Shown here piece by piece: positions 1-64,000 of a stretch of 64,000 bases of DNA. The notes under the pieces are model-generated. The model ran no database searches and was not told the origin of the DNA. It saw only the letters and a program-made list of their open reading frames with translations. Positions within the stretch are counted from its first letter, which is position 1. Every line of letters begins with the position of its first letter. A program made the position numbers and the translations under genes. The DNA comes from Pascua guehoae (Eukaryota; Basidiomycota; Tremellomycetes; Trichosporonales; Trichosporonaceae), in assembly GCA_001600415.1 (NCBI GenBank), contig BCJX01000007.1:652032-716031 (forward strand), written 5' to 3'.

Positions 1-56
1 TGCATCGCAATCCGGCTACAGTATGCCGAATTCCATTACCCTCTCCCCACCAGCCC

Positions 57-3000
57 TCATGGTGTCGCCCGCGGCAACCATCCCGCCCCAGTGGTATCCG
101 GCACTATCTCAGGCTGCAGCAACGACGATCCTACCGTCAGCTCGCCCCGCAAGACAACCAACGCACCATCAATGCCAGCGAACCAGTTTGCAAGAAAGTT
201 CAAGTCATCCGGGCATCCCTGCCACCCCTCAGCCGGCATCGCGGCGGTGGCGTCGTACCCGAGTGGCGACTGTGTGTGGGTCTGGGCAGGTAGCTGGTCC
301 CATGGGAGCGGGTTGAAGCCCGTGAGGAGTTGTTCAATGGTGGTCTGGTCCTCGGTGGTGGCGACGGGCGCCGGTGCAGTCGCCGATGCACGCGTTGCGT
401 CTTCGCTTATCGTGGTGAGGGGCAGCACACCCTGCTCTCGCGCACGGCCGACGGCGCGGCGCAGAATGTCTGTAAACGGGTGTGCGGGGTCTGGGGTCAG
501 ACTACAGTATGCCCCCAGGAGAGAATTCATCAAAAGGGGCTCGCTTACAGTGTGGAAGCTTTAGGAGGAGCTTGTCAATGTCCAGGCTGACCTGGTACAG
601 ATCGCACGCCTCGGGGAGCAGCTCGAGCGTCCGGATGAGGTACCGCGCCACAGCGACAATGCCAATATCTGCCATCAGCGATGCCACCAATGCGCGCGGG
701 CTGGCTTACGGAAAGCATGATTTGCTGAGAGTTAGCCCTTGTCATGTCGGGAGCACGTTACACTCACCATACTCCGAGTCCTTTGCCTGTGGCCCCGCGC
801 CGATGGCCGAGATGAGGTATGAAGCAGCACGCACGGCGGCTCCTAGCCACTGCCGCCGCTCGCGGGAGAGGGCCATCATGTCGTTCTTGTTACGCACACC
901 CGCCCATGCGCGCGAGTTGGTGTACATTCTGGGCGTTAGATTTCGCTCCGCCTAGACGGCTTACATAGCGTATGACCTTTGGCTCTTGACTGCGGATTAG
1001 CTATAATACCCATCCCCATCCCACTTACCCTCTCTGACCAGGTAGTGGTCATCGGCGAGACCCATTCGACCTAAAGTGTCAGCAAGACTCGTAAGCATCA
1101 ACTTACGGTAGTAGTCTGTCCAGTACTCGAAATGCTCCTGGATCTTGCGATTTGCATCGCGCAACTGCTCGTCAAGACCTGGAGACTGAACGGGTACAGT
1201 CTGGAACGGATGAAATTGGGATTCTGCACGTCAGCTTGACTGTCTCTGTAAAGGCACCCACCTCTGGCTTCGAGCAGCTCGACCGAGACGACAAGTCGGC
1301 TGTCCCAGATGTTGGACAGAGGGTGCTCGAGAAGGTCGCGAGCATATCGCGTACGCTCGCCTTGGATTTGTATAGGAGTGGTGAACTGAACAGGGAGAGC
1401 GTGATTGAACGACAATCTGGCATCAGCGAGGACATATATGCAACGCACTCATAGCCTTGTTTCACGAGCTGGGCAAGTCAGTGCTGCGGCAGCTGGACGA
1501 ATTACAACTCACAGCGAGCCACACACGCGCGCCGACAACGAGAGAACGTTGTCGCTCGCTTGACCTGTTGGGCTCGAGGCGCGTCTTTTGGAGGTATGTC
1601 AAGCAGCGGTACAGCCGCATGTCGACACTGTATATCAGGTCTATCCCACTGTACCCCTTTACTCACGCCATGGATATTGCGTGGCAGCACGAGCGCCAGC
1701 CGTGCTCGGTCCACGAGCTCAGCAGAGCTGGGTGTTAGTACGGCAGAAGCCAACAGCGCAGCACTAATGATACTCACTGAGCCCCTGCACCGTTTCCAGC
1801 GTTGAAACCGGCGAGAACAGGGTCAGTTTCGCTGTGTGGGTCAGCCAGGCATCTCAGCGAGACACGACCCACCCATGTTTTCTGCCTGATCGCGGCACTT
1901 CTTCGTAAGGTCAGAGGGCATGCCGCATCCGTCCCTGGCGCGTAGAGAAACATGCAGGATGACAGTTACGAGGAATGGAGATCTGCGCCTCAGACTGTGC
2001 GGGTCAGCAGGACCATCTTCGAGCCACCCACTCTTCCCATGTATCTTCTCGTGGATCGAGGATGGGCATGAACGGGTACGCGTGCTTGAAGAACCTGCAG
2101 TCAGCGCAAACTTAGAGGGTGACTCACAAGTCGAACAGAGTTCGCCCTTCCTCTTCCGAGCACCACCCCAGTGTCACAGGGTCGGCGGAGTAGAACACCG
2201 CGCCATGGGGGCGGACGGGAGGATGAACGGCCACCGAGCCCTCATCACCGGTAGCATCCGAGTCGAGCCGTCGTCGTTTTGTACGATGTCCGACCTCGGC
2301 TGCCAGCGTCGCCCACCTTCCAGTTGCGGGGCTCGTGGCATATCCCTCCGCGCGCAATCTGTGCTCTTCCTCTCTGCGGGTGAGGTCACGGAGCGGCTCC
2401 CACTGCATGGCGCTCTGGATCGGGTCGTCTTCGTCCGAGTTGTCCGCTTCATTCGGTGCAATGGGGACAGGCTGGGACTCGGATCGTCGCGGGGAAAAGT
2501 TCCATGTTGACGCGCTGGCAGGGAGCGGTGTATCAGTCCAGCGTGTAGCATTGGGCGATGTGTTTGTTGGCGCTTGTGAAGGGAAGGAAGGGAAAGTGTG
2601 GATGTTGGGTGGATCATCTGTCGTCAGCACAGTGTGCGGGCAAGGCAGTCTCACTGGACAGGGTTGGTGCCGACAAGACTGTATGGGGCGATGGCAGAGC
2701 TGGAGTTGGTGGCCTAGCGAGACTCCGGAGAAAGGTCGAGATGTCGTCGAGCTTTTGGTTGATGCCTCCAACCTGGCCCTCGAGCGACTCGAGGCGGCTC
2801 TTGGTCGCCTTGGTAAACATCTCGATTTCTTCGGGTACGATGCGCGTGCCCGAGCTCTCAAAGCGGCAGTCAAGATGCATCGTGCGGCACCGTTTGCAAG
2901 GCGGGTTCTCCTTGCCGATGCATCGGATCTTCATCTTGCGGCAGCCATCCTGTTGTCAGAGAAAGTTCAGCGTTGGAGCAAACGCACGCATGCACCTGGA

Positions 3001-3101
3001 ACAGTCAGCGTCATTCATGTAGCGATGAGAAACGTACGGGCTGGTGCTTCCTTGGAGTCTCCCTCGTCCACTGATGAGCCGCGCTGGTCGTTTGATGACA
3101 T
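57..3101 (-). CDS. Zn2Cys6 fungal transcription factor (zinc cluster + fungal-specific TF domain)
   Basis: Nuclear DNA-binding regulator; target genes unknown. I place the start at 3101-3099. Exons derived from splice sites: 3038-3101, 2988-2995, 2655-2949, 2128-2617, 2032-2094, then one starting at 1994 and several more to the stop at 57-59 (the lower half is less exact). The N-terminus reads RACDGCRKMKIRC, followed by PPCKRCRTMHLDC, giving the six cysteines of a Zn2Cys6 cluster, then a coiled-coil linker (SRLESLEGQVGGINQKLDD). The middle region has the signature LFDLFFKHAYPFMPILDP followed by RRRSPFLVTVIL, as in the fungal_trans domain. The last exon (about 57-533) is an acidic, Pro/Thr-rich tail typical of an activation region. 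Introns are 33-42 nt. It is divergent from the secreted-protein gene at 4212. The family call is secure; its regulon cannot be read from sequence. Confidence 0.9.
2988..2995 (-). other. 8-nt micro-exon inside the zinc cluster
   Basis: Between intron 2996-3037 (gtacgt...ttccag) and intron 2950-2987 (gtgcgt...acaacag) only eight bases, GTGCATGC, appear to be exonic. With the last base of exon 1 they encode R-A-C, supplying the first zinc-binding Cys of the RACDGCRKMK motif. No continuous reading frame across the region restores this cysteine, and both flanking 5' splice sites are canonical. Inference from splice-site and motif logic only. Confidence 0.7.
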
Positions 3102-4211
3102 TCTGGCTGTTATTGATGATGATGGTGGTAGTGAGCAGAGTACAACAATGTTGGAGCACGGAACAGCCGTCTTCTCTCATCGGGGCCGGATGTAGCTGGC
3201 TGGTGTCATGTGTCCCCACTCTGATATCGGCCAAACGAAGTCGGCAATGACCGGCCCCCCCAACTTCATCAGCGGTGCATGTGATGGCCATCAGAAGGCT
3301 CTTGGTGGTCCCCACAAAGGCTGACAGAGGATGACAACCAAAGCACAGGTAGGATCGAACGGGAATCTTGTCGCGACGAACGGGAATCTTGACATGATAT
3401 GGGCAATCTTATCCATTTCACTACAACGGCCTGTCGGCGACTCGGCCCGGCCCCTCAACGTCATCACTGCGGGCGGGCAACTCAAACGGCCGGCCAACCA
3501 ACGATGGGTCGCACACCTCGGCCCGTCGTTGGACCAGGTCTTGATTTTGGCGGCGCCCCACTGTCATGCATGCCTCAGCCCTTCAAGACAACAGTGGGGT
3601 CGGCACCTCCACACTGCCATGTGCACCGGCCGTGTCCGAAATCGGGGGGATGTCGGCGAAGAGATAGTTCAGCTTGTTGAGTTTCGGACATGTGGCCAGT
3701 GAGAGGAGATGAGTCAAGAAAGCGGCCGAGTGGTTCTGACGTTGGGGACCGAGTGGGGCATGAGCAACGGAGTGGGTGTGATCAACATTAAGATGGCGCA
3801 AGGGCCAAGATAACTGTGATAAACAAACATGGCAAGTGACAGGTGTGTGGATGAGAAGTGTGTGTGTTGTTGTTGTTGCCAACCTGAGGTCTAAGGATGC
3901 GGCATGGATACATGTTCAAGTGGCGTCAGCTTGATCAGGCTGCAGGTTGGTTAGCGTCTACCATGTTCCCACAAGACGTCGGCACCACGAGCTAGCGGGC
4001 TGTACTGGCGATGCATGCAGAGCACGAAAAGAATCACCTAGAGTTGTTCCCGTGCATTGTGCCTAGCCCGGTGCCCTTGTCCTCAGGCAACTGGGTGAAA
4101 TTCGAGACATCATTCGATCATCCATCACCTTGGCAACACAAAAACACGCAGCATCATCATTGTCTTCTTCTCATATTCGCCCACTCGACCGACCATCCAT
4201 CAAACTTCACC
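3102..4211. other. Intergenic, divergent promoter region
   Basis: About 1.1 kb between the divergent transcription factor and secreted-protein genes. The short open frames here lack family features. I see no RNA gene or repeat. It presumably holds both promoters. Confidence 0.6.
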
Positions 4212-5116
4212 ATGCTCGTCGCACACACCATCCTCCTCAGCGCTGCTAGTACGTCCCAACACGAATCCCTAGTGCCGTCGTATCACCCGACGCTGACATA
4301 CTAGCTGCCGCCGTTGCTGCCTCCAGCTCGTTTGCGGTTGTCAAGCGCGCTGATTTCCCTCTCTCTGCGATCCCTTCCGTGTGCGACAATGACTGCACCA
4401 CGTACAAGAACGTCTTCGGCACCTGCCCCGACTCGCCCTCGGACTCGGTGTGCAGCACTGTTTGCAATGTGAGAATCGGAAAGGCGGTCTCAGCCTGGAT
4501 CTACAGGCTGGGGGGCTTGTTACCCGGACCGCCTTGGTCTTGGAGGACGTGACACGGACGTCGTGCAATGTGCAGGTGGCTCGCCATCGAAGCACCACTT
4601 GCAATAACCGCCAACCATATGAGCCAGCTCGCATGACTGACACCCACAGGGCACTGTCCTCACCGAGTTCCAGGTGTGCATCGGCTGCCTCCAGAACAAC
4701 CGCGACCAGAACGTCACCCTCTACGACATTGACCTCCTGAACACCGCCCACCAGCAACTCGCTCAGCAGTGCATCACCGACGGCTCCCCGAGCGTGTTCA
4801 GCGGCACGGTCGTGGTCCCAACCACTGTGACGTACCCCGAGGGCGTCGACAAGGCAACGTACGCTACCAACCCGGTTCAGGCATCCAACTCTGCCGCCGC
4901 CTCGTCTGTTGCCGCGACCACCTCGGTGAGTTGCCCAGAGACCGCATAAAACTGACAATTCAGGGCACCTCTGCTGCCGCCTCTGGCTCTGGCTCTGGCT
5001 CGGCTTCTACCAGCGCGCCCGCCCAGTCCGCGACCCCGACAAGCGGTGCTAGCTCCCTCGTCGCGTCGCTCGGGGCGCTCACCATTGCCGTCGCTGGTGC
5101 CGTTCTCGCCATTTAA
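4212..5116 (+). CDS. Small secreted, probably GPI-anchored Ser/Ala-rich protein
   Basis: Four exons: 4212-4248, 4305-4468, 4650-4925, 4964-5116, giving 209 residues. Residues 1 to about 20 (MLVAHTILLSAATAAVAA) form a signal peptide, followed by a Kex2-like VVKR site. The mature part has paired cysteines (VCDNDC, GTCPDS, VCSTVC, VCIGC), consistent with disulfides in an extracellular domain, and an N-V-T glycosylation site. The C-terminal third is Ser/Ala/Thr-rich (AASGSGSGSAS) and ends in a hydrophobic stretch (LGALTIAVAGAVLAI) with no residues after it, the expected GPI-transfer signal. It is therefore probably a cell-surface or wall protein; no enzymatic motif is visible. Intron 2 (181 nt) is much longer than its neighbours. 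The model keeps phase through all junctions. Confidence 0.85.
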
Positions 5117-5499
5117 CACCCTCCAACACACCAGTGGAGTCAAGGGCGACCTGTTGTCAATGCCCCCTTTGCCGTCTGCATAATCGAACACTGAACCGCT
5201 CCTTTGCTTGATTATTTCTTTCTCGTTAATGCAGCCCTTACCTCTTTCAATCTCATAACACTGTCGCTGATTCCTTGAATCACTGGTTGTCCAAACCGGA
5301 CAGAGCCTGGACGTCCCCGCATTGCGATTCGGCAACCGGTGGTCGTTGACAGAGAAGGATACGCCGCGCACTTCAACCTGTTGGAATGTTGGCTCTGCTG
5401 CACATTATCAGCCCGAGCGCTTCAGAGAACCTTACCGGCCTGTTGAGGCCTGACGATCACATTGTGCAGGAGAGCAGCGCGATGTTCACCGACCTTAGC

Positions 5500-6349
5500 G
5501 GTTGCGATGCCTGCGCTTGTGAGGGAGATTTTGATGCAGTCGGTGTGGCCCGTGCCTCTTTCATCGCCTGTGCTTGCCCTCCCGAGTTGCCACGGTATCT
5601 CGCCCGTCGCGGTCGCTTCGATGTTGCGAAATGTTCTGTCCAGCGGACCGCACGCCCAGGATGCTTTGAGGACTAGGAGCTCGATGCTCAGGTCGCGCTC
5701 ACGCGCCACACGCTCGAGCTGGAGGCGCAGGAGAACTAGAACCGGTCCATCTTCAAGGCGTTCAAGGGCGGCTCCAACCTCGGTCGTACCGAGATCTGCT
5801 GTGCAGTCTGATGATCCAACAGTGGTGAGGCCAAGGCGTCGCCGGATATGTCGCGCAGTTCCTCCAGAACGGTGGGCTTGACATTGACAAGTCGTTCGAC
5901 ATGAACCTCGGCTCATACGGCATGCCCGTCTTTACATCGTCGTCTGGTTTGGCATGGGACAGTGGGGTCGCTGCCCCATCAACATCTCAGGCCAAGTTGC
6001 GATCGCTGCACTCCTCGGCGTCATTGGCACCCTTGGCTGGCTTCGTCCAGGACAGCTCAGACTCGATCACCGCCGCCCAGCTCTACCTGCCCATGATCTC
6101 CCCCAAATCATGGGCTTGGGAGGCCAGGAGTTTGCTCTTTTGGATGGGTACCGACATCATTGGCGCCACTGCTACTTCCACCTCCCCGAGAGCCGCGTGA
6201 GGCCTTATGGCGAGCTCGACATTCTCTTCCACAATGGCATTCCTGCTCGCAAGTTTGAGACCACGGACGTGGAGGAGTTTGCTGGCACCAACGATGGAGC
6301 TGTCCCCGACCAGAAGCACGACGGCGAGATTGAGCACAGAGATGTATAA
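5500..6349 (+). pseudogene. Decayed MAL-type alpha-glucoside:H+ symporter (MFS sugar porter)
   Basis: Colinear fragments of a maltose/alpha-glucoside permease lie in all three frames: MQSVWPVPL near 5534, CPPELPRYLARRGR near 5577, LTRHTLELEAQEN near 5695, RTEICCAV near 5790, FDMNLGSYGM near 5899, MGQWGRCPI near 5954, and the cytoplasmic tail YGELDILFHNGIPARKF near 6208. These match the order in fungal MAL61-like transporters from about the middle loop to the C-terminus. At least four frame changes and several in-frame stops separate them, and the N-terminal half is missing (5117-5500 holds nothing convincing). It cannot encode a working carrier. The parental gene was an MFS protein with 12 membrane segments. 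Boundaries are approximate. Confidence 0.85.
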
Positions 6350-6928
6350 GTAGTGTCATCGTGATGGAAAGTGTAAAATGAGTGTTTGGCGACTGTCGTC
6401 TACTCGCATGGCCAGAAGAGTCACAGCGGTCGATACACCTCGCAACAGACTGTTAATCGTTCACTCTATGATCCTACTGCAGGGTACTTGGATGAAGAAT
6501 GATATCACCCTCGTCTGTCAAGAAGGGGGGAGTCAGTCCTGGAATGCACCCATGTTGCTTGTTGGCATGGTCCGGGTGCACGCTGGAATCGGGTGGCTGG
6601 TGGCTGGTGATGGGAGCGGAAGCAAAAAAAAAAAAACCTCCGTCCCGGCCCGAGCGGGAGATGCCCCGAGCGCGCCTTCCCCGTTGTACGGTGTGGTCAG
6701 GCATGGCACGGCATGTGGGTGGCATGGGTGGGTGGATGGATTGGGTTGTTGTGACGCGTGACGCGCCCGATTTGCATTCTGAACGAAAGACAGTCAACAA
6801 CATCACAACCACCACCGCGTCCTACTACTTTGCACTTTGCCTTCCTCCATCAACCACATCCAACCACCTTCCTTCGCCATCCACATCCCTTCCATCAACA
6901 CCCATCTTGGCGGCATAGTCTGTCGAGA
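6350..6928. other. Intergenic / CLASP promoter
   Basis: About 580 bases holding an A13 run near 6625-6637, an ACGCGT box and a CT/CA-rich leader just before the CLASP start. No supported gene. Confidence 0.6.
6754..6759. promoter_or_regulatory. ACGCGT (MCB-like) box upstream of the CLASP gene
   Basis: The palindrome ACGCGT sits about 170 bases before the CLASP start, followed by a second overlapping GACGCG. In yeasts ACGCGT is the MluI cell-cycle box bound by MBF (Mbp1-Swi6) for G1/S expression. A six-base match can be chance; its relevance here is inferred from position. Confidence 0.35.
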
Positions 6929-9900
6929 ATGGGACGAGACGACAAAATAAGCGAGAGGATTCCAGTACGTAACTTGGTGGCAAGAAGGTTTGGCAAGGGG
7001 ATTCTAATCGCGATCTGCAGTGCCCGACACCGCAAGCCCTCCAAGCCGAAGTGGATGCCCTCGCATCCACTCTCGACCAGGATGAACGAGAAGACACGTT
7101 TGAAAAGTTCATCAAGGCCATTCTGCGCTTCGCAGCTGTCACACGAGGCGGCGGATACAAGCATCGCGATGTGTTTGTGCGCGGCGTCGGGAACAAGGGC
7201 GTCGGTCTCCGCCTGGTGGATTGCGTGAGTGCATCAGTCGTTTGACGACGGGACGCACGGGACCGAGGATCAGCTAATGTATACAGATGCTCTCGGACCG
7301 CACTCGCCTGTCTGCCCCTGTAACCGAGTTCCTTGGCAAGACCATCGCACCGCGTTTGAAGGACGACTTCGCGCCGCTCATTCACCTCTACCTGCCACCC
7401 CTTGTGCGCCTTCTGGGACGCCCAAACAAAGTATACGTCAAGCGCGCAAACGAGTGCCTGCTCTCCATCATTTCCAACTGCCATCACGCTTCTATTCTCC
7501 TGTACCTGCGCACTGGTCTCGAGGAGAAGAGCGACGTCTGCCGCCGTCACTCCATCCTAGGCATTGAGAGCGCTGTCCTCGAATGGTCGGATACAGTCTG
7601 GCACGAGCGGGATCTCGAAGTCCTTGAAATCTCCATACAAAAGGCGGCTGTCGACAGGGACTCTGACGTACGCAAAACCGCAAAACGCGTATGGGCGCTG
7701 TTCATGGAGGTTTGGCCTACACGCGTCGAGGAGTGAGTAACCACTCGACAAGCTCCTGCTGACATTGAGTTTCACCACCGACTTGACACCTACCATTCGA
7801 CGGTACCTTGACATTCCATTGTCTGACTTGCCATCCAAGCCCAAGTCACGACCGGGTCTGGGTCCCCCACCTCGTGCTGCAGCATCCCACGCACCGAGGG
7901 GCGCCGCAACCCAAGAGGCGGTGCTGGGCGGCCCATCACGGACACGAAGCGCTTTGCCACGTCCGGAATATCTTTCGTCCTCGTCCGGATCGTCTCGACA
8001 GGCGCCCAGTCGATCCGTAGAGTCTTCGCGTGCTCCGTCAGCAGGGTCGAGCTTTCGCGCTCAGCTGGCGGCTGGGTCGCACTACGGCGAGCGACAACGG
8101 TCACGCTCGCCTGTGAAGGCCACAGACCCATTGCCCACTCGGGTGACACGGTCTACATCAAACCACGGGACTCTCTCACACGCGTCGTCATCTTCCAGTC
8201 TCGGAAGTAACACCCATGACTACCCGCGACAACCTGCACCACCTCCGAAATCCAACCGCCCCGGCCTTCATTCCACGGCGTCATCGGGCAACCTGGGGAG
8301 ATTGGGTCCACCATCACGCAGCGTTCGCGTAGACGCTGCGGATGAGCCCTACAGGGCCACTCGCTCTGCCTCAGCGAGCGAACGGAGTGACCGCTCGGCG
8401 GCGTCTCGGAACATGGGCCCACCTCAGCGGCACCCGACAGCCGACATCAAGCCTAGCAGGGACATTGCGCGCACCACTGGACGTCCTCCAGAATCATCGT
8501 CTGGGCCGGTGAGGCAGTCGTCCCGAAAGCTCTCACCGCAGCCTACTGCCCCACCTGAGCCGCCCAAGCAACCCAGCCGTGTCAAGGATCGCGTCAGCGA
8601 CTTTGAACGCTTAGTGGAGGAGAAGGTGGCCGAGCGAGAAGCTATAGCTACCAAACGTCCTTCAAATCACGACCTTGCAGCTGTTGCTGCCGCCGTACCC
8701 CTGCCTCCAGGAGATTCACCCGTTCTCCGGCCTGCGTCACGTCGCCCGGGACCTGTGGATTCCCCCTCCATCGCCATGCTGCTGGGCCGTCGCCCAACGA
8801 CCGACCCCTACTTACGCGATAGCAACATTACCCTCCTCGACCTCTCTGTGGTGGAGAGTGTAGTGGAATCGCCTGCTCCAGCAGCTGCCCAGTCGTACTC
8901 TGCACAGTCGACACCCACCCCCAGCGTTGCCCAATTAATAAACCGCTTCTCCGCGTCTCCAAATACCACACCTCTGCGCCGTGTCAAATCGTTATCTACC
9001 CACAACACGTCGACCACGCCCACCGTGACCCCCCCGGTCGCCGGCTCTGAAGCAACCCGCCGCATCTCGCCACTACCCAAACGCATGTCTAGCGAACCTC
9101 TTGTCGACGTCAGCCCAGCGCGCTCACTGAAACGCAAAGGCTCCGATCTCGAGGCTCTTCTCTCGATGCAGGTCGAGGAGACGCCAAAGCGGGCAGTGGC
9201 GCCGCGCTTTAGCGTCACACCGCTCATTGCATTCGGCGACTCGCCTGAGCAACTTCAACAGTCGAAGCCATATGTCTTTGGTGTTCGCCGCCAGAGCATG
9301 CTGGCCGACCTGATGAGCATCAACGACGCGGCACCGTTGGAACCGCAGCATCTTACCCAGCTGGCCGACCTCGACGAGGGCGGAGAGGACCAGGACGACG
9401 CCGACGTCACAGTCATTGCGCAATCCCATTCATCGCCACCGAACCAGGGGTGCAGCATGGCTGACCTCGTGACAGAGGAGACCGGACGCAGCAATACCAT
9501 CGACCTCGGTTCCGATGTGGAGGACTATGGCGACACCACGGTTCGGCAGTTGTTCATTCAGGACACACAGGCCGACGTGGAATCGAGCATGGACGAACCA
9601 GCGATTGAGGGGGGACATCCGGAACTGCCAGCTGCCGAGCAAGCGACGCCGGCTGGGGAAACGTTGGTCCTCACCGAGGCTGTGGCTGAGGTCGTCGACG
9701 AGGAGGCTGTGACTGAGGTCGTCGACGAGGACCGGGGCGCAGAAATCGGCAACACCGAAGACGCCGACGCTGAGCCTGAGAGCCAAGGCGAGTCCGAACC
9801 CGAGTCGGAACCCGAGTTTAAGACTGCTGAAAGTGCTGTAGAGGTGGTTGAGCCTCCCGCCGTTGAAGCGGTTGAGCCTCCAATCGTAAAGGTGGTGGAA

Positions 9901-12093
9901 CCTCCTACCGTCGAGGAGCTGGTGGAGGCTCCTGTTGTCGAAGTGTCCAAGCCAGCTGGTCTCGCTCCGGAAGTTGATCCAACTCGGCTTGCTCCCGTCG
10001 AGGTGGATGAACCAGCCCAACTCGCTCCGGTCGACATGGTCAACGCCGATCAAGTTGACATGTTCGAGCCAACCCCTGCAGACGAGCACTCCTTGGTGCC
10101 GCAACGGCCTGTGCCTTCACCAGCCAAGCCCACGATCGACGACGGCCCGCAAGATGGCACGGGCCTTCTGGCAACCACCCCACAGTCAACATCTCCAGTC
10201 AACACCCCTTCAAACCTCTCGGCAACGTCGTCCGCGACTGCTTCGGCGGTCTCTACAGCCAACCACAGCCCGGTCAAGCCAACTGTGGCACCCGCTGGAC
10301 CATCGCGGGTTTCGTCGCGCCGCACGACCCGTAACCGAGTTCCCTCGAGCACGGACAAGAAGCCCTTCCGCCCAGTGTCGCGGCTTGGCGTTGCCGAGCC
10401 CAAGGCTGCTCCCGCTCCTGCGCGATTGGCGACAAAGGGTATCTCCAAATCTACGCAGGCCACAAAGACTACTACAAAGTCTGCTGTGGTACCAGACGCC
10501 AAGCCTGACGCTTTGGTTGAACGCCCAACATCTAGCGCCGCTTCGGTTGAACGCCCGACTTCGAGCGCAGCTTCGATTGAACGCCCGACTTCTAGCACAG
10601 GCAATGCGAAGCCTACTCGGGCAGCGACGACTCGCGTAGCCTCTGGCTCCAATCTCCACAAACCTACGGCTGCCGCCGCCGCCCGAGCAGCGGCGAATCT
10701 TGCACAGCGTGCAGTTCAAGACGCAAAGGAGAAAGAAAAGGAGAAGGAGAGGGAGCCTCTCAAACCGGCGTCTCGCCCAGCATCATCACTGGCAGCTCAC
10801 GCCCCTCCCCCACCCGCCGCCGCTCGGCCTCGCCCAGCGTCCCGCCCAACAGGCGCCGCTTTTGGCTCGACCGCTGCCTCGCGTGCACGCGCCGCGGAGG
10901 CTGCACTCCCCCCCACCAAGCGCCAGCGCGTCAAGCTCAAGGCGCCCATGGAGAGCTTCCGTCCGGGTAGTGCGCGAGTCAACCAGTCAAAGCATACCAT
11001 CCTCGGCAAGGTTGAGCCGGCGGTAGGACGACGTGCGAAGACGACTGCGCGGGGCACGCGGGCGACACGGCCAACGGAACCGGAGACGGCAACATTTCCG
11101 ATCCCTGGTCCCGCGCTCGAGGTGAAGGGAGCGGCACGGAAGCAAGTAGGCAACGTGGACAGCAAGCTAGCTTCTGGCATTAACCGCTCCGTTGCTCGTA
11201 GCTCAGCCGCGGAGAAGGGGAAGCCAGCTGCATTCCCCAGCACTGTCGCCGCCAGCGACGCAGCAGTAGTCCAACGGACCACTCCCGGTCTGAAGGACAA
11301 GTCTCCCAAGTCCGCGACATCGTCTCTTGCTATCCCCGGTGCCGGGAACCAGGCTGCGGCCGACGACGACACCGTTGCACGAACCCCAACAACCACTTCG
11401 CCTCTCCTGAAGAGCGCCCATCTCTCTCCGGCCTCGTCGCGGTACACGGCCTATACAGATCGCTCGGAGACGTCTGCCACGCGGTCACCAGCGGCAATGG
11501 CGCCTACTCTGCCCCGCCCTCTTGACCCCGTCCTCACGCCGGCGCACTCGGCCAACGTGTCGTCGTCACTGGTCTCCCCTGGTCTCGAGTCCCCTGCGTT
11601 GCGGCACTCGCGTCGCATCTCGGGAATTCCAAGCGGGCTGAAGAAGGCTCTCGCGGACGATGCGAGCCCAAACACGAGCGGCAGGAGCGTGAGCGGCACC
11701 CCGAGCAACATGGGTGCTGTAACGGAAGACGAAGACGATGACGACTGTGTGGCCGACCAAACGTTGCAACCACGCATGACGCGTGCCCTCGCGCGCACCC
11801 TCGAGACGGAGAAGCGCAGCAAAGAGAAGGAGAACAAAAACGCGGTCGGCATCAAGGCCAATGGTGAGGGCGCCAAGTACGGCGCTCTCAACATCTCCAT
11901 TCCCGACGGGGATGATGTCGATGCAGATGCGCCGCAGACGGCTCGGCGACTCGACCACGACGTCTCGACGCCACCACCCAAGTCGGCTGCGTCGCTGCTT
12001 GCCAAGCTTGGCGGTGTGGGCACGCCTGATGACCGCAAGGCCCTCACGCCACGCGACGCCAACCGAACAAAGTCGGCCGAGGACGATGCTTGA
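6929..12093 (+). CDS. CLASP-family microtubule-associated protein (CLASP_N/TOG domain, long disordered tail)
   Basis: Four exons: 6929-6964, 7021-7224, 7287-7732, 7770-12093; 1669 residues. Residues about 15-240 form one CLASP_N/TOG HEAT-repeat domain: SDRTRLSAPVTEFLG, RPNKVYVKRANECL, and DSDVRKTAKRVWALF are characteristic. TOG domains bind tubulin; CLASPs promote microtubule rescue and stabilise spindle midzone and cortical microtubules. The rest (about 1400 residues in one exon) is Ser/Pro/Ala-rich and predicted disordered, with VEPP-type repeats (near 9838-9925), a run of 10-residue VERPTSSAAS repeats (near 10520-10590) and basic patches that could bind microtubules. I see no second TOG array or C-terminal CLIP-binding domain, so it may be a divergent or second CLASP. 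Followed 253 bases later by RPB3 on the same strand. Confidence 0.85.
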
Positions 12094-12346
12094 AGCTGAA
12101 GAATGATATGATAGTGTTTTATGTACTGTATAGTACGATGTGCATGATGTCCACACCATGTTTCCTGGGACGTTTGATGCATGGATGGATCGAACTCGCG
12201 CACTCTATCAAGTAAGTAGTGCAGAAGTGAGCCTGACGCGGAACCAATCATTGTTTGTGGGTGTCAGGCTGCCTCCGCCGCCTCCAAGATTCGGGTTACA
12301 ACAAACTCGTCACTCACCACCACTCTCGTCCACCATCCCATCCACC

Positions 12347-14114
12347 ATGAACGGCTACGGCACCACAGAACCCCCCGCGGCCGACGGGTCGGGCGGCGGC
12401 ATCATCATCCCCGCGGGCCCAACAAACCAGCCGCGCATCCTGGTACGCAACCTGCAGCGCGACGAGGTGACATTCCACCTCTCGGGCGTCGACCTCGCGT
12501 ACGCAAACTCGCTCCGGAGGACAATGATGGCCGACGTCCCGACTGTCGGTGAGTAGCGGGGATGCGATGTGAGGCGTGCAGCTGCGGGGAGGGGGATGAG
12601 GGCCGAGGGTGATGACCAGCATGCGATAGGCCAGCTTGCTGTGCTCTCCTTCCCCCACACCCCGCCCAACCCAGCGGTTGTCGATGCCCCCCCCGCTATT
12701 GTTCTCGCCTGGCTAACCCCAGCCATCGACCAGGTGTCCTTTCTCCAGAACACGTCGCCGATCCCAGACGAAATGCTCGCCCACCGTCTCGGCATGGTGC
12801 CCCTCGTCTCGCGCGGGGTCGCAAAGGGCCTGCGGTATACGAGGGTGAGTGGGGTTTGTTATCGCGGCGTAGTACCCCGCGGCCCTCATCCCATGTGTTG
12901 TCAAGATATTGCGGGGTACCAAGCACCAAGCACCAAGTGTCGCGTGTCTTGACACTGGTGGATCGCGCACAACCAAGACTGGACGCGACATGCCCAGACT
13001 CTGACTCTCCAACTCCAAGCTCGTCGCGTTGCGGCTGACAAACAGGACTGCGACTGCGACGAAGGGTGCTACTTTTGCATGGTGACGCTGCGGCTCAAGG
13101 TCTCGGCCGTGAACCGCGAGTACGGCCAGCCCATGGCGGTCACGAGCGACATGCTCGAGATTGTCCCCAGTCCGAATACGGTGAGTCGCGCTGGGAGTCG
13201 CGCTGGGGCAGGGAGGAAGAGAGACTGTTTAGCTGTGCTGCGCACGTTATGTAGGCAGCACGAGCGAACTTTTCCACTCCCTGCTCGACCTCGCTCATAA
13301 CCCCCACCCTTGCCAAACTCACCACCGCATCCCATCTAACACCCCAGCCCCAGCAGACACCCTATGGGCCGCCACCAGAACTGGGCGAGGAGGAGCGCGA
13401 GATCATGGCCAACCGCGACCCCGACCTCGGCCAGCCGGTGGGCAAGGGCGACCCGACGGCGGCGCCGATCCAGCTCGCGCGGATTGGGCGCGGGCAGGAG
13501 ATTGAGGTCATTTGCAAGGCGTACAAGGTGAGTGCGGCGACGAGTCTGCGGCGAGCAGGGTGAGAGAGCGAGAGCGAGAGCGAGAGCGAGAGCCATAAAG
13601 CTAGAGGCTAGAAGGTAGAAGCTGGAACGCGCTCGTTGTGTTTCGTTGTTCAGTGCCGCCCGCTCGCCAATGTGGCGTGGCTGACAACCCAGGGAATCGC
13701 CAAGCACCACGCAAAGTGGTCGCCGCTCTCTGCCGTCGCATTCGAGTACGACCCCTACAACAAGCTGCGGCACACGACGTACTGGTTTGAAAACGACGCC
13801 GAGAAAGAGTGGCCCCTCTCGTCGAACGCCGCCTTCGAGACGCCCCCGGACCCCACGGCGCCGTTTGACTTTAATGCCGTCCCCTCGACATTCTACTTTA
13901 CGGCCGAGAGCGTCGGGTCTGTGCCGGTGCGCAACGTGTTTGAGCAAGGGTGCGATATCCTCGTCGAGAGCCTCGCGCAGATTATCCTCGGCGTGCAGCA
14001 GGAGACGGGCGCGGATGAGGATGACGGCGACGAGGGGGGCGAGGGGGGCATCGTCGAGCCACAGATGGGCAATGGCGACTATGGGTATGGTGGCGGGTAT
14101 GGTGGCGACTATGG

Positions 14115-14148
<34 letters not shown>

Positions 14149-14208
14149 GACCAGGGGGGTGCGCCTTCGTGGGCCGGAGGGACGGGGATGAGTCCCCTCA
14201 GGCGATAG
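12347..14208 (+). CDS. RPB3: RNA polymerase II subunit RPB3
   Basis: Five exons: 12347-12548, 12723-12844, 13046-13180, 13348-13527, 13654-14208; 397 residues. The subunit is alpha-like and pairs with RPB11 to nucleate Pol II assembly in the nucleus. Visible hallmarks are VDLAYANSLRRTMMADVPT and MLAHRLGMVPL of the dimerisation domain, the zinc loop DCDCDEGCYFC (four cysteines spaced as in yeast Rpb3), WLTTQGIAKHHAKWSPL, and a late EQGCDILVESLAQIIL helix. Phase is preserved across every junction. The family is usually about 270-320 residues; here an extra Gly-rich C-terminal tail is added, encoded partly by a 32-base G run. The gene converges on kinesin-6 with 253 bases between stops. Confidence 0.96.
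14116..14147 (+). repeat. G32 homopolymer inside the RPB3 coding region
   Basis: Thirty-two consecutive G encode polyglycine in the RPB3 tail. The run lies past the conserved domain. Length is liable to slippage or sequencing error, so the last about 30 residues of the protein depend on it. Confidence 0.95.
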
Positions 14209-14461
14209 GTGTCGTAGATTTGCAGATTGCGATGCAGCCATCACATACACTAGTCGGATCATCAGACGCGTTTGGGAAGCCACGTCTTATCAATTACGCA
14301 GAGACACGGATGGGATCTCTTATCTCAGTCTTCCACTCTTCAAGCTGACGCGAGTGCCAAGTCCCTGCCACACTGTCAAGATCAAAGGCCCACTGTGAAG
14401 AGCACAAACATCACGCTACAATACAAACTATTATCCGTGTGTAACGGTCAAGCGAGCACAA

Positions 14462-17400
14462 TCACAGGCCGCGCACCATGCGCCGCACCTCTGCACCACT
14501 GACGGGTGCAGCCGGCTCCATCTCCTCCTCGGTGACAATGCGCTTGCCGAGCGCACTGGACATTGTCAGTACTGCACCCCGCTACTGCACCGCGCAGAGG
14601 TCTACTCACCGCTTCTTCTTGATGGTTCCTGGAGGCTTGGCAATGTCGTCCTCCTCCTCGGCGCGCTCCAGCACCTGACGAAGGCTTTCGCCAAGCGGTG
14701 CCACCGACTCCTTCTTTGCGCGGGGAGTGGCCGCGGGCTTGGGGACCTTTGTCGGCGAGCGCGTCAGGCGGCGGTTCGACGTACGACGCGGCGGAGTTGG
14801 TGCCGTAGAGACCGTCGAGGTGGATGCGAACGAATCATCGTACTCGTCGTCATCCTCCTCCTCCTCCTCCTCCTCCTCCTCTTCCTCTTCTTCTTCTTCT
14901 TCCTCCTCCTCTTCTTCTTCTTCTTCGTCCTCCTCGTCCTCGTCAACATCCTCCTCTTCGTGCTGTTGCTGCACAATAGCCACCTCGTCCTTGGCAGCCG
15001 CGACCACTCCAATGCGCTCTCCTTCGTCAATGCTGGGCCCCTCTGCCACCGACGTGTCGGCAACCTCGGTTCCACCGTCGGTCTCTTCGCCTTCGGACTC
15101 GCCGTACGTCTCCTCGCCCTCAGAGGCAGAGTCCGTCTCCTCGCCCTCGCTTGCATTCATAACCTCGCCAGTCGCTTGGAAGCTGTTACCCTCAAACAGG
15201 TGCTCGGAGCCATCCATGCTCGTCTCAGAGGCAATTAACGACTGGTCGATTTCTTCCTCGTCCGTGTCCGATTCGGTGTCCGACTCTGTCTCTGAGACTG
15301 CGTCCCGAGGGCGAACGGGCATGGCAAAGGGGTCCGAGAGAGTGGAAATGTCGCCAACGCCAGACAACTGCTTGTCAGCATGTTGAAACAACACAGAACG
15401 TACCATTGACTCATCAGCCGACATAAAACTCTCCTCGCACGACGTGTCGGCCTCCTCGCGGGTGGTGATGGCGCGCTGGAGAATTTCGAGCTTCATATCG
15501 GCCTTCTCCTCGCCCGAGACAGTCTGGGCTTGCAGGCGGGTGTTGAACTTTGCGTGCATGTCCGTGATCAAGTCGGCCATCTCGGCCGCGCACTCCTGGC
15601 GGACCTCAACCTCGATAGACGCGTTGCGCATCTCACTCTCGTACAGCTGGTGGGTCAGTCAACAGCTAGTCTCCTCAGACCCACCTGAGTCTTGAGGTCC
15701 CTCAGTTGCTCAAAGAGGTAGTCAACGAGCACGTCGCGCTCATCCTCCTCCTCCTCGTCGGCGTCCTCCTCGACGACCTCGATTTCTTCCTCAACAACCG
15801 CAATGGGTTCCGGCTCAGGTTCGGCTACACGGCCAGAGCGGACAGAACGTAAAGCAGTCCCGCGCCTCGGCGGTGGAACAGCACTCGGGCGTGCAGATGC
15901 TGTAGTCTTGGGCATGACGGGGACAACAACCTTGATCTTTTGGCCGCCACCGAAGGGATGCCTGAGGGCGCTAAGATGGGTGCTGATCTGGCGCTTGAGC
16001 GTCGGAAGCGCAGACGTCTTGACAGTGCTGGTGGTTTGAATCTCGCGTGCAGTGGCAGAGAAGCGCATGACGTGCGAGTTTTCGTCAAAGCCAGTGTCAT
16101 AGGGGTTAACGTGCACAATCATGACGGCGCGCCCGTCACCAACAAAGAAGTTTTGGAAAATCTCTGTGAGCTTTGAGTGACGGAATGGCACCACTGCCAG
16201 TCGCTTCTTCATCCCGGGTGCTGTCAACGTGCCCATCTTTTGCTGGTTTGAACGGAGCACTTCGAGGCACTGGCCAAGCACCATAAGGGACTTGTTGATG
16301 TTACCCGCTTCCTTGAGGCGGTCGCCCGTCGTGGCTGTGTTGCGGGTGCGCTCGGATCCAGCAAGATCGACAATGGCCAGCCGCGAGACCTGAGCCGATT
16401 CAGGGTCATTGGGCGCACCATTGTGGATGCGTACAACCTTGAGTGTAAACACGCCGTGGCTGCGGCTTGACTCGCGGTTCGCCATGGTGCCAAACACCTG
16501 GCGTGCACGCTGGCCAGAGCGAAAGACCGAAAGTGCTTCCTGATGGGTTAGCGTCCAAGGGGGAACAAGTACCAACCTCGCGAGTGCGAACACGGATCTC
16601 GTGAAGGCCAGAGATGTACTTTCCGCTGCCTTCGGGGTCATTCTTCAACACGAGAGCACGGCGCTTGAGGACACCAGCGCCGCCGTTGGCCATAGCAGCC
16701 AAGCTCATAGACGAGCCGGGTCCGCTGGACATGCTCATGCTCATGTTTCGTGGAAAGAGCAGTGTCGGCCTTGAGGCGGGAAGGACCGAGTCCAGGAGGT
16801 CAAAGATCTGTGGTTAGTTCGGCAAGGTCGGGACAACCAACCTTCTCATTGTAAACTTCAACATAGGAGACAAACACCGCGTATGAAAAGTTGCGATCGA
16901 CCTTGACGGCTGTTGGGTTAACCGTCGCCTTGGGCAAGTACCCACCCTCATCAATGCGTGGTTCCACCTCGCTATGCGTGCCCGTAATGTAGAATGAATC
17001 GTCCTCGTCGGTGAGAGTCACGTCTGCAAGCCCTTGGCATTTGAGCTAAGACGTAAGCACCAGGCGATCGTGGACACGTACGTTAGCCTTGGACTCTAAG
17101 CCCTTGATAGAGTTGAAGACGACATCAATCGAGCGGGGCAGTGTGCCTCGCTCCTCAACCTTGGTGCCTCCCTGGATCGTGTACGACTTGCCCGAGTTGG
17201 TCACGCCGTAAGAGAAGATGAGACCATTCTCTCCCTTGAGAAGCTTGTCGACAAGTGGCATGGTGGTCGTGTTAAAGAACGCTGCCTGCGTCGTGTCGGG
17301 GGTAAACACACGGTCAAAACTGTACACGTGTGATGGGCGGGCGTTGTGCATACGCCCAGACTCTGCTGGCGGTGCGCGCATGATGACGTCCTTGTCGCCC

Positions 17401-17855
17401 TGGGGCTCGAGGTAGGGAGGGACATGAATTGCGTCTGAATCGACAGGAGGCGGGCGAATGCGAAGGAATGCTTGCAGTGACTCATTGTATGTGTTGTCCT
17501 GCTTGGCCGCAGTTGCAACGGCAGCGGCCGCCTTCTTCGCAGCCTGGTTGGTGAGCATGTGTGTTCTTCACTACTCATAGCCACAGGCCCAATACCATGT
17601 ACTCACATCCTTCTCCTTCTCTTTCTCCTTGATCTTGTCAGATACCTTGCGGAACCCTTCCTTGCCCTTGGCGAGGAAACTTGTCGCCGCAGCGGGCGTC
17701 GACGACGGTGTGCGGCCGCCCAGAGCAGCTGCAGGGCTGGCAGTGCCCGCCTTGGCAGCGCGTAAGCGGGTCACTCGAGTCGACGGCGCAGGTGTGGCCT
17801 GGGCAGTCGCTCTGGAGCGTGTAGTTGTAGCTCGAGGAGCTGTGGCTGGTGCCAT
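14462..17855 (-). CDS. Kinesin-6 family motor (MKLP/KIF20-23 type)
   Basis: Exons 17607-17855, 17082-17543, 16842-17045, 16577-16807, 15685-16539, 14610-15646 (interrupted by a small intron near 15368-15403) and 14462-14555; about 1031 residues. The motor domain follows a basic N-terminus. P-loop YGVTNSGKSYT (about residue 195), switch I NRESSRSH, switch II LAIVDLAGSE and KLTEIFQNFF are all present. The asparagine-containing P-loop and long insert after EVYNEKIFDLL fit kinesin-6, plus-end motors of the spindle midzone and cytokinesis. After the neck comes a coiled coil, then a very acidic region with a polyglutamate tract of about 25 residues (14850-14940), then basic RRTSNRRLTRSPTK. Phase holds through all introns (33-63 nt). 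Confidence 0.92.
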
Positions 17856-18219
17856 GGTGTTTGTTGTGGTGTGAGATGATGAGTACCGAGTAGACGTTTG
17901 GACGTGACTGTTTTTGTTTGTTGATTGCCTCATGGCTGGTCCATGCGCATGTGACGCGGAAGCAAATTCCAACCTGCCCCGAGTGGCACTTGGCACGTTC
18001 TGGCGCTGCCCTCCTATGTTGGGCAGCAAATCAACAACACCCATTGGGTCTCGAATCTCGCAGCTGAATTCTGGCAGTCTGTGGGCAAACAAGCAAGCTT
18101 GGCAATGCCTGGTACTCGAGAAGGATGGCAAGGATGAGCACGAGCTAGCCAAATGTAACAGTTGAGGATGAGTTCCTTAAAGCATATAACCATTAAATAA
18201 GTGCAAAATCACTTTAGCT

Positions 18220-18310
18220 GCCTGGTTATATCAGTCGGTAGATAGTTTGACTCTTACTACCATTCGTGTAACAGATCAAAATGTCATGGGTTCGAGCCCC
18301 ATACTAGGCT
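18220..18310 (+). tRNA. tRNA-Lys(CTT) with an 18-nt intron
   Basis: Acceptor GCCTGGT (18220-18226) pairs with ACTAGGC (18303-18309). The D stem is TATC/GATA. The anticodon stem TTTGA/TCAAA encloses C-T-CTT-A, then about 18 intronic bases, then A. The T arm is ATGGG-TTCGAGC-CCCAT. The intron sits at the canonical position one base 3' of the anticodon. Decodes AAG. A T5 run follows at 18315. Confidence 0.95.
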
Positions 18311-18314
18311 TCTC

Positions 18315-18319
18315 TTTTT
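18315..18319 (+). terminator. Pol III terminator of tRNA-Lys
   Basis: Five T residues begin five bases after the tRNA 3' end, the usual RNA polymerase III stop signal. Confidence 0.7.
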
Positions 18320-18542
18320 GGAGTCTATCAAGTCTTTGCCCTCCAAGCACAATTTGTGTTTCTTTTGATAATCTCATCTGTATCGCTAGACACGACTATC
18401 AAGTACAGAATGATGCCATGTCATCTTTGGCACAGTATACAGTAGTTGCATGGTACAACGTCAGTGTGCTCCAGCCAAAACACCAAACAGCAGCATGTCA
18501 CCCATGTTTATGTCCAATGGTGGCGCACATCAGCCAAGGGGT

Positions 18543-18555
18543 ACGCGTGACGTCA
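18543..18555. promoter_or_regulatory. ACGCGT box fused to a CRE-like TGACGTCA palindrome
   Basis: ACGCGT (18543-18548) overlaps TGACGTCA (18548-18555) about 120 bases before the start of the membrane protein gene. TGACGTCA is the full consensus bound by bZIP factors of the CREB/ATF class. The full 8-base palindrome in promoter position is suggestive; binding is inferred. Confidence 0.45.
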
Positions 18556-18670
18556 CAAATTGTCTCCCCGAGACGCTCCCCATTGGAGACGAGTGTATGG
18601 TTACCAACCTCTCGTCACTCTTTCCTCCAAGTCGCACCGATCTTGACGCTTTCCATCCACCATCAGCACG

Positions 18671-20140
18671 ATGAGCAGCCACGAAGGTGTACCTCAAGGC
18701 CGCCGCGAAGCCCGTCGAACCTACGGTGCCATCGCTCGCGAAGATGCGGAAGCCGCCCATCCGATCGAGGAAGAGCCTATCCCTGCGGCCGTGTTCCGCA
18801 AGACGATGCGCCTCGTACGGCTGCAAAACAATATACCCATCTCAGGTAGGCCCCAGCTTCCTGATAGTGACTGTTGCTGACGTGCTCTAGTGCTTGTGTC
18901 CCTTGGAACAGGACTGATCTGTGCACTTATCATCCACCCTGGGATGGGTACGTTCATGCCCCCATTGCGCCGGTGCTGACTAGCAGGCGAAATCAGCCTT
19001 CTCCATCCAACACTCCTGATCCCCAACAACACTCTCGTCGGGATCTACTGGGTTGTCGTTTATGCGCTCCAGGGTGAGTAACCGTCTGTTGCTTGTTTGA
19101 GGCCCCGGCTGATGGGTGCAGTGGGATTCTGCCTGCTCCTGTGGCTCGCGTTCAAGGACGAAACCAAGGTATGCCACACATTGCTGTCCTTCCCTCGCAT
19201 CCGCTTGCGATCCGTACTGAGCGAACAGGACCTTCTCATTAACGGAGTTGGAATGCGCTTTGCCGTTGCCAACTGGATGATGGCACTGTGGTGTGTGCTT
19301 TGGGTATGTATTCTCTCTGGTAAGACATGCCCACAGATCCTGACATTGCCCAGACGCTTCAGCTGTTCAAGACTGCCGAGGTAGTGTGCATCGTAAACAC
19401 TCTCATTGTGTACGTCTATCCAGTACTTCCCAACTGACAATAGCCTATCGATCCACTTTACGCTCATGCAGTACCCGGCATCATGGAAACACCCACTCGA
19501 CGCACTGCTCGTCCACGCGATGGCGTCTCTATTCCTCGCGGCGTTGCTCGATCTGCATTTCCTGCACGGCGGCTCCGTCGCACTCGAGTGGTTTATCGAG
19601 CACCGAAAGGAGAGGACAAAGTACACCTGGCCTGCCGTGGGCGCCGTTGTTGCCGTCAACACCATTCAGGTAATCTGGCAGATTTACGCACACGCCTAGT
19701 ACGTTTCCGTTTGTCCCAAGCCTGTGCCTTGCCATATCTCCGACTGTCAACTGACACAACCCAGTGCACTCGCAGTGGGTGCGTTCTACCTCTTACTCGC
19801 CCTCCTCCTCGCGACGCCCCGCACCAACCCGTCGCTCCCGGAGAGTGCCATGCCCAAGCCGACGCCTCTGATCATCACCTTTATCGTGTTCCTGGTGCTT
19901 CACCCCTTATCAATCGTGGCCACGTTTATGCTCGGCCGCGCACAGGAGCGCGAGGGTCGCGTCCGCCTCGCCGAGGAGGTTATGCAGGCCGAGAACCGCG
20001 CGAGGGAGGCAGAGCGCCGCGCCGCGCAGGCAGAGGAGCACGACCGCACGCATGTGCATACCGAGGCTGAGGTGCGGCCGCAGGCAACGCCCGAGGCAGC
20101 GCCCGAGGTCCCTACGGCCGACCTCATTGGCGACGAGTAA
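18671..20140 (+). CDS. Multi-pass membrane protein of unknown function
   Basis: Eight exons: 18671-18845, 18891-18947, 18987-19073, 19122-19168, 19229-19303, 19354-19409, 19444-19698, 19765-20140; 375 residues, all junctions in phase. After a hydrophilic N-terminus (about 58 residues) there are about eight hydrophobic segments, for example VLVSLGTGLICALII, GIYWVVVYALQ, FAVANWMMALWCVLW, VHAMASLFLAALLDL, VGAVVAVNTIQVIW, AVGAFYLLLALLLA and ITFIVFLVLHPLSIV. The tail is a charged helix (LAEEVMQAENRAREAERRAA), probably cytosolic coiled coil. The Trp-rich helices recall uncharacterised fungal membrane families such as DUF1774, but I cannot confirm membership. One intron falls in or near almost every membrane segment. 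Confidence 0.8.
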
Positions 20141-21127
20141 ATAGCAGCCGAGGTGGCGCGTGGAGGACGGGGCAGGGGAGGAAGTGATCAGTAGTGGTGC
20201 AGAGCCAGAGGGTCAGCTATTGTGCAGCGCGCACCCTGGTTCGACTTGCAAACTACATAGGTAGTTGTACCTCGCGTCGCGAGGTCGGAGATGGGTGAGA
20301 TGCAGCTGCTCGCCTGTGCAAGGCTATCGTCCCATGTACAATTGAGTTGCAGCGTTTGATCTGCAACAGTAGGAGAAGTCCGATTGTTGCAGCATTGTGC
20401 TGGTGGTCCTACTCAGCCCTGAGCTCGCCGTTACTGCACACACCCCTCACGCTACAGACCAACCCCCTTACCAATCCAGCTAACAGCTACAGACATGTCC
20501 GTCGCCGTTGCACTTTTCGCTTTGTAAAGAAAGTATGCCTTCCAAGAGTTCAGCTACGGAACACATTCTCTGCAAGGAATGTTGGCAGCTGGGAACGTCG
20601 GTGAGCAGGAAACATGCTCTGCTTCGAAACAGCTTCAATACGAGATAGTTGAGATGCTGAGCAACAGCTACGGTTCACCGCTGTGCCAGTCCTCAGCAAG
20701 AGTCCCGCCAAGTCCGCCCAGATCATCTGCAAATGATCTGACAATGAAAACACCCTGCTCACCGTCCGTCAGGTATTACGATTCAGCTGTGCTTTGATAG
20801 GTCAGCGGCGTATCCCCGCCCTCCGCGCATGGGCCTCCTTTGACCTCTGCAGATACAATTACCCTTTGTCCTTGACGGTTTCTGGTCCATTTGTTTGCAC
20901 CGATGGCACCCACTCATTAGTCCGAGGTTTCTCCCGCCGCTCGGAACTCCACAGTGGCCGACGGCACTTGAGGAACCAGCGCGGAGAGGTCACGTGCTCT
21001 CGGAACCGGCACCCTTCCCCCACGGGGATGCCGAGTCGCAGGCTCCGAACACTTCATGGCACAGAGTCGTCGTGATTACCTCGCACACATCCTCATCGTC
21101 TCACCATCGTGACCACCAGCCTTGACC
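20141..21127. other. Intergenic
   Basis: About 990 bases with no supported gene, RNA or repeat. The last part is presumably the promoter of the glycosyltransferase. Confidence 0.6.
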
Positions 21128-22372
21128 ATGGCAGACGAGCGCCCAGCAGCGACGGGTGGCCGGAAGCTAAAGCTCCTGGCCGTCACGTATGGGACTGAAG
21201 GCGATACCCGACCTCTGGCGGCCCTGTGCCGGGGCCTCATCGATGCAGGCCACCAAGTGCACCTTTTGGCCGACACTGCGACGCTTGTGAATGCGCGCGA
21301 GCTCGGTGTGCCGACCGACGCTCTTGCCGGGGACATTCGGGCGGCGTTTGAAAACAAGATGCAGGACATTACGACGGCATTGACGGCCATTGTCAACGAG
21401 AACAGCACGGCGTGGTTGCGGCAGACGATCGACGCTGGGCGGGGGTGCGACGCCATCATCATCTCGGGGTTGACGGCGTTTGTGGGGCTGTCGGCTGCGG
21501 AAGCACTGGGGATTCGCCCAATAGGCACCATGCTATTCCCTCTCACGCCGACGGGCGAGTTTGGCTCGCCGTTTATCCCCTTTGATGTCTGCTGGCCGTT
21601 CAAATGGGTGAGCCACTTGGCCATCAACGAGCTCGTATGGCGCACGCTCCGCACGGCGACAAACGAGGCGCGCACCGCCGCGGGTCTCGCGGCTCGGAGC
21701 TCCAACTGGAGCGGGCACGCGATGCTGTATGGATTCTCCCCCGCGCTCATCCCGCCACCGAAGGACTGGGAGGCCAACCAGGTCGTCACGGGCCAGTGGA
21801 CACCGCCAGAGGACAGCGACTGGGCGCCACCCCCGGACCTGCTCGAGTTTCTCGACGACGGAGAGCCCCCCGTCTACATTGGCTTTGGGAGCATGGGCAA
21901 ACCCGCACCACACGTCCTCGACGCGTTGGTCGGCGCCCTCGCGACCCGCCGTGTCCTCTTCTACGCCGGCTGGAGCGGCGTCGACGCCTCGACCCTCCCG
22001 ACCCACTGGCATGTCGTAGGGCCTACACCCCACTCGTGGCTGTTCCCCCGCACGGCGGTGGTCATCCACCACGGCGGGTCGGGCACAACCCACTCGGCAT
22101 GCCGCGCGGGCGTGCCCAGCATCGTCTTGCCGTTTGCCGGCGACCAGTTCTTCTGGGCCGCGCGCGTGAGAGACGCTGGCGTCTCCAACGGCGTGCTCTG
22201 GGGCAACTGGGTGACGCCCGCCAAGCTCACGGTCGCGCTGGAGTTTGCGGAGAGTGCGCAGGCAAAGGAGGCGGCGAAGAAGCTCGGCGACAAGATGAGA
22301 CAAGAGCATGGAGTCGTCAAGGCGGTAGAGATTATCGAAAGCACGATGGCGGATGGCGCGATGGCGAGGTGA
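21128..22372 (+). CDS. GT1-family UDP-glycosyltransferase (sterol/lipid or antibiotic-type)
   Basis: A single exon of 414 residues; I take the ATG at 21128 (MADERP). It should transfer a sugar from a UDP-sugar to a lipophilic acceptor. The N-terminal GT-B lobe begins LAVTYGTEGDTRPLAALCRG, the typical G(T/S)xGDxxP loop. The C-terminal donor lobe has VYIGFGSMG and HHGGSGTTHSACRAGVPSIV followed by PFAGDQFFWAARV, where His and Asp/Gln contact the sugar nucleotide. No signal peptide, membrane segment, or PH/GRAM domain is present, unlike large fungal sterol glucosyltransferases (about 1200 residues or more); the length matches bacterial macrolide-type and soluble fungal enzymes. Absence of introns in an intron-dense locus is notable. 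Acceptor unknown. Confidence 0.9.
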   Translation: MADERPAATGGRKLKLLAVTYGTEGDTRPLAALCRGLIDAGHQVHLLADTATLVNARELGVPTDALAGDIRAAFENKMQDITTALTAIVNENSTAWLRQTIDAGRGCDAIIISGLTAFVGLSAAEALGIRPIGTMLFPLTPTGEFGSPFIPFDVCWPFKWVSHLAINELVWRTLRTATNEARTAAGLAARSSNWSGHAMLYGFSPALIPPPKDWEANQVVTGQWTPPEDSDWAPPPDLLEFLDDGEPPVYIGFGSMGKPAPHVLDALVGALATRRVLFYAGWSGVDASTLPTHWHVVGPTPHSWLFPRTAVVIHHGGSGTTHSACRAGVPSIVLPFAGDQFFWAARVRDAGVSNGVLWGNWVTPAKLTVALEFAESAQAKEAAKKLGDKMRQEHGVVKAVEIIESTMADGAMAR

Positions 22373-23353
22373 TCCACCACCTGACCTTGAGGCGCCTTGA
22401 GTAATGCTACGACCTTGACCACGACTGCCACGACCACCACTGGCCCAACAATATCCGACAGAGTAGCGAAGAGCGTCTCGGGCCTTTGGGTACTGTTGCT
22501 ATTCGAGCGCCGAGAGCAATGGACTCGAGTAGAAGCCTATAGCTGTCAATCAGCATGCACCGCTCATACCTCTTGCAGACACCAGATCTTGCAGACACCA
22601 CATGGCCTCGGAGGCTTGTCGTGATAGCTGACTCATGGGCTGAAGCGACAACTCCCAAGTGACGCGGCCACCTCCCACTGGGACGGACAAGACGTGTGTG
22701 AGGTTCTCGCGAGCCAGTGTTGTCAAATGCAATCTGTTCAGCAGGCCCGACGATGACAGGGAGGTGCAAAGGCATGAATACAGATGCTAATGACAGCAAT
22801 CGCTGCACTTTTGCTTTGACGGTGATGACCCACAAGGCGACGCACGACAATGGCATGCCTTTCGGTAGTGGTCAGAAATGATGTCATGGAGGTTGTCGAG
22901 TGGTTCGCGGACTCGGAGGTGGCGACCGTCGCATGGGCCGTGCGCTTTGATTCCTGCAGCAGGATCTGCACATGACCACTTCCAGTTGGGGCGAGCACAC
23001 AGTAGTGTCATTGTGCATACCGATGTTCTGTTTGCATCCGCTTTGAGAGAGCGTTGTGGAGTTCGAGTCGATGACGACTTTGCAGCCGACGCCCAAAGGA
23101 ACGGGTGTGTGTGATCGGTTCGGTGTTCCTGGGCGCAGGTGGGAGTATTTTGTCGTCATTTGCCCCGGTCCGTCCTGTCCGCGAAAAATGGGGCAGTCTG
23201 GACACATTTGGCCCCGCGCATTCTCGGCGTCCACCGCAGCGTCGCAGCGGGGATTGCGTACGCGTACGTCGTGCAACGTATCACCCGGTAGCTGGTACCT
23301 GGTGAGCTGGTGATGGACAGTGAGTAATTGACCACGTGGCAAGAAGGGAGGGC

Positions 23354-23521
23354 NNNNNNNNNNNNNNNNNNNNNNNNNNNNNNNNNNNNNNNNNNNNNNN
23401 NNNNNNNNNNNNNNNNNNNNNNNNNNNNNNNNNNNNNNNNNNNNNNNNNNNNNNNNNNNNNNNNNNNNNNNNNNNNNNNNNNNNNNNNNNNNNNNNNNNN
23501 NNNNNNNNNNNNNNNNNNNNN
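23354..23521. other. Assembly gap (168 N)
   Basis: A run of 168 N. No coding frame can be followed across it. Confidence 0.99.
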
Positions 23522-23920
23522 GGCAATGCCCAAAGTAGATCTGTGCACTTGGGGCCATTTTGGCGGCGATTGCCACACTAGACTGCATGCCGATTGGTCC
23601 AGGGACAGCCGAGTGACCGGTCAGGCCGGGAATCCACACCACCACGCAACACGCAATACAACCAAGAGCCAAAGAGGAGGGGAGGGCGAGGCAAGGACGA
23701 AGGACTGGCAGGCACATTGCCCGACTGCGAGGCACCAGCCAGTATTACGAGGTGTTGCTGGGACAAGATATGATCAAACTCTGAACCCGTGCCAGGAATG
23801 GATACGAGATGCGGATTCTCCACCAAAACCTTGCTTACGGGCACATGCCACCACAGGGGCAAGAGAACAAACCAACGAGGCAACGAGGCGACCGAGGGCA
23901 ATGTGCGTGCGTGCGTCACT

Positions 23921-23958
23921 CTGTGTGTGTGTGTGTGGGGGTGTGTGTGTGTGTGTGT
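23921..23958 (+). repeat. GT microsatellite
   Basis: Alternating GT dinucleotides interrupted by a G5 run. Confidence 0.95.
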
Positions 23959-25026
23959 CGTCTGTCGTCTATCCTTGTCGGCATGGAGCCGCAAAAGCCA
24001 CCAAGCCACAAAATGGCGCTCCCCACCCACCCACCTCCACTGCGTCTCTTTCTGCCACCGCCATCCGCTTTGTTCCAGCGGGCCTTTTGGGGCTTCAAGG
24101 GCAACGCGCGCGGGGCAAGAAAGGGGGGGCACGCCATCCAAGGAACATGTGTCCAAAACTAAAAGACCAGCCAGTTCTTTGCCTCTACTGTAGACAGGAG
24201 CAATGTGCCTTTTTCACGCCGTTAGGCCCCTTTGGCATGCCTCGCCTAGAGTGTCTAGACTAGTTTGTTCGTGTTCCCTCTACCCTATGCCCTCCATGAC
24301 GAGAAAAAGGACCCGGCCGATCTTGTACCCCCACCCCATCGTAATGCATGCATCCAACAATGCATCCACCACCACCACACACACACAGAGAGCATGAGCA
24401 CAGAGGGGGGCCAAGGTTGGGGCCAAGGTTGGGAAAATGGGCGGTGCGGCGGCGGGTGTTTCCACGTTTGTGGTGTATGTAACAAGGCACCTAACCCTAC
24501 CACAGAGTCAATAATAATAATAAATCCCCCCTTTGGCTGGGCTGGGGCTGGGGCTGAGGAAGGGGATAGGCATAGGGGTACAGAGCTTGGGGGGCGTACC
24601 GAAATGGCTGCCTAAACCATCCTTTGACTGATCCACTCCATCAAACTGGATCCACTCCACACCCACCCGCCGTCGTCCTCTGTTCTCTCTTCTCTCTCTC
24701 TCTCTCTCTCTTAAACTCCACCCTCTATCCATCCCATCCATCCACCCGTCCATCCATCCACCCATCCATCCAATCCACCCTTGTTCCCTGCATCACCCCG
24801 CCATCGGCCCCCACCACATACCCCTTCGTGACCACCCTCGGTCCGCCGTCACCACAAGGGCGTCCCCAGTCCCCCGCCCCAACTACCCGCCCGAACAGAC
24901 TCGATCTGCGCACGGTTCCCGGAGCAATCGGACCACGCCAAACCCAGCCAGTGCACGCACGCGCCTCAGCTTTACACAACAACCCGCACTCATCATCATC
25001 CTTGTTCCCTTTATCATTCGCCCACA

Positions 25027-27386
25027 ATGCAACCGCCGGGCATCTACAACGTGAGTCCACCCTCCCCATCCATCCCCGACGCCGTACAGGTGTGGCTTTC
25101 GTGCCATCCTCTGCTGCCTGCCTGCCTGCTCTATTGCACCTGTCCGGGCCTCCACCTTGCCGCACGTTCGCTTGCGTGTTACTGACCTGTTTTCCTCCAT
25201 GACCTTTGCCCCTGTCGTCTGTGTCCTCTCCTATCCACGCTACAATGTCTCGGTCGGTTTGATCGCACTACTACCCCTTCCGCCTATCCCCCGTCGCGTC
25301 ATGTCGCCTTGTCCCATTGTCCGCCAACAACAAACCTGTTGCCACCGGATCGTCCTCCCTCGCGGTCTTTACGCATCCAACCCCCGTTCAACCTTCATCG
25401 TCGCGCCAACGGCTGCTTGCCTGGTCCTGGCTTTTCCGCACAATAGCACCACCGCTTGCCACCTGCAGCTGCGCCAACGGCCGCGCCGTCAAACGTACCG
25501 CCGACGTCAATGTCGCGTCTGAATGAGTTTTGCGATCTTATCAAGCAAGAGTTTGAGGTTGTTGCTCAGGACGGCGGTGTCTGGAAAGCACAGCGAGATG
25601 AATACGAGCAGCAGAGTGAGTTTGGAGGTGCCCCGTTGCGACCATGCTAACGCGACTAGTCTCTCAACAGATCAACGAGATGGGCTTGATCCGGAAAAAT
25701 CTGTACGACCTCGAGAGCGCGCACGCCAAGATCAGGCAAGAGTGCGTTTGATGGCTGGGGAGCAATGCGTGGATGGGCTAACCACTACCAGATACGAGGC
25801 TGAGATTGCACGGCTACAGCGTGAGCTTGCGGACGCAAAAGCAAACCGTGGTCAGCCCAGCAATGGACCAACGCCGGCATCCCCCCCTCATCTGCCCGCA
25901 CTTGGAGGACCAGAGGCCGAGCGCCGTGACGGAGGCTACCCTCCATCGCTTCCCGGGCCTCCGTTGAATGGTGCTGAGCGCTCTCCCTACCCCCTCATCC
26001 CCCGTCCGCAGTCGACAAGCATCGACCGCAAACAGACTGGCTCTGTTCAGCCCGGCAGCCCTCCCACACTTCTCTCTGATCTCGACCCGGACAATGTGTC
26101 GCGCGAATTGAAGAAGGAGGGCTCAGACTGGTTTGCCATCTGGTCGTCGCAGTCCAAGAAGCAGCTCGACGTGTCCCTCGTTCACTCCCTTGTCCACAAC
26201 ACGGTCGTGTGCTGTGTCAAGTTTTCCCAGGACGGCAAGTGGCTTGCCACGGGCTGCAACCGCACGGCGCAGATCTACGACACAAAGACGGGTGCCAAGG
26301 TGTGCGAACTGCTCGACGAGACGGCTACACGCACGGGCGACCTCTACATTCGCAGCATTTGCTTTAGTCCCGACGGCAAGTACCTCGCAACTGGTGCCGA
26401 GGACCGTCAGATTAGGGTGAGTGGGCGCGTACGCAGCTTCAGGCACTGCTGACTCTGGTTAGATCTGGGACATCAAGCAGCGGCGCATCCGCCATTTGCT
26501 CCAGGGCCACATGCAGGAGATCTACTCGCTCGACTTTAGCCGCGACGGCCGTTTCCTTGTGTCGGGCTCGGGGGACAAGTCTGCGCGTGTGTGGGACATT
26601 GAGAAGGGCCAGTGTGTCTTTGACCTGCGCATCGAGGACTTTATCCACAACGAACAGGGCCCGATTGACGCTGGCATTACCTCTGTTGCCCGTGAGTACT
26701 GGCTGCTTGACAATGTCGCGCAAGAGCGCGTGCTGATCCGTCGCAGTCTCCCCTGATGGAAAGCTCGTCGCCGCGGGATCCCTTGACACGATGGTGCGCG
26801 TCTGGAACGTGCAAACGGGCCAGCAGGTCGAGCGTCTCAAGGGTCACAAGGACTCGGTCTACTCTGTCGCATTCTCCCCAGACGGCAAGCTCCTCGTCTC
26901 GGGCTCTCTCGACCGTACCCTCCGCGTGTGGGACCTTAGCCAGACAAAGCGTGCGCTTGACAATGCCCCGCCTGGATCCAAGGACACGGTCGAGAAGGGT
27001 CTTGGTACCTGCGCGTCGACTCTCAACGGCCACAAGGTGAGTACCCCCGTCGCTCTTACATTCACCGAGGTGGCACCACCCAGGTGCCCCCGTCACCCTT
27101 TCTCTCCCTCTCATGCTATGGTTGTGACCCGCCCTCAACCACACACCAGCTGACACTTCAGGACTACGTCCTCTCGGTCGCCATCTCGCCCGACGGCCAG
27201 TGGGTCGTGTCTGGCTCCAAGGACCGGTCGATCCAGTTTTGGAACATCCAGACTGGCCAGGCGCAGTTTATGCTGCAGGGCCACAAGAACTCTGTCATCT
27301 CGATCGACCTTGCCCGCTCGGGCGGCCTCCTGGCCTCGGGCTCGGGCGACTGCCACGCACGTATCTGGAGTTATGGCCCCCCTTAG
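25027..27386 (+). CDS. TUP1: Transcriptional corepressor TUP1 (Groucho-like WD40)
   Basis: Seven exons: 25027-25050, 25447-25615, 25660-25741, 25792-26416, 26463-26691, 26747-27036, 27162-27386; 547 residues. The corepressor acts in the nucleus with Cyc8/Ssn6, recruited by DNA-binding factors. The N-terminal tetramerisation helix is visible ([16 protein letters not shown] ... [17 protein letters not shown]), then a Pro/Gly-rich linker (residues about 100-180), then a seven-bladed WD40 propeller: [107 protein letters not shown], and a terminal ARIWSYG. The first exon codes only eight residues (MQPPGIYN) and is followed by the longest intron of the gene (396 nt). The total length and phase are consistent. 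Confidence 0.96.
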
Positions 27387-28531
27387 GATGTATTCGTAGC
27401 AGATGCAGCAATGTCTTAGTTTTGGTGAGATGGCGTTCTGGATAGGGTTGCTGAGGCGACAACGGAGTACCAGGATGCGTCCTCGGCCATCACTACTTGT
27501 TACAGTCGCCTTGGTGCTCAGCACGGCTTGACGAGCGATCCCAACCCAAAACCAATGTACTCGAATATTTTCTCATTGGGCATGAGACGGCCAGAATCCA
27601 AAAGAGTCATCGAACTGCAAATAACCCCGTCGTGTGTGGTATTGGACCGGGACAGTTTGAAATGAAGCAAGAAACGGCTCGTCGTGTGCGACGGGCTCGC
27701 CTCCGTACAGCACATGCATCTCGCAAAATGGTTCACATGCAGCGCTCGCCGGTGATGGGTTCAGTGGGAGCGTCTGCGGCTAAAAGCAGAGCGACTGCTG
27801 CGTTGAGCTGGAGAGAGCTAAGCCAAGCCCATGATCAGAACGGCATCAGGACGATGAGGACAGACGCCACGACTTGGGCGCGCGTGAAGGCATAACCTCA
27901 CGAGTTACACCACACAGGCTGCAGCACTGTACAGTGGCCGTCCAAAACGTTGAGACCGTTTACGTTGAGCCACGCCCATACCATCCTGGTCGCAACGCAG
28001 AGCAGAACATCCAAGGCTTCGAGTCAAGCATCCCTGTGGCAAGCCGGGAACCTGTCGCAACCTTTCCGTCGGCCACTGTAAAAGTTGCGGCATTGTCGCT
28101 GAGCTCGCGATGTGCAAGTGCTCAGTGAAGTCACGCAGCTCGAAGCCCGAGTTGAAAGCCAAGAGACTGCCACTTTGAGCACTGCCGGCCCCCAGCCGGC
28201 CAGCGAGGCGGGCAACGTGATTCTCCATGTGAGTGACTGGGTCTCAGTCCTATAGGCTTGTTGTCGTGCTCTGCTGCCGTGCTCTTGCTACGGCACCCAT
28301 GCGTCCGTGGCCCTGCTGTCGTGGTCTTGTCCACAAGCTCTTTCCCTCGAGCTCATACCCTCATACCCTCATGAGCTTGACTCGGTCTCCTTACTCCTCT
28401 GGCTCTCGACCGGCGACCACTTCTGCAGCTGCCAGTGACGCAGTGACCAGTTTGGGTTGGGGTCGGCCACGTAGCCACCCACTCCAAGGCGCTCCCACGT
28501 ATGCCGCACCATGCCCATGTAATGGTACACA

Positions 28532-28628
28532 CGCTCAGCCGCGTTCCCAGCGACTCTGCCGAGATGCCCTCTCGACGGTATATAGGATACCTTTTGGGTA
28601 TATGGATAGCGCGGCTTCATGGTGCTAT
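28532..28628 (+). repeat. Direct repeat copy A (beside MITE 1)
   Basis: The segment beginning CGCTCAGCCGCGTTCCCAGC and continuing through CTCTCGACGGTATATAGGAT to GGCTTCATGGTGCTAT recurs nearly unchanged at 30688-30802. Copy B has an extra stretch of about 15 bases after the first motif. Confidence 0.9.
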
Positions 28629-28682
28629 GACAGCCCAGTCCGCTCCCCAGCCCTTCCAGCACGTTGCACGTGGAGGGAGATA

Positions 28683-28940
28683 CAGGTGCGACCGCAAATA
28701 TTGAGACTGGCCACTGGATCTCGGTCGACAGTGTTGAGCAATGGACACTCTCTACCAATCCGATGGTACCAGTAGGACGCTGTGCATCGGGGTACATTGT
28801 ACCACATCGTAATGTCCACCATGCACACCAAGGACTACAGCCCTCGAGACATGGGTGGGAGATGGCATTTCCTGTACGAGACCCTGCCTGTGTGCGACTG
28901 GGCTCAAACTGGCAGTCTCAATACGTTCGGGTCGCACCGG
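28683..28940. mobile_element. MITE-like element, copy 1 (about 258 bp)
   Basis: Imperfect terminal inverted repeats: the left end is CAGGTGCGACCGCAAATATT, right end the complement (ATACGTTCGGGTCGCACC). GA-TA precedes the left end, suggesting TA target choice. It carries no transposase frame. Its interior matches copy 2 at 30409-30679 when inverted (for example the part around 28740-28820). Confidence 0.75.
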
Positions 28941-30408
28941 CACTACCCGTGGACACAACGGGAGCCCATGCATCAGTACCGTATCAGGACTATGAGGACG
29001 CCGATACCAGGTCTGAAGAACCCTGTTGCAAAGGGGGGCATTCTTGTTGCCCTCGAGTCTGAGTTTGATGTTGGTGCTCCACAGGTCCACCCTAGAGGTC
29101 CGAATGCCATCGTGCCGGCTCCCCGCGACGTTAGGGCGCAACGACAGGACTAGACCAATAAGTGACAGCTTGGCGCTCACCGTACTCATAATGTATCATT
29201 GACCGCAGACTACAAGCGCGTCTAGTATGTGTTGGGACGATTTTCAAACTCGCCTCGACCATGGGCTCCGTCACACTTGATCAACCTAAAGGAGAAGTAT
29301 GAACAACAAGAGAGATCTATTAGTCAAGGCTCACACAACAACAATAGAGAGTGGCCTTGGAAGAGCAATGGTTGTCTAAGACCACCCCCAAAGGGTTGTA
29401 GTTGTCCTAGGTGGCTGCTGTCACTCACATAAGAAGTCAAACAGAGTGTAAGCCATTTTGTTGATGAGTTGAGATACATAGCTTTCGCATGATACAGTAC
29501 CACCTTCACTATCCTTGGATACATATACAAGACCGTGCACTTAAACTAGAATCGCCCATGGTGATGGCACAAATGTCGCTGTCTGAGTACGGTCTTTCGG
29601 GTGCGACTGAGCCAGGGACGCTCGTTCTGGGTTGAGGTGAGGTTGGATAGGGGTATGTCTGAATATTAGGGGTGAGGGCGCTGGCTGGGTTGTGTTTGGT
29701 GCGTCCTGATCCGCCCTGGTTTCCTGGTCTGCCCCAGCTCCCGTCCTAGTTGTCGATCTAGACGCAGCCTTTGTTGTCGTCCTCGTCGTCCTTGGACGCT
29801 ACACTGGACGTCCTTATTAAGGTACTGTTCTGACTGCCTCCTGGTCTTGCGCCTTTTGCTGGCGCCCATGTCTTCGTGGGGTGGTGGAGTCGAGACGAGT
29901 ACTTGCTCTTTCGGATCGTTTCGCGATACGCTGCGGTATATGCATCTGTACATTCTCGGGACCAGCGCGGACCAGGGTTCATTCCTGCGCCGATGACCAA
30001 GAGCTCAGGCAGGACAAGAGAAGAGCGTGTGACAGGAGGCACACACCACTGGACGAATGCCTACCCCGGTGCTGTGAACGCGCCTGAGGTCTGCCTATTT
30101 AATTCGATGTGGGGGCAGTTGTCTGACATTCTGTGTCGTGGTGGAGATGGGGTTGCGCAAGTGTAGGCGTCTGAACAGAAGGCGTGTAGCAAGGTGGTGA
30201 TGTACGATAGTGGAAGACCAAGTTACATATTCGCCGAGGGTATCCACAAGTGCCAATGCGCCCTTATATATCATCACCGAATGTGCCAGGTGTGTCAGGT
30301 CCACTACCGAGGGTGATGCCAATCGGCAATGACGTTGCAGTGTGGTTTGTCAGCCGACCGGGGTGAGCGAGTGGCGCGACGCGACTCGCTCTCGGGCGGC
30401 GTGTAATA

Positions 30409-30679
30409 CAGGTTGTGACCGGAAAGTATTGAGGCTGCCACGTTTGAGCTTGGTCGGACGCATGCAGGGTATCGTACAGGAAATACAGGAAAATGTAGGG
30501 GGCGCCATGAGATTGTCATGCATGGTGGATAGCAAGATGGCATTGAGCTCGATATGGTAGAAGTTGCCCTGATGCACGGCTTCTACTCGTACCCTCAGAT
30601 TGACAACAGACTGTCCATGCTCGACATCGCATGCGACTGAGCACAATGTGGCAGTCCCAATACTTTCCGGTCGCACCTG
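30409..30679. mobile_element. MITE-like element, copy 2 (about 271 bp)
   Basis: Left end CAGGTTGTGACCGGAAAGTA and right end ATACTTTCCGGTCGCACCTG form inverted repeats of about 35 bases. The element lies in the opposite orientation to copy 1 and shares interior sequence with it. TA precedes the left end. Non-autonomous; termini starting CAGGTGCG resemble Tc1/mariner-type ends, an inference. Confidence 0.8.
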
Positions 30680-30687
30680 TCGTAAAC

Positions 30688-30802
30688 GCTCTCAGCCGCG
30701 TTCCCAGCAACATGTTCATGAAGCGAATCCGCCGAGATGCCCTCTCGACGGTACTTAGGATACCTTTTGGGTATATGGATAGCGCGGCTTCGTGGTGCTA
30801 TT
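30688..30802 (+). repeat. Direct repeat copy B (beside MITE 2)
   Basis: Partner of the repeat at 28532-28628. Both copies touch a MITE but on opposite sides, consistent with duplication of a larger block followed by inversion of the element. Confidence 0.9.
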
Positions 30803-30828
30803 AACGGCGAAGGCTCACATGTGGCAGT

Positions 30829-30860
30829 GGGGGGGGGGGGGGGGGGGGGGGGAGGGGGGG
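30829..30860 (+). repeat. G24 / G7 homopolymer tract
   Basis: Twenty-four G, one A and seven G in non-coding DNA. Confidence 0.95.
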
Positions 30861-32042
30861 TGGCATCACATCTTGCACGCCTCTTGTCGCCAAGCTCGTA
30901 ACCGGGACAGCATCAAAGGGAACATCATTAAGCTGTTGAAGCAGAGTACGGGCATTGGCCGCGCTGAGCTCGAGAGAGGTATGAGAGAGTCACCGATACG
31001 TCGAAACCAAATCCACGACACGGACCCCACGTCTCAGACCCAAACAGACCCTGTTTCAAGTTGCAGCACTGCTGTTGCACGTTGCAGCCTTGTCCGAGTT
31101 TGACGTTCCGCGTGGCGGTCCTCAGTACCTCGACCGCATACAACCATGGCCCAAACATGTAGCGAGTGGCAGCGTGGCACCGTCCACACCCATGGCGTAG
31201 AATAGACTGCAGCCCTTACGTCCCCGCGGCCCAGGGTCGAGATGCAGCTGCCCATGGCAAAGAGCACAAGAGCAGAGGGTGGGCGGGGGACAGGAGCGTG
31301 CATGAGGTACGCCTGCCTGCTGGTGGACCGAATTCGGGCCTAACCCACGTGCTGTGAATGGGAAAGCCGCAAGTCCCTGAGATTTGATAATTAATTGACG
31401 AATAGTGCTGGTGGGAACGGGACTAGGCTGGCGGGCATGTGGCGAACGAGTGTGGCACGTCTCTCGGCATGCTGGAATGTTGGGTGGGCTAGGTGATGAG
31501 AAGAATAATTGGGCTGGGGTGGGAATGTGGGACGATCGGGGCTCTGGGAGGATGTTGGGCTCAAACCGGGCCTGGACAGGCTGTGATGGACCACAGTGTA
31601 CGTTTTGTACGTGGCAAGAGCACAAAAGGAGAGATAATTTTGGGCCATGCCGAATAACAAAGCCGAATTGTCCTTGCAAGCATGGTCGGCATTGGTCTAG
31701 GACGAAACCACACTCATACTGTGGTTCTCGTATTTCCCCTCCAAGGTTCCTTGAGTTCTCTGTAGGCATAGTGTGCATGTATGGCATGGATACGAAACAA
31801 GGCATGCCACTTGCACCACTTGAGCCATTGGCCGTTACCGTCAGTGACCATTTGACAGTTCCGAGCTGAGTTTCCGACCGTTTTTGACGATCCAAGTGTC
31901 CTTACCCCCATGCATCCCTCCAATTACTTCACACTTGGCACTATCTGAAAGAGAAAATTCTGGGTTACCTGAGACTGCGGAGAGGTTGTGCATGCATGGC
32001 AGGTATGTACAATTATTGGGTATGCAAAGATCGATCGAATTA

Positions 32043-33728
32043 TTACTCTCCCGACTGGCGACGCGACGCCCGGCGGCTGCTCCGACGGCTGGGCCTGACG
32101 ACCCATCCATCGCGCGCATCCCACACGGCTGGCACCCACTCTTCCTGCTCCCAAATGCGGGCGCGCCAGTCGCCATCGACAAAGTAGACCTCGACGGGGG
32201 CGAGATCGTCCGAAGCGTCCTCGATAACAAAGAGACCGTCCCACGTCCGCCACGGGTGTCCGACAACGTGGTCTACTGTGCCTGCCGCAATCGTGGACGC
32301 GTCGCGGCGTGCCTTTTCGACAGCCGTGTCGAGTGCACGGCCCTTGAGAATGTGTCCGCCGAGGGGTGCGTCGGCCTTGACCTCCTCTGACAGATGCGAG
32401 GCATTTCCGTACGCGAGGATGAGAGCGTCGTTCATCTCGCCTGCAGTGCGGTGGCGCCACTCGTTTGCCTCAATGTCAAACGCGGTCGTGATGCTGGGCG
32501 GGCCCGCCAGGTGGGATGTGAGCGTGGCAAACGCAGACGAGAGCTCGTGGAAGCGGGCACGGCAGGCCAGGACAAATGCGAGGCGGAGGAGAGCGCGGCC
32601 GAGGCGTTCCGTCGCAGAGTAGCTCAATGGTAACGTGCCGAGGCCAGGCGGGAAGAAGTTGTTCGAGCTCGCTGACGGGAGCATGATCGGGTCGGGCGGC
32701 GTGAGGTCCAGATACTTGTATGGCTTCCAGTTTGTGACGACAAAGTCAACCCCGCCGAGCATGGATGGCAGGCGGACGAGTCCCGGGTTCACCCACTCTG
32801 GCGAGACGCGGCTCAGACGGTCCAACAGGCCGCACACGTCTGCGACGTCGCTGAACACGGGTGCGAGTGCAGGGTGGCCCAGCTGCGAGCGGCGCACCTC
32901 GGGGGTCATAAACGTGTACGGCGTGACGACGTGGCGGAGACTGCGGTGATGGGACAGGATGGAGCCAGAGTCAGACTGGGAGTAGACTGATTCAGAATCA
33001 GCGACGGAGAGCGCATCGTCGACGTCGTTGTGATTGCCATCGCCATTGTCGGTGTTGCTGTGATAGTTGTCTCCATCGGTGATGCTGCCGTGATGGGTGT
33101 CTTCCGTATTGGTGTCGTTGTGATGAAAGCCATTATAATGTGTTAGGGCGTGGCCGTTGCTGTCGATGCTGTGATTGTTCTCGTTGAAACTGACGTTGCT
33201 GTAGCCATTACTTGCACGATTGGCAACGACGGTCCGATCGCCATCGCCACCGAGATCGCTGTCGCAATCGTCGTCGGTGCCGTCCTTGGCCGTGTCTTTG
33301 CCCTTGCGGTTACCCAAGCGACGACGCAACTCACGCATCCGCCCGCCACTCTGCGACTCGTGTAAGCGGCGTGCTGCAGCCACTGCACGGGCTGGCGTCT
33401 CACGCAGGCGCGAGACGCGGGCGCTGAGGTTGCGCTGGAGACTCGAGTTGGAGCGCTGGTCTGCGTCAGGCTCGATTGTGTCGGGAGAGTCGTTTCGGCT
33501 GGATGTTGGACTGGAGTTCCGCATGGAGCGGAGCGACTTGAGCGAGCCTCGACGCGAGAGAGTACGGGAGAGTGTGACGCGGGAGAGGGCAGAGGAGAGT
33601 GTGGATGTGTCGGGCAGTCGCTCACGGAGTGTAGACGAGTCGGAGAAGCGCTCCCGGAGAGACGAGAGGACAGTGGGCCGATCGCCCGCAGGTGTAGCGG
33701 GGCGTCGCGCCTTCGAGGGTGGTGCCAT
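32043..33728 (-). CDS. Uncharacterised intronless protein; possible distant member of the array family
   Basis: One exon; start chosen at 33728 because the ATG has a strong context (CCAACCATGGC) and MAPPSKARRP opens the ordered composition; 561 residues. The N-terminal part is Ser/Arg-rich with repeated RERF/RERLPDTSTL segments (residues 20-60), then an Asn/Asp/His-rich stretch (residues about 170-260). The C-terminal half looks folded: VTPYTFMTPEVRRSQLGHP, GGVDFVVTNWKPYKYLDL, LGRALLRLAFVLACRARFHEL, and an end FVDGDWRARIWEQEEWVPAVW followed by an Arg-rich tail. The terminal G-D-W ... E-W-V-P pattern recalls the ends of the genes at 40716 and 48915, so it may be related; this is weak evidence. 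No known function. Confidence 0.75.
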   Translation of the reverse strand: MAPPSKARRPATPAGDRPTVLSSLRERFSDSSTLRERLPDTSTLSSALSRVTLSRTLSRRGSLKSLRSMRNSSPTSSRNDSPDTIEPDADQRSNSSLQRNLSARVSRLRETPARAVAAARRLHESQSGGRMRELRRRLGNRKGKDTAKDGTDDDCDSDLGGDGDRTVVANRASNGYSNVSFNENNHSIDSNGHALTHYNGFHHNDTNTEDTHHGSITDGDNYHSNTDNGDGNHNDVDDALSVADSESVYSQSDSGSILSHHRSLRHVVTPYTFMTPEVRRSQLGHPALAPVFSDVADVCGLLDRLSRVSPEWVNPGLVRLPSMLGGVDFVVTNWKPYKYLDLTPPDPIMLPSASSNNFFPPGLGTLPLSYSATERLGRALLRLAFVLACRARFHELSSAFATLTSHLAGPPSITTAFDIEANEWRHRTAGEMNDALILAYGNASHLSEEVKADAPLGGHILKGRALDTAVEKARRDASTIAAGTVDHVVGHPWRTWDGLFVIEDASDDLAPVEVYFVDGDWRARIWEQEEWVPAVWDARDGWVVRPSRRSSRRASRRQSGE

Positions 33729-34906
33729 GGTTGGCCGAGTGATTGTCTGCTGAGGAGGGGGAGATAGGGTGTGGAGAGTTAAGCGGTGCAGCAGTAGGGG
33801 GAAGGGGTGACAGTCAAGTGGTGGCAAGGTGAAGAGTGTTGGAGAGTTGGTGATGAGAGAGTGTGAGACGAGACAAAGGGGGGGATCAGTGCGATGGGTT
33901 CAAGTACCAGTTGGAGGCGTTGTTGCATAGGACCCCGGTTTCCGTCTCCGTCGGTGTCGGTGGGGGTGTGATGGAGACTGGGGGCGGTGGGTAGGAGAAC
34001 AATAAGGGGGTGGTGGACATTGGTTGTTATTGTCTCGAGGCGCAGTGCCCCACCCCGCACACGCCCCCCCCCCCGCACTGCCCGACGCCACCCGTGCCAC
34101 CCATGTCCCCAGTAATGTGGGTGACTTCCGGGTTACACGGGTGTGCACGTACAGTCTATAAACAGATCCAAAATAATGTGCAAGTCATGCATATGCTCGA
34201 GTTTGACAACCTATCCGTGCATGCAGAGTTGAGCACCAGAAAGCCACTGCTTGGTACGACAATCGCGGGCATCACACAGGTCTCTGTAGTATGTAGCAGG
34301 CTCAACTAGCAATGCCGACATGTCACTCACCGGATCACTGTATACTGTAGATCTGCAGAGCACGTCTGTAGCCGTGCACGCGCGGGTCAGATACTGTGCG
34401 CTTTGCGTCCAATCCCACAAATGTCAAGCCATGCAAGCCGCGCGAGGCAGATAGGGCACAAATGTTGCCTGTCATGAGCTCGCACTTCCAAATCACTCAC
34501 CACATGCTGAATGCTCGACGTCATTGCACCCAATGGGTATATGAATATTGTATCCCTTGCAGGCCTGTCGTTAGCCAAAGTTGACTGCCCCGCCCCGCCC
34601 TGCCCCGCCGTACCCCGCGTGAGCTCGCCTCACCCCGCCAGTGATACCCAGTGGTACCCAGTGGTACCCAGTGGTACCCAGTGGTACCTGGTGGTACCTG
34701 GTGGTCCCCAGTGGCCAGTGGTGGTCCCCAGTGGCCAGTGGTCCCCCATGGCACGGACAGCCACCCAATACGCACTAGTGCCATCCGTCTGCCCCCGCCT
34801 CACTCGCACACTGCCAGGCGCACACTTTTCACCTCTCAACCTCTTCTCGTCATCTCTCTATCCAGTCATTATTTACAGCGCAGTATACATAGCCATAGCC
34901 ATAGCC
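33729..34906. other. Intergenic, divergent, with a 10-bp minisatellite
   Basis: Separates the minus-strand gene from array gene 1. Apart from the GTGGTACCCA repeats I see no feature. Confidence 0.6.
34641..34745 (+). repeat. GTGGTACCCA minisatellite
   Basis: About ten tandem copies of a 10-bp unit, GTGGTACCCA drifting to GTGGTACCTG and GTGGTCCCCA, about 160 bases upstream of array gene 1. Confidence 0.95.
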
Positions 34907-37180
34907 ATGTCCCGCGCTGCTCGCTCTGTGAGCGCCTCGCTCGCCAACCGAGCCCTTCCTCGCGACACTCCGTCGCTCAACCCCACCGGCACCACTGCCG
35001 ACAACAACGGCCCCGAGCCAAACACCGCCGGCCCTCTGCCAACCCACGCCGACGACCACCCCACCCCGCTCGGCCACCATCGCGACCCGGACAGTCCACC
35101 GCGCAGGTTTGACCGCCGTGGCAAGCACGCGGTGCGCGGTGCCCCCGTGCGCGACCCACCCGGCTCTCGCGATGCCGACGTCCGCCGCCAACAGTCGGCT
35201 AACACTGTTCACGCTCGCACGCAGGCCCGCAGCGAGCCCACCAAGGACGACATCTGCCGCCAACAGTCGGCCAAGACTGTGTACGCTCGCGCACCCACCC
35301 GCGCCGAGCGCCCCAAGGACGACATCCGCCCCCAGCAGTGGGCCAACACTGCAACCCACGGTGCCGAGGTGCGCGCACGTCGCGTCGAGGCGATCCGCAA
35401 CCGCTTGCCGCCGGGATCCTACTACGGCGCTGGCGCCGCCGCAACCACCTCGGCGGCACACAACAAGGACGACCGCCGCGGCCGGCAGCCCGCTATCGCT
35501 GCCACCACCTATCAGCTCCCCTGGCCCGTTCCTTTTGCGGCTGGGGTTCCGTCGCTGGCCCGAGACTGGCACGCCCTCGCCCACGGCCCTCCCATGTCGG
35601 TCGCCGAGGCGATTGCCATTGGTGAGAAGGAGAAGAGAGCCCGCGTCGACAGGTCACGCTCGGCCAACGGCAAGACTGTGCCTTCGCTGCCGTCACTGCC
35701 CGCCCACCCCAACAACTCGCAGGCGTACGAGCACGCGACGGGGACGTCGAACAAGCAGCGCACGACCCTCGTCCCACCCGCCCCCGTCCGCACCATGCCC
35801 GCTGTCCCGCACGGCGTACCAGTGCGCGCCAGCGATCGCTCGCATCGCAGCGCCTCTCCCGCCAGTCGCTGGTCTGCCGTCGTTGTCGCTCCGCCCGCAA
35901 TGGGCCTCCCCAACACCGTCTCCTTTTCGGTGCTGCCCGGCGCCAGCCAGCATGCCTCGGCCGCGTCATCGTCTCGCGCGCCCACGACAGCGCTCACGCC
36001 GTCCGAGCGCGATCTGGTGCGCCGACAGCGCCAGCGCGGCTCCAAGGCCAAGGCGGTGGGCGATCAAGTCGTGCAGCGTGCGCGCATCAACGACAGCTTC
36101 ACCGAGGTGAGGCTGTCGTTTTATCTCGACCGCAAGATCCTCGGCGAGAAGGGCGAGACGTTGCACGAGGAGCGCATCCCGGTTCACCCGGCCAAGGCGG
36201 GCCCCATTCGGCCACACCGCTCGGGGTACTCCTACTGGAAGGAGAACCACCCCGAGCAGTACGAGGAGGCGCTCCAGGCGCACAAGGCGGCACGACGGGC
36301 TGCTCGGCGCGCGGCTCGCCAAGCTGCTCGACGCCGGATCGCTTCTGCTTCCACTCCTGCTCCCGTTGCCGCTCCCGCCCTCGGCTTCCCCGCCGTCCCT
36401 CCCGCTCCCACGACGCCATTCCCGGCGGCTCCGGAGAGCACGGCCTCAACCCCAACCCACCTCGTCGACATCGGCGAGAACGAGGCCGTCAACTCTACCA
36501 GCGCTTCGGGGCCAAGCAAGGTCTCCACGCCTCGATCTCTCCGCGTCATCGCCGAGGACATTGCCGACAAGTTCATCTTTCTCGAGGGGACAGCACGAAC
36601 GACTGAGTCGCCCCACTTCGAGCTCCCCCAGAGTCTCCAGCCGCTTCCCAAGACAGCGGACACAAAGGACCGCCTGATCCGCGCCGTCAAGCGCTTGACT
36701 GTCCTCACTCGAGCCCACGCGCATGCCAACGACCTTGTCGACCGCACTGGCCGCTACCTCGAGGCCATGTACCTTCCCGCCACTGTTCGGGACGACCTGC
36801 GCGGAAAGCGCGACATCTACCGCTTGGAAGTAGAGGGTATCGGAGAGAAGTTGGCAGAGCAGGCCCGTGAAGTCTGTGAGCTGCAAGCAAGTTTGTCGGA
36901 GAAAAGGAAGTGGTTCCATCCCTGGACCGTGAAGTCCCTCACGTCGAAAGGCGAGAAGGAGGGGAGCAGCGTGCCTCAAGCCTTTGTGACTGGCATTGCT
37001 GGTGCACCATGGGGTCAGTGTGGCGGCCCACTCACCTTCATTTCCACCACTGGCCACCTGAGCATCAAGGCGCGCTCATACGGCGAGCGTCTTGTTACCA
37101 CCGAGGTCAACATTGATGGACAGTGGAGGGCGGCGACCTACGTCTCAGAGCGAGAGTCCTGGGAGCTGGAGCGTGTATAG
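34907..37180 (+). CDS. Array family gene 1 (uncharacterised, disordered N-terminus + conserved C-terminal module)
   Basis: Single exon; the start at 34907 (MSRAARSVSASL) is preferred because the open frame further upstream runs through the minisatellite. 757 residues. The N-terminal part carries three to four copies of a K-D-D motif spaced about 22-60 residues (TKDDICRQQSAKT, PKDDIRPQQWANT, NKDDRRGRQPA). Residues about 420-490 include IRPHRSGYSYWKENHPEQYE and an Ala/Arg helix. The C-terminal module starts TKDRLIRAVKRLTVLTRAHAH, is helical for about 100 residues, and ends FVTGIAGAPWGQCGGPLTF ... DGQWRAATYVSERESWELE. No signal peptide, membrane segment or catalytic motif. Followed by the shared 3' block at 37261. 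Function unknown. Confidence 0.85.
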   Translation: MSRAARSVSASLANRALPRDTPSLNPTGTTADNNGPEPNTAGPLPTHADDHPTPLGHHRDPDSPPRRFDRRGKHAVRGAPVRDPPGSRDADVRRQQSANTVHARTQARSEPTKDDICRQQSAKTVYARAPTRAERPKDDIRPQQWANTATHGAEVRARRVEAIRNRLPPGSYYGAGAAATTSAAHNKDDRRGRQPAIAATTYQLPWPVPFAAGVPSLARDWHALAHGPPMSVAEAIAIGEKEKRARVDRSRSANGKTVPSLPSLPAHPNNSQAYEHATGTSNKQRTTLVPPAPVRTMPAVPHGVPVRASDRSHRSASPASRWSAVVVAPPAMGLPNTVSFSVLPGASQHASAASSSRAPTTALTPSERDLVRRQRQRGSKAKAVGDQVVQRARINDSFTEVRLSFYLDRKILGEKGETLHEERIPVHPAKAGPIRPHRSGYSYWKENHPEQYEEALQAHKAARRAARRAARQAARRRIASASTPAPVAAPALGFPAVPPAPTTPFPAAPESTASTPTHLVDIGENEAVNSTSASGPSKVSTPRSLRVIAEDIADKFIFLEGTARTTESPHFELPQSLQPLPKTADTKDRLIRAVKRLTVLTRAHAHANDLVDRTGRYLEAMYLPATVRDDLRGKRDIYRLEVEGIGEKLAEQAREVCELQASLSEKRKWFHPWTVKSLTSKGEKEGSSVPQAFVTGIAGAPWGQCGGPLTFISTTGHLSIKARSYGERLVTTEVNIDGQWRAATYVSERESWELERV

Positions 37181-37260
37181 AAGAGCGCAAAGGATCACGT
37201 CTCTAGTAGCAGGTCTGCATGCATGTTGTTAGTTTGCCGTATCGATGCCTATTGATTGCG

Positions 37261-37325
37261 CTCAGTAGTTTGTCCATTGTCGTTGTCAGATCACCATTGT
37301 CAATCAAACCCGTAGTCTCCTCTGC
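37261..37325 (+). repeat. Array 3' flank block, copy 1
   Basis: Begins CTCAGTAGTTTGTCCATTGT and continues CGTTGTCAGATCACCATTGT to CAATCAAACCCGTAGTCTCC. The same order of motifs recurs after the other array units. Confidence 0.85.
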
Positions 37326-37336
37326 CCACGTCGGCG

Positions 37337-37839
37337 GACAACAAGTTTCGCCTTGTCCGTGCGGTGAAACGTCTTGCCGTTCTCACGCGCGCACAAACAC
37401 ATGCCAACGAGCCTCTCCAACGGAGCCAACTTTGCCTCGACCGCGCGACACTGCCCAAGTCTGTACGCAGCGACCTCCGCGGCAACCTCGACATCTACCG
37501 GCTCGAGAGAGAGTGCATTGCGCAGAAGATCGCCCACCAGGCCGACAAGATCCACGAGCTCCAGGCGACCCTCTCGGCTTCGCGCAAGTGGTACCACGCC
37601 TGGACGGTGAAGGGCTTGTCTGCCGCCAAGGTGGCCGCGAGTTTTGTGTCTGCTATTGCCGGCGGGCCCTGGGGTCAGTGTGGGTCTCCACTCACGTTCG
37701 TCGCTGGCGGCGGCAAGTTGCGCATCAAGGCGCGCAGCTATGGCGAGAAGCTGGTCACGGCCCAGCTCCTGGTCCGCGGACGTGGCAGGAGGCGGAATAC
37801 GTGCCAGATAGGAAGCTGTGGGTCCCGGCGAGACAATAG
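37337..37839 (+). pseudogene. Array family gene 2: C-terminal module only, frameshifted
   Basis: Begins DNKFRLVRAVKRLAVLTRAQ and runs through DLRGNLDIYRLERECIAQKI to FVSAIAGGPWGQCGSPLTF and IKARSYGEKLVTAQLLVRG, close to array gene 1. Near 37783 the frame slips: the continuation WQEAEYVPDRKLWVPARQ lies in another frame and stops at 37839. The N-terminal half is absent, and there is no plausible start codon. It begins right after the 3' flank block of gene 1. A truncated, broken duplicate. Confidence 0.85.
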
Positions 37840-37995
37840 TAGGGGCACATAGTGGGAGATGCATTGTCATGTAGTCAAGTGGTGTCAAGATACCTTCACC
37901 GGATCTTACCGTCTCAGAGCGCAGCAAGTCGTGTAGTTTTATTGTTCGACTATGCACCCAACTTGGTGTGCCGTTACAACACCTGTTGATTCTGT

Positions 37996-38040
37996 GAGGT
38001 TGTTCATTGTCGTTGAAACTCGTCGTCTCAACGTCGGTTT
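37996..38040 (+). repeat. Array 3' flank block, copy 2
   Basis: GAGGTTGTTCATTGTCGTTG then AACTCGTCGTCTCAACGTCG. A shortened version of the block, lacking the central part. Confidence 0.8.
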
Positions 38041-38331
38041 GGCATCATGCTATGTTAGATGAGTGTGCTCTTGTCCGGAACCAAAGTCCAAACTCAAACA
38101 CGAATGAAGCGTGATCCGCAGTGTTCAACAACATGACAACAGGCTTCGGGTGAGAAAGCCGCACATGGCCCCGGCTGCACAGTCAACCCAACCTGCTTGT
38201 AACCGTCCCCGTACCGTCGTTCCAGCTCCAACCGCTCGTTAAGCCCAGTTCTCATCCGCCGTCGCCAGCAACGCCGAGGAACACTTCACCGCCGCCTCAG
38301 CTGTAAGCCACGGCATGCACCACCAGCTGTC

Positions 38332-38421
38332 AGATTGCTTTTGCTGGTTGCCTGTAGAGCTCGCGTTCGCCCCCCTCGCAGTTATCGCTTCTCTCTCTAC
38401 AGCCCACCAAAGTGCGCCCGT
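38332..38421 (+). repeat. Array leader block, copy B
   Basis: Starts GATTGCTTTTGCTGGTTGCC and ends CCAAAGTGCGCCCGTTAATG. Aligns with 39424-39540 and, more weakly, 44284-44400. Here it runs in frame into the pseudogene that follows. Confidence 0.8.
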
Positions 38422-39015
38422 TAATGACGACGGCGGCCGGCTCGTGTACGATGTGGTGAATCGTACTCGGGTCTCAGCGAAAGAAGCGGGCCAGATCAGG
38501 CCGCACCCCTCCGGCTACTCTTACTGGAAGCAGAACAACCCAGAGGAGTACGAGGCTGCCCGTCGCGCACACAAGGCATCTCGTCGTACTGCCACTGCGG
38601 CTGCTCCTGCCTGCTCCTGCCACCACTGCCCCTGCCACTGCCCCTGCCACTGCCTATGGCTCATCCCGCCGTTGCTGCCCCATCTGGCGCACCTACCCTC
38701 CGCCGCCACCGACCCCGTTCCCAGACTTTCCCGAAGTCCACAGTGACCTGCAAGGCCGGTGGGATATTCACAAAGGGCTTGACGGCCAAGGGGGCAGAGG
38801 GGGCCAAAGTTGCCCAGAACTTTGTCACTGGACTTGCAGGCGGTCCTTGGGGGCAGTGCGGCGCACCGCTGATCTTCCTCTCGGCGGGAAACGAGACGCG
38901 CGTCACGGCACGGAACCGGGGCCGTATGATTAACGTCGAGTTCAACTTCACTGGCAAGTCGCAGCAAGCACGTTACTTTGAAGAGCGGTGGTCATGGGAG
39001 CTGGAGCGGGATTAG
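38339..39015 (+). pseudogene. Array family gene 3: internally deleted and frameshifted copy
   Basis: The first part includes AGQIRPHPSGYSYWKQNNPE EYE followed by an Ala/Arg run, the counterpart of IRPHRSGYSYWKENHPEQYE in gene 1. After a Cys/His-coding low-complexity stretch (38600-38660) the frame changes, and the final part from about 38800 is FVTGLAGGPWGQCGAPLIF ending WSWELERD at 39015. The long helical segment between them is missing. Splicing could in principle join the two frames, but no good GT-AG pair is obvious and the deletion removes half of the module. I consider it a pseudogene; the 5' limit is uncertain. Confidence 0.75.
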
Positions 39016-39180
39016 TAGAAAGGCCTTTCATATGTCATAGCAGCTCTATGCAGTTCAGTTTCTCAAATATCTCTTGACTCATCGTGCCCGTGTTGCAGCG
39101 TATCAGGCATGCAGATCAGTGATTCGAACATGTGCCTAAATTAATGTACCCAAATTACTGTGTCCGTCACAAAGTCTCTC

Positions 39181-39255
39181 GATTGTGTTAGGTTGTCCAT
39201 CATCGTTGTGGTCAGATCACAACCGTCAATCAAGCTCGTCGTCTCAATATTGCTT
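39181..39255 (+). repeat. Array 3' flank block, copy 3
   Basis: GATTGTGTTAGGTTGTCCAT, then GTGGTCAGATCACAACCGTC and AATCAAGCTCGTCGTCTCAA. Follows array gene 3. Confidence 0.85.
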
Positions 39256-39423
39256 TGACAGCAGGCCGTGCCAGATGCGAGTCGTGGCTTCCTCCTTGTC
39301 CACTTCACCGCCGTCTCAGTAACGGTCAAATGACAGGATTGAACTCGCCGTCGCAGTTTTTGCCCGCTCGTCAGACGAATGTGCGTGCAAGGCGGTGCGC
39401 GCGCCACTGCATGCTCTGCTAGA

Positions 39424-39540
39424 CTGCGTTTGCTGTTGTCTGGGGGCTCGCCTTGGCCACCCTCGCAGTCGTCGCTTCTGTCGCTACAGCCGCGAGCGAC
39501 GTGCCGACCACCAAAGTGCCTCCGTTAATGATGCGGCATT
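39424..39540 (+). repeat. Array leader block, copy A
   Basis: Starts GACTGCGTTTGCTGTTGTCT and ends AAAGTGCCTCCGTTAATGAT, roughly three quarters identical by eye to copy B. One frame reads hydrophobic (LALATLAVVASVATA) like a signal peptide, but no start codon or gene continues from it. Confidence 0.8.
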
Positions 39541-39780
39541 TTCCACCGTTGCAAAACACAAAACGCTTTTGGGAAACGGCACGTCGGTAGGCGCGCCAGA
39601 CCATGCAACCCCAACCCACCGACGAGTAAACCAAAACAAATCAGGTGCGATCGGAAAAGGGTCATGCTTGTTCGTCCACCCGCGCAGTGCTCGGCAGGTC
39701 ATTAGGCGGTGAGGAGCATGAGTAGCCGGTGTTGCAGCCGACACGCCGACGGCCTGCCTCGATGTGACGGGTCCTGTACA

Positions 39781-39840
39781 CACCCACACCCACACTCACA
39801 CCCACACCCACACCCACACCCACACCCACACCCACACCCG
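39781..39840 (+). repeat. (CCCACA)n hexamer repeat
   Basis: About ten copies of CCCACA/CACCCA. Short and internal; I do not take it as a telomere. Confidence 0.95.
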
Positions 39841-39841
39841 C

Positions 39842-40160
39842 TCACCAGGTCATTCAACTGCTCCCAGGAGCTAGGCAGAGCCCATCAGGGAGTCGCATAG
39901 TGGCATGCGACTGGCATGTGACTGGTCTCCTGCTCACTCACGCAACGCCAGGCCACTGCTCCCAGGCAGAACCGACCAGGCAGTCGCACAGAAGCATGCA
40001 ACTTGTCCCCTCCTCACTCACGCAACGCTGTGCCAGTGCTCCCAGGCAGAACCGACGGGGCGGTCGCACACATGCCTGCGACTTGTCTCGTACGCTAACC
40101 ACGGCCATTCCACTGCCGCCAGGCAAAGCCAGCTGAGGCAGCGGCAGAGAGGCATGTGGT
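39842..40160 (+). repeat. About 80-bp tandem minisatellite, 3-4 units
   Basis: Units share CTCACTCACGCAACGC, CTCCCAGGCAGAACCGAC and a GTCGCACA...GACTTGTC ending; clear copies at about 39935-40015 and 40015-40095, with diverged ones before and after. Confidence 0.85.
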
Positions 40161-40387
40161 GTACGAGCAGGGCACCGCACGAGGCTGTACAGCTGCCCAG
40201 GGTACGAGCAGGGCACCACAGGGCCTCCGCAGGGCACCGCGAGACTCGAGTGAAGTAAATTGGGTGCGAGAGATTAGTGGAACGGCTGCCCTGGATGTCA
40301 CCTGCCTGCCCGATGCCCGAACTGGCGGAATGCCTGTGCCCGTACAGTGTTTGACAAGGGTTTTGGCCCATGAGCCCACGGCGCGCG

Positions 40388-40393
40388 ACGCGT
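40388..40393. promoter_or_regulatory. ACGCGT box upstream of array gene 4
   Basis: Part of GCGCGACGCGTCCAAA, about 320 bases before the start. The same GCGCGACGCGTCCA is found upstream of array genes 5 and 6. About 125 bases earlier all three also have GTGCGAG(A/G)GATT. Confidence 0.5.
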
Positions 40394-40715
40394 CCAAAGT
40401 GTCAAGACACATACACCCACACACACCCAAGGCACGAGAGCCAAGGAAATTCCAACATCACTCACCATCGCGAATGTCGTCCAAACCAACCAATGGGTAG
40501 GATTCTGTTGTCAGATGTGGTTTGACAGTTAGCACTAGTCGCTGTGGAGCTGTACCGCCTCACCTGCCAGAAGCCAGATGCACTAACGTGCTGGGAACCG
40601 CCTGACAGCCCCCGTCGCTGGCACCCCCCCCCAGGCGTGAAGTTTTTAAGCGAGCTCACCACCCCATCTCTTCTTTCTTCTTCATCATATCTTACAGTAA
40701 AAGTCGAGCTGTACC

Positions 40716-42485
40716 ATGTCGACCGCTTGCTGTGCTGCCGGGCTCGCCGTGTCGAGCCCGTCTCTCCCTGGCCGCCTGGCCATTGTCACCGGTGAGTAGC
40801 CCCCCCCCCCCCCCCCCCCCCACTTTTTTTTTTTTTTTGTTCGCTCGCTAACGGCCAGGCTCGAAGAGCCAGAACTCCCCCCGCGACCTCGCGTCGCTCA
40901 TCAAGGACGACCGCTGCGTCCGCCAGCACGCTGAAGCTGGCACCATGGGCGCCGCCTCGACGCTGGCCCGAGGCGACCAGTGCCTCGTGGCGTCGGCGGC
41001 AGCCCCGGCGTCGCCCCCTCGCTCGCCCCCGCGCCCCCCCTCGTCGCCGCCCGCCGCGTCCTCGCCGTCGCCCCCGGTAACGCCGGGGATGCTCGAACTC
41101 GAGACCCGGCGTTACCGGGTCACCGCCGCGTCCCCGAGGTTCGCCTCGGACGAGAAGCGCCTGGAGGCGCGCCGCGAGAAGTGGGAGTTGTGGCGCCTCC
41201 TTGCGTCCACTCCCGCGTCCCCCGCCGCCGCTCTCGGCGAGAAGAGCTCGTCGCCCGCGCCGGCCGCCCACCCCGCGCACGAGTCGCCGNCGCCNCCCGC
41301 CTCGCCCGCCGCCCACACCCCGCGCTCGCCGCTCGCCGCCCCCGCCCCCGCCCACTCTCCCGCCGCGCTGGCAGCCTCTGGCTCTAGCGCGAGCGTAGCA
41401 AAGCCGTCGGCCGAAAAGGCCGACACCAAGGACCACCGCGAGGAGGAGGACTTTTCCCCTCCCCGCCCCATCATGTCGCCGCGGCGCCTCTTTGCGCCGC
41501 GCTACCGCCGCTCGTCGTCGCCGTCGTCGCCGTCGCCCGCCTCGCCGTCGCCCGCCTCGCCGTCGCCCGCCTCGCCGTCGCCCTCACCGGAGGGTATGCT
41601 GGCCGCGTCGTCGTCGTTTGGTGTCCGCCCCCGCCCCGCCACCCCCCTCGCGCAGCCGGTCTTCGGCGCGCCGCGCACTCCCAGCTGGGAGTTCGTCCAG
41701 CCCCCGCCGCCCGTCGTCATTGACGACGTCTTCACGGACGCCGGTGCCAACGACGGCGCGCACGACGTCCCCGGCGGCGGGGACTGGGAGTTTGTCACCG
41801 GCGGTGGCAACGTCGACGCGGAGGAGGAGGAGGTCGCCGCCGAGTCGCCCGTGAGCGACGAGGCGTTTTTGTCCGAGTCGGAGTACTTGGCGCTCAAGCG
41901 CCAGCGCTCGGCGGAGTTTTTCGCCGACCTCGTGACCGAGTGTACCGCGGTCTCGTTCCTCGAGGGCGGCGTGACCGACCTCGACTTTGCTGTGGCGCGC
42001 GCGCGGTCGCGCGTTGACCACTTCGAGCTCGCGGCGCCGTCGTCCCCCGTCTCGCTTGGCCCCACGCCAGCCGCCACCACCCCGCCCACCCCCACCGCGC
42101 CCGCCGCCGCCGCCGCCGCCACCCCGCCCCGCCCCATCACACCTTTCGGGCCGTACCGGCAGTGGGTGCCCACGCCCGCGCTGCCGCCTTTCGGCAACGG
42201 GCAGGCGAGCGGAGAGGAGGAGGAGGAGAAGGCCGAGCAGGGCGAGTCTGCCGCGGCGCCGACGACGGCCGAGCCGAGCGCCAAGGCCTCCGACACGTAC
42301 CTCGCCAACGACGGCGAGGAGGAGGCTGGAAGCGTCGAGGCCGCGCCCGAGGCGTCTGCCGTGGACGAGCCCGAGCCATGGCACACGGGCCCCCGCCGCC
42401 ACCACCACCACGGCCTCCGCGGCCTTCCGCCACCCCTCGGCGTCGCGACGACCGCGACCGAGGACGACGACGAGGAGGACGACGA

Positions 42486-42516
<31 letters not shown>

Positions 42517-43299
42517 AAGGAGGAGGAGGAGGACGACGACGAGGACACGGCCGCGTCCACCGGCACCGTCGCCAGCCCGCCCCACTGGGACTTTGTCGAC
42601 GCCGAGTCGACGGGTCCGGCGCGGGTGCGTGTCGTCGACAGCGAGGACGAGTACGTGTGGATCGATGCTGGTGCCGACGTGGATGACGGTGAAACCGTCG
42701 TCCCGGAGGACGACGCGGACTTCCGCATGGGGTTGGTGTTCGCGCCGATTGGCGCGGGCCAAGACCCGGTGGCCCAGCTGGAGCGTGCCCAGGTGCGGTA
42801 CGCGTACTGCCTTCGTGTCGTGGATGCCGCGGAGGCCATCCACGCCGAGGGCAGCGACGAGCTGTACCTGGCGCGCGTCCCGCTGGACGCCTACTGCGAC
42901 CTCGCCGAGCGGCACGCGGCGTTTGGTCGCCACGTCGAGGCCCTCCAGGGGACTGCCGAGAGCTGGCGCGGCTACGTCGCGCAACTCGCCAAGGCGGTCC
43001 CTTGGTACAAGCGGTGGCAGGTGCCGCTTGCAAAGGCCAAGGCGAACAAGGTGGCCGGCGACATCCCCCGCGGTGTCGTCGAGGCCATGTGCGGCCGTAT
43101 GTGGTCCAACTCGGTCGGCGGGGCGTCGGTCTTTGGCAACGATGCCAATGTCCGCGTCACCGCCACCGACACTGACCGCTGCGGCCGTGGCCTCATCGTC
43201 GTGGAGGGGCGCATCGGGGAGGACGAGTGGGTGCCGCTCGGTGACGACGACGAGTGGGTGCCGACCGCCGAGGGCAGGATGCGCCACGCGGTCGTGTGA
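40716..43299 (+). CDS. Array family gene 4 (uncharacterised)
   Basis: Two exons, 40716-40791 and 40859-43299, 838 residues; the first codes MSTACCAAGLAVSSP. Exon 2 starts at a phase-1 junction with the K-D-D element (LIKDDRCVRQHAEAG), the same layout as the duplicated exons of gene 6. Two unknown bases occur at 41290 and 41295. The middle is Ser/Pro/Ala and Asp/Glu-rich (S-P-A-S-P repeats at 41515-41585; Asp/Glu tract at 42460-42545). Two similar segments, W-E-F-V and W-D-F-V(D), punctuate it. The C-terminal module runs from KDPVAQLERAQVRYAYCLRV to IPRGVVEAMCGRMWS and EDEWVPLGDDDEWVP, closest to gene 6. No known domain; probably soluble. Confidence 0.85.
40800..40838 (+). repeat. C22 and T15 runs inside intron 1 of array gene 4
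   Basis: The 67-nt intron (40792-40858) is mostly a C22 run and a T15 run before GCTAAC and the CCAG acceptor. The T run may act as an extended polypyrimidine tract. Confidence 0.95.
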
Positions 43300-43396
43300 G
43301 GAGGAGGGCATGGGAAGGGGTGGGAGGTTTTTTTGTTGTTGTTTTTTTTAATGAAATCATGATGTCGTGACGACCAAGAGCCTGTTGCAAGCTTGC

Positions 43397-43470
43397 ATGT
43401 TGTTAGTAGTTTGTCCATCGTCCTTGTCAGATCAACATCGCCAGTAAGCTCGTCATCTCAACGTCCGTTA
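43397..43470 (+). repeat. Array 3' flank block, copy 4
   Basis: ATGTTGTTAGTAGTTTGTCC, ATCGTCCTTGTCAGATCAAC, then AAGCTCGTCATCTCAACGTC. The most complete copy. Confidence 0.85.
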
Positions 43471-43522
43471 AACCACACAGCATACAGGCATGTCTGGAAA
43501 ATTTGTAAGACTGCTACGCGCT

Positions 43523-43565
43523 CGAGCCTCACTGTGGCAGTCTCATGACTTTTCGAGCGCACCTG
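43523..43565. mobile_element. Solo terminal repeat of the 28.7/30.4-kb MITE family
   Basis: GAGCCTCACTGTGGCAGTCT ... GAGCGCACCTG, followed directly by TA, matches the right end of the element at 30409-30679 (GAGCACAATGTGGCAGTCCC ... GTCGCACCTG). No partner end was found nearby. Confidence 0.65.
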
Positions 43566-44283
43566 TAGGTTGGATATCAGTACGGTGTCCGTGAAGAGTT
43601 CAGATTCAACATGCACAGCGGGAAGTGTGACCGCCACCGTCAACAAGCTCTCAGCGATAATGGACCCCTGGCACGCAGATTCTGCACATTGAGCAACGAC
43701 GACAGCTTCAGACCCATGTCCTCTGAACGCCGTGTCTCGACCCATGTCCTCTGTGCACTCGTATCCTGGTACACTCGTATTCGGTGTATACTCGTGTCCT
43801 GCTCGTATCCTCTGCAGACCTGCACTCGTGTCCTCTGTAGACTCATGTCCTCTGCAGACCTCTGTCCTTTTCAGACCTGCCACCTCTGCAGACTTGTATC
43901 CCTGTACGCTGCAGAGATCGCAGCTAACAGGCCCAGCCAGCAGCAGCACCACCCCTACACTGCCACGTGGGTCGTGGATTTATTTTATTTTATGTTATTT
44001 TGTTCGTCTCTCGGTTTGCCTCCGAATCCCTCTGTCGCAATAAGTACACATCAATCATGGCCCAGGACACATGTAAGGCGGTGTATACGTGCACTTCCAG
44101 AGCCCAACGAGCGTTCTTTCTGGACAAGGCTTGGGATGGTGTCCCGCCAAGCCGTGATGACCCATTACCAAATGCAAGCATGTCGTACAGCCTGGCTGGG
44201 TCACAAACCATTGCACCGCACTGTTAGCGGTGCGCACAGTACGTCGAGGACACGTACGCGAGCCAAACCTCGGTGACAACCAT

Positions 44284-44400
44284 AACTGCTGTTGTCTGCA
44301 AGGCTCGCTTTCGCTACCCTCGCTACCATCGCTTCTGGCATGGTTGTCGTTGCCGCCAACCAAACTGGCCCCGCTGCCAGCTTCAATAACATGGTAAATG
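44284..44400 (+). repeat. Array leader block, copy C (diverged)
   Basis: AACTGCTGTTGTCTGCAAGG CTCGCTTTCGCTACCCTCGC resembles copies A and B but is more diverged towards its end. Confidence 0.6.
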
Positions 44401-44691
44401 TAGGCGTGCAGAGCCCATAATCAGCAAAAATAACAATGTGCACGACCAAAACCAAACAAGCCAGGCGTGCCCAAGGGTCGAGTTGTGCCTGTGACATTTT
44501 GCACAGCATCGCCCTTTGGCGTTCTGGTCGCCATCGGGTCACCGTACGTCGCTGTGTCAGGTCTGCAGGGTTGGGATTAAATACGACAAGGCATGCAGGG
44601 CACCGGCCACAGACACCGGGAATAACCAAACCTGGCAAACCCGGCAAACATCGCAGACCTGGTAAGATGGTCGAGTGCAAACACGCACGCA

Positions 44692-44776
44692 GGTGCACTG
44701 GTACATTGGCACACTGGTACACCGGTACGCTGCACACTGCACACTGGTACACCGGTACACTGGTACACTGGTGCAC
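44692..44776 (+). repeat. CTGGTACACCGGTAC minisatellite
   Basis: Irregular tandem units of ACTGGTACACCGGTACAC; shares the GGTAC core with the minisatellite upstream of array gene 1. Confidence 0.9.
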
Positions 44777-44974
44777 GATGGTCAGCGTAGTCAGGCGATC
44801 AGGCATCAGAGCTGTTTGTTGAATTTCGAGCAGGGCTCCACCGGCCCCCACCGGTCCCCAGACCGAACCTGCCGGACCCCGCTGGGTGCGAGAGATTAGT
44901 ACCAAATCGTCCCTAAATGTCAGCCGCCCCCGATTACGCAGATTGCCTGTGCTTGTGCAGGGTCTGGGCGCGCG

Positions 44975-44980
44975 ACGCGT
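44975..44980. promoter_or_regulatory. ACGCGT box upstream of array gene 5
   Basis: In GCGCGACGCGTCCACA, about 570 bases before the start; GGGTGCGAGAGATTAGT lies about 90 bases earlier and is identical to the sequence at about 40260 upstream of gene 4. Confidence 0.5.
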
Positions 44981-45287
44981 CCACATTGCGCAGATATTCA
45001 GGCACCATCGCTGCCGCCATTGCCCAACTTGCACAACCACTGCTCAACCCCGCCCAACCACGACAAACGTACCGCTCAGCATCCAGAAAATCGTCTTATG
45101 CGCGTGGTCCACAGTCGCAACGGTGCGGAGTGTCTGCATACGTGTGCGGCCTGTCTCGGGCTGCCAGTCAGCACTCGCTCGGCAGGCGCCTGCCTTTTGC
45201 CCGGCTGCTCCACCTCCACCTACCACCAGACTCAGACTCAGGTCCGTCCCATGGGCATTTCCACCATTGCGTTCCCCCCAGTCAGAT

Positions 45288-45360
45288 CGTTAGCGCCGTC
45301 TGCTGCGCAGCGGCACGTCAGACCTACCTCTCTTTGTCTCCCTCTGCTCTGATGCATGCT
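45288..45360 (+). promoter_or_regulatory. Conserved upstream block shared with array gene 6
   Basis: CGTTAGCGCCGTCTGCTGCG then CAGCGGCACGTCAGA and CTCTGCTCTGATGCATG; almost identical in order and spacing to 48588-48660. May be promoter sequence preserved by selection or by recent duplication. Confidence 0.7.
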
Positions 45361-45548
45361 GCCTGGTGCCACGCTCGCACAACGGTCGGCGTTTCGTTCA
45401 ATACGCCGTCGCTGTATCCAGACTGCCTACTGTACACGCTGGCTACCGCCCACGCTGGCCGCCAGGCTGGTACACAACGTGCAATTCTTACCTATTGTTC
45501 TTTCGTATCATTTTCTAGAGAGTAAGCGTAACAGGCAGTAAAGTCACC

Positions 45549-45807
45549 ATGCGCACCACCACCTCTAGCCCTTCGATCCGCCGTCGCATTTCCGACGGCG
45601 CGATCGCAACGACCAGCCCCGCCGTGCCCCCCGTCGGTGAGATGGGCGAAGACTCGCCGGAGCAGCGCCGCCGGTACGACACCGAGGGCAAGATGCCCGC
45701 CCCCCGTACCGAGCCGAGCGAAGGCTCCTCGCGCGCGTACAGCGCGCACACCGGCCACCAGGCCGGCAAGGACGACCGCAGCGCCTCGCAGTGCGCCAAC
45801 ACTGCCC

Positions 45808-45845
<38 letters not shown>

Positions 45846-47669
45846 CCGCCCGCCGCCGCTCGCCCGCCGCCCGCCGCCGCTCGTCCGCCGCCCGCCGCCC
45901 GCCCCATCCACATCCCCCACGCCGGGTCGTCTGGGTCCGACTCGACCCTCTCGTACGGTTCGTGGGAAGTGGCGTCGGTGACGAGCACCGACGTGGGCTG
46001 CTTTGAGCTGGTTGGCGCCAACCAGCCCACTGCCGGCACCGCCCCCGCCCCCGCCCACCCCGCCACGCCGCCGCGCCAGGTCGCCGGACCGGCCGGTCTG
46101 GCGTCAGAGTATGGACTGGCCGAGTTCCCGTCTCCGTCGCCGAGCGAGGAGTCCGAGGCCGAGTTCCGCTCGCTCCGTGCCGCGATCCCCGAGTTGGTGG
46201 ATGCGGAGGTTATGGCGGGCGGGTACGCCGTGATCGGGGGCCAGGTCCTCATGTCGGACCAGGCCCTCCTGGACGTGAGGATGGCGTCGTCGCGGCCACC
46301 GACCCCGGCACCCGACGCCGCGGCGCTCGAGTCGGACGACGAGGTCGAGTTTGACGAGGACTGGCGTGAGCGCCTGTCGCCAGAGCCGCCGGGGACCCCG
46401 CCAACGGCCGAGCAGATGGCGCACCGGGCCATGAACACCGGTTTTGACCCGCACCTGTTCGGGTCCGTGGGCGGAGCGACGCTGCCCGCCGAGCGCGCAG
46501 CCGGTGGAGACGGGAGTGAGCCGCGCGAAGCCTGCGGTCCCTCCTCGCACAGCAACCTCGCCGAGCTCGGCGAGGGCGAGGACACCAACGGTGACGCAGC
46601 GCCACCGTCCCACCACATGCTGCCCACTCCGCCGCCAGAGAAGGAGACCGCCGAGGCCGAGACCGAGATCCGCGCCGAGGCCGAGAGCAAGACCGAGGCC
46701 GAGACCGAGACCGAGAGCGCGAGCACGTCGAGCTCCGCCGCCACCACCACCACCGCCGCCGTCGTTGCCGAGGCAACGGCGACCTACATCACCACGGCCA
46801 CGGCCACCGTCGCGCATGCGCCCCAGCCTGCGCCGGACGCAGCTGGTGGCAGCGTGTCAGAGCCAGGCTCGTACACGGCGGAAGACGACGACGACGACAT
46901 GGCCTGCAACGACGCAGGCGACGAGGAGGACGAGGCGCAGGGTGCCTACGGAGCGCCGGTCGAGGAGACCCCGGCAGCAGACGCGGCACCAGCGCCAGAC
47001 ACGACGAGCCACGCCGCTCCCACCCGCCCCACCGTCGTGACGCGCGACATTGAGGACGACGTCGTCCTCGTCGACCTCTCAAACGGCCCCACCGCGGCCC
47101 CAACGTTCCAGCTCCCCGCCGAGCTCCAGGCGCTCCCGGCCAGCGCAAAGGGCAAGGACAGGCTCGCGCGCGCCATCAAGCGCCTTGTCGTCCTCGAGCG
47201 CGCCCACCGGTACGCGGCGCAGAAGTACCAGGCGGCCGGCGCGCACCTCGCCACGGCCATCTTGCCCGCGTCGGTGCACACTCACCTGGCGCGTCGTCGG
47301 GCCGAGTACGCCCTCGTTGTGGACCAGCTCGAAGAGGAGCTCAAGGAGGAGTCGCGTGTCGTCGCCGAGCTCCAACAGGTCACCGGCTGCTGCGAGTCGG
47401 TGTGGACCAAGGTCGCGCCGGCGTTCAGCCGCACGCGCCGCGCCGAGAAGGCGGGACTCGCAGTCTCGCACGACATCATCGAGGCGATTGCCCAGCACGG
47501 GCCGTTCCGCGACGCTGACGGGCGCGACCTGGTCTTCTCGACGGCCGACGCGCGCATCATTGCGCGCAACACGTGCGACATGGTCGTGAGCGAGCGCTGG
47601 CAGGACGGCGCGTGGAAGGCTGCGACGTGCGTCGCGTCTGGAGAAGAGTTTGTCCTGCAGGAGGCATGA
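45549..47669 (+). CDS. Array family gene 5 (uncharacterised)
   Basis: Single exon, 706 residues, starting MRTTTSSPSIRRRISDG. The family K-D-D element is present without an intron (AGKDDRSASQCANTA), immediately followed by polyproline from a C36 run. The middle is acidic and Thr-rich (AEAETEIRAEAESKTEAET near 46650-46720, EDDDDDMACNDAGDEEDE near 46885). The C-terminal module begins KGKDRLARAIKRLVVLERAH, parallel to KDRLIRAVKRLTVLTRAH in gene 1, continues helical, and ends DIIEAIAQHGPFRDADGRDL ... QDGAWKAATCVASGEEF. Thus it links the gene 1-3 branch to the gene 4/6 branch. No signal peptide or known domain. Confidence 0.85.
45809..45844 (+). repeat. C36 homopolymer in the array gene 5 coding region
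   Basis: Thirty-six C (12 codons) encode Pro. The length is a multiple of three, so the frame is kept as read; slippage or assembly error would break it. Confidence 0.95.
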
Positions 47670-48453
47670 GGCAGCAGGCGTGAGCAGAGAGTCTTTGTTG
47701 TACCATTATCATGCACTCTTAACGAGCAACAACCTGCTGCAACCACGTTGCACTTAGTAGTCTTCCCAGTTCAGTTAACACAATGAGATTGTTGTCAGGC
47801 TTTCGTAAACAATTCAACCCTCCAGAAGTACTGCTACACAACATACACATGTCAGCCCATGGTAGCTCATGATGATACGCAGAGATCCATGAGTCATTCC
47901 ACAGATCCACAAAACATCCAGTGTTGCGCGTGCAGGTGCATGTTGCGCCACACAACCTCGCGCATCTGCTTAACCGTTGTGTGTTGTTTCGTGCTGTCAT
48001 ATCTGCACAAACCACAAACCCGCGAGAGGCAAACCATGTTTGTGTAGGCGTGCACTCTGTCATTTTCGTTATACGTCGCCATCACCGCGAGGAATAGACC
48101 GTGGCACCATGGCACTTCCCATGGCGTTCGCGTCCGATGCAAGCAAACATTTTAGGCATGCAGGCATGCGTGGTGTTGTTTGAATTTCTGGTAGGCATGG
48201 TAGGGCCCCACAGGCCACCTACGGGGCACCCACCCACCACACGACGCTGCACAGCCCCTGCCCCGTGCGAGGGATTTGCGCTGGTCTGTCACTCTTCCCT
48301 AGATGACAGCCAGACTTACCAGCGTTTCCATCTTTTTTCCAGCGATGCACTGGCCCCCGATGCCCGATGCCCAGACGATTGTCCGTCTGTCTGCAGCTGC
48401 AGGCAGCTGCCTGTCTGCCTGTCTGCAGTCCGTGTGTTCCGCCCCGACGCGCG

Positions 48454-48459
48454 ACGCGT
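48454..48459. promoter_or_regulatory. ACGCGT box upstream of array gene 6
   Basis: In GCGCGACGCGTCCAAAT, about 455 bases before the start; third occurrence of the 14-base GCGCGACGCGTCCA in the array. Confidence 0.5.
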
Positions 48460-48587
48460 CCAAATGACCATCATGTCCAGGCACAGTCGCCGCAGCATTC
48501 CATCCCATCTCACAACCCAACACCCTCCTGGGCCGCATTTCGTCCAATCATCAGTACCCTGTTGCGCCGTTGCGTCACTCGTAGAGT

Positions 48588-48660
48588 CGTTAGCGCCGTC
48601 AGCTGCGCAGCGGCACGTCAGAAACACCCTCCCACCCACCCTCTGCTCCGATGCATGGCG
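48588..48660 (+). promoter_or_regulatory. Conserved upstream block shared with array gene 5
   Basis: CGTTAGCGCCGTCAGCTGCG then CAGCGGCACGTCAGA and CTCTGCTCCGATGCATG, matching 45288-45360. Confidence 0.7.
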
Positions 48661-48914
48661 CTGTGCCATGCGAGCGGGAGCAGAATGGCGTCTTGTGCTT
48701 GCCAGGCCGCACCCAGCCCAAGCCGCACCCAGCCCAAGTCGACCCATAGGCGGTCGACCCAAGGCCAGCTCCCAACCATGGCCGCTCCCAGCCAGTAAGC
48801 CACCCACCCAGCGACCCTCCACCCACCCACCCCACCGCCCGCGGCTGGCAGTTAGTAACAACATACCACCACATCTCATCTTCTCGTCAATCAAAACATT
48901 CTTGTGAATCCAGA

Positions 48915-51900
48915 ATGTCGTACTCGTCGCTCGTGACGATCGTGCTCTCCTCGCCCTCTGGCTCCCCCCGCGACACCATGTCGCTCGACGTCGCCGGCGG
49001 CGCCGCCATCAACGGCGGCAATGCCGACGACAACGTCAACAACGGTGAGCAGTTTGTTTTTTCTCTTCTCGTCTGCCCGCTAACGCCAGGCTCTTCCCCG
49101 AGCCCCAAGGACGACCGCTGCGGCGCCCAGCCCGCTTATGCTGGGCACAACTCTGGCGGTGACGGTGAGTACATCATTCTCTCGCCGCCCGTTAACGCCA
49201 GGCTCCTCCCCCCGCTACAAGGACGACAACTGCGGCGCCCAGCCCGCTTACGCTGGGCACCACGCCGGCAGCGACGCCGACGGTGAGTACCTCTTTCTCT
49301 TTCAGCCTGCTAACCGCAGGCTCGGACGACGGGGCCTATGCCCAACCGCCGACGCCGCCGCGCCTGCGTGCCGCGCGCGAACGCCGTGACCGCCTGGTAG
49401 CGGGGGCCTTCTACGGTCCCCCGGCTGGGACCAACCCCGCCGCCAGCCACGGTCACTGGCAAAACAAGGACGACCGCCGCCTCCCGCAGCAGGCTAACGC
49501 TGCCGCTGCCGGCTCCTCGAGCCGCAGCAAGCCCAACCTCGAGCCGCTCCCGCTCGACAAGGACAGCAAGGACACGTCGGCCGCCACGGCCACCACCAAG
49601 ACCACCCGCGGCGGTACACCTCGCTCGCCCACCTCCAGCTCCCGTGGCCGCCGTCACTCGCGTCCGCCCAGCCCCGACTCTCGCCCTCCGAGCCCTGGTG
49701 CCGAGGGCGAAGAGAACGTCATCCGCGCCTCCTCGGCACTTGCCAGGATGGCAAACAGCACGCCCCCCGCCTCCCCCCCAACCACCGGCTCGTCTCGCCG
49801 CGGAGGATCCCTCCTGTCCGCCGTGGGCCTCGGACGCGCTCCGACCCTCGCCCCGCGCTCGAGTGTGTCGGTGGCGTCGCGCCACCTCGTCGTTCCGTCC
49901 GCTCCTCTCTCGGAGCGTCTGAGCTCACAGAGCTCATCGTCGACCCTCGTCGGCAGCTCGCGCTCCCCCTCGCCCAAGCTCGCGGCGCTTGCCTCGCCCA
50001 TCAACATGGGCCCCCGTGCGCTGGAGCGTCGCGACTCGTGGGATTCGTCGGGAGGCGAGAGCGACTCGGACGACGGGTCGCTCTACTACGTGTTCAACGA
50101 CAACCCGTGGAGGACCCCGCTGTGGGTCCCGGTCGCTAGCGTGCCGGTGCAGCGAGAGCCACCTGCCGCCAACTTGGGCACGGTGGACCTGGACGAGCGC
50201 ATCCGGCAGATCAATGCCGAGATGGACGCCGTCGACCAGTCGCGCACCCCCCTCGACACGCCCAACCTGTACGATGTCGAGATCGACTCGCCCGCTGCTG
50301 CTGCCGGCGCTGGTGCTGGGCCTGCACCCGGCGCATCCGAGAAGAGCAGCCCTGAGACGTCGCGCCCAGGCCTTTACAAGGGCAAGGCGAAGCGCACGAC
50401 GGCGGACTCGCTGGCATCGTTGGCAAGGGAGGAGGCGACGGGCGGCCCCTCTGTCAAGCGCTCGGGGTCCATCGCGTCCATGTCGAGCGCCATCCTCGAG
50501 CTGCCTCAAGTGCAGCAGGCGTTGTTTGACGGATGCCGTCCCAACGCCAACCTCGGCGACCTCTCGAGCAAGTTTGAGCTCGTCAACACTGTCCCCGACT
50601 CCTCGCCCGTTCCGGCGGCGGCTACCGCGCAAACCTCAGCGGGACCGTCGAACGCGATGTCAGTCGCAGACTACTGGCTTGGCAGCTCGAGCCTCCAGAG
50701 TCACTTCCCATCGCTGTGCGCCCGCTTCAAGGCGCAGGCGATGAAGAGCAAGAAGATCCAGGCGCAGTCGCAGGCGCCCGCCGATGCACAGGCCCAGCAG
50801 CAGGCCTCCTCCCATGTGTCCGCGACCAACTCGCCCGCCCTCCCCCCCAGCAACGTGCCCGCCGTCCAAGGCACCTCCGGTTCTCCTCCTCCTCCCATCA
50901 ACTTGCCGGCCACCGAGCAGCCGGCTGGGGACGTGGACGAGACTGAGGTGGTGACCGGACTCGGCTCGGGCGACACCGGCTCCGACGTGGGCGGCAACGA
51001 TGCGGACATGGTGGAACCGGACACGGACCCCGCGCTTGATGCGGAGGCGGCTACGTCTGACGCGGCTGAGACAGCCACGAGCGAGGTCGTTTCCGAGAGC
51101 ATGGGAGCATCCGGTGAGGTGGATGCGAGCGAGGGTCCCGCGCAAGTGGCGGACGTCGCCAACAGCAAGAACGGCGGGAGCATGTCCACCCGCGAGGCGT
51201 GGTACGCGCGCAACAGGCGCGAGCGCGACAACGACAAGGATGGCGCGATCGAGGGCGACAGCGAGGCGAGCACCCAGACGGTCGCGGACCCTCAAGGTCC
51301 TAGCGACCTCTCGCCAGGCGCTGGATCTGTCGCCGACAAGACCAAGGACAACGATGGCGCCTTCGACTGGCGCCTCTCGCAGGCGTTCAGCGCCGCGCCG
51401 GTCGCCAAGGACCCGATGGTCCAGCTCGAGTCGGCCCACGTGCGGCACCTCTACCTGTGCCGCGCCATCGCGCACGCCGAGGCGCTCCTGCACAAGGGGC
51501 GCGACGCCTTCAGCAAGGCCTGCGTGCCGCTCTCGGTCTCGCGCAAGATCAGCGCACGGTACGCGGCGTACGTTGGCAACATTGCCGACCTCAAGGGCCG
51601 CGCCGAGGAGTGGCGCAAGGCGAGCGAGATGTTCGAGCGCAAGATTCCGTTCCACCGCCGCTTCCGCCTCCGCGCCACCAAGCAGAAGGCGGCAAAGCTC
51701 GCGGCGGCGATTCCGGAGGCCGTAGTTGCCTCGATGGCCGGGCCGTTGTGGAGCGACGAGAGCGGCAGACCAACGTTCATCTTTGGCCGCTACTCGACCG
51801 TCTTCCGCGCGAGGGTGTGCGACAAGGCGTCTGATGTCGTCGACATGATTGTCGGCGAGGTTTTGGAAGGAGAGGAATGGGTGCCCATGGCCGCCTTCGA

Positions 51901-51928
51901 CTTGGGCGATTGGCTAGCATGGGACTAG
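48915..51928 (+). CDS. Array family gene 6, with tandemly duplicated small exons
   Basis: Four exons: 48915-49044, 49090-49164, 49202-49282, 49320-51928; 964 residues. Exons 2 and 3 (75 and 81 nt) are copies of each other: KDDRCGAQPAYAGHNSGG and KDDNCGAQPAYAGHHAGS; all three introns are phase 1 with similar ends (gtgagtac ... ctaacgccag), so exons can be added or skipped without changing frame. A further K-D-D element (QNKDDRRLPQQANA) is in exon 4. The middle is Ser/Pro-rich then acidic. The C-terminal module runs from KDPMVQLESAHVRHLYLCRA through IPEAVVASMAGPLWSDESGR to EVLEGEEWVPMA, closest to gene 4. No known domain or localisation signal. Confidence 0.87.
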
Positions 51929-52038
51929 CCATCGGTGGGGTTCCTTGTTCTCGTCGGGCTGTGTTTTTTTCTGTGTACATTAATGATGAAAGTAATGAAC
52001 GACCAACACAACACTCTGATCCGACCGTTACGGCGGTG

Positions 52039-52085
52039 CTCAGTAGTTAGTCCATCCTCACCGTCAGCTCAACGTCGTCGAGAGC
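52039..52085 (+). repeat. Array 3' flank block, copy 5
   Basis: CTCAGTAGTTAGTCCATCCT then CACCGTCAGCTCAACGTCGTCG, downstream of array gene 6. Confidence 0.75.
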
Positions 52086-52640
52086 AATGCCAAGTTGCTT
52101 CTATCACCATCACACCCACGTCGGCGTTTGTCATTTGAGCACAGACCTGTTTTGCTAGTGGCTGGTTCGCATGCGGCCATGTGGCACTAACGCCTCATCC
52201 GGCAATACCGGCCCTACGAGGGTGGACATCCGCCCACCAATCCTCTTTGCGTATTCTCTTCTGGGTGCTGTTACGTCACGGTTAGCGGCCGGGTTCGAGC
52301 CTGGGAAACGATAAAGAAATCTACGAAGCGCCTGCCTGAATGGAGAACAGCTGCGGTGTCTGGCAAAACCGCCGCAACCAGCAAGTGCCGTCACTTGTTG
52401 CAAGGCGAAAATCGAGTCGTCATCGCACTAATGTTTTGGCTATTATTCAACCCCACGGTAGCACTGGGACAACTTTTTGATCATGACAAGAAATCCTAAT
52501 TTCTCGTGAACCCCGACATAAAACCTAGGCAACATATTCTCTTCTCTTACTTCTCTTGATGTTTCGATTAGAAATACGGCTTTGGTATGGTTAAACCCGA
52601 AAAAATGGCATGGTCGCATCAGGCGTCCAAAGTTTACGGC

Positions 52641-53071
52641 GGTTTTATGACTGGACTTCAAAGCAGGAACAAATTTTGAGTATTGGCAGGAAAAACTATG
52701 TATTCGCCGCATTGCTCATGAGTATGGGCATGCAAAAAGGTTAGAATATTAGACTTCGAAAAATGCAAGTCATGACCAGGAGGAGGTCCACTTTGATTGA
52801 GGTGTTTTGGGCGATATAAAGGGCTTCAGGCATCCAGAAAGAACAGGGATGTGCTTCTGAGGCATGGCTGTTGGAATATGGTGGTTGTTTGGACGTTAGA
52901 GGCAGTGGGTGGTGAGAACAGCAAGCTGAAGATGTTGAATAGACATGCTGGTGTGGGGACACGATGCTGCCCGCGATCCGGTGAGAAGTAACAACGGTAC
53001 AGTGGTGCTTAGACCCTGAATTCCTGCGACTACTCACATTGCTCCTGCTTTGAAGTCCAGTCGGTTTTACA
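52641..53071. repeat. Inverted repeat pair (arms about 50 bp, loop about 330 bp)
   Basis: Left arm GACTGGACTTCAAAGCAGGA (about 52649-52668, continuing to 52691) is the complement of TCCTGCTTTGAAGTCCAGTC (about 53043-53062, arm from 53021). Homology extends about 20 bases further inward. No coding frame inside. Probably a decayed non-autonomous element. Confidence 0.8.
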
Positions 53072-55145
53072 ACACGAAGTTCAGTTTTCAGCGTGCATGG
53101 CTTGTCGGTAGATCAGGATGCCCTTGTTCACGATGGCACAAAGTGCCATTGTAGCAATCAAAAAGGCAAGCTCTGCTACAGAGACAAAAAGTTCGGCAGA
53201 AAAATAACGGCTAAAACATTGGCGCTGCTCCCCTGGGTTTGCAACGAGTTCGTCATAGTGCTAGCAACAGCTGGAGCGATGCTCCGAGCGGCATGCTCCG
53301 ACAACCCCCGCTGCCGTTGAGTGACGTTGACTTGTTGAGGGTGGGGGCGAGTGAATTGCCGTCGTGGGGTCCGCAGCAGTCCAGTCGGCACACCTCAGCG
53401 GTGCACATGGAGGATTTCGTGGTGGCGGGGACCTGAGACGGCACATTTTATCCACAAGCAGCAGTCATGTCAAATACGTTAACGGCTCCTTACGGCCAAC
53501 AGCGGATGGCGGCGGGAGGCGTCAGTGCAGTTTTGAAAAGGAACAGGCTGCAGGGTGCGGCGGACCTGAAATCCTAGGAAACTAAAGATCGACGTGTGTT
53601 TGGGGCCCAGCAAGAGGCGGCACAAGGGCAGAGAACAAAGAGTTCCGAGACCCGAGAAAACCCTCGACACGTCGATATTAAGCGCAGAAGCGCGTTGTGG
53701 GTCACAACATTTGAGGGTGAGGCTGCGCTTGCAGAGCATTGCACACTCGAAGCACGCCTCATTCACAAACGTGGCAGTGGAGGTTTTCACTCCAGGGATC
53801 AAGGGGGAGGCAGTCCCAATGGATGGGACGATTGACACGCCAGGGCCCTGTTAGAGGGTTGTTGTCGGGGGTGGCCGGTGGCCGCCGAGCGCGCCGACGG
53901 GAGAGGGATGGCCGGGTGGCAGCAGAGGGAACACGAGGGCCACCAGTTACGAGGGCGATGGCCGATGGCCATACGGTCTGGACGAGGGCGTGCTGGGGTG
54001 CAGGTTTGGAGTAAGCAGAGGACATGAGATGAGGGATGAGATGAGGGAGAGGGGATGAGGAACGAGGGACGAGGGATCAGCATGCAAAAGATTGATACGA
54101 GGGGCTCGAACGAGAAGGACGCTTGATCCATGTTGAGATTGAATAGTCGCGCACTGTCCCCCCCGCTGGTCCGGAAGATTGTCACATTTCATTTATACAC
54201 GAGCGACGACGACCTCGCCCGACTCGACGTCGAGAATACCAAAAGACGCAGCGCGCACACAAATTTATCATCAAACCCACTACCCGCAACCACACGCACA
54301 CGCCACACGACCTTGCATCGCGCACACCCCCACCCTGCATATTTCCTAGACCAACAACACTCGTGCTATCGACACTTGTCGTCCGTCGTCGGAGTCACCT
54401 CTGAGACTGGACGATACGACATTGCCCGTCCCCGGAAACGCACGTGCACCCGCGTCTCGTGTTCGCGTCGAGCTGGCACACACTCGCCACCTAGACTCTG
54501 CAGATCACATCCCACCACACTGCACACGCACTCTCATTTGCATTCGCACTCGCACCCAACACACCCCACCCGACCACACACGCTCGCTCGCTCGCTCTCT
54601 CGCTCCGTTGTTGCGCCGCGAAAATACTGTAGGGCCAAATCCTAATCGGCCCATTTTTGCTATTGATAGATACAGTAGTAAGTCTGGCCTGTTTAGGGAA
54701 TCGGAATAGTCTATTGGCCCCGCTAGACTCGATGCTGTGCACCGTGCGGTGCCTATCCTAGTTGGCGTCTGCTGCGTATCCTGCGGTGCGCGGTGAGCCG
54801 CGGCGGTGCGACAGGGCAGTGCGGGCGGTGTTGCAATGCGCCGAGTCGCCGAGGCAGCTTGTGCTGCATACACTCGGCAATGGCCCGGGAGACCCGGCGA
54901 CCTAGATGGCTATGCTATGCAACTAGCCATCTTGTCATGCTGGCAGGCGCGTCGTCGATGCTACTGTACATATGGCTGGACGCTATGCCGAGGTTGCCGC
55001 GGTATGCGTGGTATGGCCGGCAAATGGGTTGTCGTAAAAGTGGACCCGCGCTCCCACCATTCTCGGCCTAGTGATTTCCACAATTGCCTGCCTGCCTGCC
55101 TGCCACTCCGCCCCTGTGCCGCACCCCGCGCGCAGCCGAGCCCCA

Positions 55146-55168
55146 GTGCATGCATGCATGCATGCATG
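55146..55168 (+). repeat. TGCA tetranucleotide run
   Basis: Six units of (TGCA) forming a self-complementary run. Confidence 0.9.
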
Positions 55169-56678
55169 GTGGGTCCTGCATGCCGAAACACGCAATCACA
55201 AGACATCACATCTCTACCACCACATCTTCTCAACCTCTCATCCTCTACTCCCATTCCCCTCACTCTCCCCCTCCCTTCTCCCACCCTCCCACTCTCCTCC
55301 CCGGGCTCTCCCACGTCTCGGAGTTGCTGGAACAGTGCAGCGCACACCATAGAAACCAGCACCCAACACCGAGCTCCGCGGCCCCCGGACCCTCCACCCC
55401 TTCTCTCCCGCTCCACCGCTATTGCCATTCCACTTTCGCTTTCACTTGGCTCCCGTTGCCTTGCGCCCTCGCTCCCCTCCCTCTCTTTACTCCACACCTT
55501 GTCTCCACTCGTCGTCGCCGTCGCTGTCGCCGCCGCCAACCAGCCTGTGCTGACTCGCTGTAGCTGTAACAGAGCCCACCGACTAGGCATCGTCTTCCTG
55601 TCACCCACCCCCACGCGCAGCTCTAGCATCGCGCATAGTACTCGTCTTCCGCATCGGCTGCTCCGCACTCGCTCTTTGTCTCGTCACTGGCGCACCATCG
55701 TCCTTTGGCTAGACACTCCGGCCTCGCTGTAGCCCTTTCTACCTCCGGCGATCAACACACCACCGCTTTTGCGCGCGCCTCCCCCCTTGAACGCCACCAA
55801 GGCCCATTTCCTCTCGGCGACACTGGTGCCGCAGCATACATCGCCTGTCCTTGTCACCTTCGCATCTCTTCCCCACTCTCCACAGCCCACTCGCCTCGAG
55901 TCGCTAGTTGTACTTCATTCCAACAAACCACAACGTCAACGACATCTCTCCCCAAAGACCCTCTCCTCTAAACATCAGTGAGTAGCCAGCCCCACGCGCC
56001 CCGTGGACGCCCCTAGCCTCCACACATGTCCCCATCCCTTGAACATATGCCCGCTTGACCCCATGCCGCAAACGCGTCTTGCCCCTGTTTGCCCTTTTCT
56101 TGTTCCGCAGCGCGCACAACGAGTGCAGTAGCAGTACGAAACTGCACACCAGCCACTGCTGCAATACAGCCCCGACTCCCGTCACACCACGAGCCCAGTG
56201 CGCACGTACCCCCTCCCCCTCCCCCCTCACCCCCCCTCCCGCTGCTCTCCTCCACACTCGTCCTGCGCAGCACCCGCAGCCGAGCTGTCTGCTTGATGCT
56301 CTCGCACTCGCGCTCGCACCCCTCTTGAATACCCCGCTCGCTTCACCGTGCCAGGCCCACTTTCTCTCTCCCTTGCACAGCATCACTACGCCACCACCAT
56401 TACCCATTCATCCCCAACCCCGAGTTGCCCTTCCGATGGTCCCCCGCACGTGCCAAGCCCGGGTATCCAGCTGACCCCTTGTAGCAGCACGGACGCGCTT
56501 TCAGCGCTGTACCCATTGACCCATTCGCTCGCACCCTTTGAATCCTTTCCTTTGTCTGTCCTCTTTGTGAGCCTTGCTTCCCCACATTCTCTCCGTTGTC
56601 GCTTGTTCCTCTCCGACACACCCCCCCCCCCCCCCCTCTCCTCAAGGTCATGTCGTGCTGACCTGCTCAGCGTGCAGC

Positions 56679-59520
56679 ATGGCAACGACGCTCATGCAAC
56701 CTGCCACGCACCGTCCTTCCATGGACCACGCTGCATCATTTGACAACCGCCGTACCGCGACCACCTCCGCGTACGACAAGCCTTCGGTGCCGCGCTCGCG
56801 CACAAACTCAAACAACTCCGTGTCGGCGGCGGCTGCACCGGCCCCCTCTCAAGCAGCCTACCCTCAACCCTACGCCAACACGTACTTTCCCCCCGCCAAT
56901 CCCTACCCCATTCACCAACAGCCCACTTGGCCTGCCGCTGCTGTTCCAGCATCGTCCTTTTACGCTCCACCCTTCCATACCTACCCCGGCACACAAGCGC
57001 CTGTCGGTTTCCCCCAAGGCTACCAACAAGGACACCCCGACTTCTCTGCCTGGGCGCACGTCTACCAGCAGATGGTTGCCGGGGGACACATGCCAGGTCC
57101 AGGCCATCTGCCACCACCGAGCCAGCAGCGCCAGCCAGAGCTGGACGACAACTCTGAAGCGACTCGGAGCGGACGGAGTTCCACGGAGCCAGCTATGGTC
57201 ACCGCCTCGGCACCCAAGGGTGCGCAGCAACCACAGGCTTTCCACCCATATAAGCGGTTACCCAAGGGTGCAGCCATGCCACGCTCCCAAAGCACGGACG
57301 GCCATTACCCCATGAGCGGGCTCGCAAGCCCCGGCAAGCCTTCACGCAACGCCGCGGCAGATGACCACAGGCGCACTGGCAGTGGCTCCGACTCGTTCGG
57401 CTCCATTAGCCCAGCGTCCTTGACCTCCGACTTGGCCCCCCCTCCAAAGCATCGCGAGCGTGAGCGTCCTCCATCCGTCTCAAGCCAGGGTAGCTCTCGT
57501 GGTGGTAGCGATCGTGGTGGCACTCGCTCCCCTGCCCACTCCGCTCCCTCTCGCACTGCCTCTCCTGGCACCACGACCGGAAGCACTCGGTCCTCCCCGG
57601 CCGCCTCTGCAGCTACCAAGTCGACACCTTTGGCCGCGGGGCCAATTGCGGCCAACGCGACCAATGCCCCTCCGGCACCACACCCTTCACCGTTATCGCA
57701 ATCGGCCACCACTTCTGAAGTTGACGCGACCGAAAAGAAGGCTGGCGGAAAGGGCCGTTTCGTCGGCAAGGAGAAGGGCAAGGAAAAGGAGAAGCCCCAG
57801 GACACGTCATCGCGGACTCCTTCATCGACAAAACCCGCACCGTCGCGCGTCGAAGCGTCAGCGACCTCTCGCGCCCCCCTCGCCCCAACAAAGCAGTCCC
57901 TCGCTCCTCCTGCTGCTCCGTTTGCCAACCCCAAAGCGATGAGCAGCGATATCAGCTTGGCAGAGACAGAACGGACAGCGGCCACCACCACGGCCTCCGT
58001 GTCTGGCAGCAAACCTCGCCGCGGGCTGTTCCGGATGAAGAACAAGTCGAGCGACAACATTTCTCTGTCATCGACCGTGTCATCGGCCAGTATGATGATC
58101 CGCAAGATGGGCAACATTGGCAAGCTCGCACGCCGCAACAGCCTCATGGGCATTTCCAAAATCTTCAAGGAGAAGCCCAAGGAGAGTGACGACGCAGCAG
58201 CCCCCGAAAAGGACGGCATGTTCAGCTTTAAGAAGAAGAGCGGCAAGAAGACAACTGCGGCACCGGCCACAGTGTCACATGCGTACGCAGAACTTGATCG
58301 CGTGTCCGAGGAAGACGACCGCCTGCTTTCTGGTCTGACACCTGCCGCGCGATTGGCGCGCCGCCACACCGTGCGCTCTCGCGCTGAGCAGCTCAAGCGG
58401 GAGGCGGACAGGAAGGCTGAGGAGGATGCTGCATCCGCTCGGACATCGTCAGCTTCGACTCCAGCGATCAACGAATTTACTGGAGGGTCTGCCGAGCCGA
58501 CCTGGGACAAGAACACGACCACTCGTGTCGCGTCATCTCTGCCAGCCGTTCAGGAGGCCGAGGCGCCAAAGACTGCTGCCAGCGGCAACAACAATGGGGC
58601 CAATGTCCTCCATGTCACTGCTCCTCGTACGGCTTCGGTGGTGCACGCGGTTGCAGTCAACCAAGCCGACTACGACAGCGCAGACTCGTCTGAGGGCGAG
58701 ACTATCGAGAACCCGTCCAACCCGAATCGCAATTCTGCTGCCGAGGACGCCGAGTTCCAGGCCGTGTGGGGCAAGTCGAACATTGACCCTGCACTGCGCC
58801 CTAAGAAGGGGATTCTCAAGAGTATGTTTCATGGGGCGAGATGAGAGGAATGTCGCTGACAGGTAGACAATGTTTCAAACGAGGACCTCGAGGGCATGGC
58901 CAGCCGGCAACGGTCCAACTCGGCCAACGATGTGGTCTCGCCAGCAGTTGAAGGTCCTCTATCCCAGCTCCCTGCGCCTCTCCCAGAGCGGATCGATGGC
59001 AACGCGCACGCTTCGCACAGCAAGGGTACTGGCGACGAGCAGGAGCAATTGTATGACCCTCTGTCGCCAAACTTTTCGCCGTTTGACAGCCCCTCCATCG
59101 AGTTGGACTACAAGCCGTCCATTTACAAGAACCCGACGCACAACACGTCTGCACCCACGCTCTCGCTGGGCGGCGAGCAGGGTCCAGGTCAGCAGATCCG
59201 CTCGATGACTGTCCCAGCACGCCGTCGCCTCATTTGGGCCCCAGAGTGTGCAGTGTACAGCACCTATGACTCGATGACGTACGACCGTCGCTCTGAGCCG
59301 GCCACCTGCAACCGTGAGTTGCGCATACCAACTGCGAGACTAGGTCGTCGCTAACACTCGTGCAGGACTCACCCCCGAGCTCGCGTTACAGATCAAGCAG
59401 GAGCTCAACGCGTTCAAGCTCGAGATGCCCGTGCACCCGCAGTCCAAGGGCTACACGCACTTTTTCTGTACGTTGGCAGCCGGCGACCTGCGTGTGGGTA
59501 ACGCTAACAATGCAGCCTAG
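56679..59520 (+). CDS. Largely disordered protein with BNI4/AFR1-like C-terminal block
   Basis: Exons 56679-58821, 58867-59313, 59366-59467 and a 5-nt last exon 59516-59520; 898 residues. Most of the protein is Ser/Pro/Ala-rich. A basic cluster in the middle (RRGLFRMKNKSSDN, MMIRKMGNIGKLARRNSLMG) is conserved-looking and could bind membrane or phosphatase. The C-terminus, RRRLIWAPECAVYSTYDS, YDRRSEPATCNRLTPELALQ, IKQELNAFKLEMPVHPQSKG and YTHFF, resembles the conserved end of fungal bud-neck proteins of the BNI4/AFR1 group, which tether protein phosphatase 1 to septins for septum chitin placement. I recall that similarity from memory and rate it moderate. The 2.5-kb CT-rich upstream region suggests a long leader. 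Confidence 0.8.
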
Positions 59521-62500
59521 AAAGCCGCAGCAATTTGCGCATCGCTCGCAGTTTGTCTCAAATACCGTCCGATCTGCATCTAGCCATACTGGCACGACCC
59601 AGGCGCCCCCATTCAACGCCACCACGCCTGGCTTCGCTTCCCCCACCCACCCACTGTCTGCAGTGTGACCTTGATGGTCTCTGCATGTCCTACACCGCCT
59701 GCAACCCGCAGCCGCATCGCACCTGGTCCTCCCGATTGTGCATTAGGTTTTGGTTCCCTCTCTTCTCCCCTGTCGTATGTCTCTCTGCCTGTTCCATAGC
59801 ACAACATTCTTCACCCACTCTCCACACTCCATGACACCGGCGTGCTCGTGCAACCGCCGCCGGTCCCCCCCCCCTCCACAGACAATACAGCCGTCCGTGC
59901 TTGACTATCCACGACCCCGTCCTCTCGCACCGTGCTCCCCTCTGTACCCCCATATAGTACCCTGTGCTATAGGCCGCTGCGAGTGAGATGCATGTGGTGC
60001 TCGTGTGCGTGAATGTCTATTGCGTGCCGCTCTTTTTCTTGCTCTCTGTGCTCTCGGCCGCGGCAGGTGTGGAGTTGTTCCTGGTAGAGCTTGGTCGTGG
60101 TACCTGTGCCTTTGACGGGTATAATACGGCATTGCTGGCGTAAGTAGTCATGGAGCTGGAAGCTGGGTTTCTGCTGGTCGCTCCTAGCTCTGGGGTTGTT
60201 GATAACTACTGCGACCATGACTTGTCGCCCCACAAGGGACCCAAACAATACTGGGCTTTGGTCTGCTTTGGTCTGCACTTTGGGGTTGTGATCAACAACT
60301 AGTCTCAAGTGGCTCGGCAAAAGGGGTTTATTCCGGTTAAGGGCAACCGGGGGTTTGATGGCGGTGCACCGCAGTGCATTGGCGCATCCAATTGATAAAG
60401 CAATTATGGGTCCTTTTCATCGAGCAATCGATCGTGCGCTTGGATGTGCGTCAGGAAGGCATGCTGGTGTGTGTGCCAGTCAGTGCCAGTAGGCACCGGT
60501 GGAAAGAAGAAACGAAGAGAGATCGAGCAGGTTTTGCGCGACGTGCGACGCTTGGCATGTCGCCATGTCGGCATTGAGCCACAATGGTTGTCAGAGATGG
60601 GGCTCGTGCGGCGCGTGTGGGCCATGGGACAAGGCACGGATCGCACAGTGGAAAACGTGGCCGAAGAGTGAAAAGGATCAAAGGAAGAAGCCACGCGCCA
60701 CGATGGGCGATGGCGTGTGCACCGTGTGCAGCGTGGCGTTTGCATGGAGACCGCATGGCACGGCATGGCATGCATGCATGCATGGCAAAGAGGGCGGAAG
60801 AAAGAAGAAAAAAAGAAACGAGAAAAAAAAAAAAAGATGCCGAGGGCAAAGTGCCCAGGGTATGGAGGCATTGCGGGCCAGGCAGAGCAAGGAAACCCAA
60901 GGGTATTTTCGAGGGAACGAAAACAGGCAAACGAACCAGCAAACAGAACGAGGGAGAGAGATCCGAGAGGGGGGGTGGGGGTGGCATCTGGGCAACCTAA
61001 AGACTGCCAAGGTTGGAAAGTGGGTGGTAGTACCACAGGGCTGGATTGGCTGCATGGGACCAAAAGGCACCCAGACACACACCCACCCCCACCTCTGCCA
61101 TAATGCGCAAAACTATAGTATAGTACTGTAGCCTAGCAGCGTGCAGCCAAGCCCAGTCGCCCAGCAGGCCAGCAGCAGCCTGGGCCCAGGTATAGACTTG
61201 CCGGCTTCTGGTGGTCGGTCACCCCACCCACCGCTCTGTACTGTACCACCCCCATTGTGGGTTGAGTTGGGTTTGGCTAGAGTTGGGTTGGGTTGGGTTG
61301 GGTTGCTCGCTCTGTCGCTCGCTCGCTCGCTCGCTCGCTGGCCCTTGCCTCGTTTCCGCCACGTTACGCAGCTGTGCCTCAACTCTACCTCTGCACTTTG
61401 TCGCTGTTCATCAGCCACTTTGTTGCCAGCTTGCCAGTATACCCCCACACACCCGACCCGACGACAGCAGCCCCCACCGACCGCCGTAGCCGATACACGG
61501 ACACGGCCTCGCCCTTTGTTGATCGCCCGCGCAACCCGGCACCCGGCAAGGCAGCAGGCAACAGGCAACAGGCAACAGTCCCATCCCATCCCATCCGACC
61601 TATTCCGCCGCATCTGCACCGACCGACGCCGTTACTCGTTCTTCTTGCCCTGCCTCCCTCCCATCCTTGCGACGCGACCGAACCGAACCCCCACCAGGTG
61701 CCACCAGGCCACCCACCCAGTGCTCAAACTGGTTTTACGCACGGGCCATCGCGTCCTTGTCCCTTTTGCCCCCCCTTCCTTCCTTGTGTCTGTCTCTCTC
61801 TCCCCTGGCCTCGTGGCTGGGTCTGAACCCATTTTCATTCCATCCAGCATCATTGTCGCTCGAGCTTTGAGCTTCATTTCTCGTACCCCCACGGCCCGCC
61901 TTGACCCGACCCTCTCCCCTCTCTCTTCCCCTCCCTTGCCTTGGAACCCAATCCCCCCCTCGGCCCTCTCGACCCGCATACAGTCGAGGATCAGCACGAC
62001 CTGTTCCTGTACACAACGTCTGCTGTACCTGCTGTACCAGGGCCACCTGCATACCTCGTCGCCCATTTCTGTTGCTCTTGCATTCCAGACACCTCGACGC
62101 ACGCGCACACCCCACATCCTACACGCACACGCCCACACCCACGCCACTCGACCAAGCAAACAAGCAAGGAAAGGCCAGTGCGACCCAACAGTGCAACTGT
62201 GCCCATTCCCCCCCTTGCCCCATCCCTCCATCCCATCGCACATCCCGACCTTGTGCCCAATCGGCCCAAAGACACAAGGGCAACAAGGATTCATCCTTGA
62301 AACTCCCTTTCGCCCGCGCTGTCACGACTGTGCTCGGCCAGTACAGACGTAGCAGGCGTAGCAGACGTAGCAGACAGACAAGCCCAGGTGTCACAGTCCT
62401 ACGTTGGGTTACCTGTGCTCGTGCCGTGCCTGTCTGTTCGGCTCTCTCTCTCTCTCGACTTGGGCCCCCCCTTGGCCCCCTGCCCTTGCTTGTCCAAGTT

Positions 62501-64000
62501 TATTGCTCCTCCTGGCTACCAACCCCGTCCACTGGGCTTCTGGCTTCTGGCTCCTGGCTCGTAGGCCATTGCACTTGAGGCTTCCACTGGGCTGCCTCAC
62601 GGCCCCTTTTGCCGCCATTGGTCTCGGTCGCTCGTCACTCGCCGCCCGTTGCCACCTCATCGCGCCAACTTTGCCTCTGCTGCTGCACAAGACTCGCGCC
62701 AGCAGTCGACATCTCCGACAATCGTCACTGCCACTTGGCCACCTCGGACATCGACGCCTTCTTCACTCCCCCCCCCCCCCCTGAACGGCAGTGAGCCCCC
62801 GCGCGCCCGTCGGCATCGCGCCCCTCATCCGCTCGTCTTCCGTCGGACAGACAGCTCGGTGCCCGCGCTCGTGCTCTTGCTCGTGCTCTTGCTCTCGCTC
62901 GCCTCGCTCGCAGCACCTGCCGGCCCGCATCTCTCCATCTGACACCCCCGCAGGTGCGCCAATCGTTCGTCCTTAGCCGGCCGCCTGGGCCTTCGAGGCC
63001 TGTGCCACCCCCGACCCCCCCGCGACTCGACTGGCGGCCGGCATTTGACACGCGCAACACGCGACGTCAAGGAATCAACAGCACGCACCTTGCCAGTCCA
63101 CCGACTGCGCCCTTGATCTCAAACTACGGCCGGCATTGACAACAGGCTCGCCCAACACGCCGCGTCGCCAGACTCACATCGGCCCGCGCAACCCCTCCAT
63201 CCGGCTGTTCGATACACCCTCCCCTCCGAGACTTGCTTGCGCAAAGCCTCGAAACACATCCACCGGCGCCGTCACCAGTCCACCCGGCTGACACGCTGCC
63301 CCCCCCCCCGCCCCTTTCCCCGCATCGCCTTTCCCATCTCTCGGCGTGCGGTACCCTTCCTCGAGCATTGGCACGCTCGACCCACGCGCTCGCTCGTCAC
63401 TCGTCACCCTCTCGTCGGCGACTGCCGCCGCGCGCGCCCGGCTACAAGTGTCGTTTGCACCTGCGCTTGCCACCACCTGTCACGACATCATTCGTACTGG
63501 GCATAAGCGGGCACACTGCGCATAACCACGCGGTACACACGGATAACAGACAACGTACCCCGAGCTTAACTTGGTTCTCGCTGCTGCTTCTGTTCGATAC
63601 CGGCACACATACACTGCCCGATCGCTGGCAGGATCGTTTGCCTTGTGATCGCACTTTGCTGCGTGCCTCAAAATCCTCCGACTTGCAAAGCAATTAATCC
63701 AGTCGGCCAACAAGCCCTGCAGCAACGACCCCGCAAAAGCGGGTTCCTACGCCTGTGCGACGAGACACGAGACACGACACAGGCCCAGCGAGATTGCCAG
63801 TTGTGGTCTGGAAACCCTGTCCGACGCCGAGCACGGCCCCCACCGCTACGCCACCGGCTTGCGTCACGGACCTCTTTACCCCTTGACCTCTCTTGTTCTC
63901 TCGTCCTCGTTCGCTCCCCTCCCACGCCGGACTCTTTTTTTTTTCTGCCTCCCCTGCAACACACCTACCCACCCCCTTGGTCTTCACGTTCCCTCGCCCA
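59521..64000. other. CT-rich DNA without a supported gene
   Basis: 59.5-60.3 kb is probably the 3' UTR of the BNI4-like gene. 60.4-61.1 kb has purine runs and 61.1-64 kb is strongly C/T-biased on the + strand, with tetranucleotide runs (GCTC at 61311-61340). Long open frames here are low complexity. The strand bias resembles the long leaders of other genes in the window, so a + strand gene may start beyond 64000. Confidence 0.55.

Follow-up and report, generated by a model that had tools for sequence, protein, structure and literature searches.

Six genes on the plus strand, g1 to g6, form a tandem array in the window (the whole stretch of 64,000 nucleotides analysed, which covers 652032-716031 on a 1.44 Mb Pascua guehoae contig, well away from either contig end). 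The array spans 34907, the start of g1, to 51928, the end of g6, and contains four intact genes (g1, g4, g5 and g6) and two broken ones (g2 and g3), as the first-pass annotation had it (Table 1). The set of members given there was nonetheless incomplete, as it missed g0, on the minus strand, and the open-frame starts listed for g4 and g6 were too far downstream: both genes require introns, so they start upstream of those frames. The genome comprises 33.6 Mb in 28 contigs; three of the 13 contig ends read start with CCCCCTAA-type repeats, with N found at some others, and the same repeat (TTAGGGGG) is given as the seed for telomeres in Cryptococcus neoformans in one published report (PMC3990503), which points to a Tremellomycete as the likely source. 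Genome size and GC content are also in keeping with Trichosporonales.

Table 1. Features of the array, with positions counted from the first base of the window.
Feature	Position	Strand	Description
g0	32043-33728	-	561 aa; divergent orientation relative to g1; module 32046-32672; likely seventh, divergent member
g1	34907-37180	+	Intact, 757 aa, no intron required; module ~36608-37177
KDD in g1	35243-35271, 35315-35343, 35465-35493	+	
g1 middle module	36059-36340	+	Genome match to g3 only (E 1.3e-13, threshold 0.1)
g2	~37277-37852	+	Broken; C-terminal module only; 5' part lost; frame change near end
g3	~38243-39015	+	Broken; frames differ between middle module and C-terminal end; without the helical hairpin
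MCB-like block, g4	40380-40396	+	Identical 13-nt site at 40385
g4	40716-43299	+	Intact, 838 aa; module ~42781-43296
g4 exons	40716-40791, 40859-43299	+	Proposed 67-nt phase-1 intron
KDD in g4	40903-40931	+	
[WF][ED][FL]V in g4	41686-41697 (WEFV), 41785-41796 (WEFV), 42586-42597 (WDFV)	+	
MCB-like block, g5	44967-44983	+	Identical 13-nt site at 44972
Upstream block, g5	45287-45358	+	83% over 72 bp with g6 block
g5	45549-47669	+	Intact, 706 aa; module ~47127-47666, nearest g1
KDD in g5	45768-45796	+	
[WF][ED][FL]V in g5	46002-46013 (FELV)	+	
MCB-like block, g6	48442-48464	+	Identical 13-nt site at 48451
Upstream block, g6	48587-48657	+	Counterpart of the g5 block
g6	48915-51928	+	Intact, 964 aa; module ~51356-51925
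g6 exons	48915-49044, 49090-49164, 49202-49282, 49320-51928	+	Proposed introns of 45, 37 and 37 nt, all phase 1
g6 tandem exon-plus-intron duplication with KDD	49075-49323	+	Units of 112 and 118 nt; intron signals
KDD in g6	49107-49135 (exon 2), 49219-49247 (exon 3), 49466-49494 (exon 4)	+	
[WF][ED][FL]V in g6	50573-50584 (FELV)	+	

Tandem repeats lie in two intergenic positions, with 10-bp units (CCAGTGGTAC) just upstream of g1 (34638-34752) and 80-bp units between g3 and g4 (39914-40087). A run of about 40 C bases is found at 45805-45844, and the g4 intron (40792-40858) contains runs of C and T; the homopolymer length may be misassembled at both places, which bears on the frame of g5. An interspersed repeat or transposon was considered as the cause of the array and rejected: in a check covering the intergenic segments 37181-38242 and 39016-40715, with simple repeats skipped by the search, the first matched, besides itself, only g1 coding DNA, and the second matched just one 51-bp place elsewhere.

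Two further genes in the window were characterized. The minus-strand frame at 15658-16644 is an exon of a kinesin gene, whose best relatives among solved structures are 5x3e, a kinesin-like protein, and KIF20A. On the plus strand, 21128-22369 is an intronless glycosyltransferase frame of 414 aa (EryCIII-like_C), with NCBIfam matches all under the cut-off and 50-60% identity to its best 120 database matches, the 17 of which with organism names are from bacteria. Judging from these matches, it is a candidate for gene transfer from a bacterium to the fungus, unless fungal relatives are missing from the database. Third-position GC content was 0.65 for the kinesin exon and 0.81 for the glycosyltransferase, so the values for the array (0.84-0.89 for g4-g6, 0.77 for g1 and 0.73 for g0) are not clearly special.

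The genes of the array share a C-terminal module. With the g1 module as a query against its own genome, matches were obtained to g2 (53% identity, E 1.6e-51, with one stop within the match), g5 (33%, E 1.6e-27), g3 (53%, E 5.1e-18) and g6 (26%, E 0.0015), and to a relic on contig C3 (E 1.1e-9); a match on contig C9 (E 0.033) was inspected and taken as chance. The g6 query matched g4 (33% identity, E 7.5e-15), with no further match at E up to 0.001. The g1 middle module also matched g3 (38462-38608; 61% over 49 aa) and no other place in the genome. The profiles of the two branches, g1/g2/g3/g5 and g4/g6, matched each other with an hhalign E value of 2e-8, and in a rerun the score was 62.1, versus a maximum of 23.9 among 200 column shuffles, none of which was as good. 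The first-pass annotation had considered the C-terminal ends to be related, and had named a lack of significant similarity between them as what would count against a family; the profile comparison found that similarity to be significant. The PWGQCG motif of g1-g3 and the EEWVP (g6) and DEWVP (g4) motifs that it described are all present. The region is GC-rich (up to 74%), with long frames on the opposite strand, and the similarity might therefore be attributed to chance or to shared composition in GC-rich frames, but the column shuffles (0/200) and pairwise E values down to 1.6e-51 rule this out for g1-g6 and make such an explanation almost inconceivable. The common origin proposed earlier is further supported by shared upstream DNA and by the intron pattern (see below), and g1-g6 are, with near certainty, one family.

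The minus-strand gene g0 is likely to be a seventh, divergent member of the array. It matched the g1/g2/g3/g5 profile with an hhalign E value of 4.6e-5 (0/200 shuffles as good), whereas its match to the g4/g6 profile was not significant (E 0.023; 2/200 shuffles as good), and as a single query against its own genome it recovered only itself at E up to 0.1. It has PW and a stretch DGxWRA in common with g1, and the EEWVP near its end in common with g6. The gene carries the module of the array family, as judged through the g1 branch, but contains neither the KDD motif nor the [WF][ED][FL]V motif described below.

A KDD motif (K-D-D-x4-Q-x-A) is present in eight copies in the four intact plus-strand genes (three each in g1 and g6, one each in g4 and g5), versus a mean of 0.0015 in shuffled N-terminal parts and none in 39,248 residues of control open frames. 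It is absent from the g2-g3 stretch, so the shared N-terminal K-D-D motif of the first-pass annotation held for g1, g4, g5 and g6 but not for the two broken copies. The strict DNA form of the motif was found at eight places in the 33.6 Mb genome, all in the array and on one strand (control, 0). The idea of a common genomic motif was rejected, as even a relaxed form had only 17 places in the genome, eight of them within the array, versus one for the reversed control. In unspliced g6, the repeated units measure 112 and 118 nt, which puts each of the three copies in a different frame; a proposed 37-nt GT..AG intron in each repeat unit returns KDD to one frame. We searched for an intron pattern with GTRAG at its start and a CTAAC-like box placed 2-6 bases ahead of the final three, and found seven instances on the plus strand, four of which are the proposed g4 and g6 introns, and seven on the minus strand; block shuffles gave 1.4 per strand on average. 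All four proposed introns, which are presumably spliced, are in phase 1. The two middle KDD exons of g6, 75 and 81 nt long, are therefore symmetric, and their duplication would not disturb the frame. In g6, a small KDD-bearing exon is duplicated along with its intron, and on the favoured reading the number of motifs has been changed in this way.

The module tree separated g4 and g6 from the other five modules (support of 100/99), with the order among those five not settled. The first-pass annotation placed g5 between the branches, but its module falls on the g1 side: a g5 module query matched g1 (37%, E 2.5e-24) and also g2, and g4 and g6 were absent at E up to 0.1. The DNA upstream of g5 resembles that of g6 over the block listed in Table 1 (E 1.1e-15; no matches in 30 shuffled runs) and that of g4 over identical stretches of 18 bp and 17 bp and a further 51 bp at 80%, whereas no shared block was found upstream of g1 at E up to 0.01. 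With a g1-like module and g6- and g4-like upstream DNA, g5 looks like a mosaic, and the upstream blocks were duplicated together with g4, g5 and g6. Module identity ranged from 25 to 58% across seven pairs, and dN/dS from 0.27 to 0.75, with dS near saturation. As dN/dS was below 1 in all seven pairs, the module is constrained, strong as its divergence is. A degenerate relic of the family's hairpin part, with three stops, lies alone on contig C3 (1048215-1048541; locus L022, ~3716-3949). This relic and the breakage of two of the six plus-strand copies would fit a decaying family with little present function, left over from an old expansion, but the constraint on the module and the frames of 561-964 aa retained by g0 and the four intact plus-strand genes make this account an unlikely one.

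Structure prediction, proposed with the first-pass annotation as a check of the C-terminal end, gave the same order of elements for g1 and g0: a helical hairpin, two helices and four strands. The helices were predicted at residues 72-106, 111-152, 158-173 and 177-184 in the g1 AlphaFold model, and at 116-149, 155-197, 203-222 and 226-233 in the g0 model, each followed by the four strands. Mean pLDDT values were 65 and 62 for g1 and g0, respectively, and strand confidence was 79 and 81 in the best two blocks of ten for g0 and 48-57 for g1. Because both models drew on one set of seven sequences, they do not agree independently of each other, and the matching predicted folds would provide support for, rather than proof of, the membership of g0. 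The helical hairpins of tubulin cofactor A and PI3K iSH2 come close in structure only. Foldseek returned no match in PDB at E up to 0.001 for the two modest-confidence models, in searches that barely covered the strands.

The earlier statement that no domain could be named was borne out in sequence searches. All seven proteins or pieces fell under every Pfam cut-off (g4 and g6 having been entered without their first exons), and for the modules alone the best match was ALIX_LYPXL_bnd, with an E value of 0.0077 in one of the seven members. In PDB sequence searches, the best match of the module profile was not significant (mL55, E 0.059), and full-length g1 matched nothing at E up to 1. The family is likely to be undescribed, although the large protein database consulted, when searched with three of the window's proteins, failed to recover even their copies from this stretch.

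The N-terminal parts are of low complexity, with 16-23% order-promoting residues versus 29-34% in the modules (five proteins) and a charge-hydropathy index of -0.047 to 0.006, which is borderline disordered. None of the five proteins contains a transmembrane-like stretch (no 19-residue window exceeding 1.36 on the Kyte-Doolittle scale), and no signal peptide was seen by eye at the first residues of g0, g1, g4, g5 or g6, so a secreted or surface role is unlikely. Divergence and clustering at a single locus are common in effector families, but with these two observations and a protein size of 561-964 aa, we consider it very improbable that the genes encode secreted effectors or surface proteins that interact with a host or other microbes.

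Fungal allorecognition families of the STAND/HET type are clustered and divergent, with broken copies and variation in repeat number. The array resembles them in all these respects, given its tandem arrangement with broken copies, its 25-58% module identity, the mosaic history suggested for g5 and its one to three motifs per gene. It could accordingly be imagined as a polymorphic array whose gene content and KDD number vary from strain to strain, a mismatch triggering a response. In contrast to those families, however, it gave no known domain of the death or NLR type in the Pfam scan, with no match to NACHT/NB-ARC, HET or HeLo at E up to 1 in the seven proteins or pieces, and dN/dS values below 1 in every module pair also argue against a role in allorecognition, which we regard as distinctly improbable.

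A second motif, [WF][ED][FL]V, occurs in five copies in the N-terminal sequence of three genes (three in g4 and one each in g5 and g6) and is absent from g1. The shuffled mean for this pattern, which was chosen post hoc, was 0.029, and none of 2000 shuffles contained as many as five copies. No copy was found in 157 other open frames from the window and four further loci (39,248 residues in total), a rough control for both motifs, because most such frames are not genes. The canonical Atg8-interacting motif is described in PMC10183829 as of the WxxL type (aromatic-x-x-aliphatic), and the WEFV- and FELV-type motifs of g4, g5 and g6 fit its [WFY]xx[LIV] sequence pattern, with flexibility borderline according to the index given above. 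The general [WFY]xx[LIV] pattern was found 23 times, versus 12.4 in shuffles (6/2000 with as many), but was not above the shuffles when counted per protein (813/2000 with as many).

These motifs raise the possibility that the genes encode selective-autophagy adaptors proper, with the aromatic motifs binding Atg8 and the module oligomerising on cargo. The five copies, three of them in g4, and the overall excess of the general pattern are in keeping with this, whereas g1 and g0 lack the motif, the per-protein counts show no excess, and motifs of the WxxL kind are widespread and of low specificity. Other peptide-binding domains also take such motifs. Selective-autophagy receptors likewise carry aromatic WxxL-type motifs in flexible sequence (PMC10183829), to which the array adds a predicted folded part; they differ in that the array has no known cargo domain and the motif is present in only three of the five intact members. 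The link to Atg8 is putative, and a dedicated autophagy role seems doubtful, although less so than some of the alternatives above.

An identical 13-nt MCB-like site with an ACGCGT core, CGCGACGCGTCCA, is present upstream of g4, g5 and g6 (Table 1); ACGCGT is the MCB, as given in PMC5448814. The 13-nt site was found 29 times in the genome, with three of these sites belonging to the array and one lying inside g0, versus three times for the reversed pattern, which is a weak control because its CpG content differs. When the three upstream regions were aligned with MAFFT, the g4 and g6 sites fell in register, whereas the g5 site did not. ACGCGT is absent between g0 and the g4 site, so none lies upstream of g1. 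The common site may confer co-expression on g4-g6, possibly at G1/S.

Taken with the findings above, an arm carrying countable motifs, joined to an end made of the hairpin and strands, suggests adaptor proteins. We tentatively favour, at somewhat less than even odds, a family of adaptor (scaffold) proteins that act in the cytosol or nucleus and arose by local duplication, scaffold being the best fit among the functions offered by the first-pass annotation. A long low-complexity N-terminal arm bears one to three KDD motifs and, in three genes, one to three [WF][ED][FL]V motifs, and is followed by the conserved C-terminal module. The predicted helical hairpin and strands may constitute an oligomerising or partner-binding domain, such that the C-terminal end would join subunits or a partner while the arm recruits others. 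The motifs of the arm would be putative binding sites, their number setting avidity, and the aromatic motif may recruit Atg8. The absence of the aromatic motif from g1 and g0, and of KDD from g0, counts against the adaptor reading, as do the low specificity of WxxL-like motifs, the borderline disorder index, the shared basis of the two structural models, the 29 genomic occurrences of the MCB-like site with its misalignment in g5, and the failure of g0 to find other members as a single query or to link significantly to g4/g6.

From the adaptor reading follow testable predictions as to whether the proteins oligomerise and bind partners and whether the genes are co-expressed. Should the module prove restricted to this group of fungi, the array would represent a family without a named domain that is growing at one locus, where intermediates (intact, mosaic and broken) are still present. 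It would also illustrate clearly how duplicating a symmetric exon can change the number of motifs. More speculatively, and with a small chance of being correct, the phase-1 exon of 75-81 nt may be a countable binding cassette, providing one to three KDD sites per adaptor on an oligomerising module that all share; strains could then vary in how many cassettes and which genes they have, generating a fast-evolving code for recruitment or recognition, possibly wired to Atg8 through WEFV/FELV.
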